A DNA stretch of 64,000 nt from Corallium rubrum (Eukaryota > Cnidaria > Anthozoa > Scleralcyonacea > Coralliidae): the NCBI GenBank assembly GCA_964035015.1, contig OZ035997.1, positions 89,161,965-89,225,964 of the forward strand. The letters are read 5' to 3'. The notes below the pieces were generated by a model. The model ran no database searches and was not told where the DNA came from. It was given only the letters and a program-made list of their open reading frames with translations. Position 1 is the stretch's first letter, and every line of letters starts with the position of its first letter. Shown one piece after another: positions 1 to 64,000 of the stretch. Made by a program: the position numbers and the translations under genes.

Positions 1-765
1 TCACAACTGTTAAAATGAAAGCAGTTCATTGTTTGAAAGTTTTTGATATGTCCGCTGAGCAGTGACTCTGAGACGATAGTCACCGCCTTAGTTAAATAGA
101 AAATTCGGGCGAGTTGTCTAAATTAATCCTTTTGATATAAATTTACCAAAAAAGTTAATGAAATTCCTGACCATGCACTTGTTCTTTGAGGCTCGTTTAA
201 TATTTTCTAAAAAGCCAGCAACAAACGGCGTTCAGGATAGCTCTTTCCTTTCTGGACTTGGTCCAGCTGTACAATAACTGAGCAATAAATAATTCATTAA
301 ACATTCATGACGAAAATTCAAGAAAAATGAATATTCAATCAATACCTGTAAATCGCATACAGATTCGTCCTGATTTACATAAACTTTTTCCACATTTTAC
401 TTAGCTAAAATCATTCCAACTTGAAAAATAGTTTGAAAAAACATGGCTATTTAGATGCGTCCATTTGATAAGTACGATTATTCACAGTTGTAAATCAGAT
501 ACAGATCTCTGTTCATGCTTTATCTGTTACAAACAGGATTCCAAAATTTTGAAAAAACTAAGTACTTTTTAATCTTGGCAGTTACAGCACCAATTCTTGT
601 CATTAACAAACGTAATTTTGAAATGTGTCTTGTTTGCAGTTATTTCGTTTTAAACAAACACTAATAAAAATTTTAACAATCATATCATTGATATATAATT
701 GCCATTTTTGTTTCCTGTAGAACTTATTGTTTTGCGTAAATGTTCATTTAATTTTTTCTGTTAGC
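1..765. repeat. Dispersed repeat, copy 1 (second copy at 20918-22310)
   Basis: No gene is seen here. Several blocks recur in the same order and orientation near 20.9-22.3 kb: the gagggcgagttgt-like block near 100; caaacgtaattttgaaa then tcgttttaaac near 608-655; and gtagaacttattg then gcgtaagtgttca-like blocks near 717-750. By eye the copies are about 70% alike. Copy 2 is split by a later insertion. Confidence 0.55.
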
Positions 766-1365
766 TACTTTCCTATTTTGGCAAATTTCGGTGTTTAATC
801 TGCATGGTTAAAAGAAGGCTTTTTGTTAGTTTATTACTAGATGTATTTATCAGCGAATATAATCTACTGCAACATAGTCAATCAAATTCAAGAGTTTGTG
901 AAGGAAACTCTATTAAACAAATCCATTGTTAGTGTTGTACAAACAATAGGCAAGTTATAGGTGTCTATAAAGTATTTGGTTATGTGAAGATATTCTTAAT
1001 TTTATAATCAATTTTAATTGTTTTTTATTCATACCCTCACACATAATTGCCCAAACAAATATCGATCTACATTAGCGTCACGCATATATCAATATTTTTG
1101 ATATAGGAAAAGTACATATTGGACAACAATATTTAGACAGGCCATACAAGGCACAAGTAAAATTACTTGTCAATCCCACAATTATTTTTTCGGTTTATTT
1201 AATAAACCACCTATTGGGTTCATCCTCGCCAGATATGAACAATATTTAAGTCTCAAATTTTAACTGTATTAGACTCGGCCTTCGGTCTCGCACAATATTG
1301 AATACATGACTTAAATATTTTGCCATGTCGGGCTTACATGAATCCAACAAGTTATAACATTCCGC
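766..1365. other. Non-coding, AT-rich, with one imperfect hairpin
   Basis: No coding signal. Around 1238-1320 an imperfect inverted repeat (caatatttaagtc against gacttaaatattt) encloses the core actcggccttcggtctcg, a motif that recurs in other hairpins of this window. Confidence 0.4.
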
Positions 1366-1466
1366 TTTGGTTTGGTTTGGTTTGGTTTGGTTTGGTTTGG
1401 TTTGGTTTGGTTTGGTTTGGTTTGGTTTGGTTTGGTTTGGTTTGGTTTGGTTTGGTTTGGTTTGGT
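1366..1466. repeat. (TTTGG)n pentanucleotide microsatellite
   Basis: About 20 perfect tandem copies of tttgg. The apparent reading frame through it (PNQTK repeats on the minus strand) is only the repeat being translated. Confidence 0.97.
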
Positions 1467-1671
1467 AAGGTCAATATTTAATAACAATAGTAACACTGTT
1501 GCTATTAAAATAAGTGCAAAAAAGAATACTTAAGGTTTTTATCATTAATTACTACACGGCCAAAAAATAATCTTTTTTGTTGTTATGCCTTCAACCAATG
1601 AATTAATAATTGAATAATGAATTATTAATGTTTCATAAACGGAAAATACAAAAGAGATGAGTCCTGATTAG

Positions 1672-1674
<3 letters not shown>

Positions 1675-1722
<48 letters not shown>
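1675..1722. repeat. (TA)n microsatellite
   Basis: About 24 uninterrupted TA units. Confidence 0.97.
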
Positions 1723-1724
<2 letters not shown>

Positions 1725-2684
1725 ACATCGACCAAATAAACCAAAAGCATGCAAGGAAATTAATTATAACAGTAACATAAAAATAAAAAATATTGAAAAG
1801 TTTACTCAGGTGATACACAATTCAAACATTTAAAATAAAATTTAGAGTTGTGCATGCAATCTGAGCAAAAAAATAATTCTTCAATTTCTTTTTTACTGCA
1901 GCAATTTTGGTAAGATTTTCTACCGGAAGGTTTATCCATGAGTATCATCCAACACTAGGTGAGATTCCTGATCAGTACTATATCTTATTGTATTTAATTT
2001 TCGTCTATATATACGAAAGTATATGAACGACAGCATATATTATAATTACATAACTCAAAACAATCCACGTTAATGTACGGTTTAACCAGAATGTATGGTT
2101 AAAACCAAAAGAGAAAAACCTTGAATAAATAATCATATGACAGAAATTAAATGCAATTAAAACTTTACATTACGTAACGAGTGATATTTTAAAATTTGGA
2201 CTAATTGGCTCAATCCACAAGAAATTGGACGAAATTAATCAAGCTTGAAAAATGGCGTACTTAATTTTTCGAAACAACTGCTCACATAGTGAACTCGTTG
2301 TCTCGTTTGTAGTTAAAAACAAGATTCGTGATGTTTTGGTCAGTAATATTTTAGCACACATATAATAGTTCTATTTGTAGTGAATATGTTTTCTGAAAGT
2401 TACACAAATACATTCGTTCAATACATTAACCACGGCGTACCTTGCGACTTGATTTTCATGAGTTGGGCTTTTGAATAAAAAAAAATCACAGGTCTTAAGT
2501 TGTATACCATTAGAACCGATTTACTAGGAAATGCAAAGCAAAAGACTTAATTTATAAATGAACTAAAAAGATAGAAAATTATTGAAGAAGAATTGTGTAT
2601 TTCATTTAGGACATACGCAATAATCAAAGCCAATCTCAACAGTTTACACATTCCACGCAGCATACTCTTAGTACTGTACTTACC
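1723..2684. other. Non-coding AT-rich stretch
   Basis: I see no exon, RNA gene or recognisable element between the TA repeat and the tetranucleotide array. Confidence 0.4.
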
Positions 2685-3208
<524 letters not shown>

Positions 3209-3781
3209 TGTTGGTTTTTTGCCTGTTAGCAGGACTTTAAAAAATGCTAGATGGATTATTATAGACGATTATAACATGATCAAGTCAGTTTTCTTTACGT
3301 ACCACGGTTAATATACAAGTTATGGGCCTCCCAACCTGATAATTTATAAACCTCTCAATAACAATAGAACCTCGTCACAAGCTCTTTTCCTATTGAATTC
3401 TTTAGAAAACCTCGTTGATCGTGTATGTTATAAATAACTTAAGCACCTCGCCCTTGGTTTAATATAGCGGTATAAATCTCTCAGACTCCGCCCCCTCGGG
3501 ATTATATATCGCTAATAAACTTCGTGTAAGGTGCTTAACCTGCACCTAATTCGTTATATTTTAGTTAAATTTGGATAAACGGCAAAAATTCTTGATCGCG
3601 CTCCCTTTGACGAGTAACATAATACCATTGCTTACAACGTGCTATACGAGTGACTATTTTTACATTTTATTATCGCGCATGCACGTACCAGAAAATGATA
3701 TATGAAGTTTGTGAAGTTTGCTGCGAGACCATGTTATTTACTTTTGTTCTATATGTGTTGTGTTTGTTGTTTATCTTCAAG
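3209..3781. other. Non-coding upstream flank or intron of the Ras-like gene, with a hairpin
   Basis: At 3438-3540 an imperfect inverted repeat (ttaagcacct against aggtgcttaa, and taatatagcgg against cgctaataaa) surrounds a cctcggg core. I found no exon with a GxxxxGK[ST] P-loop here. Confidence 0.45.
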
Positions 3782-3855
3782 AAATTACCTATGAAATGAT
3801 TGCTGATGTCGATGAAGATACAACATTGCTACGAATATTTGATACGGCGAACACG
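3782..3855 (+). CDS. Ras-like GTPase, switch I-switch II exon
   Basis: A 74-nt internal exon entered in phase 1 and left in phase 0. It encodes the end of switch I through beta-3 and the G3 motif (RIFDTANT). The acceptor follows a pyrimidine-rich stretch (tgtttatcttcaag) and the donor reads acg|gtatgc. Confidence 0.75.
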
Positions 3856-5451
3856 GTATGCCACATATATGTCACTCAATTATTCATTCTTTACTCAGTA
3901 CCATAATTGTTGCCATTTGGCAACATATATATTTTACTCTGTCTAACGCCAGATTATCTACTCGTGGATTTACTCGGTAATTTGCCGAGTCATGTTTTTA
4001 AGAAAGTTATACATTTTACCTGGTTTTTTTAGCATATAGGAAAAACAATAGAGCCATTGAGGACATTGAGCCAATATAATTTTGGTTTATTGCATGTCTT
4101 GTTGTGACTAACCATTTTTAAAAGTAGTTGACAATATGTACATGCAATAAAAAGCTCGCAAATTTCAGGTGCTAAAGCTCTGATTTGTGAAGATCCCGGA
4201 ACGGAGTCATGCCAGATATCGCTTGACGGAGACTTGCAAAGAACGCCTTCGAAATTAATTAGGTCATAGTATATAACACCGTCATGGGCCAATGAGGCCC
4301 AGAAATGACTCTTAAGGCTGTTTTTCACTAAGCGTCCCCCCCCCCCCCCCCCCTCGCGATATAAGCGACTATTTCTTTTGTCTTATAAATTCTAGAACTA
4401 ATTAGAAATATATTCTATTGTAAATGTAAAGTCGATTCGCACGAAAATAATAGCCTCGTGCATGAAGAATCGGCTTAACTGCATGACTTTTACAGACCAC
4501 TTTTATAAACCAAGGCCTTTACTATAAATATTTTTAATGCATCAACATGAGCTTTTCTGGCCTCGTTACGTATATAGCAACTGATTAAGATGCACTGAGG
4601 TGTATAGGAAGAACAGTTTAGATATATGACTATACAGTTATCCAATCAGTATAAATGGGATTAATGCTTCAGTTTAGTCTATAATTGTGAACTACAGGGC
4701 TAAACATTTTTATCACATCTAATTTATTTCTGACGAAAGGCAATTGGTCAAAACGTCCTCATGTATGAGTATTTCGGCAAGACATATAACTTGGGGTCAT
4801 CGCGTAGCTATAGCTAGTGAGAACGTCTCTAAGTGATTTAGATAACCTATAACCTAAACAAAACGCTAATTACAAACGGGTATATGCACTGGAACGAATT
4901 CAATTAACAATGCGATTGGTACGTTGCTCATGGCCAATCAGAAAACCCGTTCATACTAGCTATATACGTCCTTACCACCAACTTGTGCATTAATAACATT
5001 AATTTTAAAACCAATAATTTACACAATCTTTAGATATATAGTTTACATAAAAAATACGACATTGATTTGTTTCCTTGAGTTTTAGACAGAACCAGTGCAT
5101 CTGACTGAGGGTCAAGGCTTTCTAGTGGTATACTCAATCGATAACAGATTAAGCTTTGAAACAGCAAAACAACTGGTCAAATTGACCAAAGAATTCAAAA
5201 GAGTAAGACGGATGGAGCCATCGGTTGTTCTTGTCGGCAATAAAGTCGACTTAGAGCACCGTCGCGTGGTGTCAAAGAGAGAAGGAAGAATATTTGCTAT
5301 ACGCAACGATTGTTCATTCTTCGAGACATCTGCCATGGACGACATAAACATTTCAACGACTTTTCATGAAGTTGTTCGTCAAATAAAGGTTGGGAATAAA
5401 AGAAATCTCCTTGGAAGGAAACATTCTTTTACAAAGTTTTTTTCAAGATAG
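3782..5451 (+). CDS. Ras-superfamily small GTPase, 3' part (two exons)
   Basis: Exons 3782-3855 and 5086-5451 join in phase 0 and end at a TAG stop. The first has an AG acceptor at 3780-3781 and a GT donor at 3856; the second has an AG acceptor at 5084-5085. Seen: an effector/switch I-like stretch (EITYEMIADVDED), a G3-type motif read DTAN, FLVVYSI, the G4 motif NKVD after VVLVG, and the G5 motif ETSA. The P-loop (G1) is missing, so at least one 5' exon lies upstream, probably outside the window. Family knowledge: these motifs bind GTP/Mg and the guanine base. The tail (RQIKVGNKRN... KFFSR) has no CaaX prenylation box. Together with LVGNK, the ETSA context and FHEVVRQI this resembles the RGK (Rad/Gem/Rem) group, though RERG/RASL-type proteins are an alternative. 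Odd: Asn replaces the usual Gly of DTAG. Confident of Ras family, not of subfamily. Confidence 0.82.
3856..5085 (+). other. Intron of the Ras-like gene
   Basis: GT at 3856, AG at 5084-5085, phase 0. It contains a poly-C run (4336-4353) and a copy of the motif ggtcaaaacgtcctca (near 4746), which also forms the ends of the MITE at 10211-10640. No coding exon is seen inside. Confidence 0.7.
5086..5451 (+). CDS. Ras-like GTPase, last exon (G4, G5, C terminus)
   Basis: A terminal exon of 121 codons plus stop, with acceptor ttgagttttag. It starts at TEPVHLTEGQGF, directly continuing DTANT of the previous exon. It carries G4 NKVD and G5 ETSA and a basic, non-prenylated tail. This is the best-conserved coding block in the first 18 kb. 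Confidence 0.85.
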   Translation, partial: TEPVHLTEGQGFLVVYSIDNRLSFETAKQLVKLTKEFKRVRRMEPSVVLVGNKVDLEHRRVVSKREGRIFAIRNDCSFFETSAMDDINISTTFHEVVRQIKVGNKRNLLGRKHSFTKFFSR

Positions 5452-5510
5452 TCAGTTTGGGTAACATGTTAAACTTATAGTACTATATAGTTCTGTAGAA
5501 AAAATGTGAA

Positions 5511-5516
5511 AATAAA
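5511..5516 (+). promoter_or_regulatory. poly(A) signal AATAAA of the Ras-like gene
   Basis: A canonical AATAAA hexamer 60 nt after the stop codon, followed by a T/GT-rich stretch (ttgtttttgta), as expected for a cleavage and polyadenylation site. Confidence 0.6.
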
Positions 5517-5533
5517 TTAGGTTGTTTTTGTAC

Positions 5534-5584
5534 ACTAACGTAACGTAACGTAACGTAACGTAACGTAATGTAACGTAACGTAAT
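5534..5584. repeat. (GTAAC)n pentanucleotide microsatellite
   Basis: About ten tandem copies of taacg with one variant (taatg) near 5566, just after the Ras-like poly(A) signal. Confidence 0.95.
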
Positions 5585-5750
5585 TTACTAGATTAACAAC
5601 TAAAATCCTCTTTTTTTTTAGGACGTTTGCATAATATGTTAGCCGCAAACACATTATTTAGTTTGGTGGTAGATGTATAAATAGTTTCAGTGAAAGTAAT
5701 TGCTTTGCAGGAATAAAATCGGCTACTAGTGAAAAACTTGCTTAATTTAA

Positions 5751-6100
5751 AGGCTGTGTTACACTATGCAATTTTTCGTGTAACGTGTCGCAACGGTTTA
5801 ATCTGTTGCTTTGCAGTTGCACGAGAAAGGGGTGCTACACTATGCAATGTTTCTTGCAATTTGACTTTTACTAGAAACTGTTTACTAGAAAGCGTATTTT
5901 TATTGATGATTGCGCAAATTGTTGCAAGACAAGTTTCAAGAACTGATGAGTGTTACACGGTCCAATATTTTGCAATATATAAATCTGTTGCTGCAATCGT
6001 TGCAAAATGTAAAACTGGATTACACTTTGTAAAACGCTTGCTACAAACAAAAATGTTTACACCATGCCTTTCCGAAAACTTGCACAGTGTAACGCCACCT
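5751..6100. mobile_element. MITE, PIF/Harbinger-like (TAA target duplication)
   Basis: A 350-bp element flanked by TAA on both sides (5748-5750 and 6101-6103). Ends are imperfect inverted repeats: AGGCTGTGTTACACTATGC at the left against AGGTGGCGTTACACTGTGC read inward from the right. Inside are further degenerate copies of the unit gtgttacactatgcaa (near 5832, 5945 and 6010). A 3-bp TWA duplication with G-rich ends is the known signature of PIF/Harbinger MITEs. No transposase; the open frame across it is not a gene. Confidence 0.7.
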
Positions 6101-6786
6101 TAAGTATTAAATTTCTATCATATTCTGCGTGTTTGCATTCCATTGAGATTCCAAAATGAGATATAGTTTAATTCTACTCCGGTAGCATTGTAAATACTAT
6201 AATTACGAGCAGGGAAACGAATCATCGAAAGAAAATTACATCCTGTATATTGACTTGTATATCAGATAATTACGAGCTTGCAGTAATACAAGTCTTATTA
6301 TAGACTTCATTCAAAAAATGGCCGCATATAAATATAATATGCATATAAATTAGCCTTTATGATTAACGTAGCTCTATAGACGAAATCGGAGTTTCGACTG
6401 CGCATACAATCTGAGTCGGGATAAAACGTAGTTCATTTATAACATGAGGCTGAAGCAGCCGTGGTCAACATAACATTTCTGATTTCAGAGACTTTTTAAT
6501 GTTTAGGTATTCTATAAGGATAAAATTTGCTTATCGATTATCCTTGACAATAATCCTAAACGTATTGTCTAAAAATAATGAACTCAAAACATGAACAGTC
6601 CCAGCCTATGTTATCTTCCCGTTATGCTTTAATAGACGCGATGTAATTTGCATAGGAGCCCAAATTAATATTTTAAGAGAAAATCGAGATGAAAGTTTGC
6701 TTAATTTATGTAATTTCTCCCTCCGATATCCAAACCACAGACACGGTACTGATTTCCTTTGTGTTTTCCTCATGAATTATTAATGA

Positions 6787-6869
<83 letters not shown>

Positions 6870-7955
6870 TTGCGTCTTTTTTCAAACATGTCATGTATAC
6901 ATTTGTTAAATAATAGTTAAATACGGTAGTCGTTGGCCGCTTTTATACTACACACCCATTATATTATATAATGCGTACTATTGTGACGCATTAAAATTAA
7001 AATGAGACAAGTACGTCCAGACGCATAATGAGTGCATGTGTAGTATTAAAATTAAAACGGCCAATGACTGCCATATTTTAATATGCCTATATCAACAAGA
7101 TTGGGAACTTGGTCGTATTGTCATTGACAATATGGCTGACTCTGTCTACTGTAATCAGAAAACATTATTAATTGCGTCCAAAATTAATTGTCTTTTGCAT
7201 GTATTGGCATGCAGCTAAAATTCATTAAACTAAAATAAACGATTGGGAAACTCTGGAGAATTGACGACTTTTCCCTATCCAGTTGCATGGTATTCTATTG
7301 AATATCGATTAATTTTACCTTTTGTTTTTGCATAAAGTCCCTCGTCAGAACGAATATTCGCTATTTTGTCGAACATTATGAACATGTGACCGACTTAACC
7401 GTTAATCACCACGTTATACTTACCTGCGAAACTGATTGCAGGCGAAATCTTTCTGGATCGTTTTCACTCACGTGCATGATCGGTGGCCCCGTTGAGGTGG
7501 TGAAAAAATACGAAATATTTGAATAAGAATAGAGTTCCCATGGGATAAAGATTGTGCACCAACATGGCCGCCATTTCATTGTTTCTGTGCACCAATACGG
7601 CCGCCGTGACGTCAGATGAAAACCAAGAATTGGTCGGAACAAACAATCCACGTGTGGCGACCATTGATCCAGCCGCTGGTGTGTGGGATCGACATGCTCC
7701 GGCTTCTTTGAAATGCTTCAATGCAGCTTTGAGCTTTCAAAAGGTTAAAATGCAATGTGCGTTCTCGAAGTCCCACGTCGCAGATAGCAAAGAAAGAAAG
7801 CATTTGGCATGCACGCATCAGTTTCGCAAAGTCTTATTATGTTTGTCTTGATCGAGACGGCGGAATAAGTTAAATTAATGCGCACTTGACTTGAGCCTGC
7901 GCTTTCTGATTAGAGAGGCCTGCGGAGTAGAAGGGAAAGAACCCGAGCCGAAACC
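6101..7955. other. Intergenic, no gene seen; contains a (TA)n array
   Basis: Holds a (TA)n microsatellite at 6790-6867. The rest is unique-looking AT-rich DNA; a slightly GC-richer stretch (7550-7900) has open frames on both strands but no recognisable domain. Confidence 0.4.
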
Positions 7956-8310
7956 ACTGATCTCAAATAATAGACTCATTATACTGGATAGAGCATCTAT
8001 TGTTTCGCGCGTGGCAAAAATTGAAGTCAGAAGTGAGGCTAAAAATCTCGCGGCGGCCATATCCAATGGGACCCACAATATTGCTGAATCATAGTTTTCG
8101 CCTCTGGTTTTCGCTTTAAATGATTGGATTTTTAACGAAAACCAGCTAAATTTTTGTGACATGTACCTGTCGCTACGGGAGAACTTAAAAGTGGCTGTAT
8201 GAAAACCAAGTGGGTCCCACCTGAAATGGCCGCCGCTAATTTATTCCGACTTCACAGCAAGCACCGGATGCTCTATCCAGGAGTATAATGAGTCTATTAT
8301 TTGAGATCAG
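7956..8310. repeat. Foldback repeat (~355 bp)
   Basis: The left block (ctgatctcaaataatagac... gagcatc, 7956-7997) reappears inverted at 8268-8310. A second inner pair (gcggcggccat... gggacccac near 8053, inverse near 8207-8235) extends the arms to about 120 bp. No coding capacity. Fragments of its outer flank (gaaacctagactcg) recur near 25290. Confidence 0.65.
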
Positions 8311-9678
8311 TGGCCGAAACCTAGACTCGTCTACCTGCGGTAGCCCGAGTAATAAATTTAAAGCTATAAATATATAAGACATAAGACATGCAACTTTATT
8401 TCAATTTACCAATTACACAGTAATAATACGAATCTGCAGTCTTAAACTACTCAACCTTATTACTCACTAATCATTCATCAGAAAGACTTGCATAAATTAA
8501 GTCAACATTTACCTTCAGTTGATTTTCTAACTTTTAACATACTGATTCGTTTAAGAAGTTAGACCAAACACTCGAAAGCATGTTTGACCAATTCCGCTAT
8601 CCAAACTCTCAATAGTTGGCTAAAACGGCCTCATTTTTCATCCCATGCGTTTCTTGGGGTTCATTATACTGACATGAAAGTCAGGCTGAAGGCAAGCATG
8701 CATGCATGAATATGCAAATTATTATCTCACTGATTTACGGTGAAGTGAAGCGTGTTGTTTGTATTATATTTCACTGCATGCATGTATATATCTCGTTGCA
8801 TGTCTGTGTTGTCTGTCAGCACTCGGCAGAATGAAATCTGCTTACTTTCTTTAAACGTTCTGTACTTTTAATTCATGCCTACATGGAATCGTTGGTACAA
8901 AGTAAATGTGTACCGGCTATACAACACTGCTCCTAAATCTCATTTATCTGCTAGTCTATTTACCTTACCAAAGCAATACAATATATCGTTGTATAAGCTG
9001 TTACATGTGTATAATTTGGCCGAAGCTGTTGAATGTTTTGAGAAGGTTCGCTCTACAGGTAAGAACTATAAGGTTTACTATAAACTACATGTAAAATTAA
9101 ATGTGTTAGTGAGTAACTATAAATGTATATATTAGTATATTCAAGAACTCAATGGATCTCCGTGATAGAAATAATAAAATCTACAAGGTTATATGATAAT
9201 ACCCGGCTGGCATACATGCGTTTATCAGACTTTTAGCCTTGACTTTGATATTTTCCCTTCGACTAAAGTGGTTGCGACACTTCAAGTCTTCAATTTCATT
9301 ATAAAGGTATCGTGGCATGCATGGTTGAGTGGTTGACTGGCAATATAGGATAGCTGATATATAATACTGTATATATATCTCGAGTCGTGGTTCCTGCTGA
9401 CGACTTATATAAATCTCTAACAAAACAATGGCAATGCTCATGCTGGCCTAACTCCACTTGACTCCCGATGAAGTGTATATTTCTGCATGGTATATATAGA
9501 TATAGAGACTTTTACAACTAAAGATCTAGAAATTTCCAGTTATTTTATAAGAAATGGGTAAACAATGTATAGTATATACCGAGAACGGAATACGCCAGAT
9601 AAATCTTTAGGGGCCTACAAACCTCTGTTAAATGATCTACGATTACTTGCGTGAACACAATTAGTGTAAAGATTTCTT
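8311..9678. other. Intergenic, no gene seen
   Basis: AT-rich single-copy-looking DNA. Short open frames at 8875-9135 have no recognisable domain or good splice context. Confidence 0.35.
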
Positions 9679-9854
9679 AGACTCCGTTTACACGATGCTG
9701 GTACAATCTGAAAACGGAACACAATCATGCCAGTATGCAATTACAGCATATAACATTTCATGTTATTTTTGTGCCGGTGTCGTGTAAACGCAAGGCCCAA
9801 ACGGCATGATTTTGTTCCATTTTCAAATTGTACCGGCATCGTGCAAACGGGGTC
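9679..9854. mobile_element. Short MITE/foldback with ~50-bp arms
   Basis: The left arm (agactccgtttacacgatgc... ggaacacaatcatgcc) is the near inverse of the right arm (ggcatgattttgttcc... gtgcaaacggggtct). Total 176 bp, non-coding. Superfamily not assignable: no clear target duplication seen. Confidence 0.65.
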
Positions 9855-10210
9855 TCAGGCGTAATCTGAAGCCTGTTTTTCATCGCCGATCATCGCCAGT
9901 TCACGTTTGCGACGATCTGGGATTGTCCCCGATGAATGCTATCATTCCAGATAATCACCGACGATCGACGATCAAGGCGTAAAAATACCACCAGAACCAG
10001 TATAGAGTGCTCGTCGAGTCGTCGGGCCCAAAATTAACAAGCGTATTAAACGCAAAAGGATGTAGTCACGTGAGGGGTAAATATAGCATACATCCCTCGT
10101 TCTCGGGATATATCTATTACTTAATGCATTTTTTCATTGTTTTGAACAGGTTGTTATTTTCAATAAGCGACTTCAGTGGTCAGTGGCAGGTCTATTGTGG
10201 TCAATGGTGT

Positions 10211-10640
10211 CCAGTGAAAACGTCCTTAGGTCAAAACGTCCTCACTTCTTCCAAACTGATCAGGGAACATGTGAACATACATATAATACTCTCTTTTAGA
10301 CTTATTAGTATATTTTTGACATTGACAAATACATTCTTCAAATGTTTCATGCCAGTAATCTGTTCAACTGTATAAAGCTGCAAGATCAGGCTCAAAAGCA
10401 AAGTGTCTGTTGCCAGTCTTTACTTGTATCAAGTTTCCATTTTTATAGCAACACATAAGTACAGCTACAAAGTCTAGTCAAACGATACAAATTAACCATC
10501 TAACTGCTGGAAGTATTCACTTTAAGATGTACTGTATATATATGGTTTTTTAACTTTCAAATAAGTCTGTTAATATACTGTATTTATATTTTTGCCTTCT
10601 ATGACCCGAGGACGTTTTGACGTGAGGACGTTTTGACTGG
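10211..10640. mobile_element. MITE with repeated TCAAAACGTCCTCA ends
   Basis: The left end (ccagtgaaaacgtcctta then ggtcaaaacgtcctca) is the inverse of the right end (cgaggacgttttgac then gtgaggacgttttgactgg). Each terminus thus has two tandem copies of a ~15-bp unit. A further single unit lies near 4746. About 430 bp and non-coding. Confidence 0.65.
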
Positions 10641-10715
10641 TAAGCGTGGTCAATCAAGTGGAACTGGAGGTCACTATCTCTTAATAATAACCTCCTATTC
10701 CACCTCAATGACCCC

Positions 10716-10926
10716 AATAAGTATAGGTTATTTTGAGGCCACGAGAGGATTAGACTTGCTCCAAGTCCGCCACTTAGCGCTAGTTTTTCAAAAATGTCGA
10801 AAGGTCAAAAATGTTTGAAAAGGATTTTGAGAAAGTCTACGAGAGGATATGTGAATAATTCACCGAGGTCGAAGCCTGAGGTGAATAAACACATATCCCC
10901 GAGGGGCCTCAAAATAACGTACTTAT
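10716..10926. repeat. Foldback with inner CG-rich-core hairpin
   Basis: The outer arm ataagtataggttattttgag (from 10716) is the inverse of ctcaaaataacgtacttat (to 10926). Inside, ggatatgtgaataattcacc and ggtgaataaacacatatcc form a second stem around the core gaggtcgaagcctgag. Confidence 0.65.
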
Positions 10927-11165
10927 TTTTCACATGGCGAGGTTGACAGAGTTTCATAAGATAAGGAGTGATGCGGGGGATATTAGACGGGAAGGTTAGA
11001 GGAGAATATTATAACGAGGAATGGTGGAGGGGATTATTAGAGCCTCAGCGGGGATTGTTAGAGGGGAATATTAATCTATTGTTTTGCCAGGGGCTATTGA
11101 ATATATTCCCCTAAAAGAACAAAGGAAACCGGGGCATGTGAAAAATAATACCTGCTATTCTACAG

Positions 11166-11448
11166 TGTGTATAAAAAAAACTGAACCCTTAGAAAACAAC
11201 CTATTGTAGTAGTTTGAAAGCCCTAAAAACGCTGCGTTATAAATTAATCAGCACATAAGTTAAACAGGAAGAGAAAAAGCTTTTAAATACTTTCACCATG
11301 CATACACTTCAAGTTATCTTAATTTCCCAGTTGTATAAGACCGTGTGTTTTACGCATCTGTGGGTTCAGCGAAGTGCTTAGGGCTTTCAAACTACTACAA
11401 TAGGTTGTTTTCTAAGGGTTCAGGTTTTTTTGATACACATGCACTGTA
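11166..11448. repeat. Inverted repeat pair with ~60-bp arms
   Basis: 11166-11227 (tgtgtataaaaaaaactgaa... gaaagccctaa) is an almost perfect inverse of 11387-11448, separated by about 160 bp. The high arm identity suggests a recent foldback insertion. Non-coding. Confidence 0.7.
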
Positions 11449-12072
11449 CATCGCCGATCTTCACACATGCCTTTTAATAACAAATGTACACTACAAAAAA
11501 TCGCCTTTATTACTAACAACATTTCTTTGCCTCACTATTACACATTTATCAGTCATCAGTAGTGATTACAAACTATTTTCACTTTTTCCCAATCGTATAA
11601 ATGTTACAATTTCCTCCACAATTATTTAAAACAATTGACCCCATAGCATTTGGAATTTCCCTAAGCGCCAAGCTACCCCACTTTCTTTATTTTACCACAC
11701 TGAACACCTTGTACTATTTTTGAAACTTCGGCTTGTTGTTCATCGGTTTCTCGTTTACAGCTATCAAGAGCTTCTGATCGATGCTCAGTGCTTCTGATCG
11801 ATGCCTGGTAACACTTCTATAGTTCATTTTTCGTCTACACCTCCTGGAATAATCTCGACAGCTGTCGCTCGCAAAGAATGATTCGTGAAATAACCCTTTG
11901 CACCCGCCTCACTCATCATACATTTCACCATACAATTTAGCTTATTGTGACCTAAAGAGGCAGTCGAAACCAAATGGCCCCACTATTTACGTACTTCTGT
12001 AACGGCCTTAAATAAACCCCCTTTACCATAACTCTTTAGGGCATCGCTCGATATATAGAGATTAATTACTTC

Positions 12073-12211
12073 ATGGTAAATGCTTGCGAACGATTTTTAT
12101 TCACGAGTTGCGAAGTATCATAAAACGAACGAGCGAGGTACGATCGAGTGAGTTTTATTATAATTCACAACGAGTGTATAAAAATCGTAGCCTACAAAGC
12201 ATTTACCATGA
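12073..12211. repeat. Foldback hairpin
   Basis: catggtaaatgcttgcgaac with gatttttattcacgagttg at the left are matched in inverse by caacgagtgtataaaaatcg and caaagcatttaccatg at the right. The loop contains gagcgaggtacgatcgagtg. Confidence 0.6.
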
Positions 12212-13212
12212 TGTTATTTGTTTATTCCATAGGTATTGAGATTTTTTAACAAAGACAAGCGCCAGAGGATGCCACTTGGTTGACTTTGTTTATACTATAA
12301 ATATATAAACAAGTTTACTGTGATCTCGAAAACCAAATCATGAATAGTTCTTGCCGTTATTTTATATTTGAAATATCTTTCGGTAAAAAACCGGTCAAAT
12401 TCTACCTCTTAGAGAAATCGCTTCGCACTTGGCTCAGTTTTGGCACAAACTTTGACCAGAAACTCAGACAAAATAGTGCTCGAGCTCTGTTGCTATCATT
12501 ATCTCTATGTTTCTGTTTTCAGCTTTTCTTCATTATGCTTTTCTGTATACGTTTGTGTCCTTTTGAACGTTTTCTGTTCTTCTTTTCCTTTAATAAAGTA
12601 ACCTTTAAAAAATGCATTAAATAGGATAATACCATGATCGAGGCAATGTAAACCTCGTATTTCGCTCATACAAGAGGGAAATTTATCTTTGGCTCGGGAA
12701 GATTTGTAAAAGTGAGTCCTCGGGCCTGCGGCTCGGATTTTCACAAATCTTCCCTCGGCGGCGGGGAAATTTAATCGCTAATTTTCCTCAAGTCTTGTTA
12801 TTACTTATAATATAATAATGCCCTCGCTCCTCGGCCTTCTTAGGAACATGATTACGACGTTACGACGAGGAAATTATCTAAGAGTTGCGAAATCTGAATC
12901 AAAATGTTGCCACTCTTCTTCTAGTTTCTAGATATATCTCAAATCATTAATAATTCATGAATAATAATATACATGAAAAAATTTCTCAATTCTGATTGGC
13001 TGAGAGGAGTAATTTTAGTGTAATTCAGTGCAGAAAAATGAAATAGTGCAAATTTTGTAATTTTTTTAATTTGCACAAAAATCTTTTTTTTCACTAGAGA
13101 AAAAGCTCTTCCTGTTAATTTTTTTTTTATGTATGTTATTTGAACAAAGCATTTTGATTAGAAAGATTCTCTTTATGATAAATTTTTTCATGTATATTAT
13201 CAATAAATAATA
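12212..13212. other. Intergenic, no gene seen
   Basis: Contains a small CG-rich-core inverted segment near 12690-12760 (gggaagatttgtaaaa against ttttcacaaatcttccc, core cctcgggcctgcggctcgg). No exons recognised. Confidence 0.4.
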
Positions 13213-13362
13213 GCATGATTTCTCGTGCAATTTGAAAAAAACACGCACTCGTGAGTTTTTCAAAGACCTCAAATAGCACTCGTCCTTCGGACTCGTGCAA
13301 TTTTGATAGTCTTTGAAAAACTCACTCGTGCATGTTTTTTCCAAATTGCACTCGAAACCATA
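13213..13362. repeat. Hairpin with core ctcgtccttcggactcgtg
   Basis: The outer arms (tcgtgcaatttg against caaattgcactcga) and inner arms (cactcgtgagtttttcaaag against ctttgaaaaactcactcgtg) are nearly perfect inverses. The loop is itself a CG-rich mini-hairpin. Confidence 0.65.
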
Positions 13363-13369
13363 CTATTAC

Positions 13370-13668
13370 CTATACTAATCAGTCAATTACAATAGTTCAT
13401 TCAGGCAATCACCTGATTGAAGTTGAATACTCCAGTAAAGCCCAAGATATCAGATGAAAACTGGTGTTCATCTAATTCTTAAATCTTAAGATCTCAATTA
13501 TCCATGCAAAATAAACAAGTTGCTGTACGAATAAATTTTGCAACGCTAATGAATAAAATCTCATGAGGGTTTATTTTAATTGCATTTTTCAATTGAAACC
13601 GCTCGATTGAGATGCCATATCAACAACTCGTTTATCGTGTTTCATCAGGGGAATCCAAACACCAACCA
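13370..13668. repeat. Dispersed repeat, copy 1 (direct copy at 30210-30498)
   Basis: About 290 bp repeated in the same orientation near 30.2 kb, with long identical runs such as ttgaaaccgctcgattgag and atgccatatcaacaactcg. Non-coding. Confidence 0.75.
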
Positions 13669-13732
13669 ACCAACCGACTAACAAAACAACCATCTAATTT
13701 ACCAAACAAGGGACTATTGTATGCTATGTATA

Positions 13733-13871
13733 GGTTAGATAATGAACTCGAGTGTTCTATGGGATATAGTGCCAAGCATAGATAGAAAGCCACGAGGGCC
13801 GCAGGTCGAGTGGCTTTCTATCTATGCGAGGACACTATATCCCATAGGACACGAGAGTTCATTATCTAACC
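13733..13871. repeat. Near-perfect hairpin (~62-bp arms)
   Basis: ggttagataatgaactcgag... gatagaaagccac is mirrored by gtggctttctatctatg... gttcattatctaacc. The loop is gagggccgcaggtcgag, again a cgag-type core. Confidence 0.75.
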
Positions 13872-13873
13872 GA

Positions 13874-14205
13874 CTTAGAATATGATCATACCCCACTCAG
13901 CTAATTCTGTGGAAGAATCTATATTCTATGTTTCTGGCAGAAAATGTATGCTTTTATTGGGTTAGAAAGAACAGATTTTTTTCGTTGTTGTTGATGTTTG
14001 CATTATTTTTTGGTTATGAATATCTTCTAGTGAGTTGACTAATTAGTATGCTCTATACACTCATTAGTATGCTCTATATAGAGCATACTAATGAGTATAT
14101 AGAGCATACTAATTAGTTACATAAACTCACTAGTGAATACTATGGAATATAGAGCATGAAAATTCTGGGCGCTGATTGGCTGAGTGGGTATGATCATATT
14201 CTAAG
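13874..14205. repeat. Foldback containing a palindrome
   Basis: The outer inverse pair is cttagaatatgatcatacc (13874) and ggtatgatcatattctaag (to 14205). Inside, 14029-14135 is a palindrome built from repeated attagtatgctctata units. Confidence 0.65.
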
Positions 14206-14533
14206 CAGCAGAGCTTAATGTAGTAATATAGTGAATCAAAGATGAGAATATTCAAAATCATAAAGTTTTAATTGCTTTTAATACTCGGAGTTTCACGTTT
14301 GCACGATCTTCCGACAGTAAATATAGGATGCTTTAAAAGTTCGTTAGATATAGATAATGGTTATGCAAATTACTATTGTTTGTATAATATACAGGTTAAA
14401 ATATGCAGATAAAATACAGGTAAAATGTTGACATGTTTAAATATGCAAATAAAATAAAATATAAGGTATGTACAGGATAAAAATATATGTACAGACTACA
14501 GGATAAAAATATTGCCAGCCTTCTGATAAAGGT

Positions 14534-14867
14534 TAGCCTTCTTATGTCAGTATTCGTAAATTAAGTGACTTCGTTCTTGTAGTTCATAATGTAGAATTTG
14601 TTCTCATGTCGGCATCTGGAAATCAATTCGTCTCTTTTGTTTAGAAGGTTGTCGCTTTTGGCTTTCTCTGCTAGACATAGGTTGCATCGTTTGGATCTGT
14701 TGTTGTAGGCTTTAGCTTTGGTGATTGTTGACCGCCTGATATTGTGCTGTTTTCTGCCGTTCTTTAGTTTCCATATGTGCTTTGAAAGCTTGGTGTTGTT
14801 AGCGTGTTTGAATGAATGCTTGTGCTGGGTGTATCTTCTGTTAATCCTATGTAATTTTCCCCTTGGG
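14534..14867 (-). pseudogene. PLE GIY-YIG C-terminal region, inverted partial copy
   Basis: On the minus strand this encodes RYTQHKHSFKH, then ELSKHIWKLKN-like residues, KAKAYNN, CNLCLAEK and NLLNKRDELIS, ending KNEV-stop. This is the typical C-terminal endonuclease part of GIY-YIG Penelope-like proteins. It is the same sequence as 15290-15390 plus 18226-18451 on the + strand. Confidence 0.7.
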
Positions 14868-15389
14868 TTACCATGTTATGAGGAAGCCCTACAAGCTAGC
14901 GGTTACACTAACAAATTATCATATACAGCAGCTCAAATATGCTCTCGATCAACAAAATAAAAACAAGAAAAAGAAAGTAATTTGGTATAACCCACCGTTT
15001 AATAAAAGCGTCCAAACTAACATTGGAAAACAGTTCCTCAACCTCGTACAGAAACACTTCCCGGAAAAAAATAAAGTTCACTAGATTTTTAACAAAAATA
15101 ACGTGAAGGTGAGCTACAGCTGCAACTAAAACATGGCCAGCATCATAAGAAAGCACAACAACAAAGTCCTCAACGCCTATACCCGGATAACACACAAAAC
15201 AACACATGCAACTGCAGGAAGAAAGAGCAATGCCCACTGGAAAATAACTGCCTGTCATGCACTACAGATGAAAACACCCAAGGGAAGAATTACATACGAT
15301 TAACAGAATGTACGTTTAAGCAAAGATACACCCAGCACAAGCATTCATTCAAACACGAAAAACACGCTAACAACACCGAGCTTTCATAG
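14868..15389 (+). pseudogene. PLE reverse transcriptase C terminus and GIY-YIG start
   Basis: Readable blocks in order: KVIWYNPPFNKSVQTNIGK, FLNLVQKHFPEKNKVH, then (after an in-frame stop and frame change) VKVSYSC, a CNCRKKEQCP-type cysteine cluster, and CTFKQRYTQHKHSFKHEKH with NNTELS. These are hallmarks of the linker and endonuclease of cnidarian-type PLEs. Premature stops show it is dead. Confidence 0.75.
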
Positions 15390-17076
15390 CACATGTGCAG
15401 AGGAGGTTGGACAGCTGCCGCAAAGCATCATGGTCCTAACGCTAAAATCGGTTCATTTGCATCTGACCGCAGACGAGGAATGAACTCTGCTCAGTGGACT
15501 AGATGCACAAAAACTTTTGAAAACTCGTCACAGCTGATCCAGAATTGATAAATCTGATGACCAGAAAAATACGAGAACAATTCGTGATGACCATAGACAA
15601 TTAATATGATCAGATTGTGCTTTATTTGGCGTATATTCGTGACAATGGCGTTATGGTGGATGGGCATTTAAGATAGTTTTCAAGAACTACTCAAACTACT
15701 CAAGTTCCTTCGGATTCGACGCATTTTATGTTACAAATAATCGAACAAATCAGAAACGAATTAGATATTTACAGCAAAGAAGGACTTGGTTGTGCTGTGC
15801 AACGTGTGATTCGTTACAACTGGAGAAAAGCGTGAGGTGAGAAATCAACATAAATTTGTTGTTTAGTGGTTAATGATTTCCCTCTCAAAGTTTCCCATAA
15901 TTTCTAACCTTGTGATGCATTTTCCATGGTTTAATGTCTTGCAGTATTACTGTAAACTTCTAATTGTTGTGTGTAGCAATTATCTGGATCAATTAGTTAC
16001 AACTATCATCCTTGTTGGGGGGGTTTCCAATTGTTGCACTTTTATCAAATGGGGGTTTCCAATTGTTGCACTTTTTCCCAAATTTTATAAAATTGTGAAA
16101 AAAGCTAGCTTAAAATTTATTATTCAATAACAATCTTGTATTTTTCTTTGTATTAAGGTGAATTCAAAATTGAAGTAATTTATTGGATTGCCTCCAGAAT
16201 CTATTGATAAATTTGGTATATAACTGGTCAAATATTTCTATTTTATCAAATAAAGTATTTCCTGTATGTATCCTCAATATATATGTAAATAAGAAACTTG
16301 AATAAAATTAAAATAGTTTGTCTCAATATTGATCTTGGTTACTTCTAAAGCACTACTGTATTGACACTGATACAGGTGCATTCAATTGGGGCATATTTTT
16401 GCAGTGTAGCAACCCCCCTCCCTCCCTCCCTGCCAAGAAAACATCAACTTTGGCACATTTAGAGAAGGCATTAGAAAAGTTACTGTATTAAGGTAGACAT
16501 GTGAATGAACTATAAGACAGACAAAGTCCAAGCCCAAGAGTGTCTGTCTTAGAAAGAGTTCACTGTTTATCAGGATGTACATGCAGTAGCACTCAAAAGC
16601 AAGGGGATGAATAATATGCAGGCATTCAATTAGGCTTTGAGACCCAGCATTTGCAATTAGATTGTATAATAATATGCGAGATAATACAGTACTTCTTTGT
16701 TAAAATTTTATTAGTTATGTCCACAATTATTATGCATTGCCTTATGTAATTATACAACATGACAACATGCAAAACTTCAAACTACATATTATTTTAATGT
16801 TATTTGGTAAAAAAGAATCCATCAATTTATCATTGTAAAAATCCTGTTGAGATTGGTGCTCGTGCCTGGGCACAGTCTGAAATATGCCACCAAAGTAAGT
16901 TATTCCAACACTAACATCTGCATACTGTATTTCTTCACTTCCTGTAAAAAATAGGATGTGAGATGGAATTATTAATCTTTTCATGTCTTAAGAGTTGACT
17001 GTACAGCCAATGCCTAACCATTGTATTCACTTCATGGGTATACACACCAAGGGATAGACACAGGGGCACATGCCAC

Positions 17077-17078
17077 CC

Positions 17079-17109
<31 letters not shown>

Positions 17110-17111
17110 AC
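17077..17111. repeat. Poly-C run followed by (CA)n
   Basis: About 19 C followed by about eight CA units, inside the 2.8 kb insert. Apparent reading frames here (minus-strand CVCVCGGGGG) are translated repeat. Confidence 0.9.
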
Positions 17112-17703
17112 TTGGTTAGAGTCCCCCTTTTGCAACAAAAAAACCCTTTATTAGAAGACATGTGCCTCAAGGGTCGTTTTAAAGCTCTGCCCTGAGACAA
17201 GGCCCACTTCACCCACCCCATCAGCTTGCTTCCCATCTGATGCAGTTGAAATGGGACCACTTGGGCAAAAGGAATAATATATATTTGTATACTGAAAAAT
17301 AATATGAACAACAAATTATAACCACTTAGCAATACTAAGCAAAAATACTACAACTACAATATATTATTCACAATAACAATGACCAACAATAATCCACACA
17401 TCAATTTTAATATTAAATCATACTGCTGTCCTGGAACACAATGTTATTTAATATATAAAAAATATCTATACATATCAGTTCTGTATACAGATATAGCAGA
17501 TCTTTAAGAAAGTTCAGTACATTCTGTAACAATTACAAATGTATGCAGGTCTGACATGTATACAACTTTTCCAGAATGATGGTGTTTTTATACAGCGAGG
17601 TCAAGCGTTTTGGACCATAAAAACAGACAAATACCGATTTTTGCTCTTTAATATTTGTCCACCAGTCATTCTACACTTATTCTAAAGAATAAAGCTCTAA
17701 ATA

Positions 17704-18069
17704 TTGGGAAACTTCCAAAATTCTTTTGAAGAAAACAAGGTTTTAGTGGCGAAACGCTCTCTTAATTTATTAGGCGCCATCTTGGGCGAATATCTCGAAA
17801 ACGGTGAGTGGGTCACCAGGGGTCGTCCGGATAGAATCAAAGATGAGACATTTCTGCAACTTATTACCCAAAAATTAGAGAATTCGAACTGTTGGAATTC
17901 GAGATTTTTTGCTTTGAAAATTGTTGAGAAACCGGAAGTGGGGTCCTCGCTTAGCGACGACACGACCTACATAAACGATCAAAACAAAGTAGAAAAATAC
18001 ATTTACCTTGAAAATCCTGCAGATATGGATAGTCCAACAATATATCAAACGATATCGTTGCTTTTTTAA
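17704..18069 (+). other. Unassigned open frame inside the 2.8 kb insert
   Basis: 121 codons, starting at TTG rather than ATG. It contains NLLGAILGEYLENGEWV and GRPDRIKDETFLQL, with no motif I recognise. GC is slightly higher than its surroundings. It might be a captured host 5' exon (a cggtgagt donor-like site lies at about 17802) or chance. No function is claimed. Confidence 0.25.
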
Positions 18070-18225
18070 AGAAAAAATTGAATAACAATAGCGTAATATT
18101 CAGCATTTCCAAGTCCAATGCAAAATTTTCATTTCGAGAACGATGAGAAAATGAAGCCAATTCATTGGTCGAGGAATTCACGTGACAATCACGTTACAGC
18201 TGTCCGGCCTCCTCTGGCACATGTG

Positions 18226-18451
18226 GAAACTAAAGAACAGCAGGAAACAGCACAACATCAAGTGGAGAACAATCACCAAAGCTAAAGCCTACAACAACAA
18301 ATCCAAACGATACAACCTATATCTAGCAGAGAAGCTTTGTATCGTAAAAGCCAAAAGCGACAACCTTCTAAACAAAAGAGACGAATTGATTTCCAAATAC
18401 CTACATGAGAATGATCTACCGATTATGAACTACAAGAACGAAGTCACTTAA
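18226..18451 (+). pseudogene. PLE GIY-YIG C-terminal part
   Basis: Continues the frame interrupted at 15389: WKLKNSRKQHNIKW, KAKAYNNKSKR, YLYLAEK-like, NLLNKRDELISKY, ending at a TAA (18449-18451). After it comes the 3' terminal sequence shared with the inverted head copy. Confidence 0.75.
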
Positions 18452-18755
18452 TTTACGAATACTGACATAAGAAGACTAACCTATATCAGAAGGCTGGCAA
18501 TATTTTTATCCTGTACATACCTTATATTTTATTTTATCTGCATATTTATGTCAAATTTTACCTGTATTTTATCTGCATATTTTAACCTGTATATTATACA
18601 AACAATAGCAATTTGCATAACCATTATCTATATCTAACGAACTTTTAAAGCATCCTATATTTACTGTCTGATCAAGATCGTGCAAAGTGAAACTCCGAGT
18701 AACAGCAAGTAAAACCTCATGATTTTGAATATGTCTCATCTTTGATTCATTATAT

Positions 18756-18757
<2 letters not shown>

Positions 18758-18822
<65 letters not shown>
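18758..18822. repeat. (TA)n microsatellite at the PLE 3' edge
   Basis: About 32 TA units directly abutting the PLE end. The same PLE/TA adjacency is seen around 41.9-44.8 kb. Confidence 0.97.
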
Positions 18823-18827
<5 letters not shown>

Positions 18828-18945
18828 CGGAATGTCCACAAAAGTCGGTTTTTCCATTCATTTAGTCAGAAGCAAGACTGGTCTCAAGTACATCGAGTAT
18901 TCCGTTAACTTTCTACTCCTTGAGTTTACGTTGTTGTTTTCTTAG

Positions 18946-19098
18946 ACTTAGGATGTCGGGAAAACATGAGAGTGAAAATGAAGAACTATTGAGCCAAGCC
19001 TTCTCGTTTTTGGACACTGATCCTACCACAGCAAAAAAGGAGCAGGAAAAGCAGTTAGTGGAAATCGAAGATACAAGAGATGGAGAACATTTATTAAC
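18946..19098 (+). CDS. SLC36-like exon 1 (coding from 18953)
   Basis: The ATG at 18953 starts [13 protein letters not shown]; 48 codons plus 2 nt follow, then gtaagt at 19099. It encodes a hydrophilic acidic cytosolic N terminus. A ttgttttcttag acceptor-like site ends at 18945, so an upstream non-coding exon is likely, which would place the PLE inside or upstream of a 5' UTR intron. Confidence 0.8.
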
Positions 19099-22000
19099 GT
19101 AAGTTTATCTGCATGATATACACATTATCGCCCATCATATGAAAATTCACCCAAGTTTTTTTATTGCATTATGCCTTTTACAAGTTTGTGAAAATTAATC
19201 GTCTAGGTTAGTGTAGTCTTGAGAAAGACTAGTGTTAGTGGTGGTAGTGACTATGTTTCGACGTCCTCAGCGGTAGTCATTTTCAGACTACACTAAACCT
19301 GTAGAATCAATTGCATTTTCACAAACGTGTACTAAATCTTAGGTTCAAACCATTTATTGTAGTTTTTACTTACTTTATGCATTTTACATCTTATCCCGTT
19401 CTCGATCGGGTTATCTATCCTGGCGCGGCAATATTATTTTTGCTGTCAGAAAGACCGACTTAGCCACCCAATCCTAATTTCGCTATAATTAAGCTTAATG
19501 ATTCAAGCGGTTCTTAAAAGGAAAGGCCGAACAATCAAGCGAATACTAATGGCACATACAAAGTTTTGTGGGAGAAGGGGTTTGGGGTGAAGTACTCCAA
19601 TTGTCTAAAATTGTGGTCAAACATCATCCCAACGACTCATTATTACATGGCCTTAGATTGTTGTCCTGGGGTGTATAATCCCTATTAGGACTCTGCTAAT
19701 GCCCTAGGGGTAATAATCCCCGAGTAGGACATATCCTGCCAAAGGGGTAGCGACCCCCTAAGACATCGACCTGAACCAAGGTGTCATAATCCCCTTGGAC
19801 AGTTCTTACGATTCGACTGATCATTATATTTACATAAAATAACCTGAGTCTATGGACTTGAAGGTGACCCTTGGGAGCACTTCATCCTCAAACCAGAACT
19901 TAATTTTTTTACAGCAGGAACATAAAACCATCAAGAATATATTACACCAATGAATTATTTACAAAAATAGTTGCAAGTTCTTCAAACTATCTGTTCGTTC
20001 GTGAAGAAACATTACCACATGCTTCCCAGTGTCCATTGTTTAACACAACATAAAGGAAACTAGGATAAAGATCTGCTATCAATGATACTGGCAGATTACT
20101 TTCCACGTATATACCAATATTTTTCGTTTCGAAAATATTTGCGTAAGTGCAACTTTGAAGCGGAGGGTGGGTGGGAAAAAATTCCTGTGTAGAGCTTACA
20201 AGTAGCTTTCAATGTAGAGCTCGATCTTGGATAAAGTGATTCATTTTGGCGCGTTTTGAGCTTATATGTGACTCTTGCGCGAATTGTAATTGGTTAGTTT
20301 TCCCGCCGAAGAGAGAAGTAATGTTCTAATTGGTTAGCAAGTGCCGTTGGAAGAAAACGACCTTTAGAACTATCTGGCATATATATCGGTTGTTGATAGG
20401 TGGGAGTAACACCTTGGCCAACCTACCTGTTCAAGGTTTTGGCACAGCTTGTAGTGAACGTTGTCTCATTAACTTTAATTTATATATTAGCACATATAAA
20501 TTGACTTTAATTATTCGATTAAATTTAGCGGTAATGATTGTAGTCCAAGACTGTACAAATGTTTGAACTAATATGTAATTAATAATAGGTAACTGTTTAA
20601 TGACTTTCTTGGTTGGCAAACACTGTTGACATACCGCTGACTGTCATGTTTGTTTTGGAAAGAGTATTGAAAATTAAATAGAAATCAACCAAAATGGCGT
20701 CCAATGTCACGTGAGTTGTTTTGGTTGATTTATATTTAATTTTCAACACTCTTTCCAAAACAAACATGGCGGTTTGGCATCTTTTATAGATAGACAACAA
20801 AGAAGGGTAATCAGTAGATTCTTTAATTTTTATAGTAAACCGTTTTGTATATTACAGAGATTTTTTGAACTAACAACTTTCAATATTTGCAATTTTTGGG
20901 GACTGAGGTTGTGCCCGCTATGACTATCGCTCATCGAAAACGAGGGCGAGTTGTGTAATTGTTTTAATATATATATTTACCAACAAAAGTTAAATAGATT
21001 CTCGACCATAACATATTCTTTGAAGATCGTTTAATAGATTTTTCAATAGTCATTTGGGACCCTTGATCCCGTACGGTGTCTGTAACTGATGGAAAAGTAA
21101 AGTTTTCTTGCATAATTTAGCATGCGTTTTCATGTACAATATTAAAACAATATATTTTTACTCATTTGATATGTAAAAACGTTTAAACATTTTAAAATGT
21201 AGTTTACATCACGAAATCTTATCAATAGCAAACGTAATTTTAAAGTGTGTTTCGTTTGCAGATACTTCGTTTTAAACGAACACAGATAAACAATTCAACG
21301 ATCTTACTATTCATAACTTCCATTCTAACCATTTTGTAAATAAAAGTGTAATTAAAAGTAGTGTGCTGCGTATAGGCAGTGTTGAAACAACAATCAAAAT
21401 ATAGTAAGGTTTTATATACAGTAAAAATCCGCGTATAAGAACCTACATTTTTCCAAGTTAGCCTATATAAAGGTTCTTACATAAATGGTGTTTACTGTGA
21501 AATTAGGCTATTTAGGTTCTTAAACGGGTTCTTATTTTCTTAAGAAAAAAGCTACTCGTTGCTGGTAGGTGTGGTCTATCATTTTCATCCCGGTTATCCG
21601 GGCAGCCCGGCTCATATAAACAGCCCCTAAGAAAATAAATGACATTGCCAGTTTCATTAATTACTTTGTAGACATGACATTTGCCAATTTCATTACTTTG
21701 TAGAGCTTATTTTATTGATTTATGAATTTTTAGTTTTGACTCTATTTGATAAAATAAGAACCTGCTTTGAAATTTTAGCCTAGAACAGGTTATTTTTATT
21801 TTATTAAACTTTGCCTACAACTTACAGAGAAAAAAAATAAATATATATATCAACAATGGTATAAAAGTATATAGGCAGGGTAACCACAACAGTTATTACC
21901 AATTACTGTGGGCCCGGTTCTTATGTAAAGGGGTCTAAATGGAAAACCTTAGCCTAACAGGTTCTTAAAATCTAGGTTCTTCAGGAATCTAACGTTTCGA

Positions 22001-25000
22001 GCGAAAAGAGAGAAACGTTAAGAGTGTAAACAAAACAGCAAACTTCTATAGGAAAGATAATCATGTAAAAAATACACATGATTATCTTTCGTATATATAC
22101 GTTTGCTGTTTTGTTTACACTCTTTACGTTTCTCTCTGACGAAGGGTCTTCGCTCGAAACGTTAGACTCCTGCGTTTCCTGTTTCGGCAGTATATCAACC
22201 CGTACTATATAACCATTTTGTAGCTGGGTTTTTTTTGTAGAACTTATTGCTTCGCGTAAGTGTTCAATTTCTTCTGTCATAATTTACCCAGTACTCCGTT
22301 ATAATTTCGGCGCCATTGTTGCTTAACAGAACAACCGCTGTCTCTACGTGATCTTTGCTTCACTTGTGTTTTATCTGTCCAGATGGTGGTCAATGCAAGG
22401 TCAAATGGCAAAGTCAACTATTACTTCAAAATATTTACATGCATGATATTGATATTCAAGAGTTGTTTCGGTTCGTGTTGGAAAATGCCGTACCCTTGCG
22501 TTGTACTAGATTGTACAAATCGATCTAATTTTATCTTGCCTGACCACCACCTGGGAATCAGAAATGAAATCTCGAGTAAAATGTCACGTTGTTGAAACCC
22601 AAGAATTATAAACTCCTGGAATATAGCCAGTGAGGGATTGGCATACATTATAAGCATATAAATTTATACCGATATAACAATAGAGTTGATTTTCGCAGTC
22701 ATAAATATGTTTTTGGCCCGACTCAGGCTCATTTTCACATTATTTTCGCGTTACCTTTTTCAAACGCCGACTTTCTATACCGAAATTGTTTGGTACGAGA
22801 ATCACAGCTGGCTTCTGTCTTGAACACACTACCATTCTATGCCCCGTTCTAACACCGACAGCAGTCGAGCAAGGATGGACACCCGTTGACGAAAAAAACA
22901 TTACCTACGCCAGCGTCGAATTTTAACGTTTCCCAGGAGTATTTGACTGGTTTCTTTTAGTTCAACCAATCACCGTAAGACTGGTTAAACGTGATTGCAT
23001 GGTTGAGCAAAATAGAAACTTGTCGAGTGCTACTGCAAAACGTTGAAGTTAATTTGACGTTAGTGCATGGAGGTAATGTTTCTTTATCAACGGTGTCCAT
23101 CCTTATATAGATGCCAATCGACGGTAACTTACAGTGTATACTATAGCTAATCCTTATAATCTGTACCGTAGATTAAATTTACTCTTTCTTGCAGGGGATT
23201 ACAGGGTGCTATGGTGCTGTTTAAATTTTCTGTTGGAATAGGATGGTTTTCACTTCCAGCTGCTTTTAAACATTCTGGTATTCTAGTAAGTCGTGCATAT
23301 TACCGGATTTATGCATCTCTTTATTATGCTATGCATTAAGTACTTAGGTTTTCTTGCAGTACATGCAAACGAAACAAATAAAACTTGTATACGTTTAAAA
23401 TTTCTGAGGTTCTAATTAACAATTAGATAACGAGCCCAAGTTTTCTACGAGCTAATAGACAGAGGTGAAAATAAAATTGTTTTAGTATCAACCATAAACA
23501 ACTTTTCTTTAACGTATAAAGAAGTCTTATCAAACATTGTTCCAAATTTTCAGATAGTCTTACCTTTTTGTCCGCAGAAGTCTCCCCATGCAAATGTAGA
23601 GTATAGTTCGATGGCATATGGTAAACAAAAAAAGAGATTGTAATTACTTTGCTTCAAATTTGGCGTGGATATACTCCATAAGCATGAGTGAATTTATTTT
23701 CTTATTCGAAAATGTCAAACTGAACAATTTTTTATTATTTTCGGGCCAATGTTTTCATCACTCGTATCTAAACTATTTTAGTGGACGCCATGTTTGACCT
23801 AGTTTCCAGATTTTGCTTGCGGCGTGAATATGTCGTGGGTTCCGATTGGTCAAAGTAGGAATATTCCAGTTATAAGAAAGTTTGTCATTGGATAATGATA
23901 CTAGACTAGTGGTCTACCATCAGTAGACTACTAGTAGCCCAGCCAATCAGAAAGCCGAATTTATAATAGACCACTAGTTGGCTGATACTAATTGATTATA
24001 TATACGATATTTCTTTGTTAACGAAAAAGAATTATATCGGCTAACAATGTATGTTTTCTAACTAGTTCAACCAGCTATATAAAATATCGAATGAACGTCC
24101 ACATTTGTAAGCTCGTTTTGTTTTTGTTATAACGTTTTGTTAAAACTTTTGGTGGCTTTATAAGTTTACGAAGAACCATTGAAGGCATAAAATAAACAAA
24201 AACTTCATTAAGGATAATTCTAGCTAGAACATTTAATAAGAAAATCATTATTGTAAACAATGTAGCCTTTTTTGACCAAGAGTAGCGAGAGTGTGCTGTA
24301 AAATATTTATGTTAAGCCTGGTTTCCATATAGTTGTAATTGTTGTAATTCAGTCGGCGACTATCGCCGATCAAGTCTTACAACAATTACAACTTAATGGA
24401 AACGCTTGCTGTAATCCAATCGGCGACATGCAGTCGGCGACTGTTGTAGAAGTTGAGTCAGGTTCAACCTCTACAACAATTACAACAGTCGCCGATGCGA
24501 CAACAGTTAATGGAAACATCAATCGCCGACAGTCAGCGACTTTTTGCTAGATATTTGCAACGTAAAACACAAAATTATTTACAAAAACAGGTCATAGTTT
24601 TAGTCGTTCAGTTTGTTTTTGAATATCAAGCTTAGCTCATCTCAACTTTGTCAAGACCGAGAAGTCCTCAGTCCGAGAGAATCGGCGATTTGAATTACAA
24701 CAATTACAACCTATGGAAACCAGGCTTTAGCAACAACGTCGATATTTCAGTGTTCAGACATCGCATATCGATTATCAGGCACCAATCTGGCCAAGTACTC
24801 CAGGGGCGTCGCCAGACCAGGAAAGTGGGGGGACTAGGTAATGACGTCACACTTTTGATTACGTCATAGAGTGGTTTCATAGAGAACAAGACGCTTGGGT
24901 CAGGCGTTCACTCGGACTACTGGCAAAAGTGCGGAGATGCTCGGTATAATGCGCGAGCAAATGTTGGAGTGGGCCCAGGAAGATCAGATCGAAGGCTGAA

Positions 25001-27765
25001 TGTGGTACATACTAGCTTCACAGTGGTGAACATATTTACGATCAAGACCGTTGTCAGCCACATCTGATCGCTATTAAACTATAACGTCAGTCAGTCAGTT
25101 TCGAAATCTACCAACAGCGTGCAAGAACATCTTGATCAAAAGGACAAGCTTTTCAACATTTTTTCCAACTTATTCTAAAGGCGAAGAACTTACAACCTGT
25201 GGCTAACAACTCACCGGAAGTATGAGTAGTAGCGGAAATAAAAAGTGCAATAATGTAAAACCGTGACACCCAAAAACAAAACAAAAACCGAGCAGAAACC
25301 TAGACTCGGTCTACTGCAGCACTAAGTGAGAAACGATGTGGAAATCATAGCAGTGACGGTCTCAGCTGCCAAATAGTACGAGATTATATATAAACAAAGC
25401 AAGTACTAAACAAAGGCATACACTTGCCTTTAAGTTGGCTGTATAGATGTTGACTGAAATCTATAGCTGAGCACTGAGCAGAAGGAATTCCAATTAACTC
25501 TTTAACAGGCACGTTTCAGGGGCAAGATTCTGCAAGAGGTCCCCAGTGACGAGTAAAATCGTCTGGCGTTAGCCAGATTAAACTATATAAGTGGAGGGAC
25601 ATGTCTGGTTGTCTGTTAAATGTAAAGGCCATGCGAGTGATGCACCACGAAAGGACACTAGGTCGTAGATTGCGCAAGAATGCCGATTGGCGACGCAGAA
25701 AAAATATAGAAAAGAGATATAGAGCCTAATTTAATACTCGGGTCTACCACTGTAGCCCAAGTAACAAAGTCTTGGTAATTCTATGTTTTAAACGTAATTG
25801 GGAAATTCATGAATAATTAATGAGGTTAAGAAGCAATAAAAACGTAGCATTCAAGTCACATGTATACGTCTGTAAATCCCAATAAAGATCATCTTTTGGA
25901 CAAAGTGATCTGTATCAAAAGTTATGAATACTAATTAGCTTGTAAATCTCCATACAGATCGCCCGCTCATGCTTTATCTATTACTTATCATATAGGTAGG
26001 CGTTCTTATTGTTATTTTGATTGGTTCACTCACAGCGTTTGGAATGTGGAAAATTGTTGAAGCAGCCTGGGAAGTTTCTAATAGGTAAGCACTGTATACG
26101 TGAATCCATTCAATAGAATAATTCTCGTTGTGTTTGCGTAGTTTGCGATGCTTTCGGGTGGTAAATGTGGTCGAGGTTTGTATTACTTATTTCTGCGTTC
26201 AGGGGGGGGGGGGGACGAAATATCTGCAGATGCATGCATGTATGTTTAATTAATGCCATAATAAGAAAGTGTAAATGTGAGTTGTTGGTAAATAGCGTGC
26301 AGTAGAGACGAAAGGAAAGTTAAATTTAAAGACAAGACTTGAAGTCGTTCAGTAAACATTTACTGTTTACGGAAACACAAAAAGGCAACACAATATTTAT
26401 CAGGCCAAACAAGAAATTGGATAGAGCTAGCGAAAGAAAAATACGGGGTGTGGCAGGAAGGGAAACCGTACGATAGCACAGAAATAAAAAAACAGGTACG
26501 CGCGAAATAGGTACGCGTTCGTGCGTACACTTCATAATATCGGCTTTATGTAGATGTAAATAGACCACTTTCATCAACGCCTTGCAAAATATTTCTGCAA
26601 AATATAAAAGCAAATATATTTCTGGAATGCAGGCACACAAACGAAGCCAAAAAGGTTGATTAAGATGCGTATTAAAGAATATTCAAATTCATCTCCATTA
26701 TGGTGCGATATAGTGCGTGTATATAGTAGAGAAATTTGATGGTTCGATAATAGGCGAATTTCAGGGTATTGCGCTCGCATCATTTTGAAAAATAATTGGC
26801 CGGCTCTTGATAGGCTCCCCACAAAGTAAGCAAATGGCAAACAGACTTGCTAGCGAGCCAACAATACGGTGAGAATAATAGTGTTAAACATCCAGAAACT
26901 GTATCTACATATACTTTCTTGATTTTAAACAGTATGCTTACTTTGAGTGGAGCTTGCCAGTTTTTTTGAAAAATGATGCGCGCGCAACACCCTGAAACTC
27001 GCCTATTGATGATGAGATTGAAAAGTTAAAATGCTGTAAATACTTTAATTAAATCGATATTAGTCTAGATAAAAATATAAAAGAAGAATGTGCCCTATCG
27101 TTTAGTATTGTTCGGGTTAGCGTGGATCAGCTATATACGTAATAAAATTTACTGGTCAAATAAATAATTACAATTTATAATTATAATTTAATTTCTGATC
27201 ATGATCTTGTTTTAATTCCAAAAATTGAATTTGTCAGCAATTACTACAAATCGTATGGTGCCATGGTGGAAATCCTATAAACTAATTAACAAATAGTCAC
27301 CGAAGTCTCAGTGATTATCGTTAAATATAAACGATAATCACTGAGACTAAGGTGACTAATTGTTAAAATTTCAGGCCTGAGAAAAATAACCATGAATTTA
27401 AAACGGACGTCTTTAACTATCGTATAGTTTTATCATGAAAATTTAAATAATGCTCATTGTTCAACCCTCCGAAGTTTTCTTCACGCTTTGACAGCTTTCT
27501 ATAAGCCTTGACAATTCTTCATACGATTAAAACTGACCCAAAACTCAAATAATTTTATTACTAAACACTTGAGAAAGTGTTTAGTAATAAAAGTATTTGA
27601 ATTTTGGGCAGTTTTAATCGTATGAAGAATTGACACCATTGCTTAGACGTCATCCGTCAAAATGATGATTCCGACAATTTCCGACAACAATTTCTAGTGA
27701 TAGTTACCTCGTGATAGTTACCTCGTGCGAGGTAACTATCGCGAAATAGGCGGTTCAGCTATATG

Positions 27766-27834
<69 letters not shown>

Positions 27835-30800
27835 TCTGTTCGACGTGTCGTTTGCCAAGTTCCAGTAAGGGAGAATTTGTGATGCCAACTGGTTTCGACG
27901 CATTGATACCAAAGCAAAGTGTACGTTTTAGAGAATTTGGTGGGTTAAAGTGCCAGAGAGGCAGTTTTTAATTATTGATTATATGAAACCTCGGTATAAA
28001 GTGGGCATTGTTTAACTTTTTCCCATAATTTGTTTGTGATTTTAACAGAACTGGCAAGACGATTGTTTGCTTTGGAGATGTGGGAGAAGAATGTGCAAAT
28101 GTTTTAAACATAAAAAGAAAGTTTCTTGGAAGGTAAAGTAACCATAGCTTGTTTTAACTTGTGAAAATTTTTCATGATTTCTTACACTGCTAAAGTCCAC
28201 CGAAAAATTTCGGCTGACTCGAGCGGGATTTGAACAGTCGCACCTTCGGGATTCCGGTCCGCCGTTCTACCTGTTGGGCTATATCGAGCCGCACAGGGAC
28301 TGGAGGCGAGTTTTGTCCAACTTAAATGCACGAGATATTCTCGCGACAACTTAACGCTATTCCGTGAGGAAGTGCAGTGTTTCAATTCTATTACTGCAAC
28401 CATACTCAGAGAAACATGAAAAAAATTTTCATGATTTCTTACACTGCTAAAGTCCACCGAAAAATTTCGGCCGACTCGAGCGGGATTTGAACTCGCACCT
28501 TTGGGATTCCGGGATTAAAACTTATTGAATACAGTTTGTCGAGATATTTGAAATTTAACTTGCGTTATTAATTATAAAGTGGACTTCAGTAAAAAAAAAA
28601 AGATTACTTTTATTAATAAAAGCCTAACAATTTAATGTTTGAAACTGTTAATAGTTCACGATATCTGCTCTCGATTGTACCCGTGAAATAACGTTATCAT
28701 TGTATGAAACTCAAAATGGTGGCATAAAATACGAGAATGATGACGGCATTTCCTGAGTACAACAACAGATATCGCGACCAATTGACATTTATATGAGTTT
28801 CATTTACTGAAAGTAATTTACTTTTTGACCAAAGTCTCCTTTAATAATATGTATAGTGATATGTATAGCTATCGACCTTGCTAAAATAGTTATAATTATT
28901 TTCACACTCGATAGTGAAAAAGTTATTCGAACAACTGTTGCAAAATATATAAACTGGAGTCTGGAAATCTGATTCGACAAACTGGTTTGTTGCTTGCAGA
29001 TGATATGTGCACTGAAAAGTTTCAACTTCATGAGGAATGATTATGACTTTCGACTTTGGTTATTTTACCCTACAGGCTAACGCCAGCCGATTTTACTCGT
29101 TAAAAGGAGAAATCTAGTTTAATTTAAAAAACGTAAAGTCGAAACCAATTTGGCAAATGTTGTCCTTTTAAAGTACGTACATAGTTTGAGAGCAGAAAAA
29201 TAATTTTTGAAGAAAAAAAATTAAATAAATACTGTATTCAGCTGGTCTTATTGAAAAAACACTTAAAATGATAGAGTAACATGGTACACGTGCGTAATGA
29301 GTTATCGAAAAACGTAATATATCTTTGCTATTGTAAAATATAATCACTTGAATATCTACCTGTTTAGTGTTCTGGGCGAAACACACGCACATACTTCCCT
29401 CGAATTATTTTTGTTTGATAATAGCAAAGATATAGAACTTTTTTCAAAATTTAACTCATTATGCACAAATGTTTAATTTGCATATCAAACAAACTGAAAT
29501 ATCTCAAGAACGAAGCAAAGAAACGAAAAACTTCAAAATATAATAATTAATAATAATAATTTTAATGACTTATATTGCGCATTCTACATGACGAGATGAT
29601 CGAATGCGCATTACAGTGTACAATAAAATAATACATTTAGTTATTTACAGCAATTACAATACATAAAATAATATTAATAATAACAAGAATATAAAACTAA
29701 GCTAAGTGAAATTATCGTAAGCTAATCTAAAAAAAATGAGACTTAAGAAGCCTCTTAAAACAGTCAACAGTCTTTGCGTTACGAATGTCTGCAGGGAGAG
29801 CGTCCCACAGCTTTGAATTGGAGCAGAGGTCATGAAGGCACGGTCCCCAAGTGTAGCATAGGTCTTACATAAAGGAGGCTTAAGCAATAGCTCCTTAAGA
29901 ATATATTTCCCGGTAACATGCAGTATAATAATATATTTCAGTAATATATTCCCCGGTAATATATTTCCCGGTTACTCTATCATTTTAACTGTTCTTTCAA
30001 AGAAGACAGACTTAATTTTCGTTTCATAGGCACCTTAAATGAAATGAAATGAAATGAAATGAAATGAAATGAAATGAAATGAAATGAAATGAAATGAAAT
30101 GAAATGAAATTAATTTTCCTTATTTTAATTTTAATTATTTAATTTTCCGGGCCCGAGGTATATATATATATATATATATATATACCACATCTCAAACTCA
30201 TTAATAATTCATAATTCATAAGGTAATCAGCCAATTACAATAGTTCATTCAATCACCTGATTGAAGTTGGATTCTCCAGTAAAGCCCAAGATATTCGGTG
30301 AAAATCGGTGTCACCTAATTCTTAAGTCTTAATTATCTATGCAAAATACACAATTGCTGTATGAATAAATTTTACACACACTCATGAATAAAATCTCATG
30401 AGGGTTTATTTTAATTGTATTTTTCAGTTGAAACCGCTCGATTGAGATGCCATATCAACAACTCGTTTATCGTGTTTCACCAAGGGAATCCAAACACTCG
30501 AAAACAATAAAACCACTCGGCCTTCGGCCTCGTGTACGTAATGAAACACTCAAACTCGTTGTTGATATATTACATCAAGAGATATATAATAATTCTTTAT
30601 CGTTCGTTGACATGAAAATTAAGTTGGTCTTCTTTGAAAGAACAATTAAAATGACAGAGTAACATCTTTTGCGTTTTTTGATTTCCTTGTTTCGTTCTTG
30701 AGATATTTTAGTTTGTTTGATATGTAAATGTCAAATGCATGTTGTGACGTACACGTGCATCTATAATGACTTATCGGAAAAAAGCTATATATCATTGCTC

Positions 30801-33800
30801 TTATTAAACCAAACTTAATTTGAAGGAAGGTGTGCTTCTCCTACAACGCCAAACATGCAGGATTTCAAGTAGTTTCGTTTCATTATATCAAAGATATGTA
30901 AACTTCTCCGCTAAGTCAATATGCACTGAGCTTTCGTGTCATATGCACTTTAAGCTATAATTTTTATAATTTCGAATTGTTAGCGAGCTAGTGTGGAATT
31001 GAAAGGGGGAGTGAATTCCAATCCTTTGGACCTTGTGCACAGATCGAAAATTAATATTTATGTGAAATGATATATATCGTGAAGTCTATGTCTAGTGAAA
31101 CGTTCATGTATATTAAAATTAAAGTTATATAAAAAGGATTTGGAAAAGGTGAAAGATTATTGATATGTCTAAAATGAAACAGGAAATTTGATATTTGATG
31201 ATTAATTTACACTTTTTATACGTTTCTCTGATCTCTTGTATGTTGATCAGGTGGTAGATTGGTTGGTTGGTTGGTTTGTTGGAATGTTATATGGTTGGTC
31301 AAGTGTGATTTCGTGCTTACATTGTTCAGTTTGGGTTGCTGTTTGCGCCTGTTTGGTTCGTTATCTGTATACGATTGAACGTTTAGGATTTTCTATTTTT
31401 CTGAACTATTTCCTGTCCGCACGGGTATTGTGCGTGATATCGTATTCTTACTAACGCCAAATAAGCGATTATATTCACCTCTGAATGTTAAGCCGTAAAC
31501 AGAGATGGGTTAATGCAAATTGTATTATTAATCAGACAATTTCAAGACTTATTTATATAATGTTTTTAGTAATGTTGTTTTCTTCTCTCATTTATAATTA
31601 CTATAGATTTGTTGTGGATGCCCTACTTACTTTTACTGTTTTCAGTATGTTGTGTCCGTCAATAGTGTTTGTAGCAGATAATTGGCAACAGGTTAGTAAA
31701 TTGTACGCCCCATTTACGTCGCATTACCGACGAAGTTAATTCGAATTAAATTTGTCTGAATTAAATTTTGCGACGTTTAGCGCAGGCCTTATACTATAAA
31801 CCCCTAAACTATATAACAAAAATTACAGTGCCCCTTTTTACTGTACGAGGCAGCTCTCTATAACATCATCAGTATATATATAAGGTGTATCTACTATGCA
31901 TGAGAGCATCAAAATATACTGTACTGAACTCCAATTCAGTGTATGACATACGGTATGATACGTGAAAACACTCATTCAAATCCACGACAAATGAATCCAA
32001 AACAAATTAACAATCGGAATCCATATCATACACGAGATTTTCGACTGTATCCGTCCTGCATACTGCAAATCCCAAAGTCCCCAAACAAAACTATTAAAAT
32101 AAATCTATCCTCAAGTGAAGCCAACTGCTTCTATAGTTTCGATTTCAGCCACATGGAAATCGCATAAATTAGCGCATTTACGCATGCGTGTTCATAATTT
32201 ATGTAAATTATGTAAAAGAATATAAATAAATAATTCTTTGAAAGTTTTCATGGCGATAAAATAATATAAATAAGTTTTGTGGAAACACCACGTAAAATAT
32301 TTCTTTGCTAAGCTTTCGGCCTGTTGACTCAGGCCTTCATCAGAGTAATGACAACAAGTTGTTGGCTCACGTAATTTATAAACTAAGCAACTGATCAATT
32401 AAATCACGTAAGAATGCAATGGCGTGTATCACGCTAATTTTATTAATTAGAAAACAAAATCAAGAATGTTCTCCGAATAGGGCACACCACGTGCTGTTTA
32501 ATGGCCGTCCTTCCTGAGAAATAATTCGATGTTTCGCGATCTCAATAGACTCCCTTGTTCTTCGCGTGAAGTATTGCTTGTCGCTGGCTAAGAGTGACGA
32601 CTCTTCCCACTTAACACAATGGTCATACTTCCAAGCGTGTTTGGCAACAGCAGATTTATCCTGTTGGGCTTTAATGCAACATGTCTTCTGCTCCTTCAGG
32701 CGAGTTGAGAGATTTCTTCCCATTTCCCCGATGTAAACCGGCAAGCCACACTCACACGGAATGCGATACACTCCAGGCTTAGATAAGCTATCCACCTCAT
32801 CTTTATGTGTGAAAAGTACCTTGAACAATTTGTGTTGACTAACCCTCTCAATTTTGTGGGATGCTGGTCCGATGTACGGAAGAGAAACTGAAGGTGGTTC
32901 TTGCTGGGACTGAGTATTCAGCTCCGGATGTACCGTAGGTGTTATAGAAGCTTGAATCATTTTCTCAGGAGATTTTCCCACGAGATTTTTGCACACAGAC
33001 GATTTGATGCTGGGATGATCGAATCAATGAGTATCAAATCGTCTGTGTGCAAAACTCTCGTTCATCGAGCGCGAACAATGTGTGACGAAGAACATCTTCA
33101 GGATGAATTAGATCACCTTAAGTTGGTTTTAACTAACAACGGTTTTCCTGAGAAGATGATTCAAACTTCTATGACACCTTCGGTACATCCGGAGCTGAAT
33201 ACTCAGTCCCAGCAAGAACCACCTTCAGTTTCTCTTCCGTACATCGGACCAGCATCCCACGAAATTGAGAGGATTAGTCAACACAAATTGTTCAAGGTAC
33301 TTTTCACACATAAAGATGAGGTGGATAGCTTATCTAAGCCTGGAGTGTATCGCATTCCGTGTGAGTGTGGCTTGGTTTACATTGAGGAAACGGGAAGAAA
33401 TCCCTCAACTCGCCTGAAGGAGCAGAAGACATGTTGCATTAAAGCCCAACAGGATAAATCTGCTGTTGCCAAACACGCTTGGAAGTATGACCATTGTGTT
33501 AAGTGGGAAGAGTCGTCACTCTTATAGCCAGCGACAAGCAATACTTCACGCGAAGAACAAGGGAGCCTATTGAGATTGCAAAACATCGAACTATTTCTCA
33601 GGAAGGACAGCCATTAAACAGCACGTGGTATGCCCTATTCGGAGAACATTCTTGATTTTGTTTTCTAATTAATAAAATTAACGTGATACGCCATTGTATT
33701 CTTACGTGATTTAATTGATCAGTTGCTTAGTTTATAAATTACGTGAGCCAACAACTTGTTGTCATTGCTCTGATGAAGGCCTGAGTCAACAGGCCGAAAG

Positions 33801-36800
33801 CTTAGCAAAGAAATATTTTACGTGGTGTTTCCACAAAACTTATTTATATAATATATATTAACATGTAATTTCCATTGGTAGCTACATATACCTTTTGGTA
33901 TGTTTCTACAAATTAGTTTGTCCAGTATGAATGAAGTTTGTCCGAAATAGATAGAAGATGATGTGGAATAAATAGACATGCTTGTACTTAGGTTTGTCGT
34001 TGTTATGACAACGGTTGCTAAGCAAATGCTTGAAATTGTTACAATTACACCATTTTACGTTGTGCAACCAAAACTATTTATTTTAATAACGTTTAAAACA
34101 TTTGATGATGCAACCCACTCTCTAGCGTTATACTAGTACGCAAAGTTAGTCCTTATCTTGCTTGCATGTCATCGACGTCGACATCATCATCATCAGCAGC
34201 ATCATCTTCACTCAATACGTTGCTTGTGGCAGTGTTGGCACACTCGTCTTGACAGCAACATGCTTCGGTGCACGAAAGGCTATTCTTCATACAGGAACAG
34301 CGTCTTTCTTGGCAAGTTCCTATGCAGCGACAGCATACAAGTTCCATTACGGCATCAGGGGCTGGAGCTAGGTCTGTCCAATAGATTTAAATTTTCCCCT
34401 CTTTCACATACCAACCTTGACCATTTGGATTCTGGGTAGTGACATGTGGTTCCAAGGCATGCTTCCAGAGATATACTTGGTAGTTTGCACGCTTTATATG
34501 GTTTAATTGTCAGAGCGGCCTAGCTGTGTCGGAGGAAGCTGGTGTGACTGCAAGTTTTTGCTCTTGCAAAACTTCTTGTATATATCTAAGATTGTTGACA
34601 CTTTTACACTGCTGGTCATTGTAAAAGGTATCTATGTCTTCCTGTTGTAAAAGATTCGATCTATAAAAGCATTTATTTGGTCTATTCAACTGCAGCATGA
34701 ATAGCTAGTTGTATCTGGCACTTTACGTGCCAGCCTAGGTTCTACATGTGATCATATAATTTATGCACATCTATTACATGGTCCTAATTCTAAATTATGC
34801 CAATATATTACATCTCCCTTTTTTTTTGTTTGTTTTGATAAAATGCATACTAAAGTCTAAGATTTCTAAGATTTGTTCTCCTTCCCCTACCCTATTCTCA
34901 ATCACTTAATACAAGCGTTTCTTTCTTGTCCGTTTATTCTCCGTATCTATCAGGCTTGCGCACAGCTCTACCCGATCGAGTTCTATAAATTTCTTCTTGA
35001 TTAGTAATCTGAGGCCTCCCGGTAGGTGGGGTCCTAATTGCTTGTTCTATTTGTTTGTCAGTTTGGCAACCAACGGTCTCTGCAGGTTTCCATTGTGGCT
35101 CCGTATCTTGCGATGTAGTTATTCTTCTTATGGGCTCTGCAGTATGCTGGATGTGTCGTCGATTTCGGCGCAATAAACCGCCATTCTGCGCCTCCACCAC
35201 ATAAGATCTGGGTTCTGGACACTCTCTTTGAACTGTAGCTGGTTCCCACTTTCTGGTTATGGGGTCCTGTATCCGAATGCCCTGTCCTGGCCTCAAAGGA
35301 GAAAGGTCTCGGGCATGTCTGTCATAATGTCTCTTCTGTTTTTCTTTCTTTTCTGCAAGACGTGCATATACTTCGTCTCGCAGCTCCACTTTATTGCGTA
35401 TTTTTACAGGCAGGTTTCCTTTTAATTTGCGGCCAAATAACAGTTCTGCCGGGCTCGGAATACTGCTGTCCACTGGCGTTGTGCGGATACAAAGAAGCGC
35501 CATATCCGGATCATCCCCACTCGATTTAGCTTTTTCTAGAGCATATTTCACGGTCTGAATTATTCTAGCTTTCTATAAAACCATTAGATTGGGGGTAGTG
35601 GGGTGATGAAGTTACATGCGTAAATCCTCACCTCTCGCAAATACGCTGTACTGGGCAGCACCAAATTGTGGTCCATTATCACTCACTACCTTCTGAGGGA
35701 TTCCTTGCTCTGAAAATAGTTTCTTGGTATTGTCAACAACAGCTTGGGCAGTACAGTGGATGGGCATCTTCATTACGAATGGAAACTTTGAATAATAATC
35801 CGCTATTACCAAGTAATTGTCTCCATCAAACTGGAATAAATCTGTTCCAAGATGGAGGGTGTTAGACAGCTTGGGATAATCACACGTTCACCCTTTAGAA
35901 CTAGGCTATCTTCTACTGACAGCTCATCTCTAAAGGCCCAATGTGGCTGAAGTTGTTTGGGTAGATCTCTCCTCTTGTCTGGCCTCCCCGCTACTATTGT
36001 CTCCTTCAGTTGTTTAGGATAGGATCCTTCGTTGTTTCCTGCTTGATCTGGTCAAGTTTTGATGGTGTAAACTGAACATGACTGACCTGAAGAGCCAGAT
36101 CAATTGTTGCGTTGTCCATACTTGGACATCGAGACAGACTGTCTGCCACCAGCATTTCTTTTCCTGGTAAATATTTAACCGTAAATGTTTGAAGACGTAA
36201 TAGCATTCTTTGTAGCCTTGGAGGTGCGGCTGTAAGAGGCTTTTGTTGTATCATCTCAAGTGGTTTATGATCCGACTCAACAATGAAATGTTTTCCATAG
36301 ACGTACGTATGAAACCTTTCACATCCGAACACTACGGCGAGAAGTTCTCTCTCTATATTTGCGTACCGTTGCTCTGTTTCACTCAGCGACTTAGAGGCAA
36401 AGGCTATTGGCTTATTGTTTTGGATCAGTACTGCACCCAGACCTCTACCGGACGCATCAACTTGTATGACTGTTTCTTTCTTCGGATCGAAGTAAGTCAA
36501 AGTAGTCTTTCCACAAATGTGATCTTTAATTTTCTCGAGATCTCGTTGATGTGCCTCGGTCCATGCAAATTCGGTGTCTTTCTTTAGAAGATTTCGCAGA
36601 TTGGCGGTCTGTTCCGACAGTCCAGGAATGAATGGAGACATGTACGTAATAACTCCCAAGAATTCTTGAAGCTCGGTCTTGCTCCCGGGGGACTGTCTTT
36701 CTTTAATGACTTTCACTTTTTCAGGGTCTGGGTGAACACCATCCTTGTCATAAATCATGCCAAAAAATTTAACTTGCGGAACTTTGATTTCACATTTCTC

Positions 36801-39487
36801 ACTATTGAAAACAAAGCCATGTTGTCTTGCCATTTCCATCACGTTGTGCAAGTTCTGGTCATGTTCAGCTTCCGTTTCTCCACACACCGCTATGTCGTCT
36901 GCTATGCTGATTGTTCCAGGGCATTTCTCAAGGATTTGATCCATCTTGTGCTGAAACACATCTTGACTCATTACTAATCCGACGGGCATTCTTAAAAAAA
37001 CAGTATCTTCCAAACGGACTATTAAACGTGGTAAGGCGGGAACTTTCTTCATCTAATAACACCGACCAATATCCATTTTTAGCATCTAGTTTGCTGAAAT
37101 ACCTTGCTCCAGAAAACTTGTGTGTGATTCCTCGAGGGTTGGAGTCTTGTGATGGCATCGCTTTATGGCCTTATTCAGATCTTTAGGGTCCAAGCATATG
37201 CGCGGTTTACCATTTCGTCGTCTTGACATGACTATGCTGTTTACCCAATCTGTTGGCTCTGTTATCTTTCTTATTACCCCCTTTTGTTCCATGTCATCTA
37301 ACTCACATTTCAGTTCATCTCTCAGATGTATTGAGCATTTTCGCGGTGCATGGATTACTGGATGACTTCCTTCTTTCAAGACGATGTGGTATCTTCCTGG
37401 AAAATTTCCCATCTTGTCGAATCTCTCGGGGTAGGTTGCCTTCAAATCTTCTACTGTGTCGACACGTCCAAGCTTCTCGTTTGACTTTGCAGTGCTGCTC
37501 GGCAACGCTGTTGGAGACTTGTTTATTTCGCAATGAAGTGTTACCAGCTTGTGATCCAGAGAACTTTGAAGACCGAGAATTGCAGGACCTTCTGAATCTA
37601 CAATGTATAGAAATCGGTGTTAACCCATTTATACCCGCTATATCGGCACTGGAGTTGTATAACCCCATATTGTGGTATCTTGGTTCCGTTATATGCGGTG
37701 AGGGTTACATGTCGGTTCTTGACTGCGTTTCTCCGAGGAAGACCGGCAGAATCGAGTTTTCCTGGAAACATTTTCCTGAACATTCCCACTGGTAGGATAT
37801 TGCCTAGCGCGCCTGTATCTATTTTTACTTTGAGGTCTGCTCGCATTCTATACACCCGCTACATTTGACTTTCAAATGGGTGTACGCTTCATCTTGTGTT
37901 TCTGAATGAGTTTGGTCACCAGTGTTGATGTCTGATATCGTGATGCTTTCTATTGTTAATTCTTCGAATTGATCTTCGTAATCGGAAAATTCGTTCTTTC
38001 TGATCTCATGTAAAATCGTTAGTTACTAAGTGTAAGTTTTAAGACAAGGTTACTGTAAGGATACAGCCAAGATATTTGAGCTACTGCCGTCTTCTTGCTG
38101 ACTTGCGTCTGTCGTGGCTGTTTTCGCTTAGGAGTCGTCTTCGTGCCTGATATAGTATTCGGGAGTTTTCTTCTTTTAATTCTTGGTCTTTGTAAACAAC
38201 TTGCAAAGCTCTTTCCAACAATCTATACAACATAAGGTTATCCTACCGTTGCCACCATGTAAAAGATTCGATCTTTAAAAGCCTTTATTTGGTCTATTCA
38301 ACTGATGTCTACAGCATGAATAGCTAGTTGATCTGGCACTTTACGTGCCAGCCTAGGTTCTACATGTGATCATATAATTTATGCACATCTATTACATGGT
38401 CCTAATTCTAAATTATGCCAATATATTACACCTGTCTTGGTGGTATGTTGTTGCCCAATGCTGCAACTATTCTTCCCATCCGCATGGTTTTCCTTTCACG
38501 ATCTCGAACGCTTTCTTTTTTCCCTTTCCTGCGAATGCACAAACAGTGTCACATCTGGTAAGGGCATGAAGGCTAGGTAAAACCTGACAGATCTCTGCAC
38601 CAAGCAGCAGAGGTCAAAAGCTGTGCTTGCAGAAATGGTACCTTCCAGGGAAAGAATCTTTGTGCAAATGTCCCCATGAGCGACATACAAAGTGCGTCCA
38701 TCAATCTTCTGGGCATAGGCTTGATTGGTTGACCACGCACGGACAAGATATTCCAGTAAACTAGACTTGTTCTTGCCATTAGCCATGAACTTTCTCCATT
38801 GACGTGGGCACACCTGCTGAGGACTGGTGATGTTGATAACCAGCTGATCATCTTTGCCACGCTTGTGTCTGAGTTCTTTATTGAAATGTCAGGATATTGG
38901 TCTCCTACAAAGTCTATTCGAGTTGCTTCCAGCCTGTTCCAAAATTCTACTAAATACCATGTCTGCGAAGTCAGAAAATCTATATCAGGCACTCTCACTA
39001 GCATCTGCAGCATTGCCATGGCATCTATGATGACAGCCATGGTATGATCAGGTAACTGGAATTGGAAGCAGTCCACATGCATCATTCTCGAGACGTTTGG
39101 TCAAAGCAGCTTTGCTTGTCTTGGCCAAAGACCCATCAAGAGTAGCTAAAGACCATGGAAGAGGACCAAGCTCGTGTGCTAGCAGCTGTCGCAGATCCAC
39201 TTGACGGCTTTGTCCGACGACTAACAGACGAGCAAAGAGGTTTCTGTCGGTTGTGAGTATAACATTCTTGCCTCCTATCTTAACAGGTGTCTTTGTCCGG
39301 GCATCACGGAAAGTAGCCAGTTTCAGCTTCGTGCATGAGTGTTCAAAGAACCAGTTGAATTAGTGATCAGCCTGTCTTGCACAAATGATGTAAAAGCAGT
39401 TTTTCCCTTCATCTTTGCTATCAACAGGTCTTGTTTTGATGCTTTCACTTGCAACACATCCAGAACTAAGGCTAACGAGATTCTCTG

Positions 39488-39567
<80 letters not shown>

Positions 39568-41906
39568 CATGTTTAATGACACATCATCGCATAATAAAAT
39601 GAATTACAATGTGTTTACATAAAATATATAAAATATATAAAAATATTACAATTTTCACGTGCGGCTAGGTTGCAAAGAGAATAATTTACAATAAATATCT
39701 ACGACTATAAATATATAATGATTACATCTATAATGTTTAAGATTATATACAATATTATCAATATTTATTTAAAACACGAATCATACTTGGGAAGAAACTG
39801 TTATTAAATCTATCGGTCCTACATTTAAAAGAGGAAAATGGCCGGTGTTCCTTAAATTATATTCAAGCGCGTTTTCCCTCGTCTGGGTAAGATGACACGA
39901 TAACCGGCCGCCTGACACTATCTTCTTGACAGTTCTCTCACAAAGATCTGTTCGACGTTTATCAAGCCTAGGACACTGGAGTGCTGCTAGTGCCTCACTG
40001 TATGATCGGCCTGGTAATATAATCCTCAGCGCTCGTTTTTAAATTTTCTCTACCTCTTCAGACAAGAACCTGGAGACTACAATGCCAAACAGTACAGCAA
40101 TATTCTAAAATAGAGCGGATGATTCAAATGGATTGCGCCAGTTGCTATACTTCCATCACTTTCTTCACATCTTGCTCGTCTCTTTCCATGCGAGCAACGC
40201 CGGTCTCCTTGTGCTGTCTACTTTGACTTCCTTGATCCCCTGCCGTCATGTCTCGGCACTTGTCTACGAAAGCTGCGCGGGAGTGAACTGTAAGCATCCA
40301 CCGTTGCACGGCCCCTTTCCTGAGGCTAAATCCCACTATACCACCTTTTGTCTTGGTGCTTCGATTTATCGTTTGCTCAATGGTTTGGTCAACAAGCACC
40401 TGTGACAAATCCATGTGACAATCTTCTCTGAACTCCAAAATCACCATTTTCAAGTTGCTTCTGTGTATTATTATTATTTATTATTATTAATGACATCATG
40501 TCCACCAAGTACACTGGTAGGCGTGGGTGTATTTAATGTGGTCGTACGCGAAGAACCATGGAAACATTTCTTTGATACACTCCAAGTGTAGATCCCAGTT
40601 TCCTTCTCTGGTTGCTTGAATAAAAGTCATCAGTAAAGCCACCATCTCCAGGTAGGCGTTCCAAAACACTTCCAATGGACCGTTGTCTTCTTTGCAATAC
40701 TCTTCATAGAGATTAAATATTTCAGAATTCAGTCATGGATACAAGCTTGTAAAAACGTTCCGCGCTGAACTCTTTTCGTATGTCTTCTGTATGACACTGA
40801 CAAGGATCATGTGGTTGGTTTGATGACCAGTTTGATTGCAGCCATGACTTAAAACCAACCCCACACTGGAGACGTTGCATTGCTTCGCAAACAACCTAAA
40901 ATAATTCGTAAAGTAAGAAATATATAGGTTAAGATACGACTATAATGTACTTTATAGTAACTATGTTTTAATGGATGTAGTTATGCAGGCATTTATGTAA
41001 ATCTTCCTTATGGCAGTCCTACAATAGCTCCCAAGTTTATGAACAATTACCTTATGTGTAAGCACAGCCCAGTTGTAGTGCCGACCTTCCAGAACACCAG
41101 CAACAGATCCTGAACCAACGATACCACTTTCGACTAGTATATCATCAAGACCAGCATCTCTAAATCGTTTGCCAATGGCGGCGATATAAGCACAAATGAT
41201 GTGAAATGAAACCATCCTTACGACCAAGCGTTGAAATGCACCTGGTTCTGCCACAGCACCTCAGAGCCTTTGCGTATATTGCTTGATTAAACACAACAAC
41301 GAAACACAACAGTTGTTCGAGCTAGTCAGCCATTTGAAGAGACCTCTGCAACACTGTGTACACTGTTGGCAGCTCTGTTGGACTTGCTTCGATTACTTGA
41401 CAACAACCGACGGAGCTTTCGCGTGGGATACTACTCTCTTGAAGCCTTGTGTTGAATCCTGTCCATGCTGGTATCACCTGGCGCGTTGATCGTCTGCCCA
41501 CGTGAAGAGCGTGTCTTAGATTGGCTGTCTACAAAGCATCCAGGCAAAGTCTGTTTTTTGTGCATGCACCCCAACTTCTGTGATAGTCGCGGTATCAACT
41601 CGGTGACATCAATGTGGACTGCATTGGGGCCCTATCGACGCCCTGAATGGTATGGAAGCATATCCATGGGAATGCATGTAACTGAATGGATTTTCGATCG
41701 AGGCTGGCTAACAGATCTTTCAGGAGGTAAAGCACAGCTGAGTCTTTCGCTGGATGACTATACCGTTTGTGCAATGTGTGGTTCCTTTCCTAGCTGCAAA
41801 CAAAAAAGAAAAGAAAAACACGTGAATAAACTACTACTCTCATTCATATATATTGGAACACGTATGCTGGAATTTGGCACGATTGACGCGTTTTGGCCTA
41901 TTTATG

Positions 41907-41949
<43 letters not shown>

Positions 41950-42036
41950 GTAAGAGAAAAGAGACCAACAACTTCTGGTATATATAGGCCTTTTTTAATA
42001 GACGTTTCGGTAAATATACCTTCCTCAGTACAATAG

Positions 42037-42098
<62 letters not shown>

Positions 42099-44475
42099 TA
42101 TATATATACCATCAAAGTATGAAAAGTTAAACACGGAGCGAGCGCATAAAAGGGAGGCCCCCCCCCCCCAGGCTACGCACTGACAGTTTGAAATGTCAAC
42201 AGTCAAGTCAACAACGAGTCAGTGAGCTGGTGAAGTTTTGAGAATTATCTTTTATTCGTAACCTTTTTACCTTTCAATACACCAGGTAAATTGTAAAGAG
42301 AAACATAAGAGTCTTAGATAAAAACAATTCTGAAGTGATTAAATTTGTTTGGTCAATGAATTTGTAAAATATTTGACCTTGCTTTCAAACTTTGTCTTTC
42401 GCCGTTTTTTAAAATAGAGTTCCACATAAAAGACAAGACTTTGATATTTAACTAAAACAGACCATTTAAACGAAGAAAATAAATAGTTTATTATATTAAC
42501 TTTGCAAGTCAATATATCACAAATTGAGAACTTTTTAGTAGTCATTTGTCTGGCTTTCCAGACAACATGTACTGCCTGTCGTGCAAAAACAACGTTGTCG
42601 TCGTTGAAAAGTGAGATGATGTTCAGACATCAGTGTGAAGATATGCATTATCAACATTCTTGGTGTATATAAAAGGGTCTTATAATTACAAGGACGGAAG
42701 ATATGAATGAATAAACTCAGAAGAATACAGACATCATGTGCATTCAAGTGATTCAACAAGAAAAACAGTGAGACGGTTGGTCCACTTTCGTACGGTTTTT
42801 CCTCACGTTAGTTTTGTTTCGACGTATTGGAAGCGTAATTTTTCCGTCTTTCTACTCAAAATGATGTGTTACACTTGCAAAAGACAAATTCGACGTTTGG
42901 AAAGGGGCAAGTTTAATTTAAAAACAGTAAACAAGTCTCACAAAAGCTCCACTCTTCAGTCTTAGCGAAATTCCTCGGCAAGGCCGGAAGTAATTTTAGC
43001 TGTGTGGACCAATCAGATGCGTTTGGCCAGGATTGGCTGAGTACCTCAACCAGTACTTATGCAGTCGCTCCGTGTTTAAGGCAGTTCTTATATACGGTTT
43101 TGTCATAAAAAATATGAATAATTAACTAAATTTACATAAATTTACATAAAGCTAATTGTTATAATGAATCCTCTTTTTAGAATGAAATTCTTGTCATTTA
43201 TTAAGTCCATGAGACGTAAGAGTGAACAATTGTGCGCTCCAATATGCTTCACGGGTAAAAAGGAAGTTGTCAATATTAGAAATATTATGAGAGCGCACTA
43301 ATTCTATGCATTGAAATGAAAGATCAGTGAGCGTATGTGAAGTTTTATTAAAGTGTATAGCAACTTCACATGTATGTTTAGAGGTATTGATCGACGACTT
43401 ATGGTTTCTAAATCTAATTTTGGCTTCATTAGACGTAGATCCAACGTACTGAACTTGACATTTATTACACGAAATAAGATAAATAATATTGTTGGAAGTA
43501 CAAGTGAGTACATCTTTAATACGATAATGTTTACTTGTTTGAAAACTATAAAATGTTTGAGATTCAATAAGGTAATTTTGGCAGAAATCACACCTCTGTC
43601 TCTTACACTTAAAACAACCTCTTAAAGAAAAATCAGGTTCTTCTAAATGAAGACTTTTGGATTTGGATGGTGCCAATATATCTCTAAGATTTTTGGGTCT
43701 CCGAAATGCGGGAAAAATAGAATTGAGCGTAAAAACATTCCGAAGTTCGGAAGAAGATTCTAAAATATGTATGTGTTTTTTAAGAATATTTCTCATATTA
43801 GGAAGTTTAGGATTGTAATCCATAACGAAAGGGAAAAGTATTTTTTTTCTTCCTAATAGTGGGTTTTAAGAGATTATCTCTGGAAATACTTAAAGCTTTA
43901 TCAAATTGAGTGTTGACTAAAGAGATGTGATAACCTTGATTAATGAAGTAGTTTTTATATTCCGTACATCTTTCATTAAGAAAATTAGAAGTAGAACAAT
44001 TCCTACGAAGTCTAAGTGCTACCCCATAAGGAATAGCTTTAAAACAATGACTCGGATGAGCACTAGAAGGAGGTAAATAAACATGGCTGCCAGTGGGTTT
44101 GGAATAAGTGTCTGTTGGGTAAATCCATTAACCAAATGGAGAGTAATATCCAAAACATTAAGAGACTTGTCTGAATATACTAATTCAAACTTAATGGTGG
44201 GATGCAGTGAATTTATATAATTAGTAAATGCTTCTAATTTTTCAATGCCTTGATACCAAAGATCAAAAACGTCATCTCTGTATCTCCACCAAAGGGAAGG
44301 TTTAATAGGCCCACAAAATTTGGCTTTGAAATCAATTTCGCCCATGGCAATAAAAGGGATTCATTATAACAATTAGCTTTATTGTGTAAATTTATGTTAA
44401 TTTAGTTAATTATTCATATTTTTTATGTCAAAACGGTATATAAGAACTGCCTTAACTTTTCATACTTTAATTGAT

Positions 44476-44512
<37 letters not shown>

Positions 44513-44692
44513 CTATTGTACTGAGGAAGGTATATTTACCGAAACGTCTATTAAAAAAGGCCTATATACCAGAAGTTGTTGGTCTCTTTTCTCTTACTGC
44601 ATATTCATATTTCAAGAAAACTGGCTACGAATCTCTTCATGAGATCCTTCCGGATATCGTCTTCCATTGGCTCAAGCCTCTTCATTTACTTC

Positions 44693-44763
<71 letters not shown>

Positions 44764-47700
44764 TTAATATACCTGTCAAGGTTTCTTCTTGAAGGTCGTT
44801 GTTGTCCCAGCAAAAGATACCTGGTACACAAGAACAACACACACTTGGTAGTAATACGACGTCGCGTTGCTTTACAATCTGTTTCTCAGCAAGCGCTGTC
44901 TCTAATTCTTCAATTTGAGAATACGACAGACCATTACCAAATCGGTTGAGTATTATTATTACTTCAGCGTTCCCAGCAAGACTTTTGACAGTCATTGGAA
45001 GGGCCACATGTTTTTGGGTCTCGATACGACCACGACTAACACATGTATTAGATCCTGAGCCAATTAGGAAAGGACTAAGCGATGAATATCTGTCGTTAAA
45101 TAAGTTGCAATACTCGGATATAGAAGAAAGAAGACACGCATGCTAGTTGTACAGCAAGTTAGGTGCTATAGCATTGTCACGTTCTAGATCTTCTGGCGAA
45201 AGTGACCAATGCCATTGTTAGCTTCAAATTCACAAGTAAGCTCCGTATTAGTTTTGCAGTTATGAGAAACCTGATATGCATCGTCTCTTTGTGCATCTGC
45301 TGTATCTGTTCTGTCTTCATCGCTCCTTTATTAGCACTGGTATTCACACATACGCTTTCTACAACTCGAGCTAGTTCAACGTGTGAGCTATACACGATTT
45401 CTGGTTGGTTCTGGTTAAGTGGTTGTTGGAATGACAAACTATCTCCAAGACATTTTTTTTCAATTCTCGTCTTAGCTTGGAAGCCCTATAGGTTTGTGCT
45501 TCGATTCCTTCTTTAGCTAGCAGATTGGTGTATCTTTCAAGAAGATTGGACTTCTCGACGGCTTTCGCATCATTTATGACTTCATCTTGTACGAATTCTT
45601 TGACTTGTTAAATGCTCTGTTATAACTTTCGTGTATATTATCATCTTCTTGGTCATGTTGTTAGACAATGCTACCAAGCATACGCACTCGACAGCAATGT
45701 CACCAGAGAAGAAATGAAACGCCAGTCTGAAAATTCGCAAGATCTATGTGCAGATTCTTACGATCTGTCTTGTGGTAACGAGCTTCCATGCATGTAAGCG
45801 TGTCTGCACTAGATCACAGATTCTAGCATTCAATATTGATAAACGTGCCATATGCCAGAAAGACAAAATTATGTGCAGCAAGGGAAAAGGAGCACGGACA
45901 AGAGAACCACTCACACAAAACAGCACTGATGCATATGATGGTATTGCAGGTCAGTTAAAAGCAGCACAGATTCGGAACGACAAACGCATGCTTGTAAACA
46001 TTGAAGGACAAAACACTACCATCGATCGTGCTACAAAAACTATTTGCGACCAAAACAGCTGGCTAAACTAGAGGATGATACCCTCCCTTCGGTCCTTCCT
46101 TCCAATAGTCCTTCATATCGCGCCATATATGGCGAATCCTTTCTTCTGTTTGAACAGCTCTCAAACTTTGCCCAACTATTTTTTGTGAATGAAGATAATT
46201 TACCTTCCACTTTTCGTTTAATATGGCAAAGACATTTGTCCCAATTATAGGCTTAGCACTGGTGCGTTTCTTGGCACGTGTCTTAATTTCTACCATAATT
46301 GCACTTTTCTGAAGTCTCTGTTAATATGACTGGTAAATGAAGGACAAAATCAAAGAAAACGCTTAAGCAACTGAAAAAAGGAACACTGAATAAACCACCG
46401 TTATGCCAATTTGTCAATTACCCGATTGAACCTATCATATCAATAATGTTTAAAAGAAATCATTTAATTGCTTTACATAACATTTTATTTGTAATTCGTT
46501 TTTACAAACTGTTGAGCCAACATTCTAAACAAAATCGCCAAGAAAACAACAATTCTCTTACCTTTTATCCTCCCTCCATTTCCAAGATTGAGGCTGATCT
46601 AACGCCCACCGATTATGTGCAGAAAAATAAGTGAATCATTAATTATTTTATTTTATCAATTGTTTATTGTTTTTTATGCATAAAACATGTTGTCCTTCAG
46701 TCTGTCGCATTCGAGTAGACACTTTGCGCGAGAACCAATAATTTAACCTCAGCAATTTTGCACGAAACGGCGTGTAATTACTTCGTCTTTTTTTCCGTAT
46801 TTGGAGGTAACTTATCTTTGATTTAAAGTTTTTGTTGCAAAGAAAGGCAACGTGCTCATAACTTAACTGTAATTCTCCAGGGAAATTACGATTTGTATAG
46901 TACTGACATGTATGAATCGCTTGATGAAAGGAACAGTTCTGAGATGATTAATCATAATAATATTTAGCACTTAAATCTGCCCCAATCATCTCCTTTTGAG
47001 AGAGCATTGCCATTGGCGATTTGCCACTAGTATGACGTTAAAGAGTAGGCAAGAAAAACGTGTCTTTTGTGACACAAGGTCTTTTGCATCATCATATGCT
47101 TCAATTGTTATTAAAATAAACACAATTGCGGGTTGAGGAACGTTGAAAAAATGGCGTAATATCGTAATTTTTCGAGTTTGCTTAGCAACCGTTCCCATGG
47201 CAACGAGAAACGTAAAGTCAGTGAAGGTGAACATGTATCAGTATTTATTTTACATTGTCTGCTATGTATTTCTGACAGATTTCATTCATACTGGATACGT
47301 ACTTTGTAAGATATTTGTTATTTTCTGAACATGGCTGACTTTCGAGCACATTTTATCTTCACCTACACCCTCCTAGAAAAAGTCACTTTTTCGTTTATGC
47401 ACAGGTTACATGTCAGATAACAGGAAGATTGTTAAAATATAGGACATAAGCTTTCGTTTGATACCAAAATTACTATGTCCCATGTGGGGTGCAACGAAAA
47501 TCACGTTTTGGCCACATGTTAAGATTTGGCTCATGGACTATATACTACAAAAATAAACCAGTCGATGCATACAGTCAATGTATGTTTATTTGGCCAAAAT
47601 CTTCTCAATTTACGATTTTGGTACCACAACGGCACGCACGTATATGTTTAAACGTCGAATTTCAGTCGAATTTAATTGTTTTTACTTGGACGCATTGAGC

Positions 47701-50700
47701 CAGGAAATGATTCTTTAAAAACATGACGCTGAATTGTCGACGATAATTCGTCGAACATGCTACATTATCGTCGCATTATCCGTCTGACGGAGACGAATTT
47801 AATTGTCGAGACGAATTTAATCCGTATGTCGAATGTAATCGAGTTATGTCGCACTTTCGTAATGGGTTTCGTTCAATTTTCCGACATTTGTCGCACTATA
47901 TAGTTTCAAGGTGTACGCCAATTAATGGGTGGATGCTATTCGGAGGTATATAGTTGTACTTTTCTGATGTTTTCTTGAACAACTATACCTCCGACCACGG
48001 CATAGTATCCACCCATTGACGTTGAAGCTAGTGCGACAAGTGGAAAATTGAACGAAACCCGTTACACAACATGCATGTTCCAACGGAGGCGTAGGAGGAT
48101 GTTTTGGGGTAGGGGGCTGAATGTCGTCGTGCCTTGGGCGCGACGAACCGCTAGGAAGATCCGGATTTTAGAGTCTCTGTAATGGCGTTTCTTGCATTTT
48201 GAGTACCCTGGGTGCCAGAGGTTCTTCCACGCTCGCAGGGGGGGTTAGTAGGGGATTATATGGGGATATATTTGAAAGAGGAAAAGGGCGAGCAGGAAGA
48301 ACCTCTGGAGCAGAGCGCGATTTCTCTGATCCCGCCGAACCAATCAAAATGCTAAGATGACATTTTTAGTCAGAAACTTGGATGTAAATTCTGATTGGTC
48401 AAAATAAAAAAACATATCTAACGAGCTGTTTTATTGAATATCGAACGCTTACGTCATCGTCCAAAAGTTGACATAATTATACAAGCGTCTGCATGTCAAT
48501 ATTTCATAGGATTCACAAACACAAACAAACAATTCTGCTGTTGGTTCATCGTTATACATGTAAACAAAGGTTTCTTTGGTAAAATGACTTTACTTTCTCG
48601 CGAAGATTTCTCTGAGTGTGTGGTAATGTTTTAAAGCATTTCCCCGAGGTTTAGCTCAGTGAGAAATCAAGCTGAATGTCTGTTCAATTTCATGCAACAA
48701 CGTGATGTCTTTGCCATGTTACCAACTGGTTTTGGAAAATCTCTAATTTTCCAACTGGTTCCAGCTATGTGTCAAGAGCTTTTTGATATTGGCTACACGA
48801 CTTTCCCGAAAAATGCTGTAATGCTCGTGTTGTGTCCGTTGATTTCTTTGATCGAATCACACATGAAGGAATTATTAAGCGACGTCAGCAACGAGACGTC
48901 TTCGTCATTGAAAATATATATATGACAAACAACAAGATAGCATCGTTGAAATATATCTTGTAAGTATGTTGTTAGAAATCTATAAGCTTTAAACCGACTT
49001 CATGTGAGACGTTAAGTAAATAAATATTTATTTATTGAGTGAACATTTTGGACATTTGAAAAAATTCCATATAACCCAGAAACATAAGCCATACAGCAAA
49101 GGGAAGCTTATGAAATTTATAACAACATGCGTACAAGATAGCGTCCAACAATGCATAGTTTGGAAGTTATAACTGTCTGAGTGTCTGCATGACAAGTAAC
49201 AGACGGCGGATTTGAAAGTTTATGGTGAATATCGGGCAGCGTCATGTGGCCCGAACTAAAATCAAACCAGTTTTATTAAATTTGAGCAATTTTTAGTGGT
49301 CTAATGTATAGAAGACTGTCGAGACGATAGCATTATTACTTGTTTGAGAAATACAAAATAGAGTTGACTCTGGATTGTTAAAATATCATTACCCGTACGG
49401 CCCTCGGGTACGGCGGTTTCAAATTTCAAATCAAAACAGTAAAACACGGCTCGGCCGTGTTCCAGAGGTTTTTCGCGCTCGCCTTCCGGGTTGGCCCCTC
49501 CCACTTTACCGCCTGGCTTCCTCGTGTGTCCCCGTTACCCAGGGTACATTTTGAGAGGAGATTTAAGAGACTTCTGAAGATTATAAAATACCAATTAATA
49601 CATGTTTGCTCTAAAAAAGGGTTCTCGATCGCCAATTAGTAGGAATTAAACACATAGTATCACTCAACAGAAAATTTAAATTTACCTTCTTCAGTTAACA
49701 CACGCCTGGGAGTGCGAAAAAAGAAAGATTGGATGTTTCCACGAGCCATCACACGTGTATATAAGGGGGGGGAGGGGGGGGGGGGGGGGCTCCAGCCCCA
49801 CAGTCCCCATGGCAGATTCATGTGACGAACGTTTGAGACCAATCTCATTAACCGACATCGTTATGAGATTATTCGAAAGATCTATGTGCAAGACAGAATT
49901 GTTACATATCACATATCATAGTGGATGCTAGTGATTCAGACCAGTTTGTCCAGCCCCACAGCTGCTTCCTACACCGGTGGACCAAAATTATCAATAGTTT
50001 GTTTTAAGCAAAACTACCAAGACCTTGGTACGAAAATAGGAATAATAACACATACAATAACCAAGACTGACAGAACATGAACTACAACACGAACTATGAC
50101 AAACCACAGCAAACTATCAAAACTCCACGTAACGGATTACCTAATAAGAAAAACTAACAATGATCACGACAAACTCTAAAATATTTTTACACGCATAACG
50201 TTGTCGTTGGGTTATTCAACCATGGAATCGGCATTATCAAAAGTCAAGCATGCGATTTAACGGTCTTTCCATTAGTGTTTTGCGGCGCAGGAAGTTGATT
50301 ATGCTTTAACCAAGTGAAATGTCAAATATTACATGTATACACAAATATTGCATGTACATAATTCTTCCCTTTGCCTTATTACCATTATACATACAGAACT
50401 TCTTACTAGCTTCTGTCAAAAATTTTCGTCTTATTTCTTACTTATTATTTTCTTTCCTTACAGGTATTTGAAAATCATGGCCATAAAATGGATACAAGCA
50501 TTTGGATTTTGATCGTGTTTTTTATTCTGATTCCAGTGTTTCTAATAGAGCGACCAGACATTCTAGCCGTGCTTGCCGTGATTGCAAATGTCATAATGGC
50601 AATATCTGCTGGGTCGTTATTGGTGTATGGTTTAATGAATGTTTCGAAATGGAAGGCGAACATGGCAGTAACATGGTCTAAACTTCCTTTGACAATTGGG

Positions 50701-51019
50701 GTTGTTTCATATGCTTTCGAAGTCGCTCCATTCGTAAGTAGTATAGGGAATCCTAATACAACATGAACCAGGAGAAGCCGCATATACAAAAACCAATATT
50801 TTTCGAGTCTTTATATGTTTATTTAGTTCTTGTATTCTGGGGCATTGAATGCTAGCTCTCAAAGGTCACCTTTAAGTCTAAAGCCTCATACATTAAACAT
50901 CTTAATATGCGTGGAATCATTTGCTTATATAAGTAGTCCTACACAGGAAGCTGTTACCGCTTGATATTTCAGTAATCCGTTTATGTCGAAATATTCCTGG
51001 GTTTGAGCATAGTTAATAG

Positions 51020-51070
<51 letters not shown>

Positions 51071-54000
51071 GGTTTGGAAACTCGCCCAAAGTGATTGTTC
51101 TATGTTTTTGTTCGACTGTTCAAGTTTATGGATATTTGTGCAATTTCATTTTGCACTTGTATTTTCTTTCACGATTTTGCAGTTGTATTTTCTGTATAAT
51201 GAAGCAGTCACCCAATAGCAACGCTCAGGTTTAATTAGCGAGTTGCTTCATCGTCACGTGTTGCGGTGCTTCATCGTCACGTGTCCATAGAATTTAGTTC
51301 CATATAAGGTGTCAGTTCAACACGACCATGCTTCATGTTGAGAGACAATAGAGCTTCCAAACCATGTTATGTTCTATCTATTAACTATGGTTTGAGTTTG
51401 AGAAAAAAATCGTGAATCTAGTATTGATCATACGAGTAAACTATAATTTCCAAATGAGGAATACCGGCGTTATCAGTTTCATTAAATGTTGTCTCCTTCT
51501 CGAGATATTTAAGTTTCTGAAACATGTAAAGTAAGTGCCTCGTGACGTCATTTTCGCACACAGGCAAAAATAAGATTTACAAAATGACTAATATCTCTGA
51601 AACTAAGAGTTAAAAATAATTCAAGAATACCTATGGGGAAAATACACTCCGACGTTCACATTATGTTGTTTCCATGGATACCGTTTGCAAATAGGCGACT
51701 CCATTTGTAAAACAAAAATGTATATTTTCTCTCCATAAAACAACTTTTACTGCAATACATTGGCATGAATATTTGTAGACACACAGATATTGTATTTTGA
51801 ATGTTTCAATCATCATATTCTTTTGAAAAGAAACATAAAATTAATATTTTAATTTTATAGTAAAAATATCCTAAACGGTTTTCGTAGCAACAACATGATG
51901 CGCACAGTGGAGTGTACTTTTATGATAACTATACTTGTGTAAAGTTTGGATTATTTCCACTTCATAGTTTCAGATATATTACTCATTTTGTAAATCTTAT
52001 TTTTGCCTGTGTGAGAAAATGACGTCACGAGGCACTTAATTTACATGTTTCAGAAACTTAAATATCTCGAGAACGAGACAATATTTTGTGAAACTGAAAA
52101 CACCGGTATTCCTCATTTGGAAGTTATAGTTTACTCGTATATCAATACTATAGATTCACGATTTTTTCGTCTTAGTGGCACTTTAAAGTTGGGTCTACCT
52201 TGGTTACTTATAGCTTTAGAATTTAATATTTCCGATTATAATTTTAGGATTTCGATAAGTGACCTCACTTTGCATCGATGAAGGGCTTCGCCCGGTCTTA
52301 AAACTAATCGTGCCAGCAATTTACCACCTTTTCACTTTGCTCTGCATGACAATATTTTTCGTTTTGAAGGCGTGAAAAAATCGTATTATATATATGTATG
52401 TCTATGTGTATGTATTTAATTTAAATTTTTTTCTATTCTTTAATTTTAGATTCTTATAGTGGAAAACGTAATGAAAAAGCCCAAACAAACGCCACTCGTC
52501 ATAAATTGGACCATGAGCATAGTTGTAGTTGTGTATTCTTTAATGGGCTCAATCGGTTACGCTGCCTGTCAAGATAAATGTGAAGATTCTATTATTCTTA
52601 ATCTTCCAGTGACGTGGTAAGTTGGTTTCTGCAAACAAGTATTTATAAATACTTTCTTACAAGTAAAATTTAACCAAAAGGAAGTTGTCCACAAAATTAA
52701 TATGACATATCCTTGTCGAAATATAGTAAGGCTTGAGTACTGCCGAAAATATGGAACGTAGTTTCTAACGTTTCGAGCGAAGGCCCTTCGTCAGAGAGAA
52801 AAAAACAGTTCCTAACGTTTCGAGCGAAGGCCCTTCGTCAGAGAGGGCCATCTTCTTTCTGACGAAGGGCCTTCGCTCGAAGAAACTACGTTCAATATTT
52901 TCGGCAGTACTCAAAACCTTACTATATTTCGATTTGTATTTCAACACTGCCTACGCAGCAGACCATACGTAATATGTAAAGGTCAACAATGAAGACTAGA
53001 CCGGGTTCTCAAGTACGAGGAATTCGTTCCAGTCCGAGGCGAAGCCGAGGACTGGAATGAATTCCGAGTACTTGAAAACCCGGTCTAGTCCGAATTGGAG
53101 GCCTTTACATGACTTCTCAAAATCACTTAGTGTATTCCCAAAATGAATTAGTGCATTAGTAATTAGTGTATGGATGAATAACCGATTGTGTGAAGTAATA
53201 TTTCAAGTCCAAGGACTTGAAATATTATTTCCAGTCCAAGGACTGGAAATAATATTTCAAGTCCTCTGCCCAGTACTTCCCTGGTATTTCAAGTCCCTTC
53301 ACGTGGTGCAATTCAGCGCTTCTGATTGATTGATTATCTCATGAATTATTAATGAGTTTGAGAATTTTATTTCACTGTTTGACATCTCCTTGCCTAGGGT
53401 TAAAAGTATAGAAGATTTCCAACGCATTCACTTTTGTTTCGTTTCGTTTGTTTCGTTTCGTTTTGTTTTTTCAACGCCTTAATTTATAGTTCCTATTTTA
53501 ATATCTTTTAGGTATTTTTCAGTTCTAAAAGTATTCATGGGATTAACTGCCTGTGTTAGTCTTAGTCTAATTTCATTCATTGCGTTTGATATCGCGTTGC
53601 CTACTTTACTAACACAAATCCCTGAGGAACGTCGCACACTAGTGTCTGTCTTATTGAGAATGTTTCTATTAACATTTGCATGTAAGTAACTCTTTCTGGA
53701 CTTTTCTATTCTTGATAATCAAGGTCTGTTTTAAGAATATTATCAATCCTGCCTGCCTGGTAAACTTTCTTTGCCGTTTGCTTATAGTGTTCAGTTAAAT
53801 CTACCATATCAGAAGAAACATGTTTTAAGCTACTTGTCTCCAACTTTAGCGGAAGAAAAATTGAAGGCACTGAAATTAAACTTAATTCATGCAGTAGAGG
53901 CGGCACGGGGAGGACTGGGGGGGACGTGTCCCCCCAATTATCTCTAAGGTCGAATTCAAGGAGAAAACTTGAGGGGCGGGAGGTTTTTGACTGAGATTTG

Positions 54001-56809
54001 AAATCTGGCTCATGGGACCTACTGGCATAAGAATGAAGACAAGTAATAAAACACCTTAAAATTGTGATTTTATTTCTTTTTTAATATCGATGATTCGAAA
54101 TAGAATGGCACTGTTAGATATTTCTCTTAATTTTTTTGACAATATCTAGTAATTGTCCATATATGAATTAAATACCCTATACAAAGACCTGAAATGTGTA
54201 GTTTTTACTGTTTTTTATGACGTTTTATAATTTTCAAAATTCTGTAAAATCTCCCCCAAAATGCAGGAAATGGCATTTCAGAGACTCTCGATTTCAAAAT
54301 TTTACGGAGCATGCCCCCGGACCCCCCTAGTGCTCGCGCCAAAGGCGCGAGCATTGCCCCCCCCCCCCCCCCCCCTTCTCGCACCCTGGCGCCGCCACTG
54401 AATTCCTGATAAATCACGAATGTGCCAAAGATTATTATAAACTATTTCAAAAATTCATTAACTTACCAAGTGGTTCGTTTTTTAAGCCGTTCGTCGCAGT
54501 TCGTGTTTTATCAGATATAAAAACACTCGGCTTCGCCTCGTGTCTTTATATCTGATAAAACACTCCTGCTTGTTTATTAAACAGTACTACAAACATGAAA
54601 TAGGTATTACGTAGCGTCGACTTAAGGTTACATTAGATGATGAGGGTATATATGTTTTGGAAGATTGACTAGTGCTCAGCGAATTTTAGTGATATGTATC
54701 TCAAATTTCCAGTAACAAAAAGACAAATAATTGCTGATTGTGAAAATATAGATTTGATGAATATTCATTTCAACTAACTTCCCCGTTCTTAACGAGTTCA
54801 CGAAAATATACACACTCCAGAAAAAATCAAAAAATAAATTTACGGTTTAACTAAAAATTGTCCTGCATACTATATTTTCAATCTTGAATAGTATATAATC
54901 GCACAAAACTGCATGTGTGCGCTTGTTTTATACTTTTTAGTGGTTATTTAGGTACATGGCGTTCTTTTCAGGTCTGCGTTGGCTAAAACGACAGAGATCA
55001 AAATTCACTTAGTCTAACACAGAATGGTCCATAACAAAACTAAGGCCCCGTTCATCCTATACCGGATGGGTTTTCGTGCCGGTGTAACAGGACCAGATGC
55101 CCCCCCCCCCCTTCAGAATGCCCTCCGGGGCATCTGGTACTAGGACCAGATGCCTCCCCGGGCATCTGGTGCTAGGACCAGTTGCCCACCTTCAGGACCA
55201 GATGACCCCTTGTAAAATCCTTTAAAATACTTCTTAAACCAAGTTCGAAATGTACTGAAACTTGTTTTGAAACTAACAATAAAACTCTTATATGGTTATA
55301 GGCGTTCGATAGACGTTGAAATGTCTTCCAAAGCGCCATCAGGAAATGTTAATCGTGGTCGACAATGATTAATGTATTTGTTTTTCTAGTTTTGAAATAG
55401 TGCTCCGGAGAAAAACCTGTGCCAAAATAGTGCCTTTTTCAGAGTATGCCAGACCCGAAAACCGAGGTCTATTTCAACGCTTCGAAACATCAGCTCAACG
55501 ATGTTACAATCTGTCAATCAATAAAAGACAAAACTTGAACATCTGTTTAATAAATTGCAAATTCGGCATGACCAATGACCATGACCATTGACAAAATTGA
55601 AATTCTAATGTACTTCCGCGTGCTGGCTTTCGGACTTTCTCTTTCATTATTTTGACACTATAACTATCGAATAACGTGGAATAGACTATTCCTATGAGAC
55701 TATTCCACGTTATTCGATAGTTATAGTGTCAAAATAATGAAAGAGAAAGTCAGAAAGCCAGCACGCGGAAGTGCATTAGAATTTCAATTTTGTCAGTGGT
55801 CATGGTAATGGTCATGCCGAATTTCCAATTTATTAAATAGATGTTCAAGTTTCGTTTTTTATTGATTGTAACATCGTTGAGCTAATGTTTCAAAGCGTTG
55901 AAATAGACCTCGGTTTTCGGGTCTGGCAGACTCTGAAAAAGGCAATATTTCGGCAAGGGTTTTTCTCCAAAGCACTGTTTCAAAAATAGAAAAACAACCA
56001 TTAATCATTGCCGACCGCCATTAACATTTCAATGACGCTTTGGGAGACATTTCAACGTCTATCGAACGCTTGCGAGAACACAGTTACCCATCTAAGAGTT
56101 TTATTGTCAGTTTCGAAACAAGTTTCAATACATTTCGAACTTGGTTTAAGAAGTATTTTAAAGGAATTCACAAGGAGAGCATCTGGTCCTGGGGGGAGGG
56201 GGACATTCTGAAGGGGGGGGGGGGGGGGCATCTGGTCCTGTTACACCGGCACAAAAGCTATCCGGTACAGTGTGAATGGGGCCTAACACTGTAACAAAAT
56301 TTTATGGAAAAATCCATGGTGGGGAGCCCTTATAAAAGAGGGAAGTTTAAAATAGATTCTCACTAAATTTAGATATTCATAATCAGCAACCATGCATTTA
56401 GCTTTCTTGACTGAAAATACATAGCCCTAAAATTCGGTGCGCAATGGCCAATTTCTCAAAACAATGAAAAACATGCTTTCATCATCTAACGTAACCTTAA
56501 AGGCTGTAACCCTTAGTATTCTGCATTTAAATGGTTCGATTATTTAACACGTAATTAATCTGGGTTTTTTTGTATACAGGTGGAATTTCAGCCGCGGTTC
56601 CCCAACTTGCCAACTTAATGTCCTTCGTCGGAATTATTTCGGTGTCAATCATTGGATTTATTTTTCCTGCCGTAGCAAACACCATATTATTGCACGAAAG
56701 ACTGTCAAAATTTTGTGTTGCTAAAAACATTGCTTTAATGATATGTGGACTACTTTTCCTTGTGTTTGGGTCATATACCTCTCTACGACAAATTGTCAAA
56801 GATTATTAA
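18953..56809 (+). CDS. SLC36/PAT-like proton-coupled amino acid transporter, nine exons
   Basis: Join of 18953-19098, 23195-23285, 25996-26084, 28049-28132, 31607-31691, 50464-50733, 52450-52616, 53512-53681 and 56580-56809: 1332 nt, 443 residues plus TAA. Every junction is GT-AG and every phase matches. The soluble acidic N terminus (~50 residues) is followed by about 11 hydrophobic segments. Landmarks: a TM1 unwound motif [74 protein letters not shown], and a C-terminal helix pair ending [11 protein letters not shown]. These are the order and spacing of AAAP-family PAT (SLC36) carriers, which move small neutral amino acids with protons across lysosomal or plasma membranes. Length is slightly below vertebrate PATs (about 475). 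Intron 5 is 18.8 kb of nested transposons. Family call strong; substrate unknown. Confidence 0.93.
19203..19300. repeat. Foldback with a ctgaggacgtcgaaac motif on the minus strand
   Basis: ctaggttagtgtagtct is the inverse of agactacactaaacctg. Minus-strand 19270-19255 reads ctgaggacgtcgaaac, resembling the CUGANGA...GAAA pattern of the other PLE-terminal motifs here, but the intervening stem is too short to judge. Confidence 0.5.
20646..20767. repeat. Hairpin with ~55-bp arms
   Basis: catgtttgttttggaaagag with gtattgaaaattaaat is mirrored by atttaattttcaacac with tctttccaaaacaaacatg; the centre is caatgtcacgtga. Confidence 0.7.
21347..22205. mobile_element. PLE terminal-region insertion (12-bp target duplication), itself containing a nested repeat
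   Basis: Flanked by aaccattttgta on both sides. It carries the sequences ggcagtgttgaaacaacaat and tactgccgaaac-type blocks also found near 52.75 and 61.95 kb, and two inverted ~80-bp arms (21990-22170). A second repeat with many ggttctta units (21425-21980) is nested inside. No coding region. Confidence 0.55.
22131..22172 (+). ncRNA. Hammerhead-ribozyme-like motif (candidate)
   Basis: CTGACGA (22136-22142), then an AGGGTCTTCGCT-type stem, GAAA (22156-22159) and the palindrome ACGT followed by T. Short helix I: tct before and aga after. Hammerheads are known in PLE terminal repeats. The pattern deviates by an extra A after CTGACGA and by short helices, so activity is uncertain. Confidence 0.35.
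23195..23285 (+). CDS. SLC36-like exon 2
   Basis: 91 nt, entered phase 2, left phase 0 (ttcta|gtaagt). Encodes [12 protein letters not shown] then [19 protein letters not shown]: transmembrane helix 1 with the conserved G..LP substrate-site motif of the family. Confidence 0.9.
23286..25995 (+). other. SLC36-like intron 2
   Basis: gtaagt to tcatatag, phase 0. Contains an imperfect inverted block (23890-23990), the MITE 24315-24726 and low-copy fragments related to 8320 (gaaacctagactcgg near 25293). No exon seen. Confidence 0.7.
24315..24726. mobile_element. MITE, PIF/Harbinger-like (TTA target duplication)
   Basis: 412 bp flanked by TTA (24312-24314 and 24727-24729). Terminal inverted repeat AGCCTGGTTTCCATA, perfect over 15 bp. 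Subterminal repeats of gttgtaattgttgtaatt and cgccgac/gtcggcg in both orientations fill the interior. No coding region. Confidence 0.8.
25996..26084 (+). CDS. SLC36-like exon 3
   Basis: 89 nt, phase 0 in, phase 2 out (aatag|gtaagc). Encodes helix 2: [16 protein letters not shown] then [13 protein letters not shown]. Confidence 0.9.
26749..27008. repeat. Foldback (~50-bp arms)
   Basis: ataggcgaatttcagggt and cgcatcattttgaaaaa are matched in inverse by tttttgaaaaatgatgcg and accctgaaactcgcctat. Confidence 0.65.
27283..27368. repeat. Hairpin, tagtcaccgaagtc... family
   Basis: acaaatagtcaccgaagtct and cagtgattatcgtt are mirrored by aacgataatcactg and agactaaggtgactaattgt. The same agtcaccga/tcggtgact units form the larger hairpins at 62062-62280. 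Confidence 0.7.
27507..27640. repeat. Near-perfect hairpin (~65-bp arms)
   Basis: caattcttcatacgattaaa... ttactaaacacttgag folds back on aaagtgtttagtaata... tttaatcgtatgaagaattg with very few mismatches and almost no loop. Confidence 0.75.
27768..27831. repeat. (TA)n microsatellite
   Basis: About 32 TA units. Confidence 0.97.
28049..28132 (+). CDS. SLC36-like exon 4
   Basis: 84 nt, phase 2 in and out. Encodes [19 protein letters not shown] then NIKRKFLG. It corresponds to the loop with the SYGD-like motif that precedes helix 3 in PAT proteins. Confidence 0.88.
28173..28513 (-). mobile_element. tRNA-derived SINE, tandem 1.5 copies
   Basis: On the minus strand, 28289-28210 reads as a degenerate tRNA: the acceptor arms GGCTCGA and TCGAGTC pair, a box A-like TAGCCCAACAGGTAGA is followed by a box B-like GAGTTCAAATCCCGC-type sequence, with CCG in the anticodon position. 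A tail (gaaatttttcggtggac, then tttagcagtgtaagaaatc) follows both this head and a second partial head at 28513-28450, so the unit is tandemly repeated. The body is the usual SINE organisation: Pol III head plus unrelated tail. Confidence 0.7.
29545..29890 (-). mobile_element. LINE (non-LTR retrotransposon) 3' fragment
   Basis: The minus strand encodes [18 protein letters not shown], then (frame change) [19 protein letters not shown] and [13 protein letters not shown]. This is the very C-terminal end of many LINE reverse transcriptase ORFs, followed by a 3' UTR ending in an ATT-rich tail. Heavily 5' truncated. Confidence 0.65.
30040..30109. repeat. (GAAAT)n microsatellite
   Basis: About 14 tandem tgaaa units. 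Confidence 0.95.
30160..30183. repeat. (TA)n microsatellite
   Basis: Twelve TA units just before dispersed-repeat copy 2. Confidence 0.9.
30210..30498. repeat. Dispersed repeat, copy 2 (direct copy of 13370-13668)
   Basis: Same order and orientation as the copy at 13.4 kb. Continues into a short cactcggccttcggcctcgtg core near 30510-30533. Confidence 0.75.
31607..31691 (+). CDS. SLC36-like exon 5
   Basis: 85 nt, phase 2 in, phase 0 out (caacag|gttagt). Encodes helix 3: [15 protein letters not shown] then [13 protein letters not shown], which lines up with the VVD...VYFVFLADN region of PAT carriers. A weaker alternative acceptor lies at tgttttcag (31646). Confidence 0.88.
32305..32348 (-). 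ncRNA. Hammerhead-ribozyme-like motif, inverted partner copy
   Basis: The minus strand carries the same CTGATGA, GGCCTG/CAGGCC and GAAAGCTT layout; helix I has one mismatch (TTACT against AGCAA). Confidence 0.4.
32460..32996 (-). pseudogene. PLE GIY-YIG endonuclease domain, left copy
   Basis: 178 codons open. Contains [33 protein letters not shown], the GIY-YIG core [10 protein letters not shown] with [18 protein letters not shown], then [18 protein letters not shown]. Only the endonuclease part and a linker; no RT catalytic block. A one-codon insertion lies between CG and VYIG relative to the right copy. Confidence 0.78.
33021..33650 (+). pseudogene. PLE GIY-YIG endonuclease domain, right copy (frameshifted)
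   Basis: Same domain as the left copy: [19 protein letters not shown], with E for the usual G in YIGETG. A 2-nt insertion at about 33525 (cttatagcc versus cttagcc) breaks the frame after WEESSLL. Extends further 5' than the left copy ([17 protein letters not shown]), giving about 50 extra residues of RT tail. Confidence 0.78.
33765..33808 (+). ncRNA. Hammerhead-ribozyme-like motif in PLE terminus (candidate, best of the set)
   Basis: Helix I TTGCT/AGCAA (5 bp), CTGATGA at 33770, helix II GGCCTG/CAGGCC with loop agtcaa, GAA, then the palindrome AGCT followed by T (CUU as the NUH cleavage triplet). Helix III could only form between two copies (dimer), as in short-helix-III hammerheads. One extra A follows CTGATGA. 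Confidence 0.45.
33890..34100. repeat. Left long inverted repeat of the cysteine-tail element
   Basis: gtccagtatgaatgaa, gacaacggttgctaagcaaa and tatttattttaataacg occur here and, in the same order on the opposite strand, at 47105-47325; roughly 75% alike by eye. Confidence 0.65.
34153..34640 (-). pseudogene. Cysteine-tail transposon gene, C-terminal part
   Basis: Reading the minus strand: [19 protein letters not shown], (stop), [46 protein letters not shown] then [30 protein letters not shown] and an acidic run [14 protein letters not shown] before the stop near 34153. The CxC-rich cluster resembles a CXC/Cys8 zinc-binding tail. Internal stops and shifts show decay. The gypsy insertion separates it from the upstream part. 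Confidence 0.7.
34646..34812 (-). repeat. gypsy 3' LTR
   Basis: Begins tgtaaaagattcg and ends ccaatatattaca on the + strand. Differs from the other LTR by a 7-nt gap (around ctgatgtctacag) and a few substitutions, roughly 94% alike by eye. Confidence 0.92.
34813..34827 (-). other. Polypurine tract of the gypsy element
   Basis: On the minus strand aaaaaaaaagggaga immediately precedes the 3' LTR; it would prime plus-strand DNA synthesis. Confidence 0.75.
34934..35812 (-). pseudogene. gypsy integrase, core and C-terminal parts
   Basis: [15 protein letters not shown] carries the first catalytic Asp; [10 protein letters not shown] carries the second. After a frameshift (about 35600), the C-terminal block [35 protein letters not shown] and a GPY-like region continue to the stop at 34934. 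The HHCC finger is deleted between [12 protein letters not shown] and [10 protein letters not shown] (near 35860). Confidence 0.85.
36006..37052 (-). pseudogene. gypsy reverse transcriptase (palm) and RNase H
   Basis: 348 open codons. RT catalytic motif IADDIAV (variant of YVDD), then the thumb ([19 protein letters not shown]), RNase H ([40 protein letters not shown]) and the typical exit [18 protein letters not shown] fingers are in another frame upstream. Confidence 0.9.
37086..37505 (-). pseudogene. gypsy reverse transcriptase, N-terminal fingers
   Basis: [39 protein letters not shown] and [16 protein letters not shown] are the RT start motifs; [12 protein letters not shown] follows in a shifted frame (about 37080). 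The frame shifts separate it from the downstream RT. Confidence 0.88.
37598..37855 (-). pseudogene. gypsy aspartic protease
   Basis: [19 protein letters not shown] contains the active-site D-T-G-A and the following hydrophobic strand. Usual position just upstream of RT. The upstream gag region (to 38235) is nearly absent: only [20 protein letters not shown] acidic residues are readable. Confidence 0.85.
38240..38257 (-). other. tRNA primer-binding site of the gypsy element
   Basis: Directly after the 5' LTR the minus strand reads tggtggcaacggtaggat, starting with the TGG that pairs with a tRNA CCA end. The tRNA species was not identified. Confidence 0.7.
38258..38430 (-). repeat. gypsy 5' LTR
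   Basis: 173 bp, TG...CA ends, followed by target duplication CCTGT at 38431-38435. Confidence 0.92.
38436..39480 (-). pseudogene. Cysteine-tail transposon gene, central part
   Basis: Minus-strand blocks in order: [101 protein letters not shown], then [20 protein letters not shown] and [14 protein letters not shown]. This is the order of the family's central nuclease-like region, but the expected segment with the EDTD-type acidic motif between GDICTKI and CDTV is deleted. Several frameshifts and stops. Confidence 0.7.
39489..39566. repeat. (TAA)n microsatellite, LINE tail
   Basis: About 26 trinucleotide units at the 3' end of the LINE fragment. Confidence 0.95.
39489..40140 (-). mobile_element. 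LINE 3' end with (TAA)n tail
   Basis: The minus strand encodes the end of a [74 protein letters not shown], with small frameshifts. A 3' UTR and a (TTA)n tail (39489-39566 on +) follow. It interrupts the cysteine-tail gene between MTAG-DQGSQ and [17 protein letters not shown]. Confidence 0.72.
40141..41816 (-). pseudogene. Cysteine-tail transposon gene, N-central part
   Basis: From high to low coordinates: [12 protein letters not shown] (about 41795), [21 protein letters not shown] with [14 protein letters not shown] (41300-41430), [20 protein letters not shown] (41230), [17 protein letters not shown] (40590), [40 protein letters not shown] (40400-40260). The succession matches this repeat family. 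A ttgcag acceptor precedes the first block, pairing with the donor at 44765, so the PLE sits in this gene's intron. Confidence 0.72.
42001..42028 (-). ncRNA. Hammerhead-ribozyme-like motif, PLE 2 left end (candidate)
   Basis: Minus strand: ctgagga, aggtatatttacc, gaaacgtc. Identical to the + strand copy at 44521. Confidence 0.4.
42131..43075. mobile_element. TTAA-flanked terminal-inverted-repeat element (piggyBac- or Kolobok-like, non-autonomous)
   Basis: 945 bp with TTAA at 42127-42130 and 43076-43079 and ends ACACGGAGCGA... and ...TCGCTCCGTGT. Excising it restores the mirror match of the PLE arms (gaaaagttaa|ggcagttctt), which proves insertion after the PLE. No transposase frame. Confidence 0.8.
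43194..43823 (-). pseudogene. PLE 2 RT C terminus and GIY-YIG endonuclease
   Basis: Open for 209 codons: [33 protein letters not shown], the cysteine cluster [16 protein letters not shown], then [20 protein letters not shown] (GIY-YIG), [11 protein letters not shown] and [12 protein letters not shown]. Clear PLE order. This frame itself looks intact but the upstream RT is broken. Confidence 0.85.
44019..44345 (-). pseudogene. PLE 2 reverse transcriptase palm fragment
   Basis: [14 protein letters not shown] holds the catalytic Y-x-D-D (YRDD), followed by [17 protein letters not shown] and [10 protein letters not shown]. The next part ([20 protein letters not shown]) is frameshifted. The N-terminal half of RT is missing (5' truncation at about 44345). 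Confidence 0.85.
44515..44560 (+). ncRNA. Hammerhead-ribozyme-like motif, PLE 2 right end (candidate)
   Basis: CTGAGGA (44521-44527), one A, stem GGTA/TACC, GAAACGTC (44541-44548): the classic GAAAC...GUC end with ACGT as a possible intermolecular helix III. Helix I is weak (gta/tat). Confidence 0.4.
44766..46296 (-). pseudogene. Cysteine-tail transposon gene, N-terminal part
   Basis: Recognisable: [17 protein letters not shown] near the start (ATG about 46296), [14 protein letters not shown] (45220), KNMWPF then [20 protein letters not shown] with [17 protein letters not shown] (44890-45000), [21 protein letters not shown] and LQEETLT|gtatat at a likely splice donor (44765). Many stops between, so inactive. 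Confidence 0.65.
46297..47104. other. 5' region of the cysteine-tail element, no gene seen
   Basis: AT-rich leader between the right inverted repeat and the first coding block. A short + strand frame at 46446-46634 has no recognisable features. Confidence 0.4.
47105..47325. repeat. Right long inverted repeat of the cysteine-tail element
   Basis: Inverse of 33890-34100 (tttgcttagcaaccgt, ttcattcatactggat). Confidence 0.65.
47860..48062. repeat. Foldback (~85-bp arms) with preceding TCGTCG-type repeats
   Basis: aatgggtttcgttcaatttt and tgggtggatgctattcgg are inverted at 47990-48062 (catagtatccaccca, aaattgaacgaaacccgtt). The 47735-47840 flank has degenerate repeats of acgaatttaattgtcga. Confidence 0.7.
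48602..48925 (+). pseudogene. RecQ-like SF2 helicase N-terminal fragment
   Basis: [19 protein letters not shown] then [15 protein letters not shown] (Walker A, GFGKS) and [16 protein letters not shown] (motif Ia region). This is the beginning of an ATP-dependent RecQ/DEAD-type helicase. The frame runs into ATATATA and stops; no motif II (DEAH) follows within the window. A likely frameshift near 48640 joins it to the upstream ECVVMF. Repeat-borne helicases of this kind are known in some DNA transposons; it could also be a processed host fragment. Confidence 0.65.
48926..50463. other. Remainder of intron 5, no gene seen
   Basis: Includes a GC-richer inverted-looking stretch (49380-49560, tacggccctcgggtacggc) and a poly-G run (49766-49790). 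Open frames across these are low complexity. Confidence 0.4.
50464..50733 (+). CDS. SLC36-like exon 6
   Basis: 270 nt (90 codons), phase 0 both ends. Encodes helices 4-6: [35 protein letters not shown], then [17 protein letters not shown], equivalent to the FGTAIFSFEG helix of PATs. The largest and best exon. Confidence 0.93.
51001..51404. repeat. Foldback with a (TA)n in one arm
   Basis: Left gtttgagcatagttaataga + (TA)n (51023-51066) + catggtttggaa; right ttccaaaccatgttatgttc + tctattaactatggtttgag. Inside, tgcttcatcgtcacgtg is directly repeated (51244 and 51268). Confidence 0.7.
51402..52170. repeat. Foldback element (~200-bp arms)
   Basis: aaatcgtgaatctagtattg... and its inverse caatactatagattcacgat bound about 770 bp. 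The arms continue inward for about 200 bp (tttctgaaacatgtaaa, cgtgacgtcattttc, ttttgtaaatcttattt). Arm identity roughly 85-90% by eye; non-coding. Confidence 0.75.
52450..52616 (+). CDS. SLC36-like exon 7
   Basis: 167 nt, phase 0 in, phase 2 out (gacgtg|gtaagt). Encodes [17 protein letters not shown], helix 7 ([17 protein letters not shown]) and IILNLPVTW. Matches the LPLENKMKDP...ITLNLP region of PATs. Confidence 0.93.
52767..52881. ncRNA. Three hammerhead-like motifs in PLE-terminal repeat (candidate)
   Basis: Minus-strand ctgacgaagggccttcgctc + gaaacgtt at 52793-52767 and again at 52840-52813; a + strand copy at 52859-52881 (ctgacgaagggccttcgctc). The stem CGAAGG/CCTTCG is self-complementary. 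Same family as 22131-22172. Confidence 0.35.
52976..53112. repeat. Hairpin with core gtccgaggcgaagccgaggac
   Basis: atgtaaaggtc... agaccgggttctcaagtac... gaattcgttcca is mirrored by tggaatgaattc, gtacttgaaaacccggtct and cctttacat; the centre is gaggcgaagccgag. Confidence 0.75.
53512..53681 (+). CDS. SLC36-like exon 8
   Basis: 170 nt, phase 2 in, phase 1 out (gcat|gtaagt). Encodes helices 8-9: [34 protein letters not shown], then [19 protein letters not shown]. Confidence 0.92.
53892..54400. mobile_element. hAT-like non-autonomous element (8-bp target duplication)
   Basis: 509 bp starting CAGTAGAGGCGGCAC and ending (inward) CAGTGGCGGCGCCAGG. Flanked by aattcatg (53884-53891) and aattcctg (54401-54408), an 8-bp duplication with one change. 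CAGTGGCGG-type ends are typical of hAT. Contains a poly-C run at 54357-54375. Confidence 0.75.
54500..54572. repeat. Hairpin with core cactcggcttcgcctcgtg
   Basis: tgttttatcagatataaa is mirrored by tttatatctgataaaaca around the CG-rich core. Confidence 0.75.
55044..56283. mobile_element. Giant foldback MITE, PIF/Harbinger-like (TAA target duplication)
   Basis: 1240 bp flanked by TAA (55041-55043 and 56284-56286), ends GGCCCCGTTCATCCTATACC and GGCCCCATTCACACTGTACC (inward). The arms are about 600 bp each, near-complete inverses meeting at about 55680 (tattccacgttattcg). Poly-C/poly-G tracts in the two arms pair. Apparent frames in the arms (55400-55591, 56008-56294) are not genes. Confidence 0.8.
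56580..56809 (+). CDS. SLC36-like exon 9 (terminal)
   Basis: 230 nt, phase 1 in, ending TAA at 56807-56809. Encodes [37 protein letters not shown], then [20 protein letters not shown] and [12 protein letters not shown]: the last helices and a short C-terminal tail of the carrier. No AATAAA within 300 nt downstream. Confidence 0.93.
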
Positions 56810-56839
56810 CGTCAGACATGCAATATTAACTAATTCCTT

Positions 56840-58080
56840 TTTAACCGCGAGAGTGCGGTCATTACGGAAAAATACCAGACCGAGGTACTGACATAAAGTC
56901 TGATATTTTTCGTAATAGGCAAGCAGGCGAGGTTAATAAGATGTTTATTATATGGCTAATTTTGAAACAACACGCCTTACATTACTTTGCATATACGTGT
57001 AGCGTGACCTCGCGAGCGTGACATAGACTAATCGTTTTCAAAGTTCTTTTTCTTGTCGCTTTTGGAGTCATAAAACTACTTCCAGATTACTCATTGTCCG
57101 ACTAATACATGATTTAGTGCTGTTACTGAATTCATAAATTTTTTGCGGTTTTCTTTCGTACATTGAAACTATCGTAAACAAAATGGCTGACAAAACCCGT
57201 AATCATATCTAGTGGTCGATTATTATAAGTAATATCGTGTTTGCGGGAATTTTTTTTGTTCTCACAGACGCATTAACAACTAATATACCTCATTATGCCA
57301 TTCATTTTTACTAATCCTACCTCCGTTGACGTGAAAACCAGGTCCGATTCGAACTAATCATACCCGGTTTGACGTTAACGGAGGTGACAACAAAATAAAT
57401 TCCCGCAAACATTAGCATTAGCTATTAAACGTCCGCTCGATTTGGGGCATTAGTAAAATTCACTCGGGCCGACCCTTATCGAGCAGGACGTTTAATAGCT
57501 AATACACCCTCTTTTTATGCTATTCCTATGTAATATCATGTTTGTGGGAATTTATTTTGTTGTCACCTCCGTTGACGTCAAACCAGTATGATTAGTTCTA
57601 ATCAGACCTGGTTTTGACGTCAACGGGGTATATTAACTTCTTATTAACCGAACGCGAGGTCTTTACAGAGAAATATCGGACCGAGGTCTTTTTGGTACAG
57701 ACCGAGCCCGTAGGGCGAGGTTTGTACACAAAGACCGAGGTCTGATATTTCTCTGTAAAGACCGAGCAAGCGAGGTTAATAAAAAGTTTATTATATGGCA
57801 TTTTGAAACAACAAACCTTACATTTATACCGCCTTGTCATGATACGTACTTTAGTCAGTTTAGTGTGACCTCGAGCGTGCGACATAAACTCATCGTTTTC
57901 AATGTTGTTGCTTTTGTTGTCATCGCTTTCGGACTCCTAAACTCGCTTCCAGATTGCTCTCGTCCCAATCATACATAATTTAGTCCTTAGGTTGTTGAAT
58001 TCACAAAATTCTTGCGGTTTTCTTTCGTTGTTTAGTTGCAAACAACATGGCTGACAATATCCGTAATCGACCGGTCGATT
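56840..58080. repeat. Tandem duplication of a hairpin plus ~220-bp unit
   Basis: Unit 1 (56840-57230) and unit 2 (57640-58080) are direct copies: each opens with a cgag-rich hairpin flanked by ttattaacc and ggttaataa, followed by gtgacctcg...gcgtg, cttccagatt.ctc, ttgcggttttctttcgt and aaatggctgaca-like blocks. Between them, inverted aattcccgcaaaca / tgtttgtgggaattt segments (57380 and 57540) form a further stem; another inverse copy is at about 58190. Confidence 0.65.
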
Positions 58081-58230
58081 ACGGAAAATAATCGACCGCC
58101 ACGTGACACGTCTCGGCCGATGAGAACACACGATTTCAACGGAAGTAACTTGTGCCATATAATAATAGTTGTTAATGCACCTGTGAGAACAAAAGAAATT
58201 CCCGCAAACATGATATTACTTATAATAATC

Positions 58231-59205
58231 GATCGGCACGCGACACGTCTTACCAGATGAGAATACACTATTTCAATGGAAGTAACTTGAGTCATATAAT
58301 AATATTTATTTATTCGCAAGGATGTTGCCTACAATATAATTATATGTATGTTCATATCAATCGAGATATAAGAGATGAAACACGAGTTTTATCACACGTT
58401 TCAAACACGAGAACAAAAATGAAAACCGGGGTGTAGCCCCAGAGGTTTATATATTGTTTTCCAGTGTTTGGAGTTTGCTAATAAAACACGGCAAACAAGT
58501 GTTTGATCTTGCTTCTCAAACGAATAATCTAAGTCTGGTTAAAATAAAATAAAAGAGATGTTCATTTTTTGCATCAAGTTTTTGTGTTTTCATGATTTCA
58601 AAATGCAGATTTAAAAATGTTATCCAGTTCACCTGCAAATCGTGAATTATAAATGAGTTTGCGAACTTGCCTGTGTAAACTCGGCGAAAGTCTTTGTTCT
58701 ACCTTTGTCCATGTTAAGGCAAACATGTGCACGGTGAAAATAATGTAATTATTGTTTGGTATAATCATATAATCATATATATGATATACATGTATTTTAC
58801 GGAAAAACCGCTACGACTTCTTTTAGCCGGTTCTGGCGACGAATTTAGTGACAGTGATAAACCAATAATAATTCAATTGGTTGCTAATGTTCTAACGTTT
58901 TGTTTGAACTATAGAAACATCGTGCTATAGTGATTATATGATTTACATCGAGTATTTAGGTCTGTTTACGCTAAATTTTACACAAATATTTAAAAAATGC
59001 AACAAATTAGTCAAGGGGCGCATATTGTCAAATAGTGACAGATCACAAATAAAGCTATATAATTGTTTGCTACAACTTTATGCACTTTTTCAATTACGCA
59101 AATGTACGATAGAGAGCTTGCACGACCAAGATATAATTATAGCAGTTTTATAAATTACGATACAATAAATAGAGGTGCTGCCCTATCTAAAGTGCAAAAG
59201 TTGTA
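58231..59205. other. Intergenic, no gene seen
   Basis: AT-rich. Two short + strand frames (58727-58930, 58938-59153) show no recognisable domain. Confidence 0.35.
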
Positions 59206-59209
59206 CTCT

Positions 59210-59746
<537 letters not shown>

Positions 59747-59963
59747 TGGATTACTATTTAAAATAAAATGAAGATCTTGTTTGAATTACTTATTGTCAAT
59801 GTTATGGCGTCGAGCGCTTGATATTAAAAAGGAATTTTTAAAACGATTTGTCTTGCATAATGGAATGGTAAATGGTCTTACGTGTCTTAGAGAAGCCTAT
59901 CGATTTACATTGTGTGGAACTAGCTAGATTATATAATTAACTTCTGGGATTTGATACAATTTG

Positions 59964-60078
59964 GGCCCCGTTTACACTAGAGCAAAAGTATCCGGATTCA
60001 CATTGTTTTTCATCCTTATGGGAATAAAAGACAATGCGAATCCGCATACTTTTGCTCTAGTGTGAACGGTGTTTTTAT
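59964..60078. mobile_element. Short MITE/hairpin
   Basis: gggccccgtttacactagag and caaaagtatccggattc are mirrored by gaatccgcatacttttg and ctctagtgtgaacggtg. About 50-bp arms, non-coding. Confidence 0.7.
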
Positions 60079-60079
60079 T

Positions 60080-60495
60080 GAAGAAGTTATCACATAATTG
60101 GAGTATATACGCTCAGATAGTTTGTTAATTCCGGCTTATTCTAATATAGAATTATACGACATATTATATATACCCGTAGATGTCTTCATAGCACGCCTTT
60201 GAATATGTTCTAAGGACACGTTCAGGCACTCAGGGAGATTAAAATGGAAGACTTGACATGCGTAAAGGAGAACTGGATGAATACAAGTGATATAGAACCT
60301 AACCAAATCTTCGGGTGATACATTGGCACGTTTCAATTTTGACAGAAAGTAAAGTCTTTTAGAAGCTTTTTTTATTGTAATGTCGATATGTGCATTCCAT
60401 TTTAAGTTATTCTGGATTGTTACTCCAAGGAGCTTAAAAAAATCAACAGTTTCAAACCCAATAATGTTTGTATCGATAAGTAAGTCTTCGTATAT
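60080..60495 (-). mobile_element. LINE reverse transcriptase C-terminal fragment
   Basis: Minus strand: DTNIIGFETVDF, KLLGVTIQNNLKWNAHI, ASKRLYFLSKLKRANVS, PEDLVRFYITCIHPVLLYAC, LNVSLEHIQRRAMK. This is the thumb/C-terminal region of a non-LTR RT. One small frameshift near 60440. 5' truncated. Confidence 0.75.
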
Positions 60496-61881
60496 AATGG
60501 GTGGTAGATCTTGTGAACGAAATCCTCATCTCTTTGCATTTTTTGGAGTGGAGTTGGAATTTGTTGGCATGCGACCAGACCATAAGCAAGAGTACCATTT
60601 CATGCAATCTTTATAACGTTTGCCTATGTGCACGCTATGCATATGTTTACGTTTGGCATTACTCAAATAAACCTCACGGTTGGCAGAGATCTAGACCAAA
60701 GTTTGCAATTTAATTATTAACAGTTTATTAAGAGTTAACGTAGTTAATAGTTAACGTATTAATAGTTGGCTATACGCCTATACGTTATACACTTTTTCTT
60801 AGTTTTTGCCTTTGGCGAAAATTTGGGGGAAAGAAGTGGTCAGCACACATTTGTCCATTAAATTTATGTAACAAATAACATAAATGCAGGCCTATGAATG
60901 AGACATCAGACAATTATAGTTGGACAATTTACAGTGAGTTTTGTCGACGATTTTGGGCGCTTCAAAGCAATAGTATATTTTCAGAAAAAGCTAAAAAAGT
61001 AAAACGAGACGCTCATGACATATACAAACTTAATTAGAAACTTATATATACGTTCTTATAATTTGATAGTCATTGCTTCCATATACTCATGTGGGCGACC
61101 AACATGACGTCGTGACATGCACGGTGATATGATCGCATATATTAATTATGAAAGTGTGCTATATATTATATAACAACATTCTTGTTGACAATTTTAATTT
61201 ATTATATGATAAAAAAATAGCTTGTACCAACAGTGTTATATTAAGTTAAAATGATAGTACATATCTTATTGGGCTTATTATGTGCTGGCATCAATAGGTG
61301 TTCTGTCAGTGATAGACGGGGTATAATTATATTGTTCATAATTGTTTGTTAATTTATCAATAAACGCCAAAATAAACGCCGCTTTTGAAAGCTAAACGTA
61401 TTACAATACATGCTGAAAGTTAAGTATTGATGCAGGTATTATAAAAGCTAGACCATGCAGGTTTAGGCGTTATATGGTCATATGGATATTATAAAAGGCC
61501 ACTGTATATAACAAACTTTTGATGACAAATTTTAGTTAAAACTACAAGGTATGATTATTATCTAACTTAACAAATGTCTTTATTAAAAATGTAGATGATA
61601 AAACATAGATGCGCATATGACAGGAATTTCAGTTTGGTTTCGTTTTGTCCTGTCATAAAAAAATGACGTAATGTGCTTTCCCCATCAGCCAGAAGTTTAA
61701 TAAGTATATATTTGGCAAATGATCAATTAAATGAGTGCTGCTTGTATATAGGTATTCCATGCAAATACGAGTATATTAGAAATCTAGAACGGGAAATTTG
61801 AAGCAACTTTACTATATAAAGAGAGAAGGATTCAGGTGAGAATTTATTTTGCTGCATAGATATTTCACGTAAAGAGCTCAA

Positions 61882-61885
<4 letters not shown>
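60496..61885. other. Intergenic, no gene seen
   Basis: AT-rich, no recognisable element or exon. Confidence 0.35.
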
Positions 61886-61929
<44 letters not shown>

Positions 61930-62035
61930 CGAAATATGATATAGTAGTAGGTTAATACTGCCGAAACAGAGAACGTTAGACCACTCACGTTCTCTGTTTC
62001 GGCAGTATTAACCTACTATACCATATTTCGATTGT
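61886..62035. repeat. (TA)n followed by a PLE-terminal palindrome
   Basis: (TA)n 61886-61927, then 61928-61978 mirrored by 61986-62035 (aatcgaaatatg... actgccgaaacagagaacg). Shares tactgccgaaac and tgtttcaacactgcctacg with the PLE remnants at 21.4-22.2 and 52.7-52.95 kb. Confidence 0.65.
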
Positions 62036-62061
62036 TGTTTCAACACTGCCTACGCAATGAC

Positions 62062-62280
62062 AATTATTCACCAAAATCGAGGTAAATATCGGTGAATATT
62101 CACCGAGGCGAAGCCGAGGTAAATATATTCATCAATATTCACCGAGACTGCGGTGAATAATTAACAATTAGTCACCGAAGTCGAGGTGACTATCGGTGAA
62201 TATTTACCGAGCCGCGAAGCGGCGAGGTAAATACACCGATAGTCACCGAGACTGAGGTGACTAATTGTTTTAGTATAATT
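62062..62280. repeat. Two adjacent hairpins with cgaagccgag / gccgcgaagcggc cores
   Basis: ttattcaccaaaatcgaggt... accgaggcgaagccgaggt... cggtgaataa, then ttagtcaccgaagtcgaggt... ccgagccgcgaagcggcgag... aggtgactaa. The second is flanked by caattagtcaccga / ctgaggtgactaattg, as at 27283. Confidence 0.7.
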
Positions 62281-62899
62281 TCAGAGGTTGATAAAAAACC
62301 AATAACGTTGAAACAAAAACTTTTAAACAACTGCTTTCATTTTAACGTGTGGTGATTCTGTCTATTCACAGACGATGTTAGCAAGCCACAGTCGTTGTCA
62401 GTAAATAATTTCAAAAAACGAGTAAACAACATCCTACTTTGGAATTGAACTTATACATACACTCAAGTATATGCTAAAAAGACTTTTATTCTGGTGTTTT
62501 GGATCCTTTGTTACGGCTTTTTTGCACTTAATTCATGTTCTTCACTCATGACGAGTTTTTTCGAAAACATCGCTACGGCCAAAACCTAGCCAAAACCTAC
62601 AAAAAAAATACTAAGAAATATAGAAAATATACTTCCTTACCTTTATAAAGTTTTGTTTTTACGATATTTGATATGTACAACATCTCAGTGATAAGTGTTT
62701 TCAGTATTATGCTCTTTTGTTTGTCTCAAAAACTACAGACCCCATTTTGAAAAAAAAAATCAACACTTCAATGAATCGACAAATTCTAAAATGTCATACT
62801 TCAAAATGACAACTCCGAGGGGGAGACTCAAACGAGTAAAGTCAGTGCAGTGTTGAATAAGTACCAGTCTCTTTTCCAAAACTACTTTTGAAGAACAAT

Positions 62900-63185
62900 T
62901 TCTTGTGATGTAATAGTCACCGCGCTAGGCGGTGACTATCACCTCAGATTCACCGCTGAGCGGACCAATCAGAAGGCTGGAAAGCCTCTTTTTCACTATG
63001 AAATTATACTAATTGTTAATATTATATCTCAACTGTAAATTGTCCAGTCAGAGAGCTTGATTTGTACCACGTGACCAGTTAATTTATCGTAGAATTGCCT
63101 GCCACAGCGGGGTATAACCTGTGGCGGGGTATTCGAGTCGAATACCCCGCTGTGGCCGTGGTATTCGAGTTCGTGTACCACGCGT
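62900..63185. repeat. Short palindromes (ataccccgctgtgg, agtcaccgcgc)
   Basis: agtcaccgcgctaggcggtgact (62924 region) and ccacagcgggg / ccccgctgtgg (63100-63155) are inverse pairs. Non-coding. Confidence 0.5.
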
Positions 63186-63187
63186 GA

Positions 63188-63397
63188 ATGTCACGCACGA
63201 TTCACGAAGCTGTCAACACTCAACAATGGTGGAGTTTGGCGAGACAAGAAAATGTTTCGCCTGAACATTCAGATGTTGACAAGAAGATTGTTAGGTTACA
63301 AGAAAATAAGGATTCAGGGAATACAAAGAAAGCAACAAACAATGCATCCAGAAGCCTTAAGACGACAACAAAAGTTAAGCTAAGCGAACTTTATTAA
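63188..63397 (+). CDS. Short ORF, possible N-terminal fragment of a recombinase-type repeat gene
   Basis: 69 codons from an ATG. Mostly hydrophilic, with RLQENKDSGNTKKATNNA. An ENK-S-NTKKAT motif occurs, from memory, at the start of Crypton/tyrosine-recombinase-derived repeat proteins; no catalytic domain is present. It could be chance or a repeat remnant. Confidence 0.3.
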   Translation: MSRTIHEAVNTQQWWSLARQENVSPEHSDVDKKIVRLQENKDSGNTKKATNNASRSLKTTTKVKLSELY

Positions 63398-63424
63398 CAT
63401 TATTTAGGTTTTTTTGGAAAGGTT

Positions 63425-63545
63425 AATATGTTTCGAAAAAAATATATCATTTATAGACCTTTCGCTCGGGGAATTCGTTACCTCGGGATAATATTTCATC
63501 GAATTCTCCTCGCTCCAGGTCTATAAATTAAATGATAATAGTATA
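63425..63545. repeat. Hairpin (tatcatttatagacct arms)
   Basis: tatcatttatagacctttcg with ctcggggaattcg is mirrored by cgaattctcctcg and aggtctataaattaaatgat; centre ttacctcgggataata. Confidence 0.6.
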
Positions 63546-63678
63546 ATTTCGGAGGTGAATATCCAAGAAAGTTAAAACATACGTTTATAAATGTATCACT
63601 AGTAGTTTATCTTGTCTTAATCTTGGAAATTGAATCGGTTGAATCTTTTCTTCGCTCAGTCACTTCAAAAGCACGGGG

Positions 63679-63712
63679 TGAGTGAGTGAATGAATGAATG
63701 AAAATGAATGAA

Positions 63713-63811
<99 letters not shown>

Positions 63812-64000
63812 GAAGGAAGGAAGGAAGGAAGGAAGGAAGGAAGGAAGGAAGGAAGGAAGGAAGGAAGGAAGGAAGGAAGGAAGGAAGGAAGGAAGGAAGG
63901 AAGGAAGGAAGGAAGGAAGGAAGGAAGGAAGGAAGGAAGGAAGGAAGGAAGGAAGGAAGGAAGGAAGGAAGGAAGGAAGGAAGGAAGGAAGGAAGAAAGA
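63679..64000. repeat. (GAAT)-(GAAA)n-(GGAA)n array, runs off the window
   Basis: gaat units (63679-63708), about 24 gaaa units (to about 63810), then about 45 ggaa units, with gaaa again at the last bases. Purine-only strand, possible triplex former. Confidence 0.97.

What the first reader, a model, noticed from the sequence alone, without database searches (positions are those of the whole stretch)
32305..52881. Hammerhead-ribozyme-like motifs in three Penelope-like families
CTGANGA-A-stem-GAAA-[ACGT or AGCT]-H occurs at 33765 (+) and 32305 (-), 44521 (+) and 42028 (-), 22136 (+), and three times at 52767-52881. Stems differ in sequence but keep pairing (GGCCTG/CAGGCC, GGTA/TACC, CGAAGG/CCTTCG), which is covariation between families. 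All share an extra A after CTGANGA and a palindromic helix III, suggesting dimeric or altered hammerheads.
Basis: partly seen in the sequence, partly recalled or inferred. Interest (0 to 1): 0.75.

Follow-up and report, generated by a model that had tools for sequence, protein, structure and literature searches.

The report
Minimal hammerhead ribozymes in Penelope retroelements
The motifs are real, tiny hammerhead (RNA-cutting) sequences carried by Penelope-type jumping genes in a eukaryotic genome; this kind has been described before, and here its copies often sit back to back.

Summary
A strict descriptor (CTGANGA, 0-1 inserted base, stem II of at least 4 bp, GAAA, NN, T, H) finds 7 motifs in three families, against a mean of 0.015 in 200 shuffles. 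All 7 carry the inserted A and a palindromic helix III (ACGT or AGCT). Stems I and II covary between families in the window and in 30 distinct rows from the same genome. Families 1 and 2 lie beside Penelope-like (PLE) genes in the window; family 3 does so elsewhere in the genome. No Rfam hammerhead model reaches its gathering score. The motifs fit the helix-III-poor, dimer-type hammerheads already reported for PLEs (primary papers not held; citing papers seen in passages). Added here: the families, a uniform inserted A (status in print unsettled), and an excess of outward-facing head-to-head pairs (10 of 11 neighbours within 500 bp). The seven intact motifs all run past their predicted cut, so their templates were uncut or re-ligated there. 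Folding energies do not favour the dimer. Cleavage is untested. Ordinary in kind.

The parts
33764..33807 (+). Family 1 hammerhead motif: stem I UUGCU/AGCAA (5 bp), stem II GGCCUG/CAGGCC, helix III AGCU, predicted cut after 33803 (CUU)
32306..32349 (-). Family 1 hammerhead motif on the inverted arm; one base change leaves stem I with only 2 contiguous pairs; predicted cut after 32310
44515..44552 (+). Family 2 hammerhead motif: stem II GGUA/UACC, helix III ACGU, predicted cut after 44548 (GUC)
41997..42034 (-). Family 2 hammerhead motif, identical to 44515-44552, inverted; predicted cut after 42001
52811..52847 (-). Family 3 hammerhead motif, first of a tandem pair (47 nt period); stem II GGGC/GCUC, helix III ACGU, predicted cut after 52814 (GUU)
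52764..52800 (-). Family 3 hammerhead motif, second of the tandem pair; predicted cut after 52767
   Evidence: weak Rfam Hammerhead_3 match spanning both copies
52853..52886 (+). Broken family 3 motif: helix III and cut site missing
   Evidence: 28.6 bits; sequence
22130..22167 (+). Family 3 hammerhead motif; stem II GGGU/GCUC; predicted cut after 22163
21982..22023 (-). Inverted partner arm of the 22 kb motif with the catalytic core deleted
   Evidence: inverted arms 21982-22005 and 22007-22050; sequence
32261..33852 (.). Family 1 locus: two 5'-truncated PLE copies head to head, 3' ends outward, arms 96.2% identical
32463..33023 (-). Open frame of the family 1 PLE C-terminal endonuclease region (187 aa)
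   Evidence: 124 homologues at E <= 1e-3, several with precomputed Pfam GIY-YIG; the frame itself matches no Pfam family
32895..33527 (+). Open frame of the same region in the other arm
   Evidence: no Pfam match
41937..44610 (.). Family 2 locus: a long minus-strand PLE copy joined head to head to a short plus-strand 3' end
43197..43865 (-). Family 2 PLE frame with GIY-YIG endonuclease domain
   Evidence: PF01541, E 5.7e-5, 23.8 bits, cut-off 22.6; 112 homologues at E <= 1e-3
44022..44360 (-). Family 2 PLE reverse-transcriptase fragment ([10 protein letters not shown])
   Evidence: tblastn with P0117, E 1.2e-8; no Pfam match
42127..43079 (.). Later insertion, flanked by TTAA, inside the 3' region of the family 2 copy; it separates the endonuclease frame from its hammerhead
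   Evidence: TTAA on both sides, 11-bp inverted termini; the other arm holds the uninterrupted site
52716..52932 (.). Family 3 locus: non-coding inverted copy, two motifs on one arm and a broken one on the other
33822..33834 (+). Small hairpin (GUGG/CCAC) between the cut site and the 3' end of the family 1 copy; possibly the counterpart of the stem loop where PLE reverse transcription starts (inference)

Best explanation
These are minimal PLE hammerhead motifs lying in the 3' repeat region (pseudo-LTR) of three Penelope-like families. Each has a complete catalytic core, a short stem I, stem II and a one-base A insert, but no closed helix III; instead it carries a 4-nt palindrome that can pair with the same 4 nt of a second copy, so that the cut site of one copy is held by the core of the other (a dimer, in tandem or in trans). 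The most likely role is weak, protein-assisted cutting of tandem PLE transcripts. Shown: motif, covariation, position 3' of the endonuclease frame, palindrome. Inferred from sequence: dimer working. Inferred from literature on another PLE: weak, protein-assisted activity. Also inferred: the copies in this window came from RNA that was uncut (or re-ligated) at this motif, because the seven intact motifs are followed by about 48-62 nt of element beyond the cut.
For: 7 motifs against 0.015 expected. Covariation: 93.5% of cells paired, 5 of 8 pairs changed on both sides, slid controls at most 45.0%; 88.6%, 8 of 8 pairs changed on both sides, slid controls at most 63.1%, on 30 distinct rows of the genome (that alignment was fitted to the structure). 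Stem I was not required by the descriptor, yet is 5 bp in family 1 (33 kb copy) and 3 bp in families 2 and 3 (random flanks: 0.0094 and 0.059). Genome: 14,400 pattern matches against 2,435 for the reversed pattern; 73 of the 80 stem-positive places among 99 listed have a palindromic helix III. PLE link: in 9 of 9 PLE fragments found, a motif lies downstream on the same strand, 85-421 nt away (1,169 in one case that holds a 949-nt later insert), including four fragments with family 3 motifs (L061 both arms, L055, L063). Literature seen in passages: minimal type I motifs lacking helix III in PLE pseudo-LTRs (PMC7761336; PMC6155905); double hammerheads in PLEs (PMC6466107); protein-assisted PLE hammerhead, insertion not dependent on cleavage (PMC11167929, section 3).
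Against: No Rfam hammerhead at gathering; on the short stretches no hammerhead match for families 1 and 2 and 13.7 bits, E 1.7, for the family 3 tandem pair. The target dimer has a worse predicted energy than two monomers for all six motifs tested, e.g. -30.9 against -36.6 kcal/mol (33 kb copy) and -3.3 against -13.0 (family 2); the cis tandem is -4.1 against an MFE of -28.3; core tertiary contacts are not in that energy model. In two of three family 3 motifs the monomer MFE pairs the core with the cut site. An inserted base next to A9 is outside the consensus core used in PMC3088659. 7 of the 80 stem-positive listed places have a non-palindromic helix III. No activity data.
Confidence: 0.83

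Rival explanations
1. The palindromic motif is kept as an RNA-RNA pairing or protein-binding element of the PLE ribonucleoprotein, not for cutting: it brings two transcripts together so that both strands of a break are primed, giving head-to-head insertions.
For: Outward-facing neighbours: 10 of 11 within 500 bp and 14 of 21 within 3 kb among 80 stem-positive listed places; 27 of 42 motifs have a head-to-head partner, 6 tail-to-tail, 9 none (part of the loci were chosen by me because they held pairs; in the set of the first eight listed places 4 of 7 head-to-head, 3 none). Unequal arms in L061 (985 nt between the innermost arms), L065 and the 43 kb locus fit two separate cDNAs better than one fold-back. 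A PLE protein extends both strands and is predicted to be a dimer, and cleavage-dead RNA inserts equally well in vitro (PMC11167929).
Against: Head-to-head PLE copies are known and were explained by self-priming (PMC3846280, passages); near-perfect palindromes such as L058 (175-nt arms, 17 nt apart) fit that. A full catalytic core would not be needed for pairing alone. Nothing here links the palindrome causally to the arrangement.
Confidence: 0.12
2. The motifs process tandem PLE transcripts and the products are re-ligated into circles, retrozyme-like, and copied from circles.
For: The intact copies read through the cut site, as copying from a circle would also give; a 47-nt tandem pair exists; metazoan retrozymes with type I hammerheads make circular RNAs and are suggested to be moved by PLEs (PMC7229834, passages).
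Against: Retrozymes of animals are described as roughly 170-400 nt repeats with canonical motifs; here the motifs sit in coding PLEs and lack helix III. No circle evidence here.
Confidence: 0.07
3. Chance or simple inverted-repeat DNA that resembles a hammerhead.
For: Stem II is a hairpin that also arises in palindromic repeats; curated Rfam models do not find it.
Against: Shuffle control 0.015 against 7; covariation in both stems; 42 matches of a pattern without pairing in viral contigs reach at most 24.3 bits, and 1 of 42 loci passes the stem II test.
Confidence: 0.02

Closest known systems
[quoted passage not shown] Lunse, Weinberg and Breaker 2017; both not held, known here from citing papers and recall)
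   Same: Hammerhead core, reduced or missing helix III, PLE pseudo-LTR location, palindrome allowing dimers, very high copy number.
   Different: Whether the primary papers show this A I could not check.
PAc (Poseidon, Anolis carolinensis) hammerhead, PMC11167929 (section 3 read)
   Same: PLE with GIY-YIG endonuclease; stems I and II only; 26 nt from the start of stem II to the cut, the same as counted in family 1.
   Different: There the motif overlaps the start of the reading frame; here only the downstream copy is seen because the window's elements are 5'-truncated.
Newt satellite and ASBVd double hammerheads (seen in passages)
   Same: Weak helix III, activity as dimers.
   Different: Satellite DNA or viroid, not coding retroelements; closed (if weak) helix III.
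Metazoan non-LTR retrozymes (PMC7229834, passages)
   Same: Type I hammerheads in tandem repeats.
   Different: Non-coding 170-400 nt units with canonical motifs.
Rfam Hammerhead families
   Same: Core nucleotides.
   Different: No match at gathering; best 13.7 bits for Hammerhead_3.

Membership tests
Hammerhead ribozyme (general core) | C3 U4 G5 A6 N7 G8 A9 ... G12 A13 A14 A15.1 ... U16.1 H17 | tested here: met
   7 of 7 motifs by descriptor; the consensus core is as listed in PMC3088659
Hammerhead ribozyme (general core) | Stem II directly after A9 (pair 10.1-11.1) | tested here: not met
   one A inserted in 7 of 7; no motif with 0 inserted bases in the window
Hammerhead ribozyme (general core) | Stems I and II pair and covary | tested here: met
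   stem I is down to 2 contiguous pairs in the 32 kb copy
Canonical type I hammerhead | Closed helix III in the monomer | tested here: not met
   4-nt palindrome without loop in 7 of 7
Canonical type I hammerhead | Loop I-loop II tertiary contacts | not tested
   -
Rfam hammerhead families | Score at or above gathering | tested here: not met
PLE minimal (dimer-type) hammerhead | Helix III reduced, palindromic | tested here: met
   7 of 7; 73 of 80 stem-positive listed genome places
PLE minimal (dimer-type) hammerhead | Lies in the terminal repeat of a PLE | tested here: met
   9 of 9 PLE fragments have a motif downstream on the same strand; most family 3 loci fetched show no coding part (PLE coding in 4 of 28 loci)
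PLE minimal (dimer-type) hammerhead | Self-cleavage as a dimer | not testable with these tools
   predicted energies do not favour the dimer
Penelope-like element (EN+) | GIY-YIG endonuclease downstream of a PLE reverse transcriptase | tested here: met
   family 2 in Pfam PF01541; family 1 by homologues and by a 705-aa open frame in L065; family 3 in L061
Penelope-like element (EN+) | Direct pseudo-LTRs around the ORF | tested here: inconclusive
   window copies are 5'-truncated; no full element with two direct repeats was seen in the fetched loci
Metazoan retrozyme | Non-coding 170-400 nt tandem units with canonical hammerheads and circular RNA | tested here: inconclusive
   non-coding family 3 loci exist and one has a 47-nt tandem pair, but the motif is the minimal type; RNA not testable

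The most novel reading that the evidence does not exclude
The palindromic, helix-III-less hammerhead is a template-pairing device: two PLE transcripts dimerise through it, one protein dimer primes both strands of the target, and the two cDNAs join 5' to 5'. That would explain why intact copies keep the motif uncut and why the genome is full of outward-facing head-to-head pairs; cleavage would be a by-product or a later release step.
Probability: 0.1. Interest if true: 0.65.

Novelty: new member of a known kind. Interest (0 to 1): 0.3.

Why it matters
It confirms from raw sequence that three PLE families of one genome carry the minimal hammerhead, each with the same inserted A, and that copies read through the cut site. 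The role of these ribozymes is described as unknown in a review (PMC7761336). The head-to-head excess next to palindromic motifs makes one specific role (pairing of templates) testable in the in vitro PLE assay of PMC11167929.

Tried and rejected
Rfam scans: no hammerhead at gathering over the window; at E up to 10 over the window the 36 matches held none; short stretches. Viral contigs: 42 matches of a loose pattern, chance level; 0 for three family patterns. PLE relatives in viral contigs and in bacterial/archaeal genome contigs: none confirmed. Solved structures: no match for the family 1 frame. Target-site duplications: at best 6 bp in AT-rich DNA at the 33 kb locus, 4 bp at two others, none at 22 kb: not convincing. 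Single-copy chance: rejected. My first orientation script counted self-overlapping palindromes as tail-to-tail (21 tail-to-tail, 12 head-to-head, 9 none); one search corrects this by mirroring the motif itself (27, 6 and 9 reordered: 27 head-to-head, 6 tail-to-tail, 9 none); of the 6, several are partners within a double palindrome, within the tandem pair, or in a neighbouring insertion (my reading of the rows). The letters-after-CTGANGA count (A in 46 of 46) and the 32 one-base inserts are biased, because those loci were fetched with a pattern that holds the A; only the absence of 0-base inserts in the rest of those 212,114 bases (0; one 3-base hit) is a weak independent check. The genome-wide count of motifs without the inserted A could not be had (tool busy). 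Helix III count printed nothing (the search expression did not fit the stored letters) and is not used. I searched the paper library for a mention of the inserted A and saw none in the listings or passages opened; the primary papers are not held, so I do not claim that it is unpublished.
Full report
What is there. The window is a stretch of an unnamed 474 Mb genome in 312 contigs, with an exon of an amino-acid transporter (Pfam Aa_trans) and many mobile elements, so eukaryotic. A descriptor of the hammerhead core with stem II of at least 4 bp finds seven motifs; 200 dinucleotide shuffles give a mean of 0.015. They fall into three families: 32.3/33.8 kb (family 1), 42.0/44.5 kb (family 2), 22.1 and 52.8 kb (family 3). 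All have one inserted A between CTGANGA and stem II and a self-complementary ANNT at helix III. The bare word CTGANGAA is not significant by itself.

Structure. Aligned in register, stem I and stem II form in 93.5% of cells, 5 of 8 pairs show changes on both sides, and sliding the partner by 1-3 columns drops pairing to at most 45.0%. Only six distinct rows stand behind this. A model built from the seven scores them 42.3-49.9 bits (by construction), the broken plus-strand copy at 52853 28.6 bits, and the next hit 14.0 bits. Run on 28 loci of the same genome it gives 53 matches at E up to 0.01; on these, 30 distinct rows, all 8 pairs change on both sides, 88.6% of cells pair, slid controls at most 63.1%; this alignment is fitted to the structure. 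Stem I was not part of the descriptor; it has 5 contiguous pairs in the 33 kb copy, 2 in the 32 kb copy and 3 in the others, against chances of 0.0094 (5), 0.15 (2) and 0.059 (3) for random flanks.

Dimers. None of the seven can close helix III alone; two copies can. In the tandem pair on the minus strand at 52764-52847 the arrangement is present in one molecule, and Rfam's type III hammerhead model aligns across both copies, weakly (13.7 bits, gathering 48.5, E 1.7). The predicted energies argue against an easy dimer: for the six motifs tested the target dimer is worse than two monomers (for example -30.9 against -36.6 kcal/mol for the 33 kb copy, -3.3 against -13.0 for family 2, -7.7 against -24.4 for 52794), and the cis tandem is -4.1 against -28.3. 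In two family 3 motifs the monomer fold pairs the core with the cut site. Such models leave out the core's tertiary contacts, but the result fits weak or protein-assisted activity.

Host elements. The family 1 arms encode the C-terminal part of a PLE protein: 124 homologues at E up to 1e-3; the window frames themselves match no Pfam model, while an uninterrupted 705-aa frame of the same family lies in L065. The family 2 frame holds a GIY-YIG domain (E 5.7e-5) and has 112 homologues. Family 3 has no coding part in the window. In the same genome it does: L061 carries two PLE copies head to head, each followed on its own strand by a family 3 motif, and L055 and L063 each carry one. In all, PLE coding was found in 4 of the 28 fetched loci (24 distinct), and in 9 of 9 PLE fragments (window and loci) a motif lies downstream on the same strand, 85-421 nt away, or 1,169 nt where a TTAA-flanked 949-nt insert lies between.

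Genome. The loose pattern with the inserted A has 14,400 matches against 2,435 for the reversed pattern. Of 99 listed places that I analysed (one overlapping row dropped), 80 have a stem II of at least 3 bp, and 73 of these 80 a palindromic helix III; one family makes up most of them, so these are not independent. Of the 19 without the stem, 13 are also palindromic, many being decayed family members. Neighbouring stem-positive motifs within 500 bp face outward in 10 of 11 cases, within 3 kb in 14 of 21. With inverted copies sought around each motif, 27 of 42 have a head-to-head partner, 6 tail-to-tail, 9 none; 20 of the loci were my choice, some because of visible pairs; the set of the first eight listed places gives 4 head-to-head and 3 none.

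What the copies say about use. The seven intact motifs in the window are followed by about 48-62 nt of element past the predicted cut (cuts; ends), and the two damaged arms also hold sequence from beyond it. The RNA that was copied was therefore not cut there, or was cut and closed again. This agrees with the in vitro work on the anole PLE PAc, where cleavage-dead RNA inserts as well as wild type and cleavage needs the protein (PMC11167929, section 3).

What is known. Minimal type I hammerheads lacking helix III in PLE pseudo-LTRs, possibly acting as dimers, are reported in Cervera and De la Pena 2014 and Lunse et al. 2017. Neither is held; I rely on passages of PMC7761336, PMC6155905, PMC7229834, PMC6466107, PMC6431247 and PMC7936874. 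Head-to-head PLE copies are known from a rotifer and were explained by self-priming on an antisense template (PMC3846280, passages). Unequal arms in L061, L065 and at 43 kb fit two joined cDNAs better, near-perfect palindromes such as L058 fit self-priming; both may occur. The inserted A is outside the consensus core listed in PMC3088659 (passages and section 8). I cannot tell whether it is in print for PLEs.

Verdict. A real and correctly spotted case of a known kind: PLE minimal hammerheads. Cleavage here is untested, and curated models do not reach threshold. The bolder reading, pairing of templates for two-sided insertion, rests on the head-to-head excess and on published biochemistry of another PLE, and stays a hypothesis.

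Noticed in passing
window 42127-43079: TTAA-flanked insertion (949 nt net) with 11-bp inverted termini ACACGGAGCGA inside the family 2 PLE copy; the intact site is kept in the other arm. piggyBac-like by its TTAA target (recalled, not tested).
   Followed up: partly
window 34713-38438: Ty3/gypsy-like element: RT and RNase H frame at 36006-37052 (-) (RT_RNaseH E 8.2e-31) between 108-nt direct repeats 97% alike.
   Followed up: partly
window 52450-52617: Exon of an amino-acid transporter (Pfam Aa_trans, E 2.4e-9); the family 3 locus lies downstream of it, probably in an intron (a second likely exon at 53483-53686 has no Pfam match).
   Followed up: partly
window 59130-59700 and 2620-3090: Arrays with an 8-nt period.
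   Followed up: no
window 51430-52140, 55208-56175, 14310-18671: Long inverted repeats (arms 89-98% complementary), other hairpin-like or TIR elements.
   Followed up: no
window 59970-60067 and 14028-14132: Strong hairpins that match miRNA families below their gathering scores; likely repeat-derived.
   Followed up: no
L058:4804-5170: Nested palindrome with four family 3 motifs in alternating orientation, 175-nt arms 99% complementary and 17 nt apart.
   Followed up: partly
L054:2500-8000: Large 46-nt tandem array in which two same-strand family 3 motifs lie 3.7 kb apart.
   Followed up: no
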